From Paraescarpia echinospica (Eukaryota > Annelida > Polychaeta > Sabellida > Siboglinidae): a stretch of 64,000 nt of DNA. The DNA lies in assembly GCA_020002185.1 (NCBI GenBank), contig CM034533.1, forward strand, positions 52,161,568-52,225,567. Reading direction: 5' to 3'. Shown piece after piece: positions 1-64,000 of the stretch. The position numbers were made by a program, and so were the translations under genes. Positions within the stretch are counted from its first letter, which is position 1. Every line of letters starts with the position of its first letter. Under the pieces are notes generated by a model. That model saw only the letters and a list, made by a program, of their open reading frames with translations. It was not told where the DNA came from and did no database searches.

Positions 1-651
1 ATATGCATTAGTGCACAAGTAGCTGGAGCTTATATTTATAGGAAGACACTAACACTAAATATTATGTTAATAAAATCACTTGAAAGAGTCCACAGAGAAA
101 CTGAATGTCAAGAGTACAACAAATCATTAGCAATTTACATAGAGCAGTTAAAATAGATTGATTGTTCAGCATGTAGTAACATACTAACTATCTAGGAATG
201 TCACCATATATATCGATAATATTCTCAATATCTCTGATGTCACTGCGATAACACTTGCGTGTAATCACTGAATCAAAGTAGAAAATACAGTTTAACGTTA
301 TGCAGAAGTCAACGTAATGCTGTTGTGTGTTTACGTAAGCTGTACAGTTATTGTAATTTGAGAGAAAGAGAAAGGAGAAGAAGAGAAAGAGAAAAAAACA
401 GCTTGTAGAGAAAGAACTAGAACTAGAAAAGATAATAATTTAAAACGATTAAAAATAACATTAACTGACATTATATTATCCCGGAGTCTGCAGAGTCAGT
501 AATGAGGACTTATCTCTCTTTTAATTGTCCTTGCTGCGTAGATCACGTCTCGCTCTGGAGACTCACGTTGCGCAGTCTCGTGTAACAATAAAAAAAATAT
601 AAAAAAAATCGTTCGTATACAGGGGCCGATTCCCGGTCGCAGGCCACGTGT
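1..651. other. Intergenic, no gene seen
   Basis: AT-rich DNA with purine-rich runs (about 361-400) and short A-runs near 587-610. No credible frame, RNA gene or terminal repeat was recognised. Confidence 0.6.
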
Positions 652-1410
652 TCAACGTAAAGTGTTTATATCTTCCTGCGTGTGGATGACCCTGATCGTG
701 TTTGCTAATGTCTTGATTACCACTTTCCCATTATAGGTCCAGCAGTCAGCAATTTTCTTCGCACGTTTCAACTGCCTTGTAACGATAGCCAGCGATGTGC
801 GGCGCTGCGTCAAGTCCTTGTTGACGAAGATTTTGTGTTGGTTTTCACAGACGCTGTTACGCAATCGGCTTCTGGCCTGTATGACTTCGTCTCGCACGTT
901 AACTCTATTGAAACGCACAATGACTACACGATGTCGATCGCCTGTTTCAGCCCTTTTGCCAAGCCTATGGCTGACTGCAATGTCCTCTTGTGTCACTGGG
1001 GGGGTCACTGCCATTTTGACATTTATGGTTTCCACTACTTTTGCAGTAGTGTCCACCCCCGCCCCAGTTTCAGGGATTCCATGGAACCTTAAGTTGCATC
1101 GTCGGGAATATTGTTCAATGTTATCGCACTCACTTTCAAGATGTCCAACTTTTTCTTCGAGGGCTACAATTCTGCGCTCTTTGGTTTCGAGCTTCGAGTT
1201 TAGGTCAGCGATTGTCTGCGTGAGGGTGTCGATCTTATCGGCCAGCGCTTGAGGGTACAACGCTAATCTCAGTTTTCGTAACACAGCGTCATCATTCAGC
1301 AATTCAACGAATTTCAGCAGCATCACATCAGTGTCCTGAACATCGCTGTCAGTAACACTGGAAGGTTTACGCTTAGGTGGCATGTTAACTCTGAATGTTT
1401 GCTCTCCCAC
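652..1410 (-). CDS. L1-type ORF1 protein of a non-LTR retrotransposon (remnant)
   Basis: A 252-residue frame. Residues about 55-105 form a heptad-rich coiled coil ending in YSRRCNLRFHGIPE, the usual junction between coiled coil and RRM in L1-type ORF1 (Transposase_22-like) proteins. The basic C-terminal part (about 165-250) resembles the ORF1p C-terminal domain. These proteins coat the retrotransposon RNA as a nucleic-acid chaperone. No endonuclease or reverse transcriptase frame follows at 1-650, so the copy is 3'-truncated or only the ORF1 module is left. The first codon is an apparent GTG; an in-frame ATG (MPPKRK) lies nine codons downstream at 1383 and is the likelier start. Family assignment is good, clade is uncertain. 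Confidence 0.7.
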   Translation of the reverse strand: MGEQTFRVNMPPKRKPSSVTDSDVQDTDVMLLKFVELLNDDAVLRKLRLALYPQALADKIDTLTQTIADLNSKLETKERRIVALEEKVGHLESECDNIEQYSRRCNLRFHGIPETGAGVDTTAKVVETINVKMAVTPPVTQEDIAVSHRLGKRAETGDRHRVVIVRFNRVNVRDEVIQARSRLRNSVCENQHKIFVNKDLTQRRTSLAIVTRQLKRAKKIADCWTYNGKVVIKTLANTIRVIHTQEDINTLR

Positions 1411-2640
1411 GAAAAGTACGTGACTTAGACCACGGCAGCCATCTTATAGCCGTGCTTGAGTTGGTTATATCTACATTATATTATTATTATCATGACGTTC
1501 GAAGTTGCCCAAATGGCACATCGTTAAAAAATTGCCCTATTACTATGTTCTTATTTAATTGTTCTTCTAATCTGAAGTGTTTTACCAAAATTAATAATTA
1601 CAGTTTCGACTAACTGCCCCGTTTAAGCTCAAAAGATTGACGTCAGTGTTGTGTGCTACAGTCATTGTTATTAATACCTCCTAAATAGGAGAGGAACGTA
1701 TCGTCAACTTTTGCGGTTCATTCTCAAGTCGGCACGAATATTGATGTTCCACATATGTAAGTACAAATGCGTCTATATTTCGTGCACAACTATTTATTAT
1801 AGTGGAAAAGTAGTTTTGTAATGGAATACAGCAACCTTTCAGAAATACATACATGGCAAGAACGATGAGTTTAATATGTACGCCGACAACGTAGGCGACA
1901 TTTTGAAAAGACTATAGGCTTACAATTGCTTGTATGCAGCAATGTTTTACTGACTGCCTACAGGGGTGTGTAGCAGCATGTAGATAGTCTTGAGTTGGTA
2001 AAGTTAAATATTCTATTTCGGTTTTCGTATCTCTTGACACAACCGTCTATACGGTAAAGCCATAAATGCAACCGTAGTATAACGTAAGGACAGCACTTTT
2101 GTATTTCGTGAAACCCGAAGGATAGAACTTCCTGCTGACTATGTTGATCAGATGGATGAACTTTGAACTGCGACTCGATAAACGAAACGTGTTCCCTGCA
2201 GACTGGACCAAGTACTACCGGAATGACGTTGCGTGGCGGTCAGCTTCCTTATGTAGCGCTCACTCGTTCCGCAACATTATACAACGCACTGGCTTGCAAG
2301 TTGTAGTTGTTGGTTCTGTGCACGGCAAGATGTGATTGGCTGCATGTATACCTTTCATATTGCTGTCGGGGTTCTGTGTTTTTTTTAACCACAAAACGAC
2401 AACTATATTTGTAATCCATTACGTGATATTGCGCGTGGATCGCCTTAAATCTGTCGCCGGGTGTATTGGTGTTACACAAACTATCATTAAAATGGAAACA
2501 AATATTACAAATAACGTCGCCCACCATACATTTAAAATAATTACACTAAGTTTATTTTCAAGCAATATTGAGTGCCTTGTTTCATATAAGCAAGCATATC
2601 CCTGCACATCTATGCATAGAACCGGTATTCACGCTGTGGA
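1411..2640. other. Intergenic, no gene seen
   Basis: Short frames only, without family signatures or biased composition. Read as ordinary host non-coding DNA. Confidence 0.55.
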
Positions 2641-2654
2641 CTTGTCTATCACTG

Positions 2655-2733
2655 TATATATCCACCCTCCATGGCTATTTCCACCCTCCTCGGATATCTC
2701 CACCCTCCGTGGATATTTTCACCCTCCTTAGAT

Positions 2734-2806
<73 letters not shown>

Positions 2807-2840
2807 ATGTTTCCACCCTTCCTGGATATCTCCCTCACCA
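2655..2840. repeat. 18-bp minisatellite interrupted by a (CT)n run
   Basis: Units of the form TCCACCCTCC followed by TGGATATY recur at about 18-bp spacing from 2655 to 2735 and resume at 2808-2832. A perfect CT dinucleotide run (about 2739-2804) has expanded inside the array. Frames through it (Ser-Leu or Arg-Glu runs) are artefacts. Confidence 0.85.
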
Positions 2841-2859
2841 TGTATATAACCTCTTCCAT

Positions 2860-4347
2860 ACTCCACAGCTTTTCACAGTAAGCGGAGTAGTGTCTCGGGA
2901 GGGTCAAATATTTATGGTTATAAAAGTTCCATAACTCTAAATGCATTATGTCTGACCGACCGACCGACCGACTGATATGTGAGTGTAAGGGGGGGTATGG
3001 GCATGGGGTACCCCTATAATAAATACACTACAGACGTGTTGATAAACAATAAGGTTATACTGACAAATTTATTGGAAATATAATTAAAAGCAAGCATTTA
3101 TTTGACAAATCACCAACAACTTATAAACAGCAACAGATTAACCATTTACGAACATCATTGGCAAAATACAATATTGTGTAAATAAACGTGCGTTGCGTTT
3201 TGATATGTGGCCAAAGCTAAATTGCTACGTGAATTAGCCTCACGCATTAACGAGTCTGCCTATAGCGCGGCTAAAACTTACCGACCACTAATCACTGACA
3301 GTTCTTCGGCCGACCAATAAGGCATGAGTCAGAGGCTAGGTGCCAACAATAAAAGGACGGTAGGTGTATGCTGGGATTTACGCCTGACATAAAACCAATA
3401 ATGTTCACAAAGTTAAACTGTAATGTTCCATACACTAAGTAAGGCGTTTACTGGACCCACCCTTGTGTAGAGTCTACACAAGAACAAATTCGGCGGCATA
3501 TACTGTATTGTGGACGTGTAAGTATATGAACGTATACATATCGAACTTACGGTTATATGAACAAAACGACAACACTGTAGCAATACAAATACGTTTGCAA
3601 GCATACCCGTCTTTTTTTCCAACGTCCAATATGGCGTAACTGTAATACATTTTGGAACAGTTATCAACTATAATATAACCAAGCTAGCGTATGAATGGAT
3701 GGGTAAGGTGCATGTGTATGCGTGCGTCTGGCAGTTTGTGTGTGGATGCGTGTGTGTGCGTGTCTGTGTACCTATGTGTGTGGGTATGGGTGCATGAGTG
3801 TACGGAGGGGTATGTTGACATTCGACGATTTGTTCTGGGACTGTCCTACGGCCCTTCGGAAGAAAAGTAACACCTGCATAGTGTTTAAACATTCGTCATT
3901 GGCTACGGGTTCTTACAGCTTATCGGGTTCTTAGTCTACCGTACGTTTGCACGGAAAAAATCGATTGTTCGTTACGCGTATTTTTAGCGACTGTTCAAAC
4001 GTGCGTCGTTAAATTTTTTTTGTTCAAACAACCTTTACGAATACCACGTGTATGTAGCGCCAACCCGAGGATGGGTTTTTTGCTTGTTATACTATATTAA
4101 AATCATGTTTTCAGTTTAATTTGCCCTTATTGCAAGATATTACATGTTTATTCCAAACCATTTGACAAAAGGATGTCGGTTTAGTTAAGTGTTCAGGTCA
4201 TGTCCGTTGCCCCCACGCCACATTCCAGATGTTGCATAATCACGATTTATTGGTTTGCCACTGATCGGGGTAATGACGTATTAACCCGTCATGAATAAAA
4301 TGATTGTAGTAGCAAAGTAAATTCTTAATACATGATAGACATGACGC
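2860..4347. other. Intergenic with short simple repeats
   Basis: Contains GACC tetranucleotides near 2954-2972 and a GT/GC-rich stretch at about 3710-3800. No gene was recognised. Confidence 0.55.
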
Positions 4348-4774
4348 AATGAATTAAATATATCAGATTTGATTCATGGACACAACGAATGTATGCCACC
4401 ATATAAGGTATTGATAAAATCACACCACGGCTGCTGTCCAATTCACATGTTATAGAAAACGAATGCTGTTTAGGTCGAGTTCATCTGCGTACATTCTTTA
4501 TAAGTTGGCTTGTCGCCGCTTGGTGTAATACCTCTTAATGTGTTCCAACGCCCACGTATAAAGTTAAAATGTTGTTCTGGTACAGCGCAGTATCCGGTCT
4601 TTAAGACGGCTCAAGGCGTTTAGTACTTCACCCCTGATAGACCTGTTTAATCGATCACCGTCTTGACTTATTTGAGGAGCAATCAGCCCCCCAGCAATTA
4701 ATGCGCGAAAACTATTCGTTCACAAATATACATCAGTCTCTATAGCCAGGTACTCATTTATAGAGCTTAGTGTA
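4348..4774. repeat. Host left flank copied in inverted orientation inside the right end of Polinton A
   Basis: These 427 bases lie immediately outside the left terminus of Polinton A and reappear as a reverse complement at 19754-20180, between an inner and an outer copy of the right terminal repeat. The second copy of the element (from 56764) lacks the insertion. Confidence 0.85.
4769..4774. repeat. 6-bp target-site duplication, left (AGTGTA)
   Basis: AGTGTA directly precedes the terminus AGTAGATAG at 4775 and recurs directly after the opposite terminus at 20391-20396. Polintons generate 6-bp duplications and their ends start with AG. Confidence 0.85.
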
Positions 4775-5102
4775 AGTAGATAGTAGGCGCTGTACGGTCA
4801 CAAAACCATACTTATAAAAAACTTTTAATGACCACTAAACGATTCGAGCACCCAGCTGACGTCAGCAATAATGCGAGACTAATCCTATGTATAAAAAAAG
4901 ATCAAAGGCTTTGTGTTTGACACTAATGAGTTTGGGAAACCTACTTATAAAAAACGTGATTGATGAGCGATGTAATTTGATACTAATTGGATGATTGACA
5001 GTACCACTAGAGATGCCACCTAGCGGTGAGTGCAGAGAGTATTTTAGTCCTAGCGATCAACGCCGTACCTAGAGCGTGCTGACGTAAGCAATAATGCGTT
5101 TA
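4775..5102 (+). repeat. Left terminal inverted repeat of Polinton A
   Basis: About 328 bp, starting AGTAGATAGTAGGCGC, reverse complement of 19425-19753 and near-identical to 56764-57092. It contains a perfect palindromic CRE (TGACGTCA) at about 4858 and the related GCTGACGTAAGCAATAATGCG at about 5077. Confidence 0.9.
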
Positions 5103-5510
5103 ATAATAAAGTATATAAGTTTTTTTTTTTTTTGATCGACCACCTATAACTGGGGTAGGAGTTGTGCTGACATAGGCAATACGCTAACCACGCTAAAACC
5201 ATTGTATATTAAAACCATTGTATAAACGTTGAGATGTCCCCCTAGAGTGTGCTGACGTAAGCAATAATGCGTTTAATAATAAAGTATATAAGTTTAGTTT
5301 CGTACTTTATTTAATAACCACCACGCTAAAGTATATAAGTTTAGTTTCGTACTTTATAACCACGCTAAAGTATATAAGTTAAGTTTCGTACTTTCGTTTT
5401 TGATCGACCACCTATAACTGGGGTAGGAGTTGTGCTGACGTAGGCAATACGCTAACCACGCTAAAACCATTGTATATTAAAACCATTGTATAAACGTTGA
5501 GATGTCCCCG
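5077..5510. promoter_or_regulatory. Repeated CRE/ATF-like sites and short direct repeats inside the left TIR
   Basis: The block GCTGACGTAAGCAATAATGCG recurs at about 5077 and 5247, with variants GCTGACATAGGCAATACGC (about 5167) and GCTGACGTAGGCAATACGC (about 5432). Between them AAAGTATATAAGTTTAGTTTCG repeats several times. TGACGTAA/TGACGTCA cores are bZIP (CREB/ATF) sites by consensus. Their use here as promoter or replication enhancers is inference. Confidence 0.6.
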
Positions 5511-5781
5511 TTTGTGATGTTGACAGCAAGAGCGACGACCGCTGCTGCTGCAGCGATAAGGCACCGTCGCCGGCTGCTGCTCTAGTGGCCTGTGACCCTT
5601 GGATGACAGCATAGCTGGCTAACGGTAAACAACGTTGTTCTGGTGGACGGATTAAAACGAAACCAATGTACATCTAGTCGTGGGATTACAATGACAATCA
5701 AATGCATAAATACACTAACATTCAGTAGGGTGTTTATGCATTGAAAATAGACGCGTGAAAACGTGAGTAGTGACTGAATAT

Positions 5782-6734
5782 TTATTGTGGCGCTGTATAT
5801 CGATAGGGAGCGCCAACGAGGTGCTCCGGTGGAGAGCCGAAGCCTTGCCGGGGATATAGTTCGGGAGGCGTGATCGTTCTCCATAATCCGTTTGGTTGTT
5901 TTATGAGAAATACTCGCGCCAGATCGGCTATGTCATCATCGTCAGACGAGCTGTAGTCAGGCGTGACATCGGGCGGCGTGGGAGGTGGCGAAGGCGCGCG
6001 GACGGACGGCGCGACCATGCAGGTCGGCTGGGTCGACTGCACCGTCTTGTCGGGCAGTTCGACCGACCTACGAGGCGACGATTCGTCGCTGCTTGTAGGC
6101 AATTGGATCGGTCTATGAAATAAAAGAAATGTTTAAACGAGACAATAAACGATATGCACGCGCTTATAAATAAAATGCATGCATGTTTAAACGGTAAATA
6201 CATGCAATTTAATGCGTACTAGTAAAAACGTGCATTTAAATAAAATGCATGCATGTTTAAACGGTATGTTACAATAGTGCATTTAAATAAAATGCATGTT
6301 TAAACGGTAAAATACATGCAATTTAATGCGTACTACTGTAGTAAAAACGTGCATTTAAATACAACAATAAAAACGTGCATTTAAATAAAATGCATGCATG
6401 TTCACTAGTAAAAACGTGCATTTAAATAAAATGTATGCACACACTTATAAATAAAATGCATGCATGTTTAAACGGTAAAATACATAATGCGTACTAGTAA
6501 ACACGTGCATTTAAATAAAATGCATGCATGTTACAACAATAAAAACGTGCATTTAAATAAAATGCATGCATGTTTAAAATACATGCTATTGCGTATAGTA
6601 AGCACTGTTTAAATAAAATTACAACAATAAAAACGTGCATTTAAATAAAATGCATGCATGTTATTGCGTATAGTAAGCACTGTTTAAATAAAATGTACGC
6701 TGTCTTACCGTCGTGTTGTTGTGGACGTGGCCAT
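5782..6734 (-). CDS. Two-exon early gene A-L: acidic, proline-rich protein (divergent to the RPA-like gene)
   Basis: Exon 1 (6734-6709) begins with ATG, encodes MATSTTTR plus two bases, and ends at a GTAAGA donor. Exon 2 begins at 6112 after a pyrimidine-rich acceptor ending TTTCATAG, and the phases fit (2 to 2). The product is about 118 residues: a Ser/Asp-rich start, a proline block PSPPPTPPD, an acidic SSSDDDD patch and a C-terminal tail with TPPELYPRQGF. It matches no family I know. Polinton B has a spliced gene at the same relative place (41377-42989) with the same intron phase and a similar proline block. I see no LxCxE motif in the A version. The intron is filled by AT-rich repeats, so a middle exon may have been lost. 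Confidence 0.6.
6150..6695. repeat. AT-rich imperfect tandem repeats in the intron of gene A-L
   Basis: At least eight copies of AAAACGTGCATTTAAATAAA followed by ATGCATGCATGTTTAAACGG, in variable order. No coding signal. Confidence 0.85.
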
Positions 6735-6854
6735 GTTAGATGGTGGAACGATGTATGGAGACGTCGTGTGCTCGTGTTTGTAAAAGTGTGTATGAAATGT
6801 GCGCGTCGTCAAACAGCGGCGGCGGCGCATGACACTACGGCTGATTTTGATTGA

Positions 6855-7640
6855 CATGTGAACGGAGAACAAAGGATTTTTACAAACGAACGTTAAAAGC
6901 ACGAAATGAAACGTTCTATACGATCACTGGGGGGTCAGGAAATACGAGATGCATATATATTAGAGAAATTCGCGGTAAAAGTCACATTTGACAATGAATG
7001 CACTGACGTGAACGCTAACTTTTTTCCTAAAACAAATTCCTCGGTAGACTAGGCGGAATGCGTTAAGCGCACATGTGTGACATCTGTTGCGCGTGATTTA
7101 ACGAGTTGGAATGTGAACGGAGAACAATGGAATTTTACAAACGATAAATGAAACGTTAAAAGCGCGAAATAAAACGTATAAGATCGCAGAGGGGTCAGGA
7201 AACACGAGATGCATAGATATCAGAGAAATTCGCTGTAAAAGTCACATTTGACAATGAATGCACTGACGTGAACGCTAACTTTTTTCCGAAAACAAAATGC
7301 CTGGGATGGATGAAGTATGCACGTCGATAATTGAAAAAGATAAGGATATGAGTGTGAAGTGCGCATGCGCGTTATAGTGTAGACAATGACATTTCAAAAA
7401 CAATAAACGAAACGTTAAAAGCACGAAACTAAACGTTGTATATATTCTCTGTGGAGTCAGGAAACGCGAGGTGCATCGATATTAGAGAAAATCGATGTAA
7501 GGAGAGATTTAACGGCGAATGTACTGACGTGACCGGATACTTTTTTCCGAAAACAAAATGTATGAAATGTACGAGGCACGCACGCTGATAATTGAGTAAG
7601 ATGACGTATTAGCGTAAAGTGCGCATGCGTGTTATTTGGA
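6855..7640. promoter_or_regulatory. Three about 260-bp tandem upstream repeats between divergent early genes
   Basis: Units start near 6858, 7113 and 7376. Each contains AACGTTAAAAGC.CGAAA, GGGGTCAGGAAA.ACGAG (third unit: GGAGTCAGGAAACGCGAG), GATGCAT.GATAT (variable), a stretch like CACTGACGTGAACGCTAAC and a CTTTTTTCC element. Nothing codes here. Position between two divergent promoters suggests an enhancer block or replication-linked control region (inference). Confidence 0.65.
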
Positions 7641-7645
7641 AAAGG

Positions 7646-7652
7646 TATAAAA
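7646..7652 (+). promoter_or_regulatory. TATA box of the early RPA-like unit
   Basis: GGTATAAAA lies about 100 bp upstream of the ATG at 7748. A possible acceptor (TTCTAAC...TTTCTACAACAG, ending at about 7713) follows, so the 5' leader may itself be spliced. Confidence 0.6.
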
Positions 7653-7747
7653 CGGTTGTGAAAAAGCTATATTGTATGACGCTGAACTTCTAACGTGTAT
7701 TCTTTCTACAACAGCAGAGCAGCAAGCAGCAGACGTTCTTCCGCAAC

Positions 7748-8500
7748 ATGGCGGATGAAAGTCAACAACAGCCGAAAAAGCCGAAGACGCCGCGGAAGCA
7801 GTCGATGAAGGCGGCCAGCAGCAGTCAACCTTCGGCACTGATTGCAGCCTTGTCAACGGGGGTGTCACCACCCGTTAAGCGGCCCGTTGCGCTCATCGCG
7901 GCCCCGTTGACGGTCGGCCGAAAACGGAGCGCCGAAGAGGCGCACTTGGAGCAGCAGCCCGACGAAACGGCCGAGCAGCCCCCGGTCCTGTCGCGGAGCG
8001 GTTCTACGGAGCGTGAATCGTCGGCGTCGACACGCGCCACAGCGGTGAGTCTGAGACATCTGAAGTGCGCTGTCAACGGTGTGTATAAACTCCTGTTGCC
8101 CGTTACGATCGAGGCCATCTCGTACAAAGGCGAGCCCGGCACCACCTATTTGGGATGTTCCCGTTGTCGCCGGAAATTGCAGACAAGCAAAGACGGGACC
8201 CTGATATGTCGAACGCACGGTGAAGTGTTTGTACCGAAATATTTCTTCGCGTTGCGTGTGATGGTGAAGGACGGCGAGGAGGAAGAAGACGAGCTTTGGC
8301 TTACGTTGTTCGATAGCCAAATGTCTAATCTCGTCGAGTACACGGCCGAGTACTTGACGGAATTGAACGAGGAGGATCTCCGCGATACCGTGCTCGAGTT
8401 AGCCGGTACTAAAGTGGAGATTAGTGTACGGAAGAGGAGTTGGAACGGTGACCCCTCGTATACAGTCCGCACACTAAAAAGATACGTCGACGATGACTAA
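7748..8500 (+). CDS. RPA1 DBD-C-like ssDNA-binding protein (unspliced product of early unit A)
   Basis: 250 residues. Residues 1-99 are a low-complexity leader with basic patches (PKKPKTPRK, GRKRS). Residues 100-250 look like the C-terminal OB domain of replication protein A subunit 1: a zinc ribbon C137-x2-C140-x13-C154-x2-H157, followed by LWLTLFD and a helical EYLTELNEEDL segment at the places expected for the family. In cells this domain binds single-stranded DNA and recruits partners. Here it could coat displaced strands during protein-primed replication (inference). A GTGAGT donor at 8045 splits leader and domain exactly, in phase 0. The same gene with the same donor position exists in Polinton B (40302-40790). 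Confidence 0.75.
   Translation: MADESQQQPKKPKTPRKQSMKAASSSQPSALIAALSTGVSPPVKRPVALIAAPLTVGRKRSAEEAHLEQQPDETAEQPPVLSRSGSTERESSASTRATAVSLRHLKCAVNGVYKLLLPVTIEAISYKGEPGTTYLGCSRCRRKLQTSKDGTLICRTHGEVFVPKYFFALRVMVKDGEEEEDELWLTLFDSQMSNLVEYTAEYLTELNEEDLRDTVLELAGTKVEISVRKRSWNGDPSYTVRTLKRYVDDD
8045..8050 (+). promoter_or_regulatory. Splice donor, phase 0, shared by alternative early exons of A
   Basis: GCG|GTGAGT, a strong 5' splice site, falls after exactly 99 codons counted from the ATG at 7748. Four downstream acceptors each open a phase-0 frame. Confidence 0.65.
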
Positions 8501-8522
8501 TGTTGTCTTGTGTGTTTTGTAG

Positions 8523-8627
8523 GAGGAGGAGGAAAATTGGCCGCTACTGATAGATTTATTGACGCACGCCAACGAACGACAACGAATGAGAGATCGTCGT
8601 GGTCTGGCACTAAGTGCGGAGCTTTGA
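8523..8627 (+). CDS. Alternative early exon A1 (34 codons)
   Basis: Begins directly after an acceptor (GTGTGTTTTGTAG) 20 bases downstream of the RPA-like stop. It reads EEEENWPLLIDLLTHAN and on to a TGA at 8625, and has no suitable start codon of its own at the beginning. Joined to the 99-codon leader it would give about 133 residues. The tail is a short amphipathic helix; function unknown. Confidence 0.5.
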   Translation, partial: EEEENWPLLIDLLTHANERQRMRDRRGLALSAEL

Positions 8628-8651
8628 ACTATTAGCCGAGGCGGCCGAGCA

Positions 8652-8660
8652 GTATATAAG
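8652..8660 (+). promoter_or_regulatory. Internal TATA-like element
   Basis: AGTATATAAGAGCG between alternative exons A1 and A2. It could give a second early promoter, or be chance. Confidence 0.35.
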
Positions 8661-8739
8661 AGCGTTTTGGTTGGCCTACGAAGCGAGCCTATTGTGTAGT
8701 AGTTTGATGTACTAACAGTTGTGCTTTTATATGCTTTAG

Positions 8740-8889
8740 GAAGTGCGCTGTGTGCTGGAAAAAATGCTTGCAAACAACGAAAGGATTTGCGCTCAGTACA
8801 ACGAGGTTGCCTCGTTCGTAAGAACGTTGTTGGAACGGGGTGTGCAGGGGTCGGCGATAAAGAAGGATGAGGACAAGAAGGAGGACTAA
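8740..8889 (+). CDS. Alternative early exon A2 (49 codons)
   Basis: Preceded by a textbook 3' splice site: TACTAAC branch point at about 8710, a pyrimidine-rich tract, then CTTTAG. The phase-0 frame starts EVRCVLEKMLANNER and ends KKDEDKKED before TAA at 8887. It is mostly helical with a charged tail. No family recognised. Confidence 0.55.
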   Translation, partial: EVRCVLEKMLANNERICAQYNEVASFVRTLLERGVQGSAIKKDEDKKED

Positions 8890-8909
8890 TCATAATAATG
8901 TGTTTGTAG

Positions 8910-8990
8910 GACGCTCTGATGCAACACACCAGACGTGAGTGTATGAGTGACTTCCTACACGCGTTGCTGACGGTGATTCGTAAAGAGTAG
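8910..8990 (+). CDS. Alternative early exon A3 (26 codons)
   Basis: Acceptor TGTGTTTGTAG ends at 8909, 20 bases after the A2 stop. The frame reads DALMQHTRRECMSDF to IRKE and TAG at 8988. Short helical tail; function unknown. Confidence 0.45.
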   Translation, partial: DALMQHTRRECMSDFLHALLTVIRKE

Positions 8991-9008
8991 AACTGCTTTG
9001 TGCTGTAG

Positions 9009-9677
9009 GGTAGTGGCGGAGGAGTACGTGACGCTCACGTATTGGAGGCGATCATCGAGGAGGCGCTGGGCTGCTCGAACCGAACGCGCCCCCCTCCACC
9101 GACGTATAACGACAGCCTGGGGACGATGGGACCGACGTGCTCGCCGTACTGGACCGTATCGGAGGAGCTGGGGACGTGTCAACGGCAACTGGTCGTGCCG
9201 AGCCGGAGTCAGTTGGTCGGGCGTTACGAACGACTGGCGATGGATCTCGTCGCCGAGACTCTCGGCGAAATGATTCTGGAGAAGGCTCGGGATCATTGCG
9301 GGGTATGTGAGCCGAATGAAGGCTGTCCCTACGTTCACATGCCCGGCTATCGCGCGGGACGGCCGAATCGGGTATATATGCAACGTTTCGATAATGCGGG
9401 CTGTATTGTGACGCGCTATTTCAACAGCGTCATGGAGACGTTCCTGCGTCGATCGCTCATCCCCTGTTTCACGAGACTAGAGCATATTCTACACGAGACT
9501 ACGGTGTCGACTTCTTCCGGTGAACAGCAGCCGCAAACGGGCCGTGCAGGAGAATTGTATTTGGTGCAGTTTGTGTCGAACTGGTTGTTGGGAACAAATT
9601 GGCGCGATTATATGAATCGTGTGCAACTCGAGTCGGCCGTGCACACGTACGTGCAACGTCGGAGCGGACTGGAATGA
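9009..9677 (+). CDS. Alternative early exon A4: 222-residue Cys-containing protein with PPxY motif
   Basis: Begins after acceptor GCTTTGTGCTGTAG, phase 0, with a Gly-rich start (GSGGGVRD). An acidic helix is followed by PPPPTYND, which holds a PPTY (PPxY) motif of the type that binds WW domains of Nedd4-like ligases. Cysteines cluster at HCGVCEPNEGC. The rest is predicted helical. A TTG at 9042 is the nearest alternative start but is unlikely in a eukaryote, and spliced use explains the lack of ATG. It is the last exon of the early unit and is followed by a poly(A) signal at 9763. No homologous family recognised. Confidence 0.55.
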   Translation, partial: GSGGGVRDAHVLEAIIEEALGCSNRTRPPPPTYNDSLGTMGPTCSPYWTVSEELGTCQRQLVVPSRSQLVGRYERLAMDLVAETLGEMILEKARDHCGVCEPNEGCPYVHMPGYRAGRPNRVYMQRFDNAGCIVTRYFNSVMETFLRRSLIPCFTRLEHILHETTVSTSSGEQQPQTGRAGELYLVQFVSNWLLGTNWRDYMNRVQLESAVHTYVQRRSGLE

Positions 9678-9762
9678 ACGAACACTAGTAGAATAGAGAA
9701 CATTTTATTATTTGCTTGCTATTGAAACAAAGGCTTCACGATTGAATGTTGTAAGAGTACCG

Positions 9763-9768
9763 AATAAA
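9763..9768 (+). terminator. Poly(A) signal of early unit A
   Basis: AATAAA, 86 bases after the stop of exon A4 and ahead of the polymerase promoter. It would serve every early splice form. Confidence 0.6.
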
Positions 9769-9799
9769 ACGTTGAAAATGTACTTTCCGTTTCCGAGTT

Positions 9800-10045
9800 A
9801 CCTAGTTAGAAAAATTACCGCTAGTCGTAAAAACAACCACTAGTACCGCTATTCGTAAAATCCCGCTAGTTACAAAAAATTACCGCACTCCTCAGTTAGA
9901 AAAAACCACCGCCAGTTACCACCACATTCCACCGCTAGTTAGAAAAATTACCGCTACCTAGTTAGAAAAACCGCCACCACCGCTAGTAAGAAAAATCTTC
10001 CCGCTAGGGTGTACTTACCACCACCACCACCACCACCGTCACCGT
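9800..10045. repeat. CCGCTAGTTAGAAAAA-type short repeats and (CCA)n upstream of polymerase A
   Basis: About ten degenerate copies of CCGCTAGTTAGAAAAATTA, then a (CCA)n run (about 10018-10037) and GTCACCGTCG. Polinton B has a matching (CCA)n plus TCACC stretch just upstream of its polymerase TATA box. Confidence 0.75.
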
Positions 10046-10051
10046 CGCCGT

Positions 10052-10059
10052 TATAAATA
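10052..10059 (+). promoter_or_regulatory. TATA box of polymerase gene A
   Basis: TATAAATA, 31 bp upstream of the ATG at 10090, implying a very short leader. Confidence 0.6.
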
Positions 10060-10089
10060 GCGACGTTCGAAAAAATATCATTACAGAGA

Positions 10090-12177
10090 ATGCCACTTAC
10101 TAGATGGCAATGTCCGAAATGCGGGCGCTATTTCGCGACGCAGTCGACGTTAGAACGACACGTAAAGAGTTCGAAAAGTTGCGGCGACGAAGCGCTATGC
10201 GTAAAACGTCGAGAGTGTCCAAAATGTGGCACGCTATTCACCACGCGTCACGCTATGCTACGACATCTGAGGCTGCAGTGTGGCCGTTCGCCACCTCCTA
10301 GTAATGAATCAGTGGCGTAGGCGGCAGCCGCTAGGGCGCCGTCGCCCGACGATCTACAGCGTGTCGTAGACGAGCACCGGCGTAGCATAGAGACGTCGGT
10401 GGCGCGCGGCGTCATACAGTCGCGTTACAACTATCGTATGACCGCCTGTACGATTATGCGCGTGCTCGAACCGCGTCTGAGGGAAATGTTTCGCGCGCAA
10501 AAGAACGCGATTAAAATTAACGTAAGCTATGGTTTTGTATTACGCCACAAGGTGTCGGGTCGGTACCGATATTTTCATTCTTCGTGTAACTGTTGCGGTC
10601 GCCTCCTCGAAACACCCGCCCTAGTTACCGATAGCCGTTCATTCGAACGATTCCTCGACGCCGTGCGCACTACCGACGTACTGCAGTACGCCATCGCGCA
10701 GCGTCCCGACTCGGGATGGATCGTCGAGCTCGTAACTAACGCCACCTACTTCGTGAACGTCATCATCAATCATCCTATCGGCTGCGTTGGCGTGACGACG
10801 CTTCCCGCCTACGTGCGCCTCAACAGGTCCATCGTGTCGTTGACGAACGATCATCAAGGCACGCCCTACGACGACCATCTGTGTCTCTTCCGATGCATCG
10901 GCCTTCACCTGCAAGGTCACCGACGAGGCGAAAGTGGTCGCCACATCGATACGAACCGTTTAACGAAAGACGCTAAACGTCTGTACGCGCGGTATTGTCG
11001 CGCCGCGCGCACGTCGACTTCGAACGGCGGCGGCGGCGTGCGCCTGAACGAATTGGATCGCGTGGAGACGGTTTTCGGCATCAACGTCGTCGTCTATCAT
11101 CGACTGACGAACGACGTCGCCGAACTAGTCCGTCGATCGTGCGAAGCGCACCCCACGACGCTGAACGTCAACTTGTACGAGTCGCACTTCTCGTACATAA
11201 GCGATCCGCGCGCGTACACGAAAACGTACAAGTGCGGGAAATGCGGCAACGTCCTCTGGCGGAATGCGCACGATTTATGACGTCACGAAGCGACGTGCGA
11301 AGGCGGTGTTCGTCACGTGTTCCCCGGCGGCGTCTACCGACCGACGGCGTCCGTATTCGAGCGGCTCGACGACGAAGGCATCGACGTCGGCGACGACGAC
11401 CTGCGCTACTACCCGTACCGCGCGACGTTGGATTTCGAGTGCTATTTCGCCGATAACGATCTGACAACGGATAGCGACAAATGCCGCTGGATCGCGCGAC
11501 ACGAACTGCTCAGCGTGAGCGTCACGTCGAACGTGCCCGGTCACGAAGCGGCGCGCTGTTAAGTCACGACCGGCGATTCGTCGGAACTCGCGCGTCGCCT
11601 CATCGACGACCTGGAAGCGGTGAGCGCGGCGGCGTGCGCGATTCTACGTCCCCGCTACCACGCGACCTTCGAAGCGCTCGACGCCGACTGGCGGCGACGA
11701 CGATGCGACGACGACGCCGACGCGTCACCGTACGCCACTCTCGCCGACCGTCTGTGGACGTACCTTCGTCAAATGCCCGTATTGGGATTCAATTCGGGTA
11801 AGTACGACCTGAACGTCATCAAAAAGTACTTGACCCCCCTGCTCATAACCGACGACGCGCAGCACACGTCGTCGGCGTTTACCATTAAACGTCAGAACAA
11901 TTACATGTGCCTGTCGACGACGACATTGAAGTTCCTGGACATAACGAATTACCTCGCGCCCGGCGTTAGCTACGATCGCTTTCTGAAAGCGTACGGTTGC
12001 TCGGCAACGAAGGGCTACTTTCCGTACGAGCACATCGACGCGCTGACACGTCTGGACGAAACCGCCCTGCCGTCGCGCGAAGCTTTCTACAGCCAGCTGA
12101 AACGCGAGGGAATCTCCGCGGAGGCGTACGAGATTTGCGCGACGGCGTGGCGCGACGAGGGCATGACGTCGATGCGC
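10090..12177 (+). pseudogene. Protein-primed DNA polymerase B, N-terminal part, with three in-frame stops
   Basis: Collinear with residues 1-735 of polymerase B (34155-38177). It starts with two C2H2 fingers (CPKCGRYF, CPKCGTLF). The NCCGR and KCGKCGN cysteine pairs follow, then exonuclease motif I (YRATLDFEC) and motif II (FNSGKYDLNV). It stays in one frame throughout but meets TAG at 10318, TGA at 11278 and TAA at 11560. At about 12177 polymerase sequence ends inside TAWRDEGMTSMR and passes directly into the C-terminal half of the capsid gene. The palm motifs A-C are absent. No frameshift was seen across the 2.1 kb before the junction. The family makes new element DNA from a terminal protein primer. 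This copy cannot. Confidence 0.88.
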
Positions 12178-12786
12178 GTCGTGCTGCAGGCGATTCGACT
12201 GCACGTGCGAAAAGTGAAGTTGAACCCGGCCGTACAGATGGGACATATCAAAGCGTGGGGGTTGGGAACGGCTAAGTTTCCGATGCGCCGCGTCGAATGC
12301 AAATCGTTCTCGATAACGGCGGGTACGCTATCGCACACACACGAGAACCTGTACATGGGCGCGATTCCGAAACGCCTCTTCCTGATGATGATCGATAACG
12401 TCGCCTACAACGGCGACTACACTAGAAATCCGTTCGACGCGCGTCACAACGACATAAACTTCCTGACGCTCGTCGTCGACGGACGTCAGGTGCCGAGCAA
12501 GCCGCTGCAGCCGGACTTCCTTCCCGCACAACCGGTACGTGCGGAGCTACATGAATCTCTTCGAGGCGACCGGAAAGGCATTCGAGGACGAGGGGAACGA
12601 CGTATCGCGCACGGACTTCGGCGCCGGCTACAGCATCTTCGGTTTCGACCTGACCCCCGACTGTTGCGACGGCGACCATTTCAACGTCGTGCGTCAGGGG
12701 AGTGTGGGCGTCGAAATGCATTTCGGGACGCCGCTACCGCTTCCGGTGAACGTCGTCGTGTACGCGGAATTCGAGACGGTGACACC
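12178..12786 (+). pseudogene. Major capsid protein, C-terminal half, misplaced behind polymerase A
   Basis: Capsid sequence from IRLHVRKVKLNP through NVVVYAEFE. It resembles the invertebrate F54H12.2-like family, which sits beside transposon-derived integrases in Polintons and is the likely double jelly-roll major capsid. A frameshift near 12530 moves the reading frame. The intact order of N- and C-terminal halves is seen at 63733 in the second copy, where the sequence runs continuously. Here the half lies on the opposite strand to its N-terminal partner (12787-13438), so a fold-back rearrangement split the gene. Confidence 0.75.
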
Positions 12787-13438
12787 CCGGTACGGCTTGC
12801 GCGCCCATGATCGAGAAGGCGTCCTTCGAGCGCACTATGCGCACTTTCGTGTCGACGCCGTTCGGTAGGTGTATGTTTAGTATAAACGCGTCGATGTGCA
12901 GGCGTCCCATCATCTCCACCTCGTTGCTATCGGCCGTTGCGAGGCGTCGCGCCTCGAAACCGTCGTTGGCGTTGCCGAGCGTGTCCATCCGTCCGGCGGT
13001 GTCTTTGTACCACAACGAACCCGTGAGATGCGAACGTTTCGCGTCGCTACCGTAACATAGCAACGTCTCGAGGTAGGCCCGGTACGCGTACGTATTGGTC
13101 GACGGTGTCACGAGGGTGTTGTTCAGCGACACGTCGATTTGAATGATCATCGAATGCAGGAAATTGTTGACCGGCGCCACCGTGGCGGCCGCCGCCAGAT
13201 CGGTACCGTCCCCCCGCGTCACTTTGAAGCGCACGTACAGTTGAACGCTCCCCAGGTCCGTATAGTCTTCGCCCGAACCCGGCACGAGGAACTCGATAGG
13301 GCCGCCGGCGTCGAGAGTCGTCAGCGGCTGGTAGACGGTCCAATGACTACTCTCGATGCTCGTCTGCGTCACCGGTCCGCTGAACAGCTCCAGTTCGGCC
13401 TTCACGCCCTCGCACGTCGAGCCGTTCACGAACGCCAT
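12787..13438 (-). pseudogene. Major capsid protein, N-terminal half, truncated by inversion
   Basis: Starts at ATG 13438 (MAFVNGSTCEGVKAEL) and reads open through SIMGAQAVPG, then meets inverted capsid C-terminal DNA at about 12787. Strand-rich segments such as WTVYQPLTTL, VQLYVRFKV and VNNFLHSMI match the front of F54H12.2-like capsid proteins. The true C-terminal half lies on the plus strand to its left. The frame beyond the junction (CHRLEFRVHDD) is antisense capsid DNA. Confidence 0.75.
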
Positions 13439-13439
13439 C

Positions 13440-13754
13440 GTTGTCGTCCGTTCGACGTCTTCCGCCTACTGACTACCGTCGCCGCTAGGCGCGTCCTCTT
13501 TATGCCGCTACCGCCGCGGCGTCGTCGGTGCGTTTTTTTCTTCCGTAGGCGCTGTACGTATTGGTCGACGCGTCGAGTTGACTGAATATCGTATGCAGGA
13601 AATTGTTGACCGGCGCCACCGCGGCGGCGGCCGTCAGATCGGTATCTCCTCCGCGCGGCGTCACCACTATGAAGCGCACGTACACTCGAAGGTCCGTATA
13701 GCCCGAACCCGGCTGGTAGACGGTCCACTGACCGTTCTCGAGTGCGCGCTCCAT
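13440..13754 (-). pseudogene. Shortened chimeric duplicate: mini capsid N-terminus plus pX tail
   Basis: An 84-codon frame (13754-13500) keeps only blocks of the capsid start: NGQWTVYQP, GSGYTDL, VYVRF, VAPVNNFLH and STNTY, with the pieces between them deleted. DNA after it, in another frame, repeats the KRTRLAATVVSRRK tail of the neighbouring pX-like gene. The same duplicate stands at 62801-63120 in the other copy, so it predates the large inverted duplication. It may be a recombination scar or a transcribed small protein; I favour the scar. Confidence 0.6.
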
Positions 13755-13759
13755 CGTCG

Positions 13760-14203
13760 TTACTCGTCGAATATGTCCGTTCGACGCGCTCTTTTCCGCC
13801 TACTGACGGCCGTCGCCGCTAAGCGCGCTCTCTTTACGCCTACGTCGCCGCCGCGGGGACGGCGCTGCTGCGTTTGTTTCTTTCTCTTCTTCTTTGGTGC
13901 CTGCGGATTCAATAGGTCGTCGAGAAGATCGGCGCCGGCCTCCTTCGCGCGCCTTTTTAGCGACTGTTTCAGATTGCCGCCGGCGACGACGTCGCGCGCC
14001 ACGTGCATGCCGGTGTTGAGCGCTCGTTTTCCCAAAGCCATCGCGCCCCTCTTGATAAGCGGCATGGCGCTTCGAAACAGACTCCCGAAGAGATTACCCA
14101 GACCGTGACCTCGTTGACCCCGAGCGCCGACGAAGACAGGCAGCTGTCCGCCGACCTGACGAACGTAGTAGTCCACGTACGGGTTCTTCGACGACGGCGG
14201 CAT
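13760..14203 (-). CDS. pX/pVI-like basic virion core protein
   Basis: 147 residues. The glycine-rich stretch GHGLGNLFGSLFRSAMPLIKRGA forms an amphipathic helix. It is followed by GKRALNTGMHVARDVVAGG and a strongly basic tail (PKKKRKKQTQQRR, KRARLAATAVSRRKRARR). Polintons and adintoviruses carry such a protein beside the capsid genes, compared with adenovirus pX/pVI, where basic and amphipathic parts bind DNA and disrupt membranes. It begins one base after the minor capsid stop, so the two share a transcript. The other copy (62352-62795) is nearly identical. Confidence 0.65.
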   Translation of the reverse strand: MPPSSKNPYVDYYVRQVGGQLPVFVGARGQRGHGLGNLFGSLFRSAMPLIKRGAMALGKRALNTGMHVARDVVAGGNLKQSLKRRAKEAGADLLDDLLNPQAPKKKRKKQTQQRRPRGGDVGVKRARLAATAVSRRKRARRTDIFDE

Positions 14204-14204
14204 G

Positions 14205-15083
14205 TTAAAACAATTTCGATTTACAGTGTCTGAAGTGAAGCGTCGTCACCACCTTCCCCTGCTCAAATGGTATCGGTTGGCTGTGATCGTCTCTTATATC
14301 GACTTCGACCTCGTCGAATTGATTCCGTAGCAGCTTCACGTATTGCACGCGATCGAACGTCTCCGAAATAACGTCACCGTTCTCACCGCGGACGGCGATG
14401 TTTCGAAGGAGCGGCGCGTACACGTCACCGACGAAGCGCGGTTACACGAGATCCGTGTACACGTACAGACTCTCGATGCCCGCCGACATGCTCACCGTAT
14501 CGCGACCTTCGTACTCGAACGTGTACGCGGCGATCGACGTGCTGATGACGGGCATCGTCGCCGGCGCGGGACCGTACGCCGACAAACTCATGATCGTGTT
14601 GCTATGGAAACCTAGCATGTGCCTCAGACGGCTCGAATGAGGTATGATAAATTCGACACCCGCCGACATACGTAGCGTAAATCGGTTAGAGACGGCGCAG
14701 TATTCTAGCACGGCCTTGACCTTCCTGGTGTGTAATTTCTCTAGCGCCTCGTTGATCCTGTTCAACAACGTATAAACGTTGTTGTAGAAACCGTGAGGAA
14801 TCGTCGTCTGACGATATATCAGCACGGTCGTGCCGTCTTTGTCTATCTGCGTGTAAACACCCGGTTCGCCCGCCGCGCAAGAGAGATAGAAGTAGGCGTC
14901 CTTCTCTCTCACGTTGTACCACGTGTGCGGATACTGTACCGACACCGCGCCGCATTCCCACTCCCCCGACAGGTCGAAACGTCGCGGCAACGTCTTGACG
15001 TATTGCGTCAACGTATTTTCGGGGTGACGTTTCATAGACGCGTTGCTTGGCAGCGTCAGGTAAAAATCAGACGAGACCGCCAT
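14205..15083 (-). pseudogene. Minor capsid (penton-like) protein, interrupted by TAA
   Basis: Starts at ATG 15083 (MAVSSDFYLTLPSNASM) and ends FRHCKSKLF. It is a strand-rich protein of about 292 residues found in Polintons next to the pX-like gene. I infer the single jelly-roll minor capsid, by size and neighbours. A TAA at 14442 cuts it at about residue 213. The copy at 61472-62350 has a GAA at that site and is open throughout. The start overlaps the end of the upstream membrane protein gene by 17 bases. Confidence 0.65.
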
Positions 15084-15426
15084 CGCGTCGTCGACGTTCG
15101 CCGCCGCCGACACTTATAGACGGACTCGGGAGCAGGTAACCGAGACAGCTGCTCAACAGCGCCGTCCACAGGTTGGAGTCCCCTTGACCTTTCGTCAGAT
15201 TGTATATACTAACGGCGATGACGAAGTACAGGACGACGACCTGACAGAGGAAAAAGATTTCGGCCTTAGGGCATTCGTTGCCGCAGATTCGCCATGGAAC
15301 GGGTTCGGCGGCAGTTGTTGTTGTAGCGTCGATGGAGTCCGCGTTGTGCTCGTCGTCGACGACGGACGATTCGTCGGCGTTCGTTCGACGCTCGCCACTC
15401 GAGGTAGTTTCGTCGTCGTCGCACAT
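15067..15426 (-). CDS. Single-pass membrane protein, 119 aa
   Basis: An acidic N-terminal region (about 1-50) precedes WRICGNECPKAEI. A hydrophobic segment FFLCQVVVLYFVIAVSIYNL follows, then GDSNLWTALLSSCLGYLLPSP. The last block is typical of small membrane proteins carried by many Polintons. The role is unknown; virion membrane or entry helper is possible. It lies between integrase and minor capsid and is present with few changes at 61129-61488. Confidence 0.6.
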   Translation of the reverse strand: MCDDDETTSSGERRTNADESSVVDDEHNADSIDATTTTAAEPVPWRICGNECPKAEIFFLCQVVVLYFVIAVSIYNLTKGQGDSNLWTALLSSCLGYLLPSPSISVGGGERRRRDGGLV

Positions 15427-15547
15427 CGTCGCGCCACTGCGCGCTGTCGATGCAGCAGGGACCTTTATACGGTAAGAACGAAGATCCGTTGCATAGTCCC
15501 GCCTCGTGCAGTCGCCAGCAGCCGGTGTGACGCGTCCAACGATTCAT
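15266..15547 (-). CDS. Possible overlapping Cys/Trp-rich small protein (93 aa)
   Basis: An ATG at 15547 overlaps the integrase stop as ATGA. The frame runs MNRWTRHTGCWRLHEAGLC to PYKGPCC and then becomes Arg-rich, overlapping the membrane protein gene in another frame. The first 50 residues have a plausible Cys/Trp pattern and are unchanged in the other copy (61008-61289). The Arg-rich end may be a shadow of the overlapped gene. Unknown function. Confidence 0.35.
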   Translation of the reverse strand: MNRWTRHTGCWRLHEAGLCNGSSFLPYKGPCCIDSAQWRDDVRRRRNYLEWRASNERRRIVRRRRRAQRGLHRRYNNNCRRTRSMANLRQRMP

Positions 15548-16575
15548 AGGTCCACGAGCGACTCGGCGTCGATCCAGCTGTTGAATGAGGCCGGATATCC
15601 GCTCCATTTTACGAGCGCCTCCGAACCGCCGCCACGACGCCGACGACACCGTAGAACCGCCACCACGCGATATAGTTTGTCTTTCGGAACGACTACGCGT
15701 TGTAGTTCCGGTTCGTAGAAGGTACCCTCTATCGGCGTCTCGGCGTCGTCCTTCAGGCGATAAACGGGCGGTTCGGACGGGTGCACCTCTACGACGGTGA
15801 ACAGCTCCTCGCTCCAGTTAGCCATGTATCCTTTTTTGAAATGACCCCTCGTCTTGCTGATACGTACGCGATCTCCCACGCGTAGTTTCGGTTTTCGTCG
15901 TTCGACGTCGCCGCCACCACCCCCGTACAGTCGTTGCCATACGGCCTCCTGATTCGTCGCGTCGACACTCGCCGGCGTTATACCGATGCTTCGGTGGTAG
16001 GCGTTGTTGTACGATCGCACGAAATCCGGTAACGCCTCTACGTAGCGCAGCGTTTCGTGTTTCGTAAAATAGCGCCACATACGCGTCTTCAAAGTTCGAT
16101 TAAACCGTTCCACGACGCTCGCTTTGGTCTCCTCGTTATGCGTCACGAAATGATGAACGCCGCGACTCTTTAGCAACGTTTGCAGGGGTCGGTTCAAAAA
16201 CTCGCTCCCCTTATCGGTCTGCAGCGTGTGCGGCGTCTCGTCGTCGTCGTCGTTCAGCAGGCGCTCGAAGGCCGCGACGAGCGACGCTCCGGACTTATTC
16301 TTCAACGGAACGCACCACGCCCGCTTCGAAAACACATCGATCACCGTCAATAGGAATGTTATACCGTCGTTGTGCGTTTTCAGTCTAGTCAAGTCGACCA
16401 GATCAGCTTGCCACTGCTGGTTTCGACCGCCCACGATGACGCGACGTCGTTTGAAATGACGTCTAACCGGTTTGTGTAGGGTATAGGCGTCCTGCGACGC
16501 TAGCCACCTCTCGACGGCCGGACGTCGGAGCTTCGACGCCCGGTGCAACGCGTCGATGCCTCCGTAACTCCCCAC
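15544..16575 (-). CDS. Polinton integrase with DDE catalytic core and C-terminal chromodomain
   Basis: 343 residues. WQADLVDLTR gives the first Asp, LQTDKGSEF the second, and SVVERFNR the Glu, 34 residues after the second Asp. An HKPVRRHFKRRR segment lies before the core. The SH3-like part (LRVGDRVRISK) follows it. The end YRVVAVLR...ALVKWSGYPASFNSWI is a chromodomain that may steer insertion to chromatin. The frame is open in this copy. The apparent start is GTG directly after a stop, while the second copy keeps upstream coding (YFDPKR), so the true N-terminus is probably damaged or on another exon. It inserts element DNA, producing the 6-bp duplications seen at the ends. Confidence 0.88.
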   Translation of the reverse strand: MGSYGGIDALHRASKLRRPAVERWLASQDAYTLHKPVRRHFKRRRVIVGGRNQQWQADLVDLTRLKTHNDGITFLLTVIDVFSKRAWCVPLKNKSGASLVAAFERLLNDDDDETPHTLQTDKGSEFLNRPLQTLLKSRGVHHFVTHNEETKASVVERFNRTLKTRMWRYFTKHETLRYVEALPDFVRSYNNAYHRSIGITPASVDATNQEAVWQRLYGGGGGDVERRKPKLRVGDRVRISKTRGHFKKGYMANWSEELFTVVEVHPSEPPVYRLKDDAETPIEGTFYEPELQRVVVPKDKLYRVVAVLRCRRRRGGGSEALVKWSGYPASFNSWIDAESLVDL

Positions 16576-16591
16576 CAGTTATACGCGTTAT

Positions 16592-16777
16592 TCAGCTCGT
16601 CGTCTTCGACGTCGACGTTTCGTTGCTGTCGAGGCTTTCGTTTTGGACGACGACGACTCCACCCGGACACCATGACGACGACGACGACGATGATGATACG
16701 ATGATATAGATTGCGATAAGCGCGATGGTGAAGCCGACGACGACGACGACGATGATGATCGCGCGTCGTGACGTCAT
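16592..16777 (-). CDS. Small membrane glycoprotein, 61 aa
   Basis: From ATG 16777: MTSRRAIIIVVVVVGFTIAL, a single membrane segment, a serine run, WCPGG and an external-type tail with sequons NES and NET. Polinton B has a counterpart (33565-33729) with the same order: basic start, membrane segment, SSC.GG, sequons NVT and NAT. In A it lies next to the integrase; in B next to the ATPase. Function unknown. Confidence 0.55.
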   Translation of the reverse strand: MTSRRAIIIVVVVVGFTIALIAIYIIVSSSSSSSSWCPGGVVVVQNESLDSNETSTSKTTS

Positions 16778-16878
16778 CACGACAACGTATCCCACGCCGT
16801 GACGCTCAACGAAGAGGATCGACGTCTCCGCTCAGTCGGCGCTGCTGATGAACTAGACGTCGACGGCATCGTCATCCT

Positions 16879-17520
16879 CTATTCTAGTAGCTGCTTCCGT
16901 CGTCGCTCCATGTACGAACGATAGCGCGGGTTGCCTACGAATTCCATAGGGATATTCATATCCTTCATGTGCAATCCGAACTCCCGCCATCCTACGGGCG
17001 CCGTCGTCTTCGATTTCGCTCGCATGAGATCGTTTACTAGATCGACCATATTACTCCCCGCGATCGCTTTACCGTCGTACACGAATTCACCGCGATCGTT
17101 CCATCGAGACAACGGATCGGCTTTCATTTTTTCGATCAGCAGTCTCGTCTTCTCTTTCAACGTTTTCGGCATACTGACTACGATTTCGCGCTCTATCACC
17201 TCCGACGATGGTGGCGCCACCGCCGCCGCCGCTGCTGGCGCCACCGGTACCGCGGGTGTCTCGCCGCTGTTCACCACCGACACGCGTACCGGTTGCGCCG
17301 CTCGAGCCGCCTCTATCGTATTGTACCGACTCAGCAGTTGATTGTACGACGCTACCTTTTCTCGTTCCGATAAATCCGAACGTTCTAGAATGTCCTTCAT
17401 GTCGCTGTCAAGGCTACTCAGCACACGTGATCGAGGCGTGCTCGACGACTGATCGACGCGTGGCAGAAGGCTTTCCACCAATCGTGGATCGACCAACGCC
17501 ATCTTCTTCGCGTACTGCAT
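16879..17520 (-). CDS. Conserved Polinton protein, 213 aa
   Basis: Starts at ATG 17520, overlapping the preceding stop by one base. The N-terminus MQYAKKMALVDPRLVESL and the C-terminal block WNDRGEFVYDGKAIAGSNMVDLVNDL...GWREFGLHMK...IPMEFVGN recur in Polinton B (32463-31684, disrupted). An Ala/Pro linker separates the two blocks. It is widespread in Polintons but of unknown role. Its position between the 136-aa gene and the glycoprotein suggests a virion or assembly part. Confidence 0.6.
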   Translation of the reverse strand: MQYAKKMALVDPRLVESLLPRVDQSSSTPRSRVLSSLDSDMKDILERSDLSEREKVASYNQLLSRYNTIEAARAAQPVRVSVVNSGETPAVPVAPAAAAAVAPPSSEVIEREIVVSMPKTLKEKTRLLIEKMKADPLSRWNDRGEFVYDGKAIAGSNMVDLVNDLMRAKSKTTAPVGWREFGLHMKDMNIPMEFVGNPRYRSYMERRRKQLLE

Positions 17521-17930
17521 CAATTACCGCCGGCGCCGCCGAACACCTGTCTGAGCAGCAGGAAGATAACGGTACTCGCTAACGGCGCTAGCAGGGCCGT
17601 CAGAAAACCACCCGCACCCTTTTGCAAGATGACACGCTTCTGCTTACGCGTGACGTGTTTGTCGACGAGTTTACGCAGGTGATCCCGGTATTTCGACAAT
17701 ACGCGTTTCTGTTTCGGCGACAACTTCACGTTCCCTTTCAGAATGTTGTACGCGCAATCGCACAGACTACAAATGAGACCGGTGTCCGCGTGGGCGAGTA
17801 GGGCTTTTCGCAGAGCGATGTTCCGCCTATGTCTCTCCAACAGCTGCAGGGCGACGATGTGTCTCTTTATTTGATTCGTTGGTCCCGCCACCTTCGGCCG
17901 TCTCTTCGCTCCCGTCACGCGCGCCTTCAT
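17520..17930 (-). CDS. Conserved Polinton protein, 136 aa, helical with hydrophobic C-terminus
   Basis: ATG 17930 (MKARVTGAKRR). Helices with the block AYNILKGNVKLSPKQKRVLSKYRDHLRKL precede GGFLTALLAPLASTVIFLLL, a glycine-led hydrophobic helix that could insert in membranes. The counterpart in B is 32476-32898. The longer upstream frame to 18053 is Arg/Trp-rich antisense to the ATPase tail and is not coding. Function unknown; a membrane-active minor virion protein is an inference. Confidence 0.6.
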   Translation of the reverse strand: MKARVTGAKRRPKVAGPTNQIKRHIVALQLLERHRRNIALRKALLAHADTGLICSLCDCAYNILKGNVKLSPKQKRVLSKYRDHLRKLVDKHVTRKQKRVILQKGAGGFLTALLAPLASTVIFLLLRQVFGGAGGN

Positions 17931-17971
17931 AGCGACTAATAAACGGACGCGTCGTCGTCTCTCTCTTCTTA

Positions 17972-18625
17972 TAGTCCGCCGACGCCACCACCACCACCGC
18001 CGCCACCCTTCCGTACGTATACGTACTGAAGGCGATCGTACGGAAATATGCACGTAAGCAGACGCATATCCTCTTCCGTTTCCTGTTTCAGATCCACGAA
18101 TAGTTACCCGTACGCCGACGACGTCGCGTCTTTGAAAACCTCTATCATGTAATTGACCTTTCCCGGGTACATCTGTTTCGCTAGGTGACCTACTTGACCC
18201 GCGTCTCGAGGACTCTTGAATAGCACTATGTATTGAGCGTTCAGGCTGATTGTACGGTTTTCTTTCCCTTTCGGAAACATGTTCTGTCGCAATTGTACGA
18301 CCGACGTATTACAATGATGACTTTTTTTAGTAAATAGTACCGTCACCCGACTATCGGTCTCCTCCATGAGGTCGTCGAGTACTAGAAGCGTTCTCGCTTT
18401 ACCGTCTAAACGTTTCGGATCCGGCAGGCCGTCTACGAACTCTATTTTCGAAGACATAGACGCGTAGCCGCTCTGCCACTGTCCGTAACACCACAGGATT
18501 TTCTCCGGCGGCGGATCGATCATAGTATCGTAACGTATCAAACGCTCGACGAACGTCGTCTTACCGCATCCCGTAGGACCGGCTACTATACACGTAAAAG
18601 GATGCTTCAACGACGGTCCGTTCAT
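17972..18625 (-). pseudogene. A32-like packaging ATPase, truncated by TAA at 18104
   Basis: Starts at ATG 18625. Walker A is GPTGCGKTTF (about residues 16-25) and Walker B is LLVLDDLMEE. An NxxxQ-like sensor stretch lies at LNAQYIVLF. These are marks of the HerA/FtsK-type ATPase that pumps element DNA into capsids. A TAA at 18104 stops it after SSAYG, about 45 codons short of the copy at 57889-58545, and homology continues to about 17972. One substitution (VVQLRQN against VVQLLQN) also differs. Confidence 0.85.
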
Positions 18626-18653
18626 TTTTCACGACTGAACGACGAACACTTTT

Positions 18654-19106
18654 TTACTCGTTTTTATACTCATCGCGCAACTCCATCAACAGTTTACCGA
18701 GCATGTTCTTCCCCACATCGCCCGCGATTCCGCTACCCCAGAAACCCTTCTTACTCGCTATCCATTCCACCAATTCGGCGTCCCCGGTCGCCAACAGTGC
18801 AGCCTTCAAATCGCTCGATCCGTTAAACTTCCTCCTCAACAACATCCTCATACATTTCACCCTAACGTCGGTCCATTTGTTTCTCATTCTCTTTAGTCGA
18901 ATGTCGTAACTGCGTCGTTTCGCTGCATAAGAGCTTCGCGAACTTTTGATTATTTCGGCACATTCCACGTCCTCGTAGAATATCGCTTTCCTATACTGAT
19001 AGGCGTGCTCGACGGATCGAAAGCCCCGACCGAACGCCGACAGTCGACGGATATACATATTCGACAAGAACGACCGCGATCCACCAAACCTTATAGGCGA
19101 CGACAT
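18654..19106 (-). CDS. NADAR-family protein (ADP-ribose glycosidase superfamily)
   Basis: 150 residues with the NADAR/YbiA pattern in order: FGGSRSFLSNMY, SVEHAYQYRKA, the AAKRRSYDIR region, KWTDVRVKCMRMLLRRKF, LLATGDAELVEW, FWGSGIAGDVGKNMLGKLLMELR. YbiA acts on riboflavin-pathway intermediates, and other NADAR proteins remove ADP-ribose from guanine in DNA. It is the first gene of the late cluster, with a TATA box 35-42 bp upstream, and is intact in both copies (57411-57863). That both copies stay open while their neighbours decay fits a useful protein. The substrate cannot be read from sequence. An antiviral-evasion or DNA-repair role is speculation. Confidence 0.8.
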   Translation of the reverse strand: MSSPIRFGGSRSFLSNMYIRRLSAFGRGFRSVEHAYQYRKAIFYEDVECAEIIKSSRSSYAAKRRSYDIRLKRMRNKWTDVRVKCMRMLLRRKFNGSSDLKAALLATGDAELVEWIASKKGFWGSGIAGDVGKNMLGKLLMELRDEYKNE

Positions 19107-19140
19107 CGTACCGACTACAGATCACCCGCTACCGTCACCG

Positions 19141-19148
19141 CTTATATA
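19141..19148 (-). promoter_or_regulatory. TATA box of the late cluster (NADAR gene)
   Basis: TATATAAG on the minus strand, about 35 bp upstream of the ATG at 19106, identical in the second copy (57369-57376). Confidence 0.6.
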
Positions 19149-19164
19149 CCAACACTAAAAAGTT

Positions 19165-19235
19165 GCGACTAGGGTTCAAACCCGGAACCTTTCGATCCCT
19201 AGGCGAACACTCTCCTAAGAGAGCTATACCGTCGC
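19165..19235 (-). tRNA. tRNA-like gene, degenerate (proline AGG-like anticodon loop)
   Basis: The minus strand folds with acceptor-like GCGACGG against TAGTCGC (one mismatch here; the other copy at 57282-57352 pairs fully with one G-U). It has A-box-like TAGCTCTCTTAGG, anticodon loop CTAGGGA on a TTCG/CGAA stem, and B-box-like GGTTTGAACCC, followed by CTTTTT, a Pol III stop. Two extra bases before the D arm and an imperfect T arm make it non-standard. Anticodon AGG would read CCU. It could be a pseudo-tRNA or a tRNA-derived Pol III promoter. Confidence 0.5.
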
Positions 19236-19239
19236 CAAC

Positions 19240-19424
19240 GACTATGCAGGGTTTTACCCCGGTTATATCACACCGCTAGGTGGCATCTCGAATTTTACCC
19301 CGGTTATATCTCACCGCTAGGTGGCATCTCGAATCTACAAACGCATTATTGCTTACGTCAGCGTTGAGGACTACGTTAAAAGTACGAAACTAAACGTTGC
19401 ATGGTTTTAGCTTGGTTAGCGCGA
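19240..19424. repeat. Short direct repeats inside the right TIR
   Basis: TTTTACCCCGGTTATATCTCACCGCTAGGTGGCATCTCG-type units occur twice (about 19252-19333), next to GACGTAAGCAATAATGCG-type CRE-like blocks. Confidence 0.7.
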
Positions 19425-19753
19425 TAAACGCATTATTGCTTACGTCAGCACGCTCTAGGTACGGCGTTGATCGCTAGGACTAAAATACTCTCTGCACTCA
19501 CCGCTAGGTGGCATCTCTAGTGGTACTGTCAATCATCCAATTAGTATCAAATTACATCGCTCATCAATCACGTTTTTTATAAGTAGGTTTCCCAAACTCA
19601 TTAGTGTCAAACAAAAAGCCTTTGATCTTTTTTTATACATAGGATTAGTCTCGCATTATTGCTGACGTCAGCTGGGTGCTCGAATCGTTTAGTGGTCATT
19701 AAAACGTTTTTTATAAGTATGGTTTTGTGACCGTACAGCGCCTACTATCTACT
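19425..19753 (-). repeat. Right terminal inverted repeat of Polinton A, inner copy
   Basis: Reverse complement of 4775-5102, ending CTACTATCTACT at 19753. It is followed by an inverted copy of the left host flank and then by a second partial terminal repeat. Confidence 0.9.
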
Positions 19754-20180
19754 TACACTAAGCTCTATAAATGAGTACCTGGCTATAGAGACTGATGTAT
19801 GTTTGTGAACGAATAGTTTTCGCGCATTAATTGCTGGGGGGCTGATTGCTCCTCAAATAAGTCAAGACGGTGATCGATTAAACAGGTCTATCAGGGGTGA
19901 AGTACTAAACGCCTTGAGCCGTCTTAAAGACCGGATACTGCGCTGTACCAGAACAACATTTTAACTTTATACGTGGGCGTTGGAACACATTAAGAGGTAT
20001 TACACCAAGCGGCGACAAGCCAACTTATAAAGAATGTACGCAGATGAACTCGACCTAAACAGCATTCGTTTTCTATAACATGTGAATTGGACAGCAGCCG
20101 TGGTGTGATTTTATCAATACCTTATATGGTGGCATACATTCGTTGTGTCCATGAATCAAATCTGATATATTTAATTCATT
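19754..20180 (-). repeat. Inverted copy of the left flanking DNA (4348-4774)
   Basis: 427 bases matching the left host flank as reverse complement. The second copy of the element lacks it, so it arose after the arm duplication by template switching or recombination between terminal repeats (inference). Confidence 0.85.
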
Positions 20181-20181
20181 C

Positions 20182-20390
20182 AGTATCAAATTACATCGCT
20201 CATCAATCACGTTTTTTATAAGTAGGTTTCCCAAACTCATTATTGTCAAACACAAAGCCTTTGGTCTTTTTTTATACATAGGACTAGTCTCGCATTATTG
20301 CTGACGTCAGCTGGGTGCTCGAATCGTTTAGTGGTCATTAAAACGTTTTTTAAGTAGGGTTTTGTGACCGTACAGCGCCTACTATCTACT
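20182..20390 (-). repeat. Partial outer terminal repeat of Polinton A
   Basis: Matches the outer 210 bases of the terminal repeat and carries the true outer end CTACTATCTACT, next to the target duplication. Confidence 0.88.
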
Positions 20391-20396
20391 AGTGTA
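20391..20396. repeat. 6-bp target-site duplication, right (AGTGTA)
   Basis: Same six bases as 4769-4774. The matching flank in the inverted arm is TACACT at 56758-56763. Confidence 0.85.
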
Positions 20397-20411
20397 CTGG
20401 AGCTAGGCACA

Positions 20412-20500
20412 GTGAAAGAACGGACCTAAGAATCGGGCCCGTTCTTTCCTTTAATTAAATAAACTTTCCTTTAATTAAATAAACTTGCTGCTTTCTCTTG
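20412..20500. repeat. Inverted repeat (GAAAGAACGG) and short AT direct repeat
   Basis: GAAAGAACGG and its complement CCGTTCTTTC bracket a 14-base loop, followed by TTTCCTTTAATTAAATAAAC twice. Possibly the end of a small DNA transposon. Also present in the other arm at about 56660-56750. Confidence 0.5.
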
Positions 20501-20819
20501 CCACATCTATTTACTTTCCTTCTAGTAATTCTGATCTGTCTTACATATGTTGGTGGTTGCAATTATTGGCCAAGACCAAGACCAAATTAAATAGCGAGTG
20601 CATTTTATAATAAAAAAATCATTAGCATGGTATAATGCATTAAATAAATCATGCTGTTTGTTTTTTATTTAGACACTCATTGATTTGTCGCCTCGTAATT
20701 ATGAAATAAACACATTATATCGCGATCGACGTGTTCCAGACCTATGCACCTACTGCAAGTACTTCCAGGTCATTTGTCTGTTGCTGTCAGTATTAATTAG
20801 GTGTTTTTTAGTTTTGTCT

Positions 20820-21050
20820 TCATCCCTGAAATGGGCAAAAATCGTCTTTGACAGAGGTTCTAAGGGCACAAATAGTGACTCTACATGGAGAAGGATATAC
20901 GGAAAGAGACATTAGTGCTAAATTACGTTATTCCAAGACAGCCGTGCACAAAGCCATCGTCAAATTCAATACTGATGGCACTTTTCGTGACAGTAAAAGG
21001 AGTGGTCGCCACGGAAAACTACGCTCAGGGATGACCACGCAATGAGACAA
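20820..21050 (+). pseudogene. Tc1/mariner transposase, N-terminal HTH fragment
   Basis: LTEVLRAQIVTLHGEGYTERDI...KLRYSKTAVHKAIVKF is the paired-like helix-turn-helix of Tc1 transposases. The frame then reaches HGKLRSGMTTQ and is interrupted by an inserted LINE. The rest of the gene resumes at 22563. Confidence 0.75.
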
Positions 21051-21059
21051 GATTTAACA

Positions 21060-22562
21060 AGATTGCCACCCAGAGAATTAACTCTAGGTGGCAGGTGGAC
21101 AAGGAAGCCCTTTGGCTTATCGAGAGTCCGGCCCTTTTATCTATGTGTATCCTGCCCGTCTGAGGTATGTGTCGATTTTATTTTTAAACAATCACGCTAC
21201 TAGCACCCACACAATCAGCAGATAATCTGTTCCATTCATTTACAGTCCTTTGTGAAAATGAAAACTTTCTTATATCTAATCTACTCTGCTCCTTTGCTAA
21301 TGTAACTTCATGTCCTCTAGTCCTTGTATATTTCTTAACTGAACAAATATATTTCTATCAATATTTTCATAACCATTCAATATTTTAAACACTATCTGAT
21401 CTCTCAATCTTCTGGTCTCTAGTGTTGTTAATCCGCATTTTTTTAGGCGTATTTCGTAACTAAGATCCCTCAGTTTTTGTATCATTTTAGTTGCTGCACT
21501 CTTTCTAGCATATCTATGTCTTTCCTGCGATATGGCCCCCACGCTTCAATACAATATTCGAAATGAGGCCTAACTATTGTTTTGTACAGCGGTATTATTA
21601 GCTCTTTTTCCTTATACGTTATGTTTCGCCTAATTAATCCAAGGATTTGATTTCTCTTTGAAGCTGCAATTCCGCACTGCTCTGAAATCTTCATATCAGC
21701 ACTAATGGTTAACCCTAAGTCCTTTTCTTTTACAGTAGTACTCGGTACAGTACACCCCATAGTATATTCTACCTCTTCGTTCCCATGTCCTGTGTGGAGG
21801 CATTTACATTTCCCAAAATTGAACAGCATTTGCCACTTTTCAGACCATTTGATCAACCTGTCATCTTGTAAATGCTGTCTATCTCCATCACTTTTAAACC
21901 TTCTAAACACTTTTGTATCATCCGCAAATTTCAACACCTTGCTTGTTATTTCATCATCCAAATCGTTGATATATATTAAGAATAATATAGGTCCTAATAC
22001 TGATCCCTGTGGTTACCCCACTCAATACCGATTTCCAGTTTGAATCCACCCCATCAACTACTACACGTTGTCTTCTGTCAATCAGCCATTGTTCTATCCA
22101 GTTTATTATACCATTTCCTATGCCATGGGCCTTTAGTTTCAGCAGTAATCTTTGATGTGGTACTTTGTCGAAAGCTTTTTGAAAATCTAAGTAGACGATA
22201 TCTACCGGTGATCCCTCATCTACACACTTAGTGATGTCTTCCAAAAAACAACATTTGTTAAGCATGACCTCGCTTTAAAAAAACCATGTTGAGATGGGTT
22301 TATCAAGTTTTGTTTAACAAGAAAATCCACCATGTGATCTTTAATTAGTCTTTCTAATAATTTGCAAATCACTGATGTTAAACTCACTGGTCTATAGTTC
22401 TCTGACTTGTTTCTCGAACCTTTTTTAAATAACGGTATAATGTTTGCCTCTTTCCATTCTAAAGGAACCACTCCCTCTTCTGATGACAAATTGAAAACTG
22501 TTGCAAGCGGTACGCTAATTTGTTCTACAATTTCCAATAGTAGTTTGGGCGGAATCCCATCC
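21060..22562 (-). mobile_element. CR1/Jockey-like LINE fragment inserted in Tc1
   Basis: On the minus strand, reverse transcriptase sequence runs from MDGIPPKLLLEIVEQ through NYRPVSLTSVICKLLER, LDFQKAFDKVPH and KFADDTKVF (the FADD catalytic box) to RRKDIDMLERVQQLK. It lacks the 5' endonuclease part, as usual for 5'-truncated copies. A frame break occurs near 22010-22260 in this arm, where the GVPQGSVLGP region is disrupted. The other arm (54585-56098) is open there. Confidence 0.8.
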
Positions 22563-23399
22563 AACTCGTGATGCGCTCGCCAATGAGCTCATGCAAGAAA
22601 ATTCGGACTGCTTTACGTTTAAAAGGTACGGAAATAAGTCTCAGTACTGTTTCGAGACGTCTCAGCAAGGAATTTGGGCTCAAGTCCCGCAAACCGGCCC
22701 GGAAGCCACGCCTGACACGTGATGAAAACAAAGAGACTGGACTTTGCCAGACGACATCGCCACTTGATGAGAAATATACAGCAGTCACAATGAAACACCC
22801 GCCAAGTCAGAGGATTTGGGGTGCCATGTCATGTTTTGGTCCTTCTGGTCTGTATTTTATTCAACCTAACACCACTATGAATGGACCTAGGTACGTGGAG
22901 TTGCTGAAGGAGAAGCTGAAACTGCATATGGACATCCACAAATGTACGATTTTCATGCAAGATGGCGCTCATTGTCACCGATCCAAGGTAGCCACTGATT
23001 TCCTCAAGAAGAACAAAATCTCCGTGCTGGAATGGCCTGGGAACAGACCTGTGGACTATAATGAAGGATAAGGTGGCAGACAAACAACCATCAAGCGCTC
23101 ACAACTTGAAACAAGCTATCAAGGACGTTTGGATCACCGAAATCACTCGGGAGTACTGCGAATCTCTGGTTTCTAGCATGCCACGTCGCATCCAGGCGGT
23201 CATTGATAGCAAAGGAGGCCACCCTAAATACTGAAAAGTAGAGACACTGACACTTTTGGTCGACAAAGTTTCATATGTTGTACTACGTTTATTTGATGAA
23301 ATAAACTGATATAATGTTATGTGAAGGACAAAAAATCATAGTTTTGTCAAATTTATTTAAAAAATCGTGCCTGGTCTTAACCTTTTGCAAATGACTGTA
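22563..23399 (+). pseudogene. Tc1/mariner transposase, catalytic part, and 3' inverted repeat
   Basis: Second HTH and linker (LSTVSRRLSKEFGLKSRKP), then an internal deletion that removes the first catalytic Asp region, then WGAMSCFGPSGLYFI, FMQDGAHCHRS (second Asp) and VLEWPGNRPV. A frameshift at about 23067 separates the C-terminal end (REYCESLVSSMPRRIQAV). The 3' terminal repeat ends TTTTGCAAATGACTGT at about 23398 beside TA. Non-functional. Confidence 0.75.
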
Positions 23400-23466
23400 T
23401 TTACATCCTCTCACACCAAGAGATACGCACTACAACATTTCGTATCTATCTTTGTTGCATGATAGA

Positions 23467-23520
<54 letters not shown>

Positions 23521-23522
23521 CA

Positions 23523-23569
<47 letters not shown>

Positions 23570-23571
23570 CA

Positions 23572-23669
<98 letters not shown>

Positions 23670-23671
23670 CA
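23467..23671. repeat. (GGCA)n tetranucleotide microsatellite
   Basis: About 50 units of GGCA with two single-base slips. Frames reading Gln-Ala-Gly-Arg or Leu-Pro-Ala-Cys are artefacts. A shorter allele lies in the other arm at 53517-53684. Confidence 0.95.
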
Positions 23672-23885
23672 AGATAGGGAGAGAGTTTGTGTGTGTGGAT
23701 AATAAAATGATAATAATACTGTATTTATGCAATTAATGCACGAAGAATATTCGTTATTAATGTCCACCACTGCCCTCCGTAACGACTCGACACGAGTGTA
23801 TTGGCTACCGTTCCCCGATAGTTGTAGAGTCTGTTTTTCGCAAATTTCCACAATACTTCACGAATGCCTATTAACAGAGGCAATT

Positions 23886-25562
23886 GAGTCATATGAGTAA
23901 ATGGCGGTTGCTGAGCGACAACAAAGAAACCAATTTTCTGGACCACCGAACGTACACAATGCGAGCAGTGCTTACACTTCACTCGTCGCACACTCTATGT
24001 GTAAAGAAATAACCCGTAGTGCATACGCATTCCACCTCCGCCGTTGTACTAAATCAGCCTTTGTCTTCCTAGAACAAAAAAGCAACACGTACTCATCCTC
24101 GCGATCCAGGGGACGCTACTGACTACATTATTGTCAGTGTTTTTTGATGTAGATAATTTTGTTGTGTAACATAAATCCATCTGAGGTTTTTTTATCACGC
24201 ATATTGGCATCCATCTTGAATTTTAAAAAAAATTCCAAAACTTTCTCCGCATTTTAGTTCATACTTAGATAGATTAAGCTAAAGAATTTACTGCACAATT
24301 ACATGTTATCTATTTATAACTGGAAAGAGTATTGACATACCTTTCCATCGATTCCTCATTTGCTATAGTTTGGCATATTTGACATATAATATTTAATTTA
24401 ACGTATTATAACTATTTATGTAATTATCTTAATGTTTTCGAAATGATGTCCTGCATGTTAATTACTTAATATATACAGTTTTTTTATTTTAATATAATAT
24501 TATTTTTACGATGATAATGTGTTTCTTAAACATTTCTTTTAAATTCCGCGTACGTTTTATACTGTGTGTACGCGCCATAGAACGGGCTGGTGCCGGATAT
24601 ATGGTGCTTTAGAAATGTCAGTAATAATTAAATAATCATTTGTGCGTAGCATAATTTTAAATCGTATTTAGCACGTTACGTGGATCTCGGCACCTGGATG
24701 GGGAGGAGAAAAAATAGTGCCTCCAAATAAGCAATACTATATAGAAATATATAATATTTAAATAAGCAGATAACAACACGAGTCACTGTATGTCTCAACG
24801 TAGAGCTGTCGCCCTTAGAAATGCAAGCCGAACTGTCTACCTTTCAAGTGTATACTTCACCAGATAATTTTTACGGCGAAGACGATGCACGTATCGAAGA
24901 TTTAGTTAAAGTCATGCTGTACTGTTCTGGACAATTTCTATGACTGCAACATTATAAAGGGTTTTAAAGAAGAATGTTTCACTATGAAAGATAACATCGT
25001 GCTTTTTATGCGATGTAGCGAGCCCATTGGGGTGGTTCGTAGATTTAATTTTTTATTGAAATGTATCCTGGGGTAGGTTTTTTGGGGTCAGACTTTTTTT
25101 TAATGGCTCTTATCTCCGTCAGTTTTGCATGACTGTGGCTAAAATCGTGTATGCTATCCAGCATGCCAATTACTGGTTCGTAGTTTTAGATTTGTTTCGA
25201 AATTCGTCCGGGGCTGTGCCGATTTTTAGCACTTTTTGAGACGGCGCAGAAATGGTTAGTACGGCAGTATTTTTAGCCATATCTCAATTCCTAACAACTA
25301 ATCACACCAAGAACACCCTCGATACCGTATTTATTTTCGATACTAATTTGTAGAAGAATATACATTTTGTTTAGTCGTTCTTTTAGGTAGTGTTTAAATA
25401 GTGTGATTTATTTGTTGTTTAAATATGGTTCAGGTTACCAAAAATGTTCTCTTTACGAGCACATACGAAAAGGTATGCTTTATCTAATTAAATGCTACAT
25501 ATAAACTGTTAAACGGTTTTCAGAATAGTGTTGCAGTTACTATGAATAACAACACATTGTTC
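23886..25562. repeat. Single copy of a 1.68-kb unit that is tripled in the other arm
   Basis: This stretch matches each of three head-to-tail units at 48282-53312. It holds a 73-codon frame of unknown meaning at 23901-24122 and is otherwise AT-rich without recognisable genes. Confidence 0.85.
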
Positions 25563-27780
25563 AAACTAGAAAAAAATGCCACTCATCTGACGGGATGCCT
25601 TTGTAGATGACAGTTGTGATAGTAATATTTAACAAATGTTAGAATGCACACAGCATCGTTACATAAACACGATAAAGCGCTCGTAGATATTCGTTGTTTG
25701 TTCAAAATGACGAAGGTCGGAGAGAATGTGAAGTTCACATCCATCGATAGGCCCTTGTCGTTATAGTGTAGAATTGGTAAATAATATTCGCATTGCTATG
25801 CTAGTGGCATGAGGGTAGACATAGGCATTACTGTGTCAGTGTCAACTTCATGTTGCCAAGTCTATGTCACAGGGGCCGTTTTCATGAAGCATGTGCCGCT
25901 CACTCGTGGTTCCTGCGATTGCTAGGTTAATTTTTACGTATTACACGCACATACATTTAACGTTCCGAACAACCGATTTACCTCATAAAAGGTCAGAATC
26001 TTTATATATATATATGGGGTATTTTGAAAAGGTTTTCCGTCGTATTATAGGGGTCGTAGATTAATGCCTGAAAGTTTGACGCTCGATGTTCAAGCCGTCT
26101 AATAGGAAAACGTTAACCTACCCGCACACGGAAGCTCTATTATAAGGAGATAGCGAATTATTTACGAATACAACGTAAAATGCAACAAATCTCTCTTGTT
26201 ATCTCCAGTTCATTGGTGGCCAGAGGGAGCTCAAAAGTTGCTCCATTCATTTATATCAGTGTAGCTACTAATGTTTTAACTAACACCGTGTTTCAACTAG
26301 CCCCGGTCTACACTATGTCGCCGATGATGGCAGACGGTGTGCGCAACAATACGTTGTCTATTGTGTTGCTGTTGTTTGGTTGTACGTAGGTTCTATTTTG
26401 CCAGTTCTTCCAGTGGTGTGGTGAACCCACGGCTGCCATAATTTGAAAAGGTGTATGATTCATCAATAAGTGTTAAACACATAATGCGGTTGGCTACACA
26501 TCTGTAATGTGACAGCCATTTAAATATAATATGTGTGAATCAACGTAGCCTGAGAAAACAAAACATCACTGTTCTATTGAGGAGTGCCAGTGATGAGTTA
26601 AAACCAATATGCTACACGAACCGTATTAATATAACCATGCATGTTTGTATATAGCATACACCTGTGAGAGTTCGCAGTTGCCCTCGTCTCGGTTGATTGA
26701 TGTCTATCTTTTCGTATTCACAATGTCTCTTTTGCGTGTACATTACGTTTCGTAGATTTAGCACTTACGTAGTTATGCATGTGCTATAGATCTGCCTGAG
26801 CTATTTGCATTTTCTATGATTTTAAATGTTTCGGTCGCGTAACGATCCGAACAGCAATCCTGAAAAGGTACATCTTCAATTGTATCGATAATTTTTTTAC
26901 AATGCTGTTGGTCTCACTGTCTTTAGCAGGCCCGTAGGTGGGCCTCAAGGAAAACAATGGGAACCACTGCTCCAGATCATACACGATGTTAGCCTCATAC
27001 ATGCATAACTGAATGACATAAGTGCAATTTTTAAATTGTGACCCTCAAGATCCCCACCCCTCGGATATTGGGGGGAGGGAGCTAATGGAGCTTCAGCACC
27101 ACTGAAAAACTTTCGCCGCCGTATATCTTCACATCTTCCTTCACCTTGTGGCTGTCTCGGTTGGTTCGACTGACATCGGAAGACAGTGGCGTTGAAATTG
27201 TTATTTTTTACGACGGGCCGCTGCTGTCAATTTATCTTCTCCAGCTTCTCTCCGCTGTATCGGATGATATACGGTGCTTTAGACAGGGAGGTGCAGAAAA
27301 CCACATGTTTACCCTCCAATTGCATAAACCTTTCATAGTAAACAAAAATACACATTAATCGTCTCATAAAATGTATATTTCTACCCGCCATTGACGCTCG
27401 CCACAAAAACAAATATTCATCCGCACATTTAATGGAGGGCGGCAGAACCATATGTCTGCCCCTCTGTTCCCGACAAACGAATTTGCATCAAATTGTTTTG
27501 ATTTATACAAATCTAGAAGCACAATAATAATTGAAGGAGATTACAATATTGATTTGTTAAAATTAACGAAAAAAACATAATATGTTAATATTTTGACACA
27601 ATCGTTTCACATGGTTTCTTCCCTAAAATGAATATGCCAACACGACATTCATAATATCATGGAACACTCTTTGATAATTTGTTATGCAATTTGTCAAAAG
27701 GATTCCTAAAATTCTCAGCTGGTATTATAGTGAGCAAAATTTTTGATAACTTTCTGTAATCTCTAAGTCTGGACAATGTC
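25563..27780. other. Intergenic host-type DNA
   Basis: AT-rich. Short frames such as 26180-26389 and 26814-27002 are kept in the other arm but show no family signature. No RNA gene recognised. Confidence 0.5.
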
Positions 27781-27789
27781 GAAACCACT

Positions 27790-29842
27790 TGTGCGATACC
27801 AAGGTTTACACGACTTAAACAACAAAATCCTGACTCACTCAATCAATTTAAAATTGAAGTAATAAACTCAAATATTTATGATAAACTTAAAACATATACT
27901 CATGCGGATCCGACTAAAAACTACAATATCCTCGATGAAATTGTTACTGCTGTTATGGGTACATTTCTACCTATTAAAGTAATTAGATTTAAGACCTATA
28001 AACATAACAAAACTCCTTGGATTACCAAGGGCATTAATATGTCGATAAAGTTTAGAAATTACTTCCGTAAATGCAGAGCATTATCATCAACTTTAAACTG
28101 ACTTCCATACTTATAACAACATTATCTTAAAAGTAATATTATATTAGCTAAGCAAATGTACTATCAATCCAGTTTTGAAAAAACAAACATGACGTTAAAC
28201 ATAAGTTGTGTTTAATGAAAGAAATTATTAAGAAAAGTGAAAAGAAAGAACAATTTCCAGATTTTTTCAAAGTCGATTGGGAAATGATTAGCGACAAATG
28301 CATTATTGCAAACATATTTAACACGCTTTTTACTAATGCTGATCCTACTCTAGCCTCTAAAATAACTACAAGTGGAGATAAATCATACAAAGATTACCTG
28401 AAGAACCCGATATTTCACACCTTCAACTTTAACCCAATTGACATGGAAACTACTGTTAATATAATTGATCGTTTACCCCAAAATGAAGTTGTGGAAAAGA
28501 GGGTATATCAACATAATTACTAAAATTGATCAAAAAAATATATCAGCAATGCAGTCACTCTAATTATTAATCAATCAATAATAAGTGGTATATTTCCAGA
28601 CAAATAAAAAACTGCAAAAGTCATACACCCTTTCAAAAAGGTGATATTTCTGACTTTAATAATTGTCGTTCTATTTCTATCCTGCCAGTGATTTCAATTT
28701 TTTTTGAAAGGGTTATGTTTTATCAAATCCATGATTACTTCCAATCTATAGCTTTATACTACAATAGCTAATATGCGTTTAGAAAGAAACATTCTACTGA
28801 GCTTGCTACACTCGAAATTATAGACGGAATTTTACAAGAATTTGATAAATCGGTGACTTCAATAAATATATACCTTGATTTATGAAAACCATTTGACACA
28901 ATTGATCACAATATATTGGTAGAGAAGGTATAGTACTACGGATTAAATGACAAGGCTCTGGACCTTTGTTAGAGTTATTTACAAAATCGTAAGCAGTAAG
29001 TCGAAATTGAACATGTTAAGTCTAAGAAAATAGTCACAACACTGGTGTCTCTCAAGGTTCAATTTTAGGGCCACTTTTATTTATTACATACATAAATGAC
29101 ATAGCACTTTCTAGTGACCTTTTTAAATTCATAATATATGCTGATGACACCACCTTACTAGTACACTAAATATATTTAACGATTCAGAAGGTCAAATGCG
29201 AAGTGAAAATATTAACAAAGATTAACAATTGGTTGAAAACTAATAAACTGTCACTAAATGCCAAAAAGACTAAATTCATGACTTTTATATGCCTCAAAAG
29301 AAGGTAGAATACCTTGTGTTACAAATAGATGGGGCATACATTGAATGTGTAAATGATTTCAATTTTTAGGCATCACAATAAATAACCATTTAAACTGGCA
29401 GAGTCATACAAACAAAATAGCAAATAAAATTTATAAAACAATAGGCATATTAAATAAACGTTTTATCAATTAATACATTATATAGTATGTACAATGCTCT
29501 TATTATCCCTCATAATAATTACGGCTTACCTTTATGGAGTCATCACGCACATCGAATTTTCAAATAACAGATAAAAGGAATACGAATAATATGCTTAAGT
29601 AAGTACAATGCTCACACACAAGTCCTATATTTAAAAAACTTCAGTTGTTAAATTTGGATAATATTTATAAAATCCATCAATTGCAATTTTATCACAAATT
29701 AATTAACAATCTTTTACCATACTACTTCAATGTTGTTCTCAACACGCACATCTATGATATTCATCAGCACAACACACTTGAAAGAAATAATCTGTGCATG
29801 TCCAGAGTCAAATATGAATTTGCAAAAAAACAAACATAGTAG
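27790..29842 (+). pseudogene. Decayed non-LTR reverse transcriptase
   Basis: Fragments in several frames: TPWITKGI near 28010, NFKPIDMETTVNIID-like text near 28430-28480, FDTIDHNIL near 28890, [20 protein letters not shown] near 29045-29105 and YADDTT near 29140, ending LHSHTQVLYLKNFSLLNLDNIYKIHQLQFYHKLIN-type tail pieces to 29842. Order and boxes are those of a Jockey/RTE-type RT. Many stops and frameshifts. About 0.5 kb (28039-28540) is missing from the other arm. Confidence 0.7.
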
Positions 29843-30249
29843 AGACAGTTAACAATCCACCAAGTATTATCATTAAACAAATTTACACCCACAGTCTATG
29901 TTTTTTCCACATACACAAAAACATTTTAATTTTGAATTATATTCATAATTGCTTTATTTGTAATTTATAGTACATATTGTATACCTAACTATCCATATGT
30001 ACGTAAATGTGTACATATAATAATTCCTTGTATTATGTATGTATGTTGATACACTGAGTAATAATCAAGTATACAAACAAGTCATATGCTATTCTGATGT
30101 GTCATGTAAATTTTGTTGTAGTTTATTGTTATGGGGTGGCTCTTGTGCTAGCGATATTATATATCTTAATGAGTGTCTCCCGACCTTATCTATTACTTAC
30201 ATTATTCATTGTATATGTATGGTATTTATAGGTCAAATAAACTTATTCT

Positions 30250-30661
30250 AAGTTCTGAGTGTGTGTGCGTGCGCGCGCGTGTGTGTGTGCGTATGTGCGG
30301 CGTGAGTGCTTGTGTGTGTGCCTATGTGTGCGTGGTGTGTGCGTGCATGTGTGTGTGTGCCTTCGTGCGGTATGCGTGCATGTATACGTGCATGCGTGTG
30401 TGCCTGTGTGTGCGTATGAGTGCGTGCGTGCGTGTGTGTGTAATTGTGTGCGTGCATGCTTGCGAGCCTGCGTGACTGCGTCAGCGTTCGACATAAGTGC
30501 GCTTTACACTTTACTCCTTGGCACTCCGTTCAACTATGAATAAGATACATGATGCGTGTATGTGTCACTGTGTGTATGCGTGTGTGTCTGTGTGTGTGTG
30601 TGTGTGTGCGTGCGTGTGTGCGTGCGTGTGTGTATGACGCTCATTTTGTTTTTTGTGCACG
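30250..30661. repeat. (GT/GC)n-rich simple repeat at the contig edge
   Basis: Long alternating GTGTGC tracts on both sides of GTTCGACATAAGTGCGC. They end at the N run and mirror 43675-44085. The Cys/Val-rich frames here are artefacts. Confidence 0.9.
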
Positions 30662-31661
30662 NNNNNNNNNNNNNNNNNNNNNNNNNNNNNNNNNNNNNNN
30701 NNNNNNNNNNNNNNNNNNNNNNNNNNNNNNNNNNNNNNNNNNNNNNNNNNNNNNNNNNNNNNNNNNNNNNNNNNNNNNNNNNNNNNNNNNNNNNNNNNNN
30801 NNNNNNNNNNNNNNNNNNNNNNNNNNNNNNNNNNNNNNNNNNNNNNNNNNNNNNNNNNNNNNNNNNNNNNNNNNNNNNNNNNNNNNNNNNNNNNNNNNNN
30901 NNNNNNNNNNNNNNNNNNNNNNNNNNNNNNNNNNNNNNNNNNNNNNNNNNNNNNNNNNNNNNNNNNNNNNNNNNNNNNNNNNNNNNNNNNNNNNNNNNNN
31001 NNNNNNNNNNNNNNNNNNNNNNNNNNNNNNNNNNNNNNNNNNNNNNNNNNNNNNNNNNNNNNNNNNNNNNNNNNNNNNNNNNNNNNNNNNNNNNNNNNNN
31101 NNNNNNNNNNNNNNNNNNNNNNNNNNNNNNNNNNNNNNNNNNNNNNNNNNNNNNNNNNNNNNNNNNNNNNNNNNNNNNNNNNNNNNNNNNNNNNNNNNNN
31201 NNNNNNNNNNNNNNNNNNNNNNNNNNNNNNNNNNNNNNNNNNNNNNNNNNNNNNNNNNNNNNNNNNNNNNNNNNNNNNNNNNNNNNNNNNNNNNNNNNNN
31301 NNNNNNNNNNNNNNNNNNNNNNNNNNNNNNNNNNNNNNNNNNNNNNNNNNNNNNNNNNNNNNNNNNNNNNNNNNNNNNNNNNNNNNNNNNNNNNNNNNNN
31401 NNNNNNNNNNNNNNNNNNNNNNNNNNNNNNNNNNNNNNNNNNNNNNNNNNNNNNNNNNNNNNNNNNNNNNNNNNNNNNNNNNNNNNNNNNNNNNNNNNNN
31501 NNNNNNNNNNNNNNNNNNNNNNNNNNNNNNNNNNNNNNNNNNNNNNNNNNNNNNNNNNNNNNNNNNNNNNNNNNNNNNNNNNNNNNNNNNNNNNNNNNNN
31601 NNNNNNNNNNNNNNNNNNNNNNNNNNNNNNNNNNNNNNNNNNNNNNNNNNNNNNNNNNNNN
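30662..31661. other. Assembly gap, exactly 1000 N
   Basis: Scaffold gap of conventional length, so real distance and orientation across it are unknown. It falls exactly at the inner edge of the left duplicated arm. Confidence 0.98.
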
Positions 31662-31683
31662 ACGTCATCATGCGTCGTCGTCT

Positions 31684-32463
31684 TTAAAGACTCTCCCATG
31701 ATGTCTTCTTCTTCTTCTTACGTTCTTCCTGCGGTGGTGTGGGGAATGGGGTAGAAGACGAGTCCATCCGTTGACGACGCGTGAGGGGTGTCCACTGCAG
31801 GGTTCGTCGCGCTCTACCGAGCGATCGTGCAGCCGCTACCGCTACCGCGCTCTTCTTTTGCGACTGCTGAATGTGTCGTTTCCTGTCCTGGTTTCCCACC
31901 AACTCCATGGGTACGTTCGAGTCACCGAGTTGACGCGCAAATGTCTGCCATCCCGTCGGATTGCTGGCGGTCTTGCGCTTGCGTAGGACATCGTTTACGA
32001 GATCAACCATGTTACTTCCGCGTACCGCTGCTCCTCTGTACATGAGCTGTCCGCGTGCGTTCCACGTGACGTCTCCTCCTTTGAGACGATCCATCAGTTG
32101 CGTGGCTTTACCTCAAAGGGCTTTTGGAACGCTGTTGACGACTTCCGCTTCTATACCTACCGCCGCCGCCGCCGCCGCGTCAACTGGCGATGATGGTGGT
32201 GGTGGTAGTGGTGGTGGTGGCGTCTCCACGTTCGTCACGCGCAGCGGTTCTCGTGCGTGACGATTGGACAACGTGTTGTAGCATTGCAACACTTGATTAT
32301 ACATCATGACCTTGTCTCCGTCGGTGATATCCTGTCTGTCGAGTATGACTTTCATCTCGTTATCGAGGTCGTGTACCTTCCGTGCCAGGATATCCGTCGG
32401 TGGTGCGCGAAGACTATCCAACAGTCGCGGATCTACCAAGGCCATCTTCCGTGCGTGTTCCAT
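31684..32463 (-). pseudogene. 213-aa-type conserved Polinton protein of B, split by TGA
   Basis: ATG 32463 (MEHARKMALVDPRLLDSL). A proline/alanine linker follows, then TGA at 32113. The same frame continues with WNARGQLMYRGAAVRGSNMVDLVND and VPMELVGN, matching the C-terminal block of 16879-17520. The C-terminal extension after the conserved block (Arg/Lys-rich) is B-specific. Role unknown. Confidence 0.65.
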
Positions 32464-32475
32464 ACTTGTTGTCGT

Positions 32476-32898
32476 CTACTTGAATAGCACCTCTTTGAGC
32501 AAGGGTAGAATGACCGAACTAGCCAAGGGTGCCAGCAAAGCACCCAGGAAACCACCGGTCTGACCCTCTCCGACCTGGTTATTATTACCTCGACGTCGAA
32601 GACGTCTCCTGCCCGGTACGTTTCTTCCTTCCAAACCCTGCAGCAGAATACGACGTCTCCTGTCCGCTGTCGCGCCTCTCTCTGCCAACTCGCGCAGTTT
32701 TGTTTTGTATTTATTCAAACGTTGTCTCTGCACGGGAGTCAAGGAAATGTTCTTCTTCAATATGTTGTAGGCGCACTCGGCCAATGCGCACAAGAGATCA
32801 GCGTCGGCGTTGATGAGGATGGCTCGTCTCAATTTCGTGCTCTTATATCTGTTGAGAGCCTGTATGCACAGTATATGTCTCTTCACGAGCTCCGACAT
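32476..32898 (-). CDS. Conserved Polinton protein of B, 140 aa
   Basis: ATG 32898 (MSELVKRHILCIQALNRYK). The block ECAYNILKKNISLTPVQRQRLNKYKTKLREL and the ending GGFLGALLAPLASSVILPLLKE match the 136-aa protein of A (17520-17930). Between them lies an Arg/Gly-rich insert (NVPGRRRLRRRGNNN) absent from A. The gene order ATPase, this gene, 213-aa-type gene is the same in both elements. Confidence 0.65.
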   Translation of the reverse strand: MSELVKRHILCIQALNRYKSTKLRRAILINADADLLCALAECAYNILKKNISLTPVQRQRLNKYKTKLRELAERGATADRRRRILLQGLEGRNVPGRRRLRRRGNNNQVGEGQTGGFLGALLAPLASSVILPLLKEVLFK

Positions 32899-32935
32899 CC
32901 TGCGACTGAAGAGACGATGTCCATGCGCAGTCGTC

Positions 32936-33547
32936 TTATACCTTGGGCTGGTACACGTACTGAACACCGTCGTCCGGAAAGATGGCCGTACGCAGACGCA
33001 TGTCTTCGGGTGTGTCCTGTTTCAGATCGATCAGGAGATAACCGTACGATAATGACGTGGCGTCTTTGAACGCTTCCTGTACAAACTTCAGGCGTCCCGG
33101 ATACATCTGTCGTGCCAAGTGACCTATCTGCGACGCGTCACGAGGATTCTTGAAGACCACCATGTATTGTGCGTTCAGACTGATCGTGCGACTCGGAAAA
33201 AGGTTCTGCACGAGATAGAGAACGGAAGTGTTCTGATGATGACTCTTTTTCGTGAACAAGGTCGTGACCCTTTCATCCGTTTCCGCCATCAGATCGTCTA
33301 TGACCACGAGGTTTCGCGTCGATGAATCGAAATCACCCTTCGGCAAGCCTTCCTCGAATCGCACCGAGTCGTTGTCTATGGACGCGTAGGCGTTCTGCCA
33401 CTCTCCATAATACCACGTTGTCTTCTGTGGAGGCGGATCTATCATCTTTGCGGCGTGACGTAGAACACGCGTCACGAAGGTACTCTTACCGCATCCCGTC
33501 GGACCCGCGACTATACAGGTGAAGGGATGTTTCCATCGTGTATCCAT
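32936..33547 (-). CDS. A32-like packaging ATPase of B, intact
   Basis: 203 residues from ATG 33547. Walker A GPTGCGKSTF (about 15-24), Walker B NLVVIDDLMAE, sensor-type ISLNAQYMVVFKNPRDASQIGHLARQ, C-terminus FPDDGVQYVYQPKV. It is homologous to both A copies along its length. This enzyme class pumps DNA into capsids of the PRD1-adenovirus-Polinton lineage. The frame is undamaged, unlike the left A copy. Confidence 0.88.
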   Translation of the reverse strand: MDTRWKHPFTCIVAGPTGCGKSTFVTRVLRHAAKMIDPPPQKTTWYYGEWQNAYASIDNDSVRFEEGLPKGDFDSSTRNLVVIDDLMAETDERVTTLFTKKSHHQNTSVLYLVQNLFPSRTISLNAQYMVVFKNPRDASQIGHLARQMYPGRLKFVQEAFKDATSLSYGYLLIDLKQDTPEDMRLRTAIFPDDGVQYVYQPKV

Positions 33548-33564
33548 GATCGTTGCCGCGTCTT

Positions 33565-33729
33565 CTAGTAGTAGTAGGCGGTCGCGTTCTCTGTGACGTT
33601 AGATGATACGACTATACCTCCACCGCACGAAGAGCGAAGGGGAACGAACAAGAAGGTGTATAGGACGTACAGGTACACTCCGATCATTCCTACTATCGAC
33701 ACTCCTACGACCACTCGCGTCCGTGACAT
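33565..33729 (-). CDS. Small membrane glycoprotein of B, 54 aa
   Basis: ATG 33729: MSRTRVVVGVSIVGMIGVYL, a membrane segment, then RSSCGGG and sequons NVT and NAT, ending YYY. It is the counterpart of 16592-16777 in A by layout. It lies 17 bases upstream of the ATPase start, probably in one transcript. Confidence 0.55.
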   Translation of the reverse strand: MSRTRVVVGVSIVGMIGVYLYVLYTFLFVPLRSSCGGGIVVSSNVTENATAYYY

Positions 33730-33908
33730 GATGGTCTATGACGACCGATTGCGTGACATCTGTCTAAGTAACTTTTTTTGTTTGACTACTGTGTACCTAC
33801 TAACCACGTGACAGCAAAGCGGCGCCTATAACCCCAACTAACGTAGGGGCGCATTTCCTCTTTGTGTCAGTAGTGTTTCGGCGTAGACTTACAGCACGGC
33901 AATCGTCA

Positions 33909-36900
33909 TCACACGTCCACCGGTCCCGTTGTGACTCCGTCCTCGTGGACCACGCGCTTGGCGTAGAAGTAGGTCAAAGCCGCGCGTTCCTGCATGTACG
34001 TTAACACGGACGACTTATTCACCCGGAACCCACGGTTGTTTCCGCTTCCACTCCGTCGATTGGTGAGCACGTCCAGGAAAGACTGCTTGTCGATGGTGTT
34101 GAGTCGCTTGTTCAGACCCTTGGTGCTGTATTTATCGACCGTACCCGAACAATATTAGGTCTTCCTGCACAGTCCCAGGAAACAGTCGCCGGACCATTCG
34201 ACCTTGAATAGTCCAGGTGTTCTCTTGTCGTACGCCTTGCGCACCTCGCAACACGTCTCGGTACCGCTCCACGGACGTCCAGTCAGTCGACAGAGCACGT
34301 ACTCGCTTCGATGATCATAGCAACATTCGGACGGAAGCCATTCGGAGCGGTGACGAAAGTAGTCTTCGCGTAGTTCCGGGGTCACGAGGTCATCGACAGA
34401 TTCTCCTGCTAGAGCCAAATAGGCGCTGTCCGTATCGGTTTCGCAGTACTCGAACAGCGGAAGTTCCACGTACCTGACCATGAAGTCGTAGTAGATCTCC
34501 AACATGCGCAGTTTGGCCCACTGCAACACGAAGAATCCCACGTGTGTGGGCAGGGTGTATCTGACGGTGCGCTTGTGCATCTCTATCTCGTACGCATCGT
34601 CGGTCACGACGTCGAGTTGCCGGAAGCGACGATCGTTGATCGCCATCGATGCCCTCTTCTCCGTACAGTACCTGACTTCGCGGTGCCTATCGACGTTGGT
34701 TATAAATTTCCCATAGGAAGAATTCCCCATCAGTTTGTTGGTGTCTGCAATCTTGGCCCTGTCGGGGTGGACGTCTCCTTCGCGACGCGCAGTGGACACC
34801 GCCTCACCGAATCGTCGGAAGCAGGCGATCGGTGTGTACTCAATGACCTGATAGACGTGAGTCACCTCGAGTCCGTGTTCCAGATACCATCGCAAGAGAG
34901 GTGTCGCGAGCAAGATTTTATCTCCACGATAACTTCCGATGAGCATGCGACGCGGGGTTCTCATGATGTCGTGTTCTTCGGCGTATCGACGCATGTACGG
35001 TCCGAGGTCATCGCGGGTCATGTGAATGTTCTTGAAGATGGGCTGCATCTCGGCAAAGTGCGCGCGCAATTCCTCTGGTACACGAATGTCGCACTGAATC
35101 ATACCGAAAACCCTGCCATTACGTACCCCTGTCAGGATCTCTTGTGACGTCATCTTCCATGGCACGTGGCGGCGGCGAAAGGAGACGTCCAGAAACAGTT
35201 TCACACACGCATCGCGTCTCGTGACCTTCCACTCGCATTCCCACATCTCGACGACCCTGGCGAAGTGACGAAGGTAGGTCGTGTTCTTTCGTGTTTCGGC
35301 GAGGAGTTGAGTCATGGGTTTCCCGTTGACCTTGTTGACCTCAAGACCGGTGCACGGACATCCGTGATAGAAGCATCCGTGAAACTGATAGGCCGTCTTT
35401 GTTTCACTGCACCAACCGTCCACCAGGAGTTTACCGATGCGCTTCTCTCGACCGTTGGACTGGTGACGTATGACGCGTCCCGTGCTTTCGGACTCCCAGG
35501 GCAACCATTCGGCGGCCATCTGTCCGGTGGGCTGTCCTGCTTCCGGTCGGAACTCCTTTTCTTCCCGTCGTCGCGTGTACCATCCCGTCGGCATGTCCTG
35601 TGATAGAGACCACAAGTACAATGCATTCGCATCATATCCAACTATGGACTGACACGTTCGAGCCGCATCACCGTAATCGTTCCGACGTATCTTCGTGACC
35701 CCTTTCTCGTGATGTCTGATGAAGATGAGCGAAGGTCCTCCGACGATGTTATCTCTGACCAGTTGATGGACATCCTTGTTCGTCTCGTTGAAGAGGGTGA
35801 AGAAGGTCTTCTCCGGTACATAGTTGAACAGGTGGGCCAAGGTCAAACAGGGTATACTGATGGCTTGTTTGAACATGTCGAGACCGCGTTGTCGGTAGAA
35901 GGCAAACTGTTTGTCGATGGCCTCCAAGAACGGTACGACATCTCTTTTGTTGTACCAGACGAGAAAATCTCGCAAAGTCTTCATGTCGTTGTCTCGCCAC
36001 GCCTCTTGACAACGGGTATAGTCCTCGTCGGAAATACCTTCGTTCTTCAGTTTACTGAAAAAAGACTCTTTGGGAGGCAGAGCGGTGTCGTCGAGTCTCT
36101 CCAACCTGTCCATGTATTCGTGCGGGAAGTGACCTTTCGTAACCTCGCAACCGTACGCTTTCAGATACTTATCGTACGAGAATCCCGGGGCGATATAATG
36201 AGTCATATCGAGGAATTTCAGGTCATTCGTCGATAGACACATAAACGCGTTGCCGCGTTTGATCACGTGAAAGTCTCCAGGACCCTCCTCCTCCTCCTCT
36301 CTTTCTTCCGATGTGGACAGGAAGTAGGATACCAGGAACTGTTTGATGACGTTCAGGTCGTACCTGCTCGAGTTGAATCCGATGACGGGCAACTGATGAA
36401 GCCAACCGTACAATTGACCCATGAGTGTCTTGTAGGGATTGGACGGTCGTCGCTTAGACTCGTTGTCTGCCGGTGCTTCCTCCACCGCTGCCGCCTCGTG
36501 TTCGTCCCAGGTCGCGATGGCTTCCGCGAGTTCTTGAAGGACCCTCTCGTAATCGTCTATCATGGCTTCGTAGGCAGCACTGCTCATAGACTGAAGGACG
36601 GACATCATGTCGGACACCAACTTGTCGCTATCACCATCGGTGATAAGACATTGCGCTTCTTCGAATCCAGGCACGTTGCTCGCCAGTGACACGCTCAAGA
36701 GTACGTGACGAGACACCCAATGAACCTTGTCGCTGTCCGACGGAAGGTGTGACGTATCGAACCAGGACTCGAAGTCGAAGGTAGCACGATAGGGGTAGTA
36801 GCGCAAGCACTCGGGAACATGAATGTTGTCGTCGTCCAAACGCTGGAAGACTGTCGGCGTCGGACGGTACACACCACCGGGATAGATCTTTCGCGTGCCA

Positions 36901-38177
36901 CCCTTACACGTGCGCTCGTGTCTCTCTAGTTGGTACGCGTCTTTCCACAACGAGTCAGCGCATTTCCTGCAACGATAAGAGTGACAGTACATATTGATGT
37001 CTTGTATATAGGAAAAGTGTGTGTCGTCGTACACATTGATGTACAAGGTGTCGGAATAATGACACAATGAACGACGTACGAGCTCGGCAGTCGTCTTTCC
37101 GTCTTCTACTTCCTTTGGATCGATGAGGGTGTAGACGCACACGTTGATCTCAAAGATGGTCTCGATCCGATAGAGGTCGTCCATCGTCACTCCCTCAAAG
37201 TCTTTCATAGACACTCCGTCTTCGTGGTCGTACTTCTCGTAGAGTACCTTCACAGTGGGTTCCAGGTAACGTGGGTCACATCCACGATGCAGAGCCAGAC
37301 AACGGAAGAAACACAGATTGTCGGTGTACTTCTTGTTGTTGTTGACTTCTCTTTCCATTCCGATGACGGCACGGTTCTTCTTGATGTACCTGGAAAGGGT
37401 GATGTCCGCGCATCCTATAGGATGCTGTACGATGTGATTGACGAAGAAGGTGACGTTCGTGACCGCCTCGCATACCCATTGACTGTTCGGACGTTGATTA
37501 ATAGCCCACTGCAACACGTCTGTTTCTCGGATACGCTCTAGAAATGCATCAAAGTCTTCGGTGTTGGTAATCAGACACGGTTCATCGAGGTAACGTCCGC
37601 AACAGTTACATGACGAATGATAATACCGATGTCTATTGGTGATCTTGTTCCTCAGGACAAAACCGTAACTAAGATTGGTCTTAAAGGCGTGTTTCTGTTG
37701 TTGAAACATGATCTTCAAGGATGGTTCTAGATGAGTCGTGTCCGGTGTCGTCACCCTGTAATTGAAAATTGATTGAACGGGGCCTCTGATCACGTGGCTT
37801 CTGATGGTCGACCAGTGGTCTCGAACGACATCTCGCAGATCACTAGACAGATGATCAGGCAAGGGGAGTTGCGAGGGAGGATGTATGGGATCGACGACGT
37901 CGTCACGAGGTTGCTCTTCACGTCTTGTTCGCTTGGGTGGCTTCCTCCTCCTCTTCCTCGTGACTTCATCTCGTCTTCTACATACCTTGATATGTTGTAA
38001 CAAGTTGTCACGTCTCGCGAATTCACGTGCGCAAATCTCGCAGCGGTGGTTTTTCTCCACGGGTACCTTACCACATGACGTCTTCATGTGACGTAACAAG
38101 GTGTATCGTCTCGCGAAATCTTTTGAACATACCTGACATCGATGGGTGGTTCTTTTGGATTCAGCAGATGGCGCCAT
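33909..38177 (-). pseudogene. Protein-primed DNA polymerase B of element B, one premature TAA
   Basis: 1340 codons from ATG 38177 to TAA at 34155. C2H2 fingers at residues 14-35 and 46-66. Conserved cysteines lie at NCCGR (about 191) and RCRKCAD (about 402). The exonuclease domain has FDFES (about 468), FNSSRYDLNV (about 601) and YNKRD (about 742). Palm motif A is YDANALYLW (about 848), then FHGCFYHGCPC of an endonuclease-like insert. Motif B is KLMGNSSYG (about 1145) and motif C is ETDTDS (about 1245). After the TAA the same frame stays open for 81 codons with family-like sequence to a TGA at 33909, so the stop removes the C-terminal end. This is the only near-full-length polymerase in the window. 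Confidence 0.88.
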
Positions 38178-38280
38178 TCGCGACGGTGACTGAAGGGATG
38201 AATGCCTTTGCTGGATGTGACTGCAAATCGTCGTATGTATCGCTGACGATACCGCAGTGACGACAAACGTGCTTCTTCAT
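38161..38280 (-). CDS. Upstream small frame with zinc-finger start, overlapping polymerase B
   Basis: ATG 38280 opens 39 codons: MKKHVCRHCGIVSDTYDDL then QSH, giving C-x2-C-x12-H, part of a C2H2 finger. It ends at TGA 38161, past the polymerase ATG (38177), in a different frame. It could be an upstream regulatory ORF, or the remains of a third N-terminal finger shifted out of frame. Confidence 0.4.
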   Translation of the reverse strand: MKKHVCRHCGIVSDTYDDLQSHPAKAFIPSVTVANGAIC

Positions 38281-38328
38281 GACATCGCGTCCACCTACAA
38301 CTGAAGGACGAAGGATGCTTGTCTATTT

Positions 38329-38370
38329 CTATATAATCATACGTGGTGATGGTGGTGGTGGTGGTGTAAA
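38329..38370 (-). promoter_or_regulatory. Polymerase B promoter: (CCA)n, TCACC, TATA
   Basis: On the minus strand (CCA)n followed by TCACCACG and then a TATATAG box 49 bp upstream of the small frame. The order (CCA)n, TCACC, TATA, polymerase is the same as in Polinton A at 10018-10090. Confidence 0.55.
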
Positions 38371-38422
38371 GATTGACTATATAGGGGACACTATGTGATA
38401 ACGTGGGCTACGTATAAATCGA

Positions 38423-38577
38423 TGTGTGTGTGTGTGTGTGTGTGTGTGCGCACGTCGTATACCAGCAAAGTCACTCTTTGAAACGAAAGAACAACGGACA
38501 CCCAAGAAGACTAGTAATATACCTTTTATTTCTCACTAAAGATTACACAAGCGTAATGAAATTCAAAAATCGAAAAA

Positions 38578-38624
<47 letters not shown>

Positions 38625-38625
38625 G
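38423..38625. repeat. (GT)n and (CTA)n microsatellites
   Basis: GT run at 38423-38448 and CTA trinucleotides at about 38579-38623, between polymerase and early unit. Confidence 0.9.
38525..38530 (-). terminator. Poly(A) signal of early unit B
   Basis: AATAAA on the minus strand, downstream of the last early exon and upstream of the polymerase promoter, as in Polinton A. Confidence 0.5.
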
Positions 38626-38699
38626 GTTACTATGACGAGGCGCCACTAACCTCAAACAACATTGTAGAGGTGCATTTCCTCTTTTGTCATAGAACACAA

Positions 38700-39338
38700 C
38701 TAATTTTCAAATTGAACATGACTATAATGTTCTCTATGGATACTAGATACGACAGTGTCGATATGTTCGTCCCGAGTTATGTTTCGGGCAATGTCAAAGC
38801 AGCAGTGTCGCACCGCTTCCCTCGCAGTAGTCGACGTCGACGTCGACGAATACAATGCGTTAGCCAAGTGAGCTATATTGTCCTGTAGAGATGCTAGAAC
38901 AACGAAAGGCTCTCTATAGCCTAATGGCATGCAGTCCAGAAAGGTCGCCCATATTAATAGTCCATGGGGCGACAGGTCAAATATAGATTTACTCGACTGA
39001 AGTTGTTCGTATTCTGACGACGACGACGGTGATGATGTGTCGTCGTCGTCGTCAAAGCAGGTCATCTCTAAAGACAAGTCAGCAGGAGATGCATCGAGGG
39101 TGACGTTATCGCATGTCATATCGAATGTCGTCGTCGTTGTCGTCGGTGACGTCGTATGAGGACGCTGCTGACGACGCTCATGGAGTACTTCGAGAAGGCG
39201 ACGACGCAAGGGCACCTCGACACGCCTTCGATGACAGATCTTATTTTTTTGGCGCCCATGTAATGTGCTTTTGTGTATCGACGTCATCATCATCATCGGT
39301 GTCGTCGTTGTCATCCGTATAAACACGACGTATACGAC
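38700..39338 (-). CDS. Alternative early exon B3: about 212-residue protein
   Basis: Open frame with no ATG at its beginning. It could be entered at a TTAG|G acceptor ending at 39339, giving phase 0 with the shared leader. The N-terminal third is Thr/Met/Arg-rich and low complexity. Then come an acidic patch FDDDDDTSSPSSSSEYEQL and a helical region SIFDLSPHGLLIWATFLDCMPL...DNIAHLANALY...DIARNITRDEHIDTV. No family recognised. An internal ATG (about 39314) is another possible start. Confidence 0.45.
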   Translation of the reverse strand, partial: VVYVVFIRMTTTTPMMMMTSIHKSTLHGRQKNKICHRRRVEVPLRRRLLEVLHERRQQRPHTTSPTTTTTTFDMTCDNVTLDASPADLSLEMTCFDDDDDTSSPSSSSEYEQLQSSKSIFDLSPHGLLIWATFLDCMPLGYREPFVVLASLQDNIAHLANALYSSTSTSTTAREAVRHCCFDIARNITRDEHIDTVVSSIHREHYSHVQFEN

Positions 39339-39354
39339 CTAATTCACCGTCATC
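39241..39354 (-). CDS. Alternative early exon B2: short acidic tail (37 codons)
   Basis: Follows a strong acceptor (TTGTTCTTTTTTATTGTG then TTTAATAG) at 39355. Phase 0 frame DDGELGRIRRVYTDDNDD and on to TAA at 39241. It overlaps the start of exon B3 in another frame; the two acceptors lie 16 bases apart. Confidence 0.45.
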   Translation of the reverse strand, partial: DDGELGRIRRVYTDDNDDTDDDDDVDTQKHITWAPKK

Positions 39355-39427
39355 CTATTAAACACAATAAAAAAGAACAAGGTTATATGATGATGAGTGT
39401 AAGTGACAGTTTCGTTAGACACCCTTG

Positions 39428-40249
39428 TTAATTAAGGTCAGACGTCAGTGCTATACCACAAGTGCGCAGGATGGCTTCGACACGTGGTATAGTATCATGT
39501 GTCCACGACGGAAAGTCCACTTTATATCGCATATGTCTCACTGTCCACCTCAAAGTGTCATAGATCAACTCACTGCTCACTCTGTACAAGTCAACGTCTT
39601 GATCTTCGAAGGTACGGTCCAGTCTGTTGATTACACGCCGAATACAGGCGTTGGCTGCAGTTGAGTACAACAGGTACAAGTCCCTCATTTCCGCTGTGAG
39701 CTCGTCTTCATGTTTTTTGAGACTAGCTCTCGCCGGCACCTCCTTACCTTCATTCAGCAAGGATATACCTCGCTCACGTAGAGTCTCTTTCACTCGTGGG
39801 ATGGTATAGTCACCCCACTCCGGTGTATGCGATGCATATCCGATTTGGTCCACTGCCTCATTCAGTGCATTCAGGATTTTGCTCTGATCCAGGGTGTACA
39901 GTGACATAAAAAGGCCTTCGTGTTCACGACACAGTGACTTGGACGCGTAGAGCACGCAGGCGTTGGAGATAGTCGCTATAAATACATCTTCGTCTATCAT
40001 TTCCTCCGATCGTTTTTGAATGGCATTGATCTTCTCTACACTCTCCCGTAAATCGCTACTACAGTTAACAACATCATCGTCGTCGTCATCACTACTCCAT
40101 CTACACGACCCACACAAAATTTCACTTGCCTCATCATCGCTGACATCCGAGTAACTCAGATGTCTTTTCAACGTTTGAGATCCCTCGGGCGACGATGATT
40201 TGACATGCTGATAGGTCTCGTCGTCCATACACTCGGACAGGTATTCAAA
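39428..40249 (-). CDS. Alternative early exon B1: 273-residue protein with internal duplication
   Basis: Begins after acceptor ATATGTTGTAG, phase 0, reading FEYLSECMDDETY. An ATG eight codons in (40228) is an alternative start. After an acidic region (DDDDDD) there are two related units of about 80 residues. Their ends match: PEWGDYTIPRVKETLRERGI and PSWTHDTIPRVEAILRTCGI. Their starts match as SNACVLY and ANACIRR. No family recognised. Spliced to the 19-codon leader it would carry the leader's SUMO-interaction-like VIDLT motif. Confidence 0.6.
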   Translation of the reverse strand, partial: FEYLSECMDDETYQHVKSSSPEGSQTLKRHLSYSDVSDDEASEILCGSCRWSSDDDDDDVVNCSSDLRESVEKINAIQKRSEEMIDEDVFIATISNACVLYASKSLCREHEGLFMSLYTLDQSKILNALNEAVDQIGYASHTPEWGDYTIPRVKETLRERGISLLNEGKEVPARASLKKHEDELTAEMRDLYLLYSTAANACIRRVINRLDRTFEDQDVDLYRVSSELIYDTLRWTVRHMRYKVDFPSWTHDTIPRVEAILRTCGIALTSDLN

Positions 40250-40301
40250 CTACAACATATGAAATTACACCCTGGTTATTTCCGGTGACACCTTGCCACA
40301 G

Positions 40302-40790
40302 TTACTGTTCAATCACTTCCAGTGCTGTCACGGAATAGTTCACGTAACAGCCTTTTGATGACTTTTTGATAGTCACCCTAACCTGTTTGCCGAACAGGAC
40401 GCTCACTACACCATAACGCTCTTCGTCTGTTTTCAGTGACATATAGTCATTGGCCGACAGTCCTATAACCCGCTGGGTTATGACGTCAAAAGCTGTGACC
40501 CACAATTCAACGCCTTTTCGATCACCCAACAATACACCCATACAGTATTTATATACAGACGCACCCTTCTGTCGACCGTGGACCGGACATGTCATGACGG
40601 TGTGATGACCTTTCGTTTCAAAAAAAACTTTGCGGGTACACTGACGACAAGACGCGTAACATACATATTTCGAATTCAGAGCGCATGTTACAATATTCAG
40701 AGGTCTATCGAACACGTAGCAACCATCACTTACCGTTTCGAGACCTGTCAGATCGATCACGTTGTTGGAGGTTCCCTTAGCGGTCGCCAT
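40302..40790 (-). CDS. RPA1 DBD-C-like ssDNA-binding protein of B
   Basis: 162 residues from ATG 40790. The zinc ribbon is C48-x2-C51-x16-C68-x2-H71, followed by ELWVTAFD and LSANDYMSL, in the order of the RPA1 C-terminal OB domain. It is the counterpart of 7748-8500 in A with a much shorter leader (19 codons) that contains VIDLT, a SUMO-interacting-type motif. A GTAAGT donor at 40733 follows codon 19 in phase 0. It likely protects single-stranded intermediates in protein-primed replication (inference). Confidence 0.75.
   Translation of the reverse strand: MATAKGTSNNVIDLTGLETVSDGCYVFDRPLNIVTCALNSKYVCYASCRQCTRKVFFETKGHHTVMTCPVHGRQKGASVYKYCMGVLLGDRKGVELWVTAFDVITQRVIGLSANDYMSLKTDEERYGVVSVLFGKQVRVTIKKSSKGCYVNYSVTALEVIEQ
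40728..40733 (-). promoter_or_regulatory. Splice donor, phase 0, shared by alternative early exons of B
   Basis: ACG|GTAAGT, consensus 5' splice site after exactly 19 codons, encoding Val-Ser when unspliced, as does the donor in Polinton A. Confidence 0.65.
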
Positions 40791-40876
40791 GTTGTTGTCG
40801 AGTCAAGAAGAATGCTTGAAGAGAGATCGACGGTTGAGAGCAAGAGTTGGTTATGTTTTCTACAATTTACCCTGGG

Positions 40877-40884
40877 TTTATATA
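40877..40884 (-). promoter_or_regulatory. TATA box of early unit B
   Basis: TATATAAA on the minus strand, about 87 bp upstream of the ATG at 40790. Confidence 0.6.
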
Positions 40885-40899
40885 CACAGAAAGTGCCTC

Positions 40900-41070
40900 G
40901 GTTAGCAGTCTTGTGACTGTTAGTCAGGAGGGCGTTAAAGATAAAGCTGTCAATCAACTATCTTGTGACTGTTAGTCAGAGCGTTAAAGAAAAAGCTGTC
41001 AATCAACTATTTTACAGAGCAAACAAAGAAAAATATCCAGTCATCAGTCTTGTGACTGCAACAGGATACT
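40900..41070. repeat. Direct repeats between divergent early genes of B
   Basis: CTTGTGACTGTTAGTCAG followed by GCGTTAAAGA.AAAGCTGTC and AATCAACTAT occurs twice (about 40910 and 40963) with a partial third (41046). TGACTGTTAGTCA is an imperfect palindrome with AP-1-like halves. Confidence 0.65.
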
Positions 41071-41376
41071 AGGTAGACGATAAGACACCTGCAGGATTCT
41101 TACGGTGCATATCCTGTCTTTAATAAGATGCCCAGGATGTGTTAGCATCTATTTTTACGGACTAGTTTAGCGAACACAAAGAAAGACAGGACGTGTAAAC
41201 AGATGGCTCGTTAAAAACAGGAAGACTAATCCGAGACGGGACGTCACAAGACACCACCTCGTTTTACAAACGTATAATTAGACGCCTCATTATGATGCGG
41301 GAAGATGACTGGCTGTCTTGAAAGTTCGTGTGTTAACTTTTCAATTCATTTCATAACAATAACAACAACAAGAAAT

Positions 41377-42989
<1,613 letters not shown>

Positions 42990-43001
42990 AGAGGTAAAAT
43001 A

Positions 43002-43007
43002 AATAAA
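43002..43007 (+). terminator. Poly(A) signal of the LxCxE gene
   Basis: AATAAATAAAAG, 12 bases after the stop. Confidence 0.55.
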
Positions 43008-43064
43008 AGTTTCTACATTGATTATATGTTGTTGGATTATTTTATTGTCTCTCACCTTAGATGA

Positions 43065-43140
43065 GACGGCTAGGTCCACTTCTCTCCACTAGGGGCGCTT
43101 AGGTCCACTTCTCTCTCTACTAGGGATGCTTAGGTCAGCA
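43065..43140. repeat. 33-bp direct repeat (two copies)
   Basis: TAGGTCCACTTCTCTC...ACTAGGGRYGCT occurs twice, near the probable right border of Polinton B. Confidence 0.75.
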
Positions 43141-43674
43141 AATAACCACAGGAAAATGCCCTTAGGTCAGGTAAAATAGACAAAACTGCACATGCACCTG
43201 CTGAGTTACGTATTCAAAACGGCCCACATACTACTTTGGAACACTTGTCACTAAATCAATGACAGTGCACTGAATTCTGAACGGAGAAGTTCAGGTTCGA
43301 TTACCTTGCTAGCATTCGAAGCCTAGCAATGTTGTCCCACTCATAGTAGGTTTACTGAACACACCTTCACAAACTTTCACGATGACTACCTTTTCCATGT
43401 GGCAATCAACGTCATAATAAGTACAAGCCCAGCGAACGATCGACAACTATTTCGTGGACACAGGTGTCACGACATTCAAAAGTCGATCGGGGACGATTCT
43501 GCCAACGGCGTTGAGCGTGGAAATGCGACGCATCGGTCGTACGCTACGTTGCCCTGCAGAAGTCGACGCTCTGCGAACAGTGGCGAGAGTTCGGGCGGGA
43601 TATCTCCAACTTAAACAACGGAGAACACCGTTGTATCAGTTGTGCGTATTATGCACATGACACTGGTAGAGTCG
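43141..43674. other. Unassigned DNA between Polinton B and the right arm
   Basis: About 530 bases. Frames at 43399-43660 (for example VEMRRIGRTLRCPAEVDAL) show no recognisable family. No terminal repeat identified. Confidence 0.45.
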
Positions 43675-44499
43675 TGCACAAAAAACAAAATGAGCGTTAT
43701 ACACACACGCACGCACACACGCACGCACACACACACACACACACAGACACACACGCATACACACAGTGACACATACACGCATCATGTATCTTATTCATAG
43801 TTAAACGGAGTGCCAAGGAGTAAAGTGTAAAGCGCACTTATGTCGAACGCTGACGCATTCACGCAGGCTCGCAAGCATGCACGCACACAATTACACACAC
43901 ACGCACGCACGCACTCATACGCACACACAGGCACACACGCATGCACGTATACATGCACGCATACCGCACGAAGGCACACACACACACATGCACGCACACA
44001 CCACGCACACATAGGCACACACACAAGCACTCACGCCGCACATACGCACACACACACGCGCGCGCACGCACACACACTCAGAACTTAGAATAAGTTTATT
44101 TGACCTATAAATACCATACATATACAATGAATAATGTAAGTAATAGATAAGGTCGGGAGACACTCATTAAGATATATAATATCGCTAGCACAAGAGCCAC
44201 CCCATAACAATAAACTACAACAAAATTTACATGACACATCAGAATAGCATATGACTTGTTTGTATACTTGATTATTACTCAGTGTATCAACATACATACA
44301 TAATACAAGGAATTATTATATGTACACATTTACGTACATATGGATAGTTAGGTATACAATATGTACTATAAATTACAAATAAAGCAATTATGAATATAAT
44401 TCAAAATTAAGATGTTTTTTGTGTATGTGGAAAAAACATAGACTGTGGGTGTAAATTTTGTTAATGATAATACTTGGTGGATTGTTAACTGTCTCTACT

Positions 44500-46060
44500 A
44501 TGTTTGTTTTTTTGCAAATTCATATTTGACTCTGGACATGCACAGATTATTTCTTTCAAGTGTGTTGTGCTGATGAATATCATAGATGTGCGTGTTGAGA
44601 ACAACATTGAAGTAGTATGGTAAAAGATTGTTAATTAATTTGTGATAAAATTGCAATTGATGGATTTTATAAATATTATCCAAATTTAACAACTGAAGTT
44701 TTTTAAATATAGGACTTGTGTGTGAGCATTGTACTTACTTAAGCATATTATTCGTATTCCTTTTATCTGTTATTTGAAAATTCGATGTGCGTGATGACTC
44801 CATAAAGGTAAGCCGTAATTATTATGAGGGATAATAAGAGCATTGTACATACTATATAATGTATTAATTGATAAAACGTTTATTTAATATGCCTATTGTT
44901 TTATTAATTTTATTTGCTATTTTGTTTGTATGACTCTGCCAGTTTAAATGGTTATTTATTGTGATGCCTAAAAATTGAAATCATTTACACATTCAATGTA
45001 TGCCCCATCTATTTGTAACACAAGGTATTCTACCTTCTTTTGAGGCATATAAAAGTCATGAATTTAGTCTTTTTGGCATTTAGTGACAGTTTATTAGTTT
45101 TCAACCAATTGTTAATCTTTGTTAATATTTTCACTTCGCATTTGACCTTCTGAATCGTTAAATATATTTAGTGTACTAGTAAGGTGGTGTCGTCAGCATA
45201 TATTATGAATTTAAAAAGGTCACTAGAAAGTGCTATGTCATTTATGTATGTAATAAATAAAAGTGGCCCTAAAATTGAACCTTGAGAGACACCAGTGTTG
45301 TGACTATTTTCTTAGACTTAACATGTTCAATTTCGACTTACTGCTTACGATTTTGTAAATAACTCTAACAAAGGTCCAGAGCCTTGTCATTTAATCCGTA
45401 GTACTATACCTTCTCTACCAATATATTGTGATCAATTGTGTCAAATGGTTTTCATAAATCAAGGTATATATTTATTGAAGTCACCGATTTATCAAATTCT
45501 TGTAAAATTCCGTCTATAATTTCGAGTGTAGCAAGCTCAGTAGAATGTTTCTTTCTAAACGCATATTAGCTATTGTAGTATAAAGCTATAGATTGGAAGT
45601 AATCATGGATTTGATAAAACATAACCCTTTCAAAAAAAATTGAAATCACTGGCAGGATAGAAATAGAACGACAATTATTAAAGTCAGAAATATCACCTTT
45701 TTGAAAGGGTGTATGACTTTTGCAGTTTTTTATTTGTCTGGAAATATACCACTTATTATTGATTGATTAATAATTAGAGTGACTGCATTGCTGATAATTA
45801 ATGCCCTTGGTAATCCAAGGAGTTTTGTTATGTTTATATGTCTTAAATCTAATTACTTTAATAGGTAGAAATGTACCCATAACAGCAGTAACAATTTCAT
45901 CGAGGATATTGTAGTTTTTAGTCGGATCCGCATGAGTATATGTTTTAAGTTTATCATAAATATTTGAGTTTATTACTTCAATTTTAAATTGATTGAGTGA
46001 GTCAGGATTTTGTTGTTTAAGTCGTGTAAACCTTGGTATCGCACAAGTGGTTTCGACATT
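44500..46060 (-). pseudogene. Decayed non-LTR reverse transcriptase (right-arm copy)
   Basis: Reverse complement of 27790-29842 without the 0.5 kb near 28039-28540. Tail frame MLNLDNIYKIHQLQFYHKL is kept at 44498-44692. Confidence 0.7.
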
Positions 46061-46189
46061 GTCCAGACTTAGAGATTACAGAAAGTTATCAAAAATTTTG
46101 CTCACTATAATACCAGCTGAGAATTTTAGGAATCCTTTTGACAAATTGCATAACAAATTATCAAAGAGTGTTCCATGATATTATGAATG

Positions 46190-48280
46190 TCGTGTTGGCA
46201 TATTCATTTTAGGGAAGAAACCATGTGAAACGATTGTGTCAAAATATTAACATATTATGTTTTTTTCGTTAATTTTAACAAATCAATATTGTAATCTCCT
46301 TCAATTATTATTGTGCTTCTAGATTTGTATAAATCAAAACAATTTGATGCAAATTCGTTTGTCGGGAACAGAGGGGCAGACATATGGTTCTGCCGCCCTC
46401 CATTAAATGTGCGGATGAATATTTGTTTTTGTGGCGAGCGTCAATGGCGGGTAGAAATATACATTTTATGAGACGATTAATGTGTATTTTTGTTTACTAT
46501 GAAAGGTTTATGCAATTGGAGGGTAAACATGTGGTTTTCTGCACCTCCCGTCTAAAGCACCGTATATCATCCGATACAGCGGAGTGAAGCTGGAGAAGAT
46601 AAATTGACAGCAGCGGCCCGTCGTAAAAAATAACAATTTCAACGCCACTGTCTTCCGATGTCAGTCGAGCCAACCGAGACAGCCACAAGGTGAAGGAAGA
46701 TGTGAAGATATACGGCGGCGAAAGTTTTTCAGTGGTGCTGAAGCTCCATTAGCTCCCTCCCCCCCAATATCCGAGGGGTGGGGATCTTGAGGGTCACAAT
46801 TTAAAAATTGCACTTATGTCATTCAGTTATGCATGTATGAGGCTAACATCGTGTATGATCTGGAGCAGTGGTTCCCATTGTTTTCCTTGAGGCCCACCTA
46901 CGGGCCTGCTAAAGACAGTGAGACCAACAGCATTGTAAAAAAATTATCCATACAATTGAAGATGTACCTTTTCAGGATTGTTGTTCGGATCGTTACGCGA
47001 CCGAAACATTTAAAATCATAGAAAATGCAAATAGCTCAGGCAGATCTATAGCACATGCATAACTACGTAAGTGCTAAATCTACGAAACGTAATGTACACG
47101 CAAAAGAGACATTGTGAATACGAAAAGATAGACATCAATCAACCGAGACGAGGGCAACTGCGAACTCTCACAGGTGTATGCTATATACAAACATGCATGG
47201 TTATATTAATACGGTTCGTGTAGCATATTGGTTTTAACTCATCACTGGCACTCCTCAATAGAACAGTGATGCTTTGTTTTCTCAGGCTACGTTGATTCAC
47301 ACATATTATATTTAAATGGCTGTCACATTACAGATGTGTAGCCAACCGCATTATGTGTTTAACACTTATTGATGCATCATACACCTTTTCAAATTATGGC
47401 AGCCGTGGGTTCACCACACCACTGGAAGAACTGGCAAAATAGAACCTACGTACAACCAAACAACAGCAACACAATAGACAACGTATTGTTGCGCACACCG
47501 TCTGCCATCATCGGCGACATAGTGTAGACCGGGGCTAGTTGAAACACGGTGTTAGTTAAAACATTAGTAGTTACACTGATATAAATGAATGGAGCAACTT
47601 TTGAGCTCCCTCTGGCCACCAATGAACTGGAGATAACAAGAGAGATGTGTTGCATTTTACGTTGTATTCGTAAATAATTCGCTATCTCCTTATAATAGAG
47701 CTTCCGTGTGCGGGTAGGTTAACGTTTTCCTATTAGACGGCTTGAACATCGAGCGTCAAACTTTCAGGCATTAATCTACGACCCCTATAATACGACGGAA
47801 AACCTTTTCAAAATACCCCATATATATATATAAAGATTCTGACCTTTTATGAGGTAAATCGGTTGTTCGGAACGTTAAATGTAGTGTGCGTGTAATACGT
47901 AAAAATTAACCTAGCAATCGCAGGAACCACGAGTGAGCGGCACATGCTTCATGAAAACGGCCCCTGTGACATAGACTTGGCAACATGAAGTTGACACTGA
48001 CACAGTAATGCCTATGTCTACCCTCATGCCACTAGCATAGCAATGCGAATATTATTTACCAATTCTACACTATAACGACAAGGGCCTATCGATGGATGTG
48101 AACTTCACATTCTCTCCGACCTTCGTCATTTTGAACAAACAACGAATATCTACGAGCGCTTTATCGTGTTTATGTAACGATGCTGTGTGCATTCTAACAT
48201 TTGTTAAATATTACTATCACAACTGTCATCTACAAAGGCATCCCGTCAGATGAGTGGCATTTTTTTCTAGTTTGAACAAT
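46190..48280. other. Intergenic host-type DNA (right-arm copy)
   Basis: Mirrors 25563-27660. No gene recognised. Confidence 0.5.
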
Positions 48281-48281
48281 G

Positions 48282-51200
48282 TGTTGTTATTCATAGTAAC
48301 TGCAACACTATTCTGAAAACCGTTTAACAGTTTATATGTAGCATTTAATAAGATAAAGCATACCTTTTCGTATGTGCTCGTAAAGAGAACATTTTTGGTA
48401 ACCTGAACCATATTTAAACAACAAATAAATCACACTATTTAAACACTACCTAAAAGAACGACTAAACAAAATGTATATTCTTCTACAAATTAGTATCGAA
48501 AATAAATACGGTATCGAGGGTGTTCTTGGTGTGATTAGTTGTTAGGAATTGAGATATGGCTAAAAATACTGCCGTACTAACCATTTCTGCGCTGTCTCAA
48601 AAAGTGCTAAAAATCGGCACAGCCCCGGACGAATTTCGAAACAAATCTAAAACTACGAACCAGTAATTGGCATGCTGGATAGCATACACGATTTTAGCCA
48701 CAGTCATGCAAAACTGACGGAGATAAGAGCCATTAAAAAAAAGTCTGACTCCAAAAAACCTACCCCAGGATACATTTCAATAAAAAATTAAATCTACGAA
48801 CCACCCCAATGGGCTCGCTACATCGCATAAAAAGCACGATGTTATCTTTCATAGTGAAACATTCTTCTTTAAAACCCTTTATAATGTTGCAGTCATAGAA
48901 ATTGTTCAGAACAGTACAGCATGACTTTAACTAAATCTTCGATACGTGCATCGTCTTCGCCGTAAAAATTATCTGGTGAAGTATACACTTGAAAGGTAGA
49001 CAGTTCGGCTTGCATTTCTAAGGGCGACAGCTCTACGTTGAGACATACAGTGACTCGTGTTGTTATCTGCTTATTTAAATATTATATATTTCTATATAGT
49101 ATTGCTTATTTGGAGGCACTATTTTTTTCTCCTCCCCATCCAGGTGCCGAGATCCACGTAACGTGCTAAATACGATTTAAAATTATGCTACGCACAAATG
49201 ATTATTTAATTATTACTGACATTTCTAAAGCACCATATATCCGGCACCAGCCCGTTCTATGGCGCGTACACACAGTATAAAACGTACGCGGAATTTAAAA
49301 GAAATGTTTAAGAAACACATTATCATCGTAAAAATAATATTATATTAAAATAAAAAAACTGTATATATTAAGTAATTAACATGCAGGACATAATTTCGAA
49401 AACATTAAGATAATTACATAAATAGTTATAATACGTTAAATTTAATATTATATGTCAAATATGCCAAACTATAGCAAATGAGGAATCGATGGAAAGGTAT
49501 GTCAATACTCTTTCCAGGTATAAATAGATAACATGTAATTGTACAGTAAATTCTTTAGCTTAATCTATCTAAGTATGAACTAAAATGCGGAGAAAGTTTT
49601 GGAATTTTTTTTTAAATTCAAGATGGATGCCAATATGCGTGATAAAAAGACCTCAGATGGATTTATGTTACACAACAAAATTATCTACATAAAAAAACAC
49701 TGACAATAATGTAGTCAGTAGCGTCCCCTGGATAGCGAGGATGAGTACGTGTTGCTTTTTTGTTCTAGGAAGACAAAGGCTGATTTAGTACAACGGCGGA
49801 GGTGGAATGCGTATGCACTACGGGTTATTTCTTTACACATAGAGTGTGCGACGAGTGAAGTGTAAGCACTGCTCGCATTGTGTACGTTCGGTGGTCCAGA
49901 AAATTGGTTTCTTTGTTGTCGCTCAGCAACCGCCATTTACTCATATGACTCAATTCCCTCTGTTATTCATAGTAACTGCAACACTATTCTGAAAACCGTT
50001 TAACAGTTTATATGTAGCATTTAATTAGATAAAGCATACCTTTTCGTATGTGCTCGTAAAGAGAACATTTTTGGTAACCTGAACCATATTTAAACAACAA
50101 ATAAATCACACTATTTAAACACTACCTAAAAGAACGATTAAACAAAATGTATATTCTTCTACAAATTAGTATTGAAAATAAATACGGTATCGAGGGTGTT
50201 CTTGGTGTGATTAGTTGTTAGGAATTGAGATATGGCTAAAAATACTGCCGTACTAACCATTTCTGCGCCGTCTCAAAAAGTGCTAAAAATCGGCACAGCC
50301 CCGGACGAATTTCGAAACAAATCTAAAACTACGAACCAGTAATTGGCATGCTGGATAGCATACACGATTTTAGCCACAGTCATGCAAAACTGACGGAGAT
50401 AAGAGCCATTAAAAAAAGTCTGACCCCAAAAAACCTACCCCAGGATACATTTCAATAAAAAAATAAATCTACGAACCACCCCAATGGGCTCGCTACATCG
50501 CATAAAAAGCACGATGTTATCTTTCATAGTGAAACATTCTTCTTTAAAACCCTTTATAATGTTGCAGTCATAGAAATTGTCCAGAACAGTACAGCATGAC
50601 TTTAACTAAATCTTCGATACGTGCATTGTCTTCACCGTAAAAAATTATTTGGTGAAGTATACACTTGAAAGGTAGGCAGTTCGGCTTGCATTTCTAAGGG
50701 CGACAGCTCTACGTTGAGACATACAGTGACTCGTGTTGTTATCTGCTTATTTAAATATTATATATTTCTATATAGTATTGCTTATTTGGAGGCACTATTT
50801 TTTTCTCCTCCCCATCCAGGTGCCGAGATCCACGTAACGTGCTAAATACGATTTAAAATTATGCTACGCACAAATGATTATTTAATTATTACTGACATTT
50901 CTAAAGCACCATATATCCGGCACCAGCCCGTTCTATGGCGCGTACACACAGTATAAAACGTACGCGGAATTTAAAAGAAATGTTTAAGAAACACATTATC
51001 ATCGTAAAAATAATATTATATTAAAATAAAAAAACTGTATATATTAAGTAATTAACATGCAGGACATCATTTCGAAAACATTAAGATAATTACATAAATA
51101 GTTATAATACGTTAAATTAAATATTATATGTCAAATATGCCAAACTATAGCAAATGAGGAATCGATGGAAAGGTATGTCAATACTCTTTCCAGTTATAAA

Positions 51201-53312
51201 TAGATAACATGTAATTGTGCAGTAAATTCTTTAGCTTAATCTATCTAAGTATGAACTAAAATGCGGAGAAAGTTTTAGAATTTTTTTTAAAATTCAAGAT
51301 GGATGCCAATATGCGTGATAAAAAGACCTCAGATGGATTTATGTTACACAACAAAATTATCTACATAAAAAAACACTGACAATAATGTAGTCAGTAGCGT
51401 CCCCTGGATCGCGAGGATGAGTACGTGTTGCTTTTTTGTTCTAGGAAGACAAAGGCTGATTTAGTACAACGGCGGAGGTGGAATGCGTATGCACTACGGG
51501 TTATTTCTTTACACATAGAGTGTGCGACGAGTGAAGTGTAAGCACTGCTCGCATTGTGTACGTTCGGTGGTCCAGAAAATTGGTTTCTTTGTTGTCGCTC
51601 AGCAACCGCCATTTACTCATATGACTCAATTGCCTCTGTTATTCATAGTAACTGCAACACTATTCTGAAAACCGTTTAACAGTTTATATGTAGCATTTAA
51701 TTAGATAAAGCATACCTTTTCGTATGTGCTCGTAAAGAGAACATTTTTGGTAACCTGAACCATATTTAAACAACAAATAAATCACGCTATTTAAACACTA
51801 CCTAAAAGAACGACTAAACAAAATGTATATTCTTCTACAAATTAGTATCGAAAATAAATACGGTATCGAGGGTGTTCTTGGTGTGATTAGTTGCTAGGAA
51901 TTGAGATATGGCTAAAAATACTGCCGTACTAACCATTTCTGCGCCGTCTCAAAAAGTGCTAAAATTCGGCACAGCCCCGGACGAATTTCGAAACAAATCT
52001 AAAACTACGAACCAGTAATTGGCATGCTGGATAACATACACGATTTTAGCCACAGTCATGCAAAACTGACGGAGATAAGAGCCATTAAAAAAAAGTCTGA
52101 CCCCAAAAAACCTACCCCAGGATACATTTCAATAAAAAATTAAATCTACGAACCACCCCAATGGGCTCGCTACATCGCATAAAAAGCACGATGTTATCTT
52201 TCATAGTGAAACATTCTTCTTTAAAACCCTTTATAATGTTGCAGTCATAGAAATTGTCCAGAACAGTACAGCATGACTTTAACTAAATCTTCGATACGTG
52301 CATCGTCTTCGCCGTAAAAATTATCTGGTGAAGTATACACTTGAAAGGTAGACTGTTCGGCTTGCATTTCTAAGGGCGACAGCTCTACGTTGAGACATAC
52401 AGTGACTCGTGTTGTTATCTGCTTATTTAAATATTATATATTTCTATATAGTATTGCTTATTTGGAGGCACTATTTTTTCTCCTCCCCATCCAGGTGCCG
52501 AGATCCACGTAACGTGCTAAATACGATTTAAAATTATGCTACGCACAAATGATTATTTAATTATTACTGACATTTCTAAAGCACCATATATCCGGCACCA
52601 GCCCGTTCTATGGCGCGTACACACAGTATAAAACGTACGCGGAATTTAAAAGAAATGTTTAAGAAACACATTATCATCGTAAAAATAATATTATATTAAA
52701 ATAAAAAAACTGTATATATTAAGTAATTAACATGCAGGACATCATTTCGAAAACATTAAGATAATTACATAAATAGTTATAATACGTTAAATTAAATATT
52801 ATATGTCAAATATGCCAAACTATAGCAAATGAGGAATCGATGGAAAGGTATGTCAATACTCTTTCCAGTTATAAATAGATAACATGTAATTGTGCAGTAA
52901 ATTCTTTAGCTTAATCTATCTAAGTATGAACTAAAATGCGGAGAAAGTTTTGGAATTTTTTTTTAAATTCAAGATGGATGCCAATATGCGTGATAAAAAG
53001 ACCTCAGATGGATTTATGTTACACAACAAAATTATCTACATAAAAAAACACTGACAATAATGTAGTCAGTAGCGTCCCCTGGATCGCGAGGATGAGTACG
53101 TGTTGCTTTTTTGTTCTAGGAAGACAAAGGCTGATTTAGTACAACGGCGGAGGTGGAATGCGTATGCACTACGGGTTATTTCTTTACACATAGAGTGTGC
53201 GACGAGTGAAGTGTAAGCACTGCTCGCATTGTGTACGTTCGGTGGTCCAGAAAATTGGTTTCTTTGTTGTCGCTCAGCAACCGCCATTTACTCATATGAC
53301 TCAATTGCCTCT
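48282..53312. repeat. Three tandem 1.68-kb units
   Basis: Head-to-tail units of about 1675 bp, starting near 48282, 49957 and 51633. A 73-codon frame recurs at 49715, 51391 and 53066. Units differ by scattered substitutions and one- or two-base indels. The joins share TGTTA, suggesting duplication by short-homology slippage. The left arm has one unit. Confidence 0.9.
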
Positions 53313-53516
53313 GTTAATAGGCATTCGTGAAGTATTGTGGAAATTTGCGAAAAACAGACTCTACAACTATCGGGGAACGGTAGCCAATACACTCGTGTCG
53401 AGTCGTTACGGAGGGCAGTGGTGGACATTAATAACGAATATTCTTCGTGCATTAATTGCATAAATACAGTATTATTATCATTTTATTATCCACACATACA
53501 AACTCTCTCCCTATCT

Positions 53517-53542
53517 TGCTGCCTGCCTGCCTGCCTGCCTGA

Positions 53543-53616
<74 letters not shown>

Positions 53617-53649
53617 TGCCTGCCTGCCTGCCTGCGTGCCTGCCTGCCT

Positions 53650-53681
<32 letters not shown>

Positions 53682-53684
53682 TCT
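53517..53684. repeat. (TGCC)n microsatellite, shorter allele
   Basis: Counterpart of 23467-23671, with several interruptions and fewer units. Confidence 0.93.
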
Positions 53685-53744
53685 ATCATGCAACAAAGAT
53701 AGATACGAAATGTTGTAGTGCGTATCTCTTGGTGTGAGAGGATG

Positions 53745-54582
53745 TAAATACAGTCATTTGCAAAAGGTTAAGACCAGGCACGATTTTTTAAAGAAATTTG
53801 ACAAAACTATGATTTTTTGGCCTTCACATAACATTATATCAGTTTATTTCACCAAATAAACGTAGTACAACATATGAAACTTTGTCGACCAAAAGTGTCA
53901 GTGTCTCTACTTTTCAGTATTTAGGGTGGCCTCCTTTGCTGTCAATGACCGCCTGGATGCGACGTGGCATGCTAGAAACCAGAGATTCGCAGTACTCCCG
54001 AGTGATTTCGGTGACCCAAACGTCCTTGATAGCTTGTTTCAAGTTGTGAGCGCTTGATGGTTGTTTGTCTGCCACCTTATCCTTCATTATAGTCCACAGG
54101 TCTGTTCCCAGGCCATTCCAGCACGGAGATTTTGTTCTTCTTGAGGAAATCAGTGGCTACCTTGGATCGGTGACAATGAGCGCCATCTTGCATGAAAATC
54201 GTACATTTGTGGATGTCCATATGCAGTTTCAGCTTCTCCTTCAGCAACTCCACGTACCTAGGTCCATTCATAGTGGTGTTAGGTGGAATAAAATACAGAC
54301 CAGAAGGACCAAAACATGACATGGCACCCCAAATCCTCTGACTTGGCGGGTGTTTCATTGTGACTGCTGTATATTTCTCATCAAGTGGCGATGTCGTCTG
54401 GCAAAGTCCAGTCTCTTTGTTTTCATCACGTGTCAGGCGTGGCTTCCGGGCCGGCTTGCGGGACTTGAGCCCAAATTCCTTGCTGAGACGTCTCGAAACA
54501 GTACTGAGACTTATTTCCGTACCTTTTAAACGTAAAGCAGTCCGAATTTTCTTGCATGAGCTCATTGGCGAGCGCATCACGA
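53745..54582 (-). pseudogene. Tc1 transposase catalytic part (right-arm copy)
   Basis: Same fragment as 22563-23399, including the terminal repeat ACAGTCATTTGCAAAAGG, the internal deletion and the C-terminal frameshift. Confidence 0.75.
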
Positions 54583-54584
54583 GT

Positions 54585-56098
54585 TGGATGGGATTCCGCC
54601 CAAACTACTATTGGAAATTGTAGAACAAATTAGCGTACCGCTTGCAACAGTTTTCAATTTGTCATCAGAAGAGGGAGTGGTTCCTTTAGAATGGAAAGAG
54701 GCAAACATTATACCGTTATTTAAAAAAGGTTCGAGAAACAAGTCAGAGAACTATATACCAGTGAGTTTAACATCAGTGATTTGCAAATTATTAGAAAGAC
54801 TAATTAAAGATCACATGGTGGATTTTCTTGTTAAACAAAACTTGATAAACCCATCTCAACATGGTTTTTTAAAGCGAGGTCATGCTTAACAAATATGTTA
54901 TGTTTTTTGGAAGACATCACTAAGTGTGTAGATGAGGGATCACCAGTAGATATCGTCTACTTAGATTTTCAAAAAGCTTTCGACAAAGTACCACATCAAA
55001 GATTACTGCTGAAACTAAAGGCCCATGGCATAGGAAATGGTATAATAAACTGGATAGAACAATGGCTGATTGACAGAAGACAACGTGTAGTAGTTGATGG
55101 GGAGGCTTCAAACTGGAAATCGGTATTGAGTGGGGTACCACAGGGATCAGTATTAGGACCTATATTATTCTTAATATATATCAACGATTTGGATGATGAA
55201 ATAACAAGCAAGGTGTTGAAATTTGCGGATGATACAAAAGTGTTTAGAAGGTTTAAAAGTGATGGAGATAGACAGCATTTACAAGATGACAGGTTGATCA
55301 AATGGTCTGAAAAGTGGCAAATGCTGTTCAATTTTGGGAAATGTAAATGCCTCCACACAGGACATGGGAACGAAGAGGTAGAATATACTATGGGGGGTAC
55401 TGTACCGAGTACTACTGTAAAAGAAAAGGACTTAGGGTTAACCATTAGTGCTGATATGAAGATTTCAGAGCAGTGTGGAATTGCAGCTTCAAAGAGAAAT
55501 CAAATCCTTGGATTAATTAGGCGAAACATAACGTATAAGGAAAAAGAGCTAATAATACCGCTGTACAAAACAATAGTTAGGCCTCATTTCGAATATTGTA
55601 TTGAAGCGTGGAGGCCATATCGCAGGAAAGACATAGATATGCTAGAAAGAGTGCAGCAACTAAAATGATACAAAAACTGAGGGATCTTAGTTACGAAATA
55701 CGCCTAAAAAAAATGCGGATTAACAACACTAGAGACCAGAAGATTGAGAGATCAGATAGTGTTTAAAATATTGAATGGTTATGAAAATATTGATAGAAAT
55801 ATATTTTTTCAGTTAAGAAATATACAAGGACTAGAGGACATGAAGTTACATTAGCAGAGGAGCAGAGTAGATTAGATATAAGAAAGTTTTCATTTTCACA
55901 AAGGACTGTAAATGAATGGAACAGATTATCTGCTGATTGTGTGGGTGCTAGTAGCGTGATTGTTTAAAAATAAAATCGACACATACCTCAGACGGGCAGG
56001 ATACACATAGATAAAAGGGCCGGACTCTCGATAAGCCAAAGGGCTTCCTTGTCCACCTGCCACCTAGAGTTAATTCTCTGGGTGGCAATCTTGTTAAA
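54585..56098 (+). mobile_element. CR1/Jockey-like LINE fragment in Tc1 (right-arm copy)
   Basis: A longer open RT stretch than in the left arm: 54895-55668 encodes LDFQKAFDKVPH, SGVPQGSVLGPILFLIYIND and KFADDTKVF in one frame. The 5' part (MDGIPPKLLLEIVEQ, 54584-54889) is one frame away, a frameshift near 54880. It is 5'-truncated and inserted inside the transposase gene. The 3' tail ends near a TTGTTAAATCTTGTC stretch. Confidence 0.8.
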
Positions 56099-56105
56099 TC
56101 TTGTC

Positions 56106-56330
56106 TCATTGCGTGGTCATCCCTGAGCGTAGTTTTCCGTGGCGACCACTCCTTTTACTGTCACGAAAAGTGCCATCAGTATTGAATTTGACGATGGCTT
56201 TGTGCACGGCTGTCTTGGAATAACGTAATTTAGCACTAATGTCTCTTTCCGTATATCCTTCTCCATGTAGAGTCACTATTTGTGCCCTTAGAACCTCTGT
56301 CAAAGACGATTTTTGCCCATTTCAGGGATG
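56106..56330 (-). pseudogene. Tc1 transposase N-terminal HTH fragment (right-arm copy)
   Basis: Identical in sense to 20820-21050. Confidence 0.75.
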
Positions 56331-56757
56331 AAGACAAAACTAAAAAACACCTAATTAATACTGACAGCAACAGACAAATGACCTGGAAGTACTTGCAGTA
56401 GGTGCATAGGTCTGGAACACGTCGATCGCGATATAATGTGTTTATTTCATAATTACGAGGCGACAAATCAATGAGTGTCTAAATAAAAAACAAACAGCAT
56501 GATTTATTTAATGCATTATACCATGCTAATGATTTTTTTATTATAAAATGCACTCGCTATTTAATTTGGTCTTGGAAGGTTTGGCCAATAATTGCAACCA
56601 CCAACATATGTAAGACAGACCAGAATTACTAGAAGGAAAGTAAATAGATGTGGCAAGAGAAAGCAGCAAGTTTATTTAATTAAAGGAAAGTTTATTTAAT
56701 TAAAGGAAAGAACGGGCCCGATTCTTAGGTCCGTTCTTTCACTGTGCCTAGCTCCAG

Positions 56758-56763
56758 TACACT
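56758..56763. repeat. Target-site duplication of the second Polinton A copy (TACACT)
   Basis: Reverse complement of AGTGTA, directly before AGTAGATAG at 56764. Confidence 0.8.
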
Positions 56764-57092
56764 AGTAGATAGTAGGCGCTGTACGGTCACAAAACCCTAC
56801 TTATAAAAAACGTTTTAATGACCACTAAACAATTCGAGCACCCAGCTGACGTCAGCAATAATGCGAGACAAGTCCTATGTATAAACAAAGATCAAAGGTT
56901 TTTTGTTTGACACTAATGAGTTTGGGAAACCTACTTATAAAAAACGTGATTGATGAGCGATGTAATTTGATACTAATTGGATGATTGACAGTACCACTAG
57001 AGATGCCACCTAGCGGTGAGTGCAGAGAGTATTTTAGTCCTAGCGATCAACGCCGTACCTAGAGCGTGCTGACGTAAGCAATAATGCGTTTA
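56764..57092 (+). repeat. Terminal inverted repeat of the second Polinton A copy
   Basis: About 329 bp, single, without the inverted flank capture seen at 19754-20180. Confidence 0.88.
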
Positions 57093-57281
57093 TCGCGCTA
57101 ACCACGCTAAAACCATGCAACGTTTAGTTTCGTACTTTTAACGTAGTCCTCAACGCTGACGTAAGCAATAATGCGTTTGTAGATTCGAGATGTCACCTAG
57201 CGGTGAGATATAACCGGGGTAAAATTCGAGATGCCACCTAGCGGTGAGATATAACCGGGGTAAAACCCTGCATAATCGTTG

Positions 57282-57352
57282 GCGACTGTATAGCTCTCTT
57301 AGGAGAGTGTTCGCCTAGGGATCGAAAGGTTCCGGGTTTGAACCCTAGTCGC
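57282..57352 (+). tRNA. tRNA-like gene, better-paired copy
   Basis: GCGACTG pairs with TAGTCGC (six Watson-Crick pairs and one G-U). Anticodon loop CTAGGGA, B-box-like GGTTTGAACCC and a TTTTT Pol III stop at 57356-57360. D arm has two extra bases and the T arm is imperfect. Proline AGG-like; function as a tRNA is uncertain. Confidence 0.55.
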
Positions 57353-57368
57353 AACTTTTTAGTGTTGG

Positions 57369-57376
57369 TATATAAG
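57369..57376 (+). promoter_or_regulatory. TATA box of the late cluster (second copy)
   Basis: TATATAAG, 34 bp upstream of the NADAR ATG and just after the Pol III terminator. Confidence 0.6.
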
Positions 57377-57410
57377 CGGTGACGGTAGCGGGTGATCTGT
57401 AGTCGGTACG

Positions 57411-57863
57411 ATGTCGTCGCCTATAAGGTTTGGTGGATCGCGGTCGTTCTTGTCGAATATGTATATGCGTCGACTGTCGGCGTTCGGTCGGGGCTTTCGA
57501 TCCGTCGAGCACGCCTATCAGTATAGGAAAGCGATATTCTACGAGGACGTGGAATGTGCCGAAATAATCAAAAGTTCGCGAAGCTCTTATGCAGCGAAAC
57601 GACGCAGTTACGACATTCGACTAAAGAGAATGAGAAACAAATGGACCGACGTTAGGGTGAAATGTATGAGGATGTTGTTGAGGAGGAAGTTTAACGGATC
57701 GAGCGATTTGAAGGCTGCACTGTTGGCGACCGGGTACGCCGAATTGGTGGAATGGATAGCGAGTAAGAAGGGTTTCTGGGGTAGCGGAATCGCGGGCGAT
57801 GTGGGGAAGAACATGCTCGGTAAACTGTTGATGGAGTTGCGCGATGAGTATAAAAACGAGTAA
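57411..57863 (+). CDS. NADAR-family protein (second copy)
   Basis: 150 residues, open, differing from 18654-19106 at two residues (Ile to Met near 19 and Asp to Tyr in LLATGYAELVEW). The Asp in TGDAELVE is usually a less fixed site than the flanking TG and LVE, so activity may persist. It is first in the late cluster, 25 bases before the ATPase start. Confidence 0.8.
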   Translation: MSSPIRFGGSRSFLSNMYMRRLSAFGRGFRSVEHAYQYRKAIFYEDVECAEIIKSSRSSYAAKRRSYDIRLKRMRNKWTDVRVKCMRMLLRRKFNGSSDLKAALLATGYAELVEWIASKKGFWGSGIAGDVGKNMLGKLLMELRDEYKNE

Positions 57864-57888
57864 AGTGTTCGTCGTTCAGTCGTGAAAA

Positions 57889-58545
57889 ATGAACGGACCG
57901 TCGTTGAAGCATCCTTTTACGTGTATAGTAGCCGGTCCTACGGGATGTGGTAAGACGACGTTCGTCGAGCGTTTGATACGTTACGACACTATGATCGATC
58001 CGCCGCCGGAGAAAATCCTGTGGTGTTACGGACAGTGGCAGAGCGGCTACGCGTCTATGTCTTCGAAAATAGAGTTCGTAGACGGCCTGCCGGATCCGAA
58101 ACGTTTAGACGGTAAAGCGAGAACGCTTCTAGTACTCGACGACCTCATGGAGGAGATCGATAGTCGGGTGACGGTACTATTTACTAAAAAAAGTCATCAT
58201 TGTAATACGTCGGTCGTACAACTGCTACAGAATATGTTTCCGAAAGGGAAAGAAAACCGTACAATCAGCCTGAACGCTCAATACATAGTGCTATTCAAGA
58301 GTCCTCGAGACGCGGGTCAAGTAGGTCACCTAGCGAAACAGATGTACCCTGGAAAGGTCAATTACATGATAGAGGCTTTCAAAGACGCGACGTCGTCGGC
58401 GTACGGGTATCTATTCGTGGATCTGAAACAGGAAACGGAAGAGGATATGCGTCTGCGTACGTGCATATTTCCGGACGATCGCCTTCAGTACGTGTACGTA
58501 CGGAAGGGTGGCGGCGGTGGTGGTGGTGGCGTCGGCGGACTATAA
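57889..58545 (+). CDS. A32-like packaging ATPase (second copy, intact)
   Basis: 218 residues. Walker A GPTGCGKTTF, Walker B LLVLDDLMEE, sensor stretch SLNAQYIVLFKSPRDAGQ, C-terminal FPDDRLQYVYVRK plus a glycine run. It is full length where the left copy stops at 18104. The glycine run (GGGGGGGGVGG) is extra relative to Polinton B. Confidence 0.88.
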   Translation: MNGPSLKHPFTCIVAGPTGCGKTTFVERLIRYDTMIDPPPEKILWCYGQWQSGYASMSSKIEFVDGLPDPKRLDGKARTLLVLDDLMEEIDSRVTVLFTKKSHHCNTSVVQLLQNMFPKGKENRTISLNAQYIVLFKSPRDAGQVGHLAKQMYPGKVNYMIEAFKDATSSAYGYLFVDLKQETEEDMRLRTCIFPDDRLQYVYVRKGGGGGGGGVGGL

Positions 58546-58583
58546 GAAGAGAGAGACGACGACGCGTCCGTTTATTAGTCGCT

Positions 58584-58994
58584 ATGAAGGCGCGCGTGAC
58601 GGGAGCGAAGAGACGGCCGAAGGTGGCGGGACCGACGAATCAAATAAAGAGACACATCGTCGCCCTGCAGCTGTTGGAGAGACATAGGCGGAACATCCCT
58701 CTGCGAAAAGCCCTACTCGCCCACGCGGACACCGGTCTCATTTGTAGTCTGTGCGATTATGCGTACAACATTCTGAAAGGGAACGTGAAGTTGTCGCCGA
58801 AACAGAAACGCGTATTGTCGAAATACCGGGATCACCTGCGTAAACTCGTCGACAAACACGTCACGCGTAAGCAGAAGCGTGTCATCTTGCAAAAGGGTGC
58901 GGGTGGTTTTCTGACGGCCCTGCTAGCGCCGTTAGCGAGTACCGTTATCTTGCCGCTGCTCAGAAAGGTGTTCGGCGGCGCCGGCGGTAATTGA
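58584..58994 (+). CDS. Conserved Polinton protein, 136 aa (second copy)
   Basis: Same protein as 17520-17930 with a few substitutions (for example CDYAYNIL). Ends GGFLTALLAPLASTVILPLL, closer to the Polinton B sequence than the left copy is. Confidence 0.6.
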   Translation: MKARVTGAKRRPKVAGPTNQIKRHIVALQLLERHRRNIPLRKALLAHADTGLICSLCDYAYNILKGNVKLSPKQKRVLSKYRDHLRKLVDKHVTRKQKRVILQKGAGGFLTALLAPLASTVILPLLRKVFGGAGGN

Positions 58995-59635
58995 TGCAGT
59001 ACGCGAAGAAGATGGCGTTGGTCGATCCACGATTGGTGGAAAGCCTTCTGCCACGCGTCGATCAGTCGTCGAGCACGCCTCGATCACGTGTGCTGAGTAG
59101 CCTTGACAGCGACATGAAGGACATTCTAGAACGTTCGGATTTATCGGAACGAGAAAAGGTAGCGTCGTACAATCAACTGCTGAGTCGGTACAATACGACA
59201 GAGGCGGCTCGAGCGGCGCAACCGGTACGCGTGTCGGTGGTGAACAGCGGCGAGACACCCGCGGTACCGGTGGCGCCAGCAGCGGCGGCGGCGGTGGCGC
59301 CACCATCGTCGGAGGTGATAGAGCGCGAAATCGTAGCCAGTATGCCGAAAACGTTGAAAGAGAAGACGAGACTGCTGATCGAAAAAATGAAAGCCGATCC
59401 GTTGTCTCGGTGGAACGATCGCGGTGAATTCGTGTACGACGGTAAAGCGATCGCGGGGAGTAATATGGTCGATCTAGTAAACGATCTCATGCGAACGAGA
59501 TCGAAGACGACGGCGCCCGTAGGATGGCGGGAGTTCGGATTGCACATGAAGGATATTAATATCCCTATGGAATTCGTAGGCAACCCGCGCTATCGTTCGT
59601 ACGTGGAGCGACGACGGAAGCAGCTACTAGAATAG
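58994..59635 (+). CDS. Conserved Polinton protein, 213 aa (second copy)
   Basis: Open; overlaps the previous stop by one base (TGATG). Few substitutions from 16879-17520. Confidence 0.6.
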   Translation: MQYAKKMALVDPRLVESLLPRVDQSSSTPRSRVLSSLDSDMKDILERSDLSEREKVASYNQLLSRYNTTEAARAAQPVRVSVVNSGETPAVPVAPAAAAAVAPPSSEVIEREIVASMPKTLKEKTRLLIEKMKADPLSRWNDRGEFVYDGKAIAGSNMVDLVNDLMRTRSKTTAPVGWREFGLHMKDINIPMEFVGNPRYRSYVERRRKQLLE

Positions 59636-59766
59636 AGGATGACGATGCCGTCGACGTCTAGTTGACCAGCAGCGCCGACTGAGCGGAGACGTCGTACTCG
59701 GATGCGAGGCGAACCTAAACGCAGATCCTCTTCGTCTGGCGTCACGGCGTGGGATACGTTGTCGTG

Positions 59767-59952
59767 ATGACGTCGCAACGCGCGATCATCATCGTCGTCG
59801 TCGTCGTCGGCTTCACCATCGCGCTTATCGCACTCTATATCATCGTATCATCATCGTCGTCGTCGTCGTCATGGTGTCCGGGTGGAGTCGTCGTCATCCA
59901 AAACGAAAGCCTCGACAGCAACGAAACGTCGACGTCGACGACGACGAGCTGA
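59767..59952 (+). CDS. Small membrane glycoprotein, 61 aa (second copy)
   Basis: Counterpart of 16592-16777 with the same membrane segment, serine run, WCPGG and sequons NES and NET. Confidence 0.55.
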   Translation: MTSQRAIIIVVVVVGFTIALIALYIIVSSSSSSSSWCPGGVVVIQNESLDSNETSTSTTTS

Positions 59953-59954
59953 AT

Positions 59955-61011
59955 AACGCGTACTTCGATCCGAAACGGGTGGGGAGTTAAGGAGGCGTAG
60001 ACGCGTTGCACCGGGCGTCGAAGCTCCGACGTCCGGCCGTCGAGAGGTGGCTAGCGTCGCAGGACGCCTATACCCTACACAAACCGGTTAGACGTCATTT
60101 CAAACGACGTCGCGTCATCGTGGGCGGTCGAAACCAGCAGTGGCAAGCTGATCTGGTCGACTTGACTAGACTGAAAACGCACAACGACGGTATAACATTC
60201 CTATTGACGGTGATCGATGTGTTATCGAAGCGGGCGTGGTGCGTTCCGTTGAAGAATAAGTCCGGAGCGTCGCTCGTCGCGGCCTTCGAGCGCCTGCTGA
60301 ACGACGACGACGACGAGACGCCGCACACGCTGCAGACCGATAAGGGGAGCGAGTTTTTGAACCGACCCCTGCAAACGTTGCTAAAGAGTCGCGGCGTTCA
60401 TCATTTCGTGACGTATAACGAGGAGATCAAAGCGAGCGTCGTGGAACGGTTTAATCGAACTTTGAAGACGCGTATGTGGCGCTATTTTACGAAACACGAA
60501 ACGCTGCGCTACGTAGAGGCGTTACCGGATTTCGTGCGATCGTACAACAACGCCTACCACCGAAGCATCGGTAGGACGCCGGCGAGTGTCGACGCGACGA
60601 ATCAGGAGGCCGTATGGCAACGACTGTACGGGGGGGGGTGGCGGCGACGTCGAACGACGAAAACCGAAACTACGCGTGGGAGATCGCGTACGTATCAGCA
60701 AGACGAGGGGTCATTTCAAAAAAGGATACATGGCTAACTGGAGCGAGGAGCTGTTCACCGTCGAAGAGGTGCACCCGTCCGAACCGCCCGTTTATCGCCT
60801 GAAGGACGACGCCGAGACGCCGATAGAGGGTACCTTCTACGAACCGGAACTACAACGCGTAGTCGTTCCGAAAGACAAACTATATCGCGTGGAGGCGGTT
60901 CTACGGCGTCGTCGGCGTCGTGGCGGCGGTTCGGAGGCGCTCGTAAAATGGAGCGGATATCCGGCCTCATTCAACAGCTGGATCGACGCCGAGTCGCTCG
61001 TGGACCTATGA
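59955..61011 (+). pseudogene. Polinton integrase (second copy, frameshifted)
   Basis: The catalytic core is kept (WQADLVDLTR, LQTDKGSEF, SVVERFNR), but an expanded G run at about 60629-60640 shifts the frame before the SH3-like part, and chromodomain sequence continues at 60650-61011 in another frame. Upstream, NNAYFDPKRVGS is followed by TAA at about 59989. The left copy is open across the G run. Confidence 0.85.
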
Positions 61012-61289
61012 ATCGTTGGACGCGTCACACCGGCTGCTGGCGACTGCACGAGGCGGGACTATGCAACGGATCTTCGTTCTTACCGTATAAAGGTCCCTGC
61101 TGCATCGACAGCGCGCAGTGGCGCGACGATGTGCGACGACGACGAAACTACCTCGAGTGGCGAGCGTCGAACGAACGCCGAAGAATCGTCCGTCGTCGAC
61201 GACGAGCCCAACGCGGACTCCATCGACGCTACAACAACAACTGCCGCCGAACCCGTTCCATGGCGAATCTGCGGCAACGAATGCCCTAA
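61008..61289 (+). CDS. Possible overlapping Cys/Trp-rich small protein (second copy)
   Basis: Starts on the integrase stop (ATGA); same as 15266-15547 with no residue change seen in the Cys/Trp part. Confidence 0.35.
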   Translation: MNRWTRHTGCWRLHEAGLCNGSSFLPYKGPCCIDSAQWRDDVRRRRNYLEWRASNERRRIVRRRRRAQRGLHRRYNNNCRRTRSMANLRQRMP

Positions 61290-61488
61290 GGCCGAAATCG
61301 TGTTCCTCTGTCAGGTCGTCGTCCTGTACTTCGTCATCGCCGTTAGTATATACAATCTGACGAAAGGTCAAGGGGACTCCAACCTGTGGAAGGCGCTGTT
61401 GAGCAGCTGTCTCGGTTACCTGCTCCCGAGTCCGTCTATGAGTGTCGGCGGCGGCGAACGTCGACGACGCGATGGCGGTCTCGTCTGA
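61129..61488 (+). CDS. Single-pass membrane protein, 119 aa (second copy)
   Basis: Same architecture as 15067-15426, with conservative changes in the acidic region. Confidence 0.6.
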   Translation: MCDDDETTSSGERRTNAEESSVVDDEPNADSIDATTTTAAEPVPWRICGNECPKAEIVFLCQVVVLYFVIAVSIYNLTKGQGDSNLWKALLSSCLGYLLPSPSMSVGGGERRRRDGGLV

Positions 61489-62350
61489 TTTTTACCTGAC
61501 GCTGCCGAGCAACGCGTCTATGAAACGTCACCCCGAAAATACGTTGACGCACTACGTCACGACGTTGCCGCGACGTTTCGACCTGTCGGGGGAGTGGGAA
61601 TGCGGCGCGGTGTCGGTACAGTATCCGCACACGTGGTACAACGTGAGAGAGAAGGACGCCTACTTCTATCTGACTTGCGCGGCGGGTGAACCGGGTGTTT
61701 ACACGCAGATAGACAAAGACGGCACGACCGTTCTGATATATCGTCAGACGACGATTCCTCACGGTTTCTACAACAACGTTTATACGTTGTTGAACAGGAT
61801 CAACGAGGCGCTAGAGAAATTACGCACCAGGAAGGTCAAGGCCGTGCTAGAATACTGCGCAGTCTCTAACCGATTTACGCTACGTATGTCGGCGGGTGTC
61901 GAATTTATCATACCTCATTCGAGCCGTCTGAGGCACGTGCTAGGTTTCCATAGCAACACGATCATGAGTTTGTCCGCGTACGGTCCCGCGCCGGCGACGA
62001 GACCCGTCATCAGCACGTCGCCCGCCGCGTACACGTTCAAGTACGAAGTTCGCGATACAGTGAGCTTGTCGTCGGGCATCGAGAGTCTGTACGTGTACAC
62101 GGATCTCGTGGAACCGCGCGTCGTCGGTGACGTGTACGCGCCGCTCCTTCGAAACATCGCCGTCCGCGGTGAGAACGGTGACGTTATTTCGGAGACGTTC
62201 GATCGCGTGCAATACGTGAAGCTGCTGCGGAATCAATTCGACGAGGTCGAAGTCGATATAAGAGACGATCACGGCCAACCGATACCATTCGAGCAGGGGA
62301 AGGTGGTGACGACGCTTCACTTCAGACACTGTAAATCGAAATTGTTTTAA
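61472..62350 (+). CDS. Minor capsid (penton-like) protein, intact copy
   Basis: 292 residues from ATG 61472 (MAVSSDFYLTLPSNASM) to FRHCKSKLF. Strand-rich; includes VSVQYPHTWYNVREKDAYFYL. Open across the site where the left copy has TAA. I infer the single jelly-roll pentameric vertex protein from size, Polinton context and position next to pX and major capsid; a different capsid role is possible. Confidence 0.6.
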   Translation: MAVSSDFYLTLPSNASMKRHPENTLTHYVTTLPRRFDLSGEWECGAVSVQYPHTWYNVREKDAYFYLTCAAGEPGVYTQIDKDGTTVLIYRQTTIPHGFYNNVYTLLNRINEALEKLRTRKVKAVLEYCAVSNRFTLRMSAGVEFIIPHSSRLRHVLGFHSNTIMSLSAYGPAPATRPVISTSPAAYTFKYEVRDTVSLSSGIESLYVYTDLVEPRVVGDVYAPLLRNIAVRGENGDVISETFDRVQYVKLLRNQFDEVEVDIRDDHGQPIPFEQGKVVTTLHFRHCKSKLF

Positions 62351-62351
62351 C

Positions 62352-62795
62352 ATGCCGCCGTCGTCGAAGAACCCGTACGTGGACTACTACGTTCGTCAGG
62401 TCGGCGGACAGCTGCCGGTCTTCGTCGGCGCTCGGGGTCAACGAGGTCACGGTCTGGGTAATCTCTTCGGGAGTCTGTTTCGAAGCGCCATGCCGCTTAT
62501 CAAGAGGGGCGCGATGGCGTTGGGAAAACGAGCGCTCAACACCGGCATGCACGTTGCGCGCAACGTCGTCGCCGGCGGCAATCTGAAACAGTCGCTAAAA
62601 ATGCGCGCGAAGGAGGCCGGCGCCGATCTTCTCGACGGCCTATTGAATCCGCAGGCGCCAAAGAAGAAGAGAAAGAAACAAACGCAGCAGCGCCGTCCCC
62701 GCGGCGGCGGCGTCGGCGTAAAGAGAGCGCGCTTAGCGGCGACGGCCGTCAGTAGGCGGAAAAGAGCGCGTCGAACGGACATATTCGACGAGTAA
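62352..62795 (+). CDS. pX/pVI-like basic virion core protein (second copy)
   Basis: 147 residues with four or so differences from 13760-14203. Amphipathic glycine-rich helix, basic tail with KKKRKK. Confidence 0.65.
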   Translation: MPPSSKNPYVDYYVRQVGGQLPVFVGARGQRGHGLGNLFGSLFRSAMPLIKRGAMALGKRALNTGMHVARNVVAGGNLKQSLKMRAKEAGADLLDGLLNPQAPKKKRKKQTQQRRPRGGGVGVKRARLAATAVSRRKRARRTDIFDE

Positions 62796-62800
62796 CGACG

Positions 62801-63118
62801 ATGGAGCGCGCACTCGAGAACGGTCAGTGGACCGTCTACCAGCCGGGTTCGGGCTATACGGACCTTCGAGTGTACGTGCGCTTCATAGTGGTGACGCCGC
62901 GCGGAGGAGATACCGATCTGACGGCCGCCGCCGCGGTGGCGCCGGTCAACAATTTCCTGCATACGATATTCAGTCAACTCGACGCGTCGACCAATACGTA
63001 CAGCGCCTACGGAAGAAAAAAACGCACCGACGACGCCGCGGCGGCAGCGGCATAAAGAGGACGCGCCTAGCGGCGACGGTCGTCAGTAGGCGGAAGACGT
63101 CGAACGGACGACAACGAT
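62801..63118 (+). pseudogene. Chimeric mini capsid plus pX tail (second copy)
   Basis: Same structure as 13440-13754; 84-codon frame at 62801-63055. Confidence 0.6.
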
Positions 63119-64000
63119 CGCGTTCGTGAACGGCTCGACGTGCGAGGGCGTGAAGGCCGAACTGGAGCTGTTCAGCGGACCGGTGACGCAGACGAGCATC
63201 GAGAGTAGTCATTTTACCGCCAGCCGCTGACGACTCTCGACGCCGGCGGCCCTATCGAGTTCCTCGTGCCGGGTTCGGGCGAAGACTATACGGACCTGGG
63301 GAGCGTTCAACTGTACGTGCGCTTCAAAGTGACGCGGGGGACGGTACCGATCTGGCGGCGGCCGCCACGGTGGCGCCGGTCAACAATTTCCTGCATTCGA
63401 TGATCAGTCAAATCGACGTGTCGCTGAACAACACCCTCGTGACGCCGTCGACCAATACGTACGCGTACCTCGAGACGTTGCTAAGTTACGGTAGCGACGC
63501 GAAACGTTCGCATCTCACGGGACACCGCCGGACGGATGGACACGCTCGGCAACGCCAACGTCGGTTTCGAGGCGCGACGCCTCGCGACGGCCGATAGCAA
63601 CGAGGTGGAGATGATGGGACGCCTGCACATCGACACTTTTATGCTAAACAGACACCTACCGAACGGCGTCGACACGAAAGTGCGCATAGTGCGCTCGAAG
63701 GACGCCTTCTCGATCATGGGCGCGCAAGCCGTACCGGGGTGGCGCGTCGTGCTGCAGACGATTCGACTGCACGTGCGAAAAGTGAAGTTGAACCCGGCCG
63801 TCCAGATGGGACATATCAAAGCGTGGGGGTTGGGAACGGCTAAGTTTCCGATGCGCCGCGTCGACTGGAAATCATTCTCGATAACGGCGGGTACGCTATC
63901 GCACACGCACGAGAACCTGTACATGGGCGCGATTCCGAAACGCCTCTTCCTGATGATGATCGATAACGTCGCCTACAACGGCGACTACACTAGAAATCCG
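63116..64000 (+). pseudogene. Major capsid protein, collinear but damaged, runs off the window
   Basis: N- and C-terminal halves are continuous here (junction about 63733), unlike the left arm. The start codon position reads ATC, bases are missing near 63212 and 63335, and about 18 bases are missing near 63520, so the frame is broken several times. The frame with VNNFLHSMISQIDVSLNN (from 63370) and the C-terminal block IRLHVRKVKLNP (63757 on) identify the F54H12.2-like capsid family. Confidence 0.75.

Follow-up and report, generated by a model that had tools for sequence, protein, structure and literature searches.

A gene for an RPA-like protein in the window of Paraescarpia echinospica DNA studied here (the whole stretch, 64,000 nucleotides) carries a strong splice donor within its reading frame and is followed by several acceptors in the same phase, which raises the question of whether one transcription unit of a Polinton could give rise to an unspliced protein and to a set of spliced proteins with the same beginning. 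We consider that it probably does, with a probability of roughly three in four: retention of the intron would yield the RPA-like protein, and alternative acceptors would yield proteins sharing its start. The sequence itself supplies the positions and phases of the sites, a coding signal, conservation of the fourth acceptor-opened frame (tail 4) and of its acceptor, and, in another element of the window (element 2), a donor that matches.

Element 1 and the unit of its RPA-like gene

Element 1 is a Polinton/adintovirus-like provirus that is partly decayed (Table 1). It has in common with adintoviruses and Polintons, in the available part of their account (PMC11071296), terminal inverted repeats (479 nt at 100% and 287 nt at 99% between the arms), an integrase (15547–16578) with rve (PF00665, 2.2e-13) and a C-terminal chromodomain (PF00385, 1.7e-6), a packaging ATPase of the A32/IVa2-like (FtsK/A32-like) kind (PF04665, 5.4e-6; PF02456, 1.1e-5), and a type B DNA polymerase. 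The polymerase is broken and spread across several frames, compared with a single frame in a tubeworm contig described below (L001); its piece at 10321–11277 has 57% identity to the polymerase region of that contig, and the frame at 11563–12807 matches PF03175 at just E=0.2. A NADAR gene is also present. In a search for a double jelly-roll major capsid protein by sequence profiles only, the frames at 12737–13438 and 14445–15083 gave no Pfam match. No target duplication (6 bp expected) is visible by eye at the ends of the element, and the right end is partly duplicated.

The unit under study spans 7646–9768 and appears to be one transcript, with a single upstream TATA box and a single poly(A) signal for the whole of it; the corresponding units of both elements contain a single AATAAA each. 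Further TATA-like sites within the unit (TATAAA at 8084 and TATATAA at 8653) were considered as internal promoters and set aside as unproven, the one at 8653 falling within a frame with coding signal.

Table 1. Coordinates of the features of elements 1 and 2, numbered from the first letter of the window.
Feature	Position	Strand	Remarks
Element 1, Polinton/adintovirus-like provirus	4348..20180	.	Terminal inverted repeats 4348-5102 and 19425-20180
TATAAAA, likely promoter of unit	7646..7652	+	About 95 nt 5' of ATG
RPA-like (Rep_fac-A_C) protein, 250 aa, putative product of intron retention	7748..8500	+	PF08646 E=1.3e-8
Exon 1, 99 codons, proposed shared N-terminus	7748..8044	+	Basic, pI 9.9
Splice donor GTGAGT, phase 0	8045..8050	+	Context GCG/GTGAGT; 99 codons past ATG 7748
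CTAAT, RPA stop TAA (8498) within branch-like site	8497..8501	+	A at -23 from 8523
Tail 1, phase 0, 34 codons and stop	8523..8627	+	Probably frame-disrupted in this copy
Second coding-signal piece, +1 frame, 33 codons	8614..8715	+	Ends with TAA of TACTAAC
TACTAAC, branch-like site with stop TAA (8713, +1 frame)	8710..8716	+	A at -25 from 8740
Tail 2, phase 0, 49 codons	8740..8889	+	TAA within CTAAT, A at -21 from next acceptor
Tail 3, phase 0, 26 codons	8910..8990	+	Acceptor rank, coding signal
Tail 4, phase 0, 222 codons	9009..9677	+	Homologues P0001, P0002, P0003, L001
AATAAA, likely shared poly(A) signal, 3' of tail 4	9763..9768	+	Sole AATAAA in 7600-9800
Element 2 zinc-finger and DNA polymerase B frame, 1373 aa	34155..38276	-	Unbroken; PF03175 1.9e-8
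AATAAA of element 2 unit	38525..38530	-	Sole one in 40950-38450
Element 2 tail B, 37 codons, phase 0	39241..39354	-	Acceptor 39354 best of 143; coding signal weak
Element 2 tail A, 273 codons, phase 0	39428..40249	-	Open from first base past TAG acceptor; ATG at codon 8
Element 2 donor GTAAGT, phase 0	40728..40733	-	Context ACG/GTAAGT; second of 201 GTs
Element 2 RPA-like gene, 162 aa	40302..40790	-	PF08646 E=4.8e-11; exon 1 = 40790-40734, 19 codons

The strong donor that a first-pass annotation had placed after exactly 99 codons was borne out. It ranks first of 164 GTs in 7600–9770 and third of 1136 on the plus strand of 4400–20300 under a generic splice-site matrix not trained on P. echinospica, as is the case for all splice-site ranks given here, and it is the sole GTRAGT in the 5562 nt of element 1 coding sequence examined. 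PF08646 is the only Pfam match of the full-length protein; exon 1 (up to E=10), tails 1–3 and tail 4 have no Pfam match.

All four acceptors that had been described as phase-matched to this donor open phase-0 frames. The exon starts at 8523, 8740, 8910 and 9009 begin frames of 34, 49, 26 and 222 codons (tails 1–4), and their acceptors rank first, second, sixth and third among the 104 AGs in 8060–9700 under the same generic matrix. As had also been said, none of the four frames begins with ATG, yet ATGs occur inside all of them, the first at codons 22, 9, 4 and 40, respectively. The gaps from the preceding stop to these exons are 22, 112, 20 and 18 nt, of which only the last two fall within the 18–21 nt previously given for three of the four. 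The coding signal departs from phase 0 inside tail 1 and goes on in the +1 frame up to 8713. A probable disruption of the tail 1 frame in this copy would account for the 112-nt gap before 8740. Tail 4 contains a conserved CxxC-x5-CPxVH core preceded by PPxY, and its internal ATG at 9126 makes an alternative 183-aa product possible. The idea that the tails are duplicates of one another was rejected in a comparison that took in tails 1–3, the +1 piece and the beginning of tail 4: the similarity of the best pair (the +1 piece and tail 4) was reached by 60 of 1000 shuffles, and no pair had a lower count.

Coding signal and stop codons within branch-like sites

The arrangement of donor and acceptors in element 1 exceeds chance. 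Dinucleotide shuffles of 8501–9008 (n=5000) were searched for three successive units consisting of an acceptor and a phase-0 frame. With strict cut-offs, which were fixed after inspection of the data (acceptor score of at least 1.2 and at least 26 codons, or at least 20 codons), 0/5000 shuffles contained such a series, and with the loosest cut-off (score 0, 20 codons) three or more units were found in 9/5000. Under a codon score whose training set was 2823 codons from element 1 frames and L001, the 109 codons of tails 1–3 reach +37.4 bits in phase 0, compared with -8.4 and -35.4 bits in the other forward frames. Of 5000 shuffles of the bases that were free of in-frame stops, none matched the phase-0 value. 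For tail 1, one antisense frame scores 8.7 versus 8.0 for the sense frame.

The perfect TACTAAC that had been noticed at one acceptor is present before 8740. At three of the four element 1 junctions, and in L001, a branch-like site has the preceding stop as its TAA; before 8910, for example, the stop of tail 2 (TAA at 8887) lies in a CTAAY branch-like site and supplies its TAA. The branch-like A stands 21–25 nt 5' of the exon in these three element 1 junctions. Acceptor 9009 is the exception, with a preceding TAG stop 18 nt off. We scanned both strands of the window for CTAAY sites that end a frame of 30 codons or more and have, 12–29 nt downstream, an acceptor with a score of at least 1. This returned five hits among 153 sites, three of them consecutive in the element 1 unit; the remaining two equal each other in frame length, gap and score, and open just three codons. 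In L001, one of four CTAAY sites is a matching stop/branch site. The overlap of stop and branch-like site is a feature that the first-pass annotation had not described.

Relatives of tail 4, a second element and alternative explanations

A large protein set was queried with tail 4 and the RPA-like protein only, and relatives turned up for tail 4 only: P0001 (88% identity across 80% of the query), P0002 (58% across 98%) and P0003 (46% across 65%). The first codon of P0001 is an ATG not far from that at 9126, and P0002 begins with a Met close to where the tail opens; these could be separate starts or merely the choice of a gene caller. Through P0003 we reached L001, a contig of 3450 nt that belongs to a bacterial MAG obtained from the tubeworm Escarpia laminata and is probably host (tubeworm) DNA. 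This contig begins inside an RPA-like gene (identity at 17 of 39 aligned residues), and it does not include exon 1. The RPA stop TAA, within CTAAC, is followed after 23 nt by a TAG acceptor and then by the tail 4 homologue. The acceptor, at 199, has the highest score among the 42 AGs scanned, and there is one such acceptor here versus four in element 1. From its first exon base, the homologue is open for 271 codons in the same phase as in element 1, and it runs for 111 codons without an ATG, the first being codon 112; the P0003 entry begins at codon 135 of this frame. A zinc-finger polymerase frame lies 3' of it. Conservation of donor and of acceptor were never observed together outside the window, L001 being the sole outside relative with DNA and lacking exon 1.

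Tails 1–3 were not found in L001, where tail 4 directly follows the RPA-like gene. This single acceptor is consistent with a simpler gene structure in which only the tail 4 junction is real, one intron separates exon 1 from tail 4, and tails 1–3 are left over from other genes or are exons that have decayed. That tail 4 alone of the two queries found protein relatives, and that tail 1 looks frame-disrupted in an element decayed elsewhere, would fit as well. We nevertheless regard a single intron as unlikely, because tails 1–3 retain a phase-0 codon signal, each of them is followed by an acceptor 18–24 nt past a stop (the +1-frame stop in the case of tail 1), two of those three stops lie within CTAAY, and the series was not reproduced by shuffles.

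The part of tail 4 that precedes its first ATG was compared among the relatives. Its similarity to P0002 was attained by 0/5000 shuffles and that to L001 by 24/5000 (18/5000 for the first 22 residues), and the similarity between P0002 and L001 in this part by 36/5000. Out-of-frame controls of the comparison between the window and L001 gave a score of 34 versus 42 in frame. The codon score of the pre-ATG part of L001 is almost nil in its frame (0.03 bits per codon). PPxY occurs ahead of the core in tail 4 of the window, P0002 and L001; P0001 and P0003 are too short to reach it.

Element 2 is a second, divergent Polinton in the window. Its RPA domain is identical to that of element 1 at 34 of 140 aligned positions (24%, BLASTP E=3e-10), and its donor stands two residues ahead of the first aligned residue of this domain, compared with ten in element 1. 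GTRAGT occurs twice in the 5424 nt of element 2 coding sequence examined, one occurrence being the RPA donor. The acceptor at 40249 is weak (13th of 143), and the strongest donor of the region, at 39747, lies inside tail A in a different phase. Tail A scores 0.16 bits per codon, the RPA gene past the donor 0.18 and tail B 0.11, so that the codon signal favours tail A as coding and tail B only weakly. The stops are located 52 and 73 nt before the next exon, versus about 20 in element 1, and neither was among the hits of the CTAAY scan of both strands of the window. A frame of 212 aa at 39338–38703 was dismissed as its codon score is negative. The order of RPA-like gene, tails and polymerase is common to element 2, element 1 and L001. 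Tail 4 and tail A have no similarity, which suggests that what recurs across the elements is the plan and not the tails.

Another explanation is that the tails are ordinary genes translated from their internal ATGs, by means of internal promoters or a non-coding leader, and that their match in phase is incidental. ATGs within all four tails, the two TATA-like sites, the start positions of P0001 and P0002 and the ATG at codon 8 of tail A are in line with separate starts, whereas the conserved sequence 5' of the first ATG of tail 4 and the long ATG-free stretch of the L001 homologue speak against them, and a phase-0 GTRAGT just ahead of the RPA domain in both elements would be left unexplained; we consider this explanation improbable. 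Splice signals are short and the sites were picked after inspection, but that a stretch that is GC-rich, poor in stops and holds some pyrimidine-rich AGs mimics such a unit by chance is very hard to reconcile with the shuffle test, the codon signal, the 64-kb module scan, L001 and element 2.

Proposed working of the unit and comparison with known systems

Under the reading that we prefer, alternative splicing from the RPA-like gene, transcripts that keep the intron would serve as mRNA for an RPA-like single-strand DNA-binding protein. Where the donor just ahead of the RPA domain is used, it would be joined to one of several same-phase acceptors downstream, and the ratio of products would depend on acceptor choice. 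Exon 1 would supply the start codon to the frames opened by the acceptors, because these do not begin with ATG. The leader thereby added would comprise 99 basic residues in element 1 and 19 residues in element 2; since the shared part of element 2 is so short, the main service of exon 1 may be the start codon. The basic leader of element 1 might also direct the tails to the nucleus. The layout would be compact, in that at most junctions the branch-like site belonging to the next acceptor would include the stop of the product before it. From the sequence we infer that splicing takes place at the element 1 unit, which sites would act as branch points, that tails 1–3 would be translated and that the tails may have an early accessory role; by analogy, accessory early proteins are our likeliest guess for their nature. 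The earlier proposal of one unspliced RPA-like protein and four proteins with a shared start is supported in part by the phases of donor and acceptors, the coding signal and the comparison; tail 1, however, probably has a broken frame here, and L001 shows tail 4 only.

The nearest described arrangement is that of adenovirus E1B. In the available part of a study of this unit, a donor within the E1B-496R frame can be joined to three different acceptors, the resulting proteins having 79 N-terminal residues in common, and the products of the human adenovirus unit are E1B-496R, 156R, 93R and 84R (PMC9663300). One donor within the frame of the unspliced protein, several downstream acceptors and shared N-termini would be common to both, the likeness here being one of signals and phases only. 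In that same account E1B-156R re-enters the 496R frame, whereas the tails described here are separate frames (PMC9663300). The full-length protein here is also different, being RPA-like and without a Pfam match to E1B, and Pfam searches of this protein, exon 1 and tails 1–4 found no homology to E1B-55K. The unit would resemble E1B in its working without being a member of it.

Polyomavirus T antigens have a common first exon, and alternative splicing gives them differing C-termini. The first-pass annotation had likened the unit to them, and this comparison is less close than that with E1B: Pfam searches gave neither a J (DnaJ) domain for exon 1 nor a helicase for tails 1–4, and the unspliced product is RPA-like.

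Adenoviruses and adintoviruses have been grouped in a broader polinton-like group, and a possible frameshift giving alternate Penton ends has been described in adintoviruses; a splice hub at an RPA-like gene is absent from the available part of this account (PMC11071296). Polinton-like viruses of cryptophytes likewise carry introns, but these are reported, in the part of the study available, as group I self-splicing introns and not as spliceosomal alternative acceptors (PMC12220804). We found no description of alternative splicing of this kind in the Polinton and adintovirus literature searched, which was available in part and had the founding adintovirus paper outside its scope.

It is possible, although we would put it no higher than tentative, that animal Polintons in general use the RPA-like gene as a splice hub, with its first codons as a start-giving leader. 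Equally speculative is the view that accessory cassettes, each made of an acceptor, a frame and a stop merged with the branch site that follows, come and go like plug-ins. The splice hub might, on a similarly doubtful footing, be the Polinton counterpart, perhaps the forerunner, of the adenovirus early-region plan. If the proposed splicing is true, adenovirus-style alternative splicing would extend to a wider group of elements, and many small early proteins might await discovery. To our knowledge, Polintons are mostly annotated as plain sets of genes running from ATG to stop. If their accessory genes depend on one spliced exon in common, gene callers would miss or truncate them, and the P0003 entry, which starts at codon 135, may be an example.

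Upstream region and tail 4 of the first Polinton

Directly upstream of the RPA-like unit of element 1, the first Polinton-like provirus, lie three tandem copies of an approximately 260-nt repeat, which may represent control sequence. Tail 4, the frame opened by the last of four candidate acceptors in this unit, carries a PPxY motif ahead of its core, and such a motif is also present in its database homologue P0002 and in the homologue-bearing contig L001. WW-domain proteins are frequent binding partners of PPxY-type motifs. L001 (QGON01000007.1, 1-3450) is catalogued in the MAG of a bacterial endosymbiont of Escarpia laminata, and the Polinton genes on board probably derive from the tubeworm host.

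State of the first copy

The polymerase of element 1 is broken into several frames and its capsid-region frames are short, which together indicate a decayed copy. Within element 1, a NADAR-domain gene adjoins the packaging ATPase gene.

Second Polinton and its surroundings

Element 2 is a divergent second Polinton with an unbroken zinc-finger/PolB frame of 1373 aa and an RPA-like gene of its own. The strongest donor-like site among 201 in its unit, AAG/GTAAGG, is located inside tail A, the 273-codon downstream frame, in a different phase. By eye, tail A appears to consist of two similar halves, with TIPRV..LR..GI.L present twice. Very large inverted repeats flank the element (86-100% complementary, the longest 99-100%, among the 25 of 98 pairs listed); these either make up a giant palindrome or arose as an artefact of the assembly.

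Window positions of features in and around both Polintons
Feature	Position	Strand	Match
Tandem repeats	6889-7602
PPxY, tail 4	9096-9107	+
Polymerase, element 1	10057-12868
NADAR-domain gene	18654-19106	-	PF08719, 2.6e-24
Inverted repeats	22014-30661; 43673-55137
Element 2	34155-40790	-
Tail A	39431-40249	-
Donor-like site	39747	-
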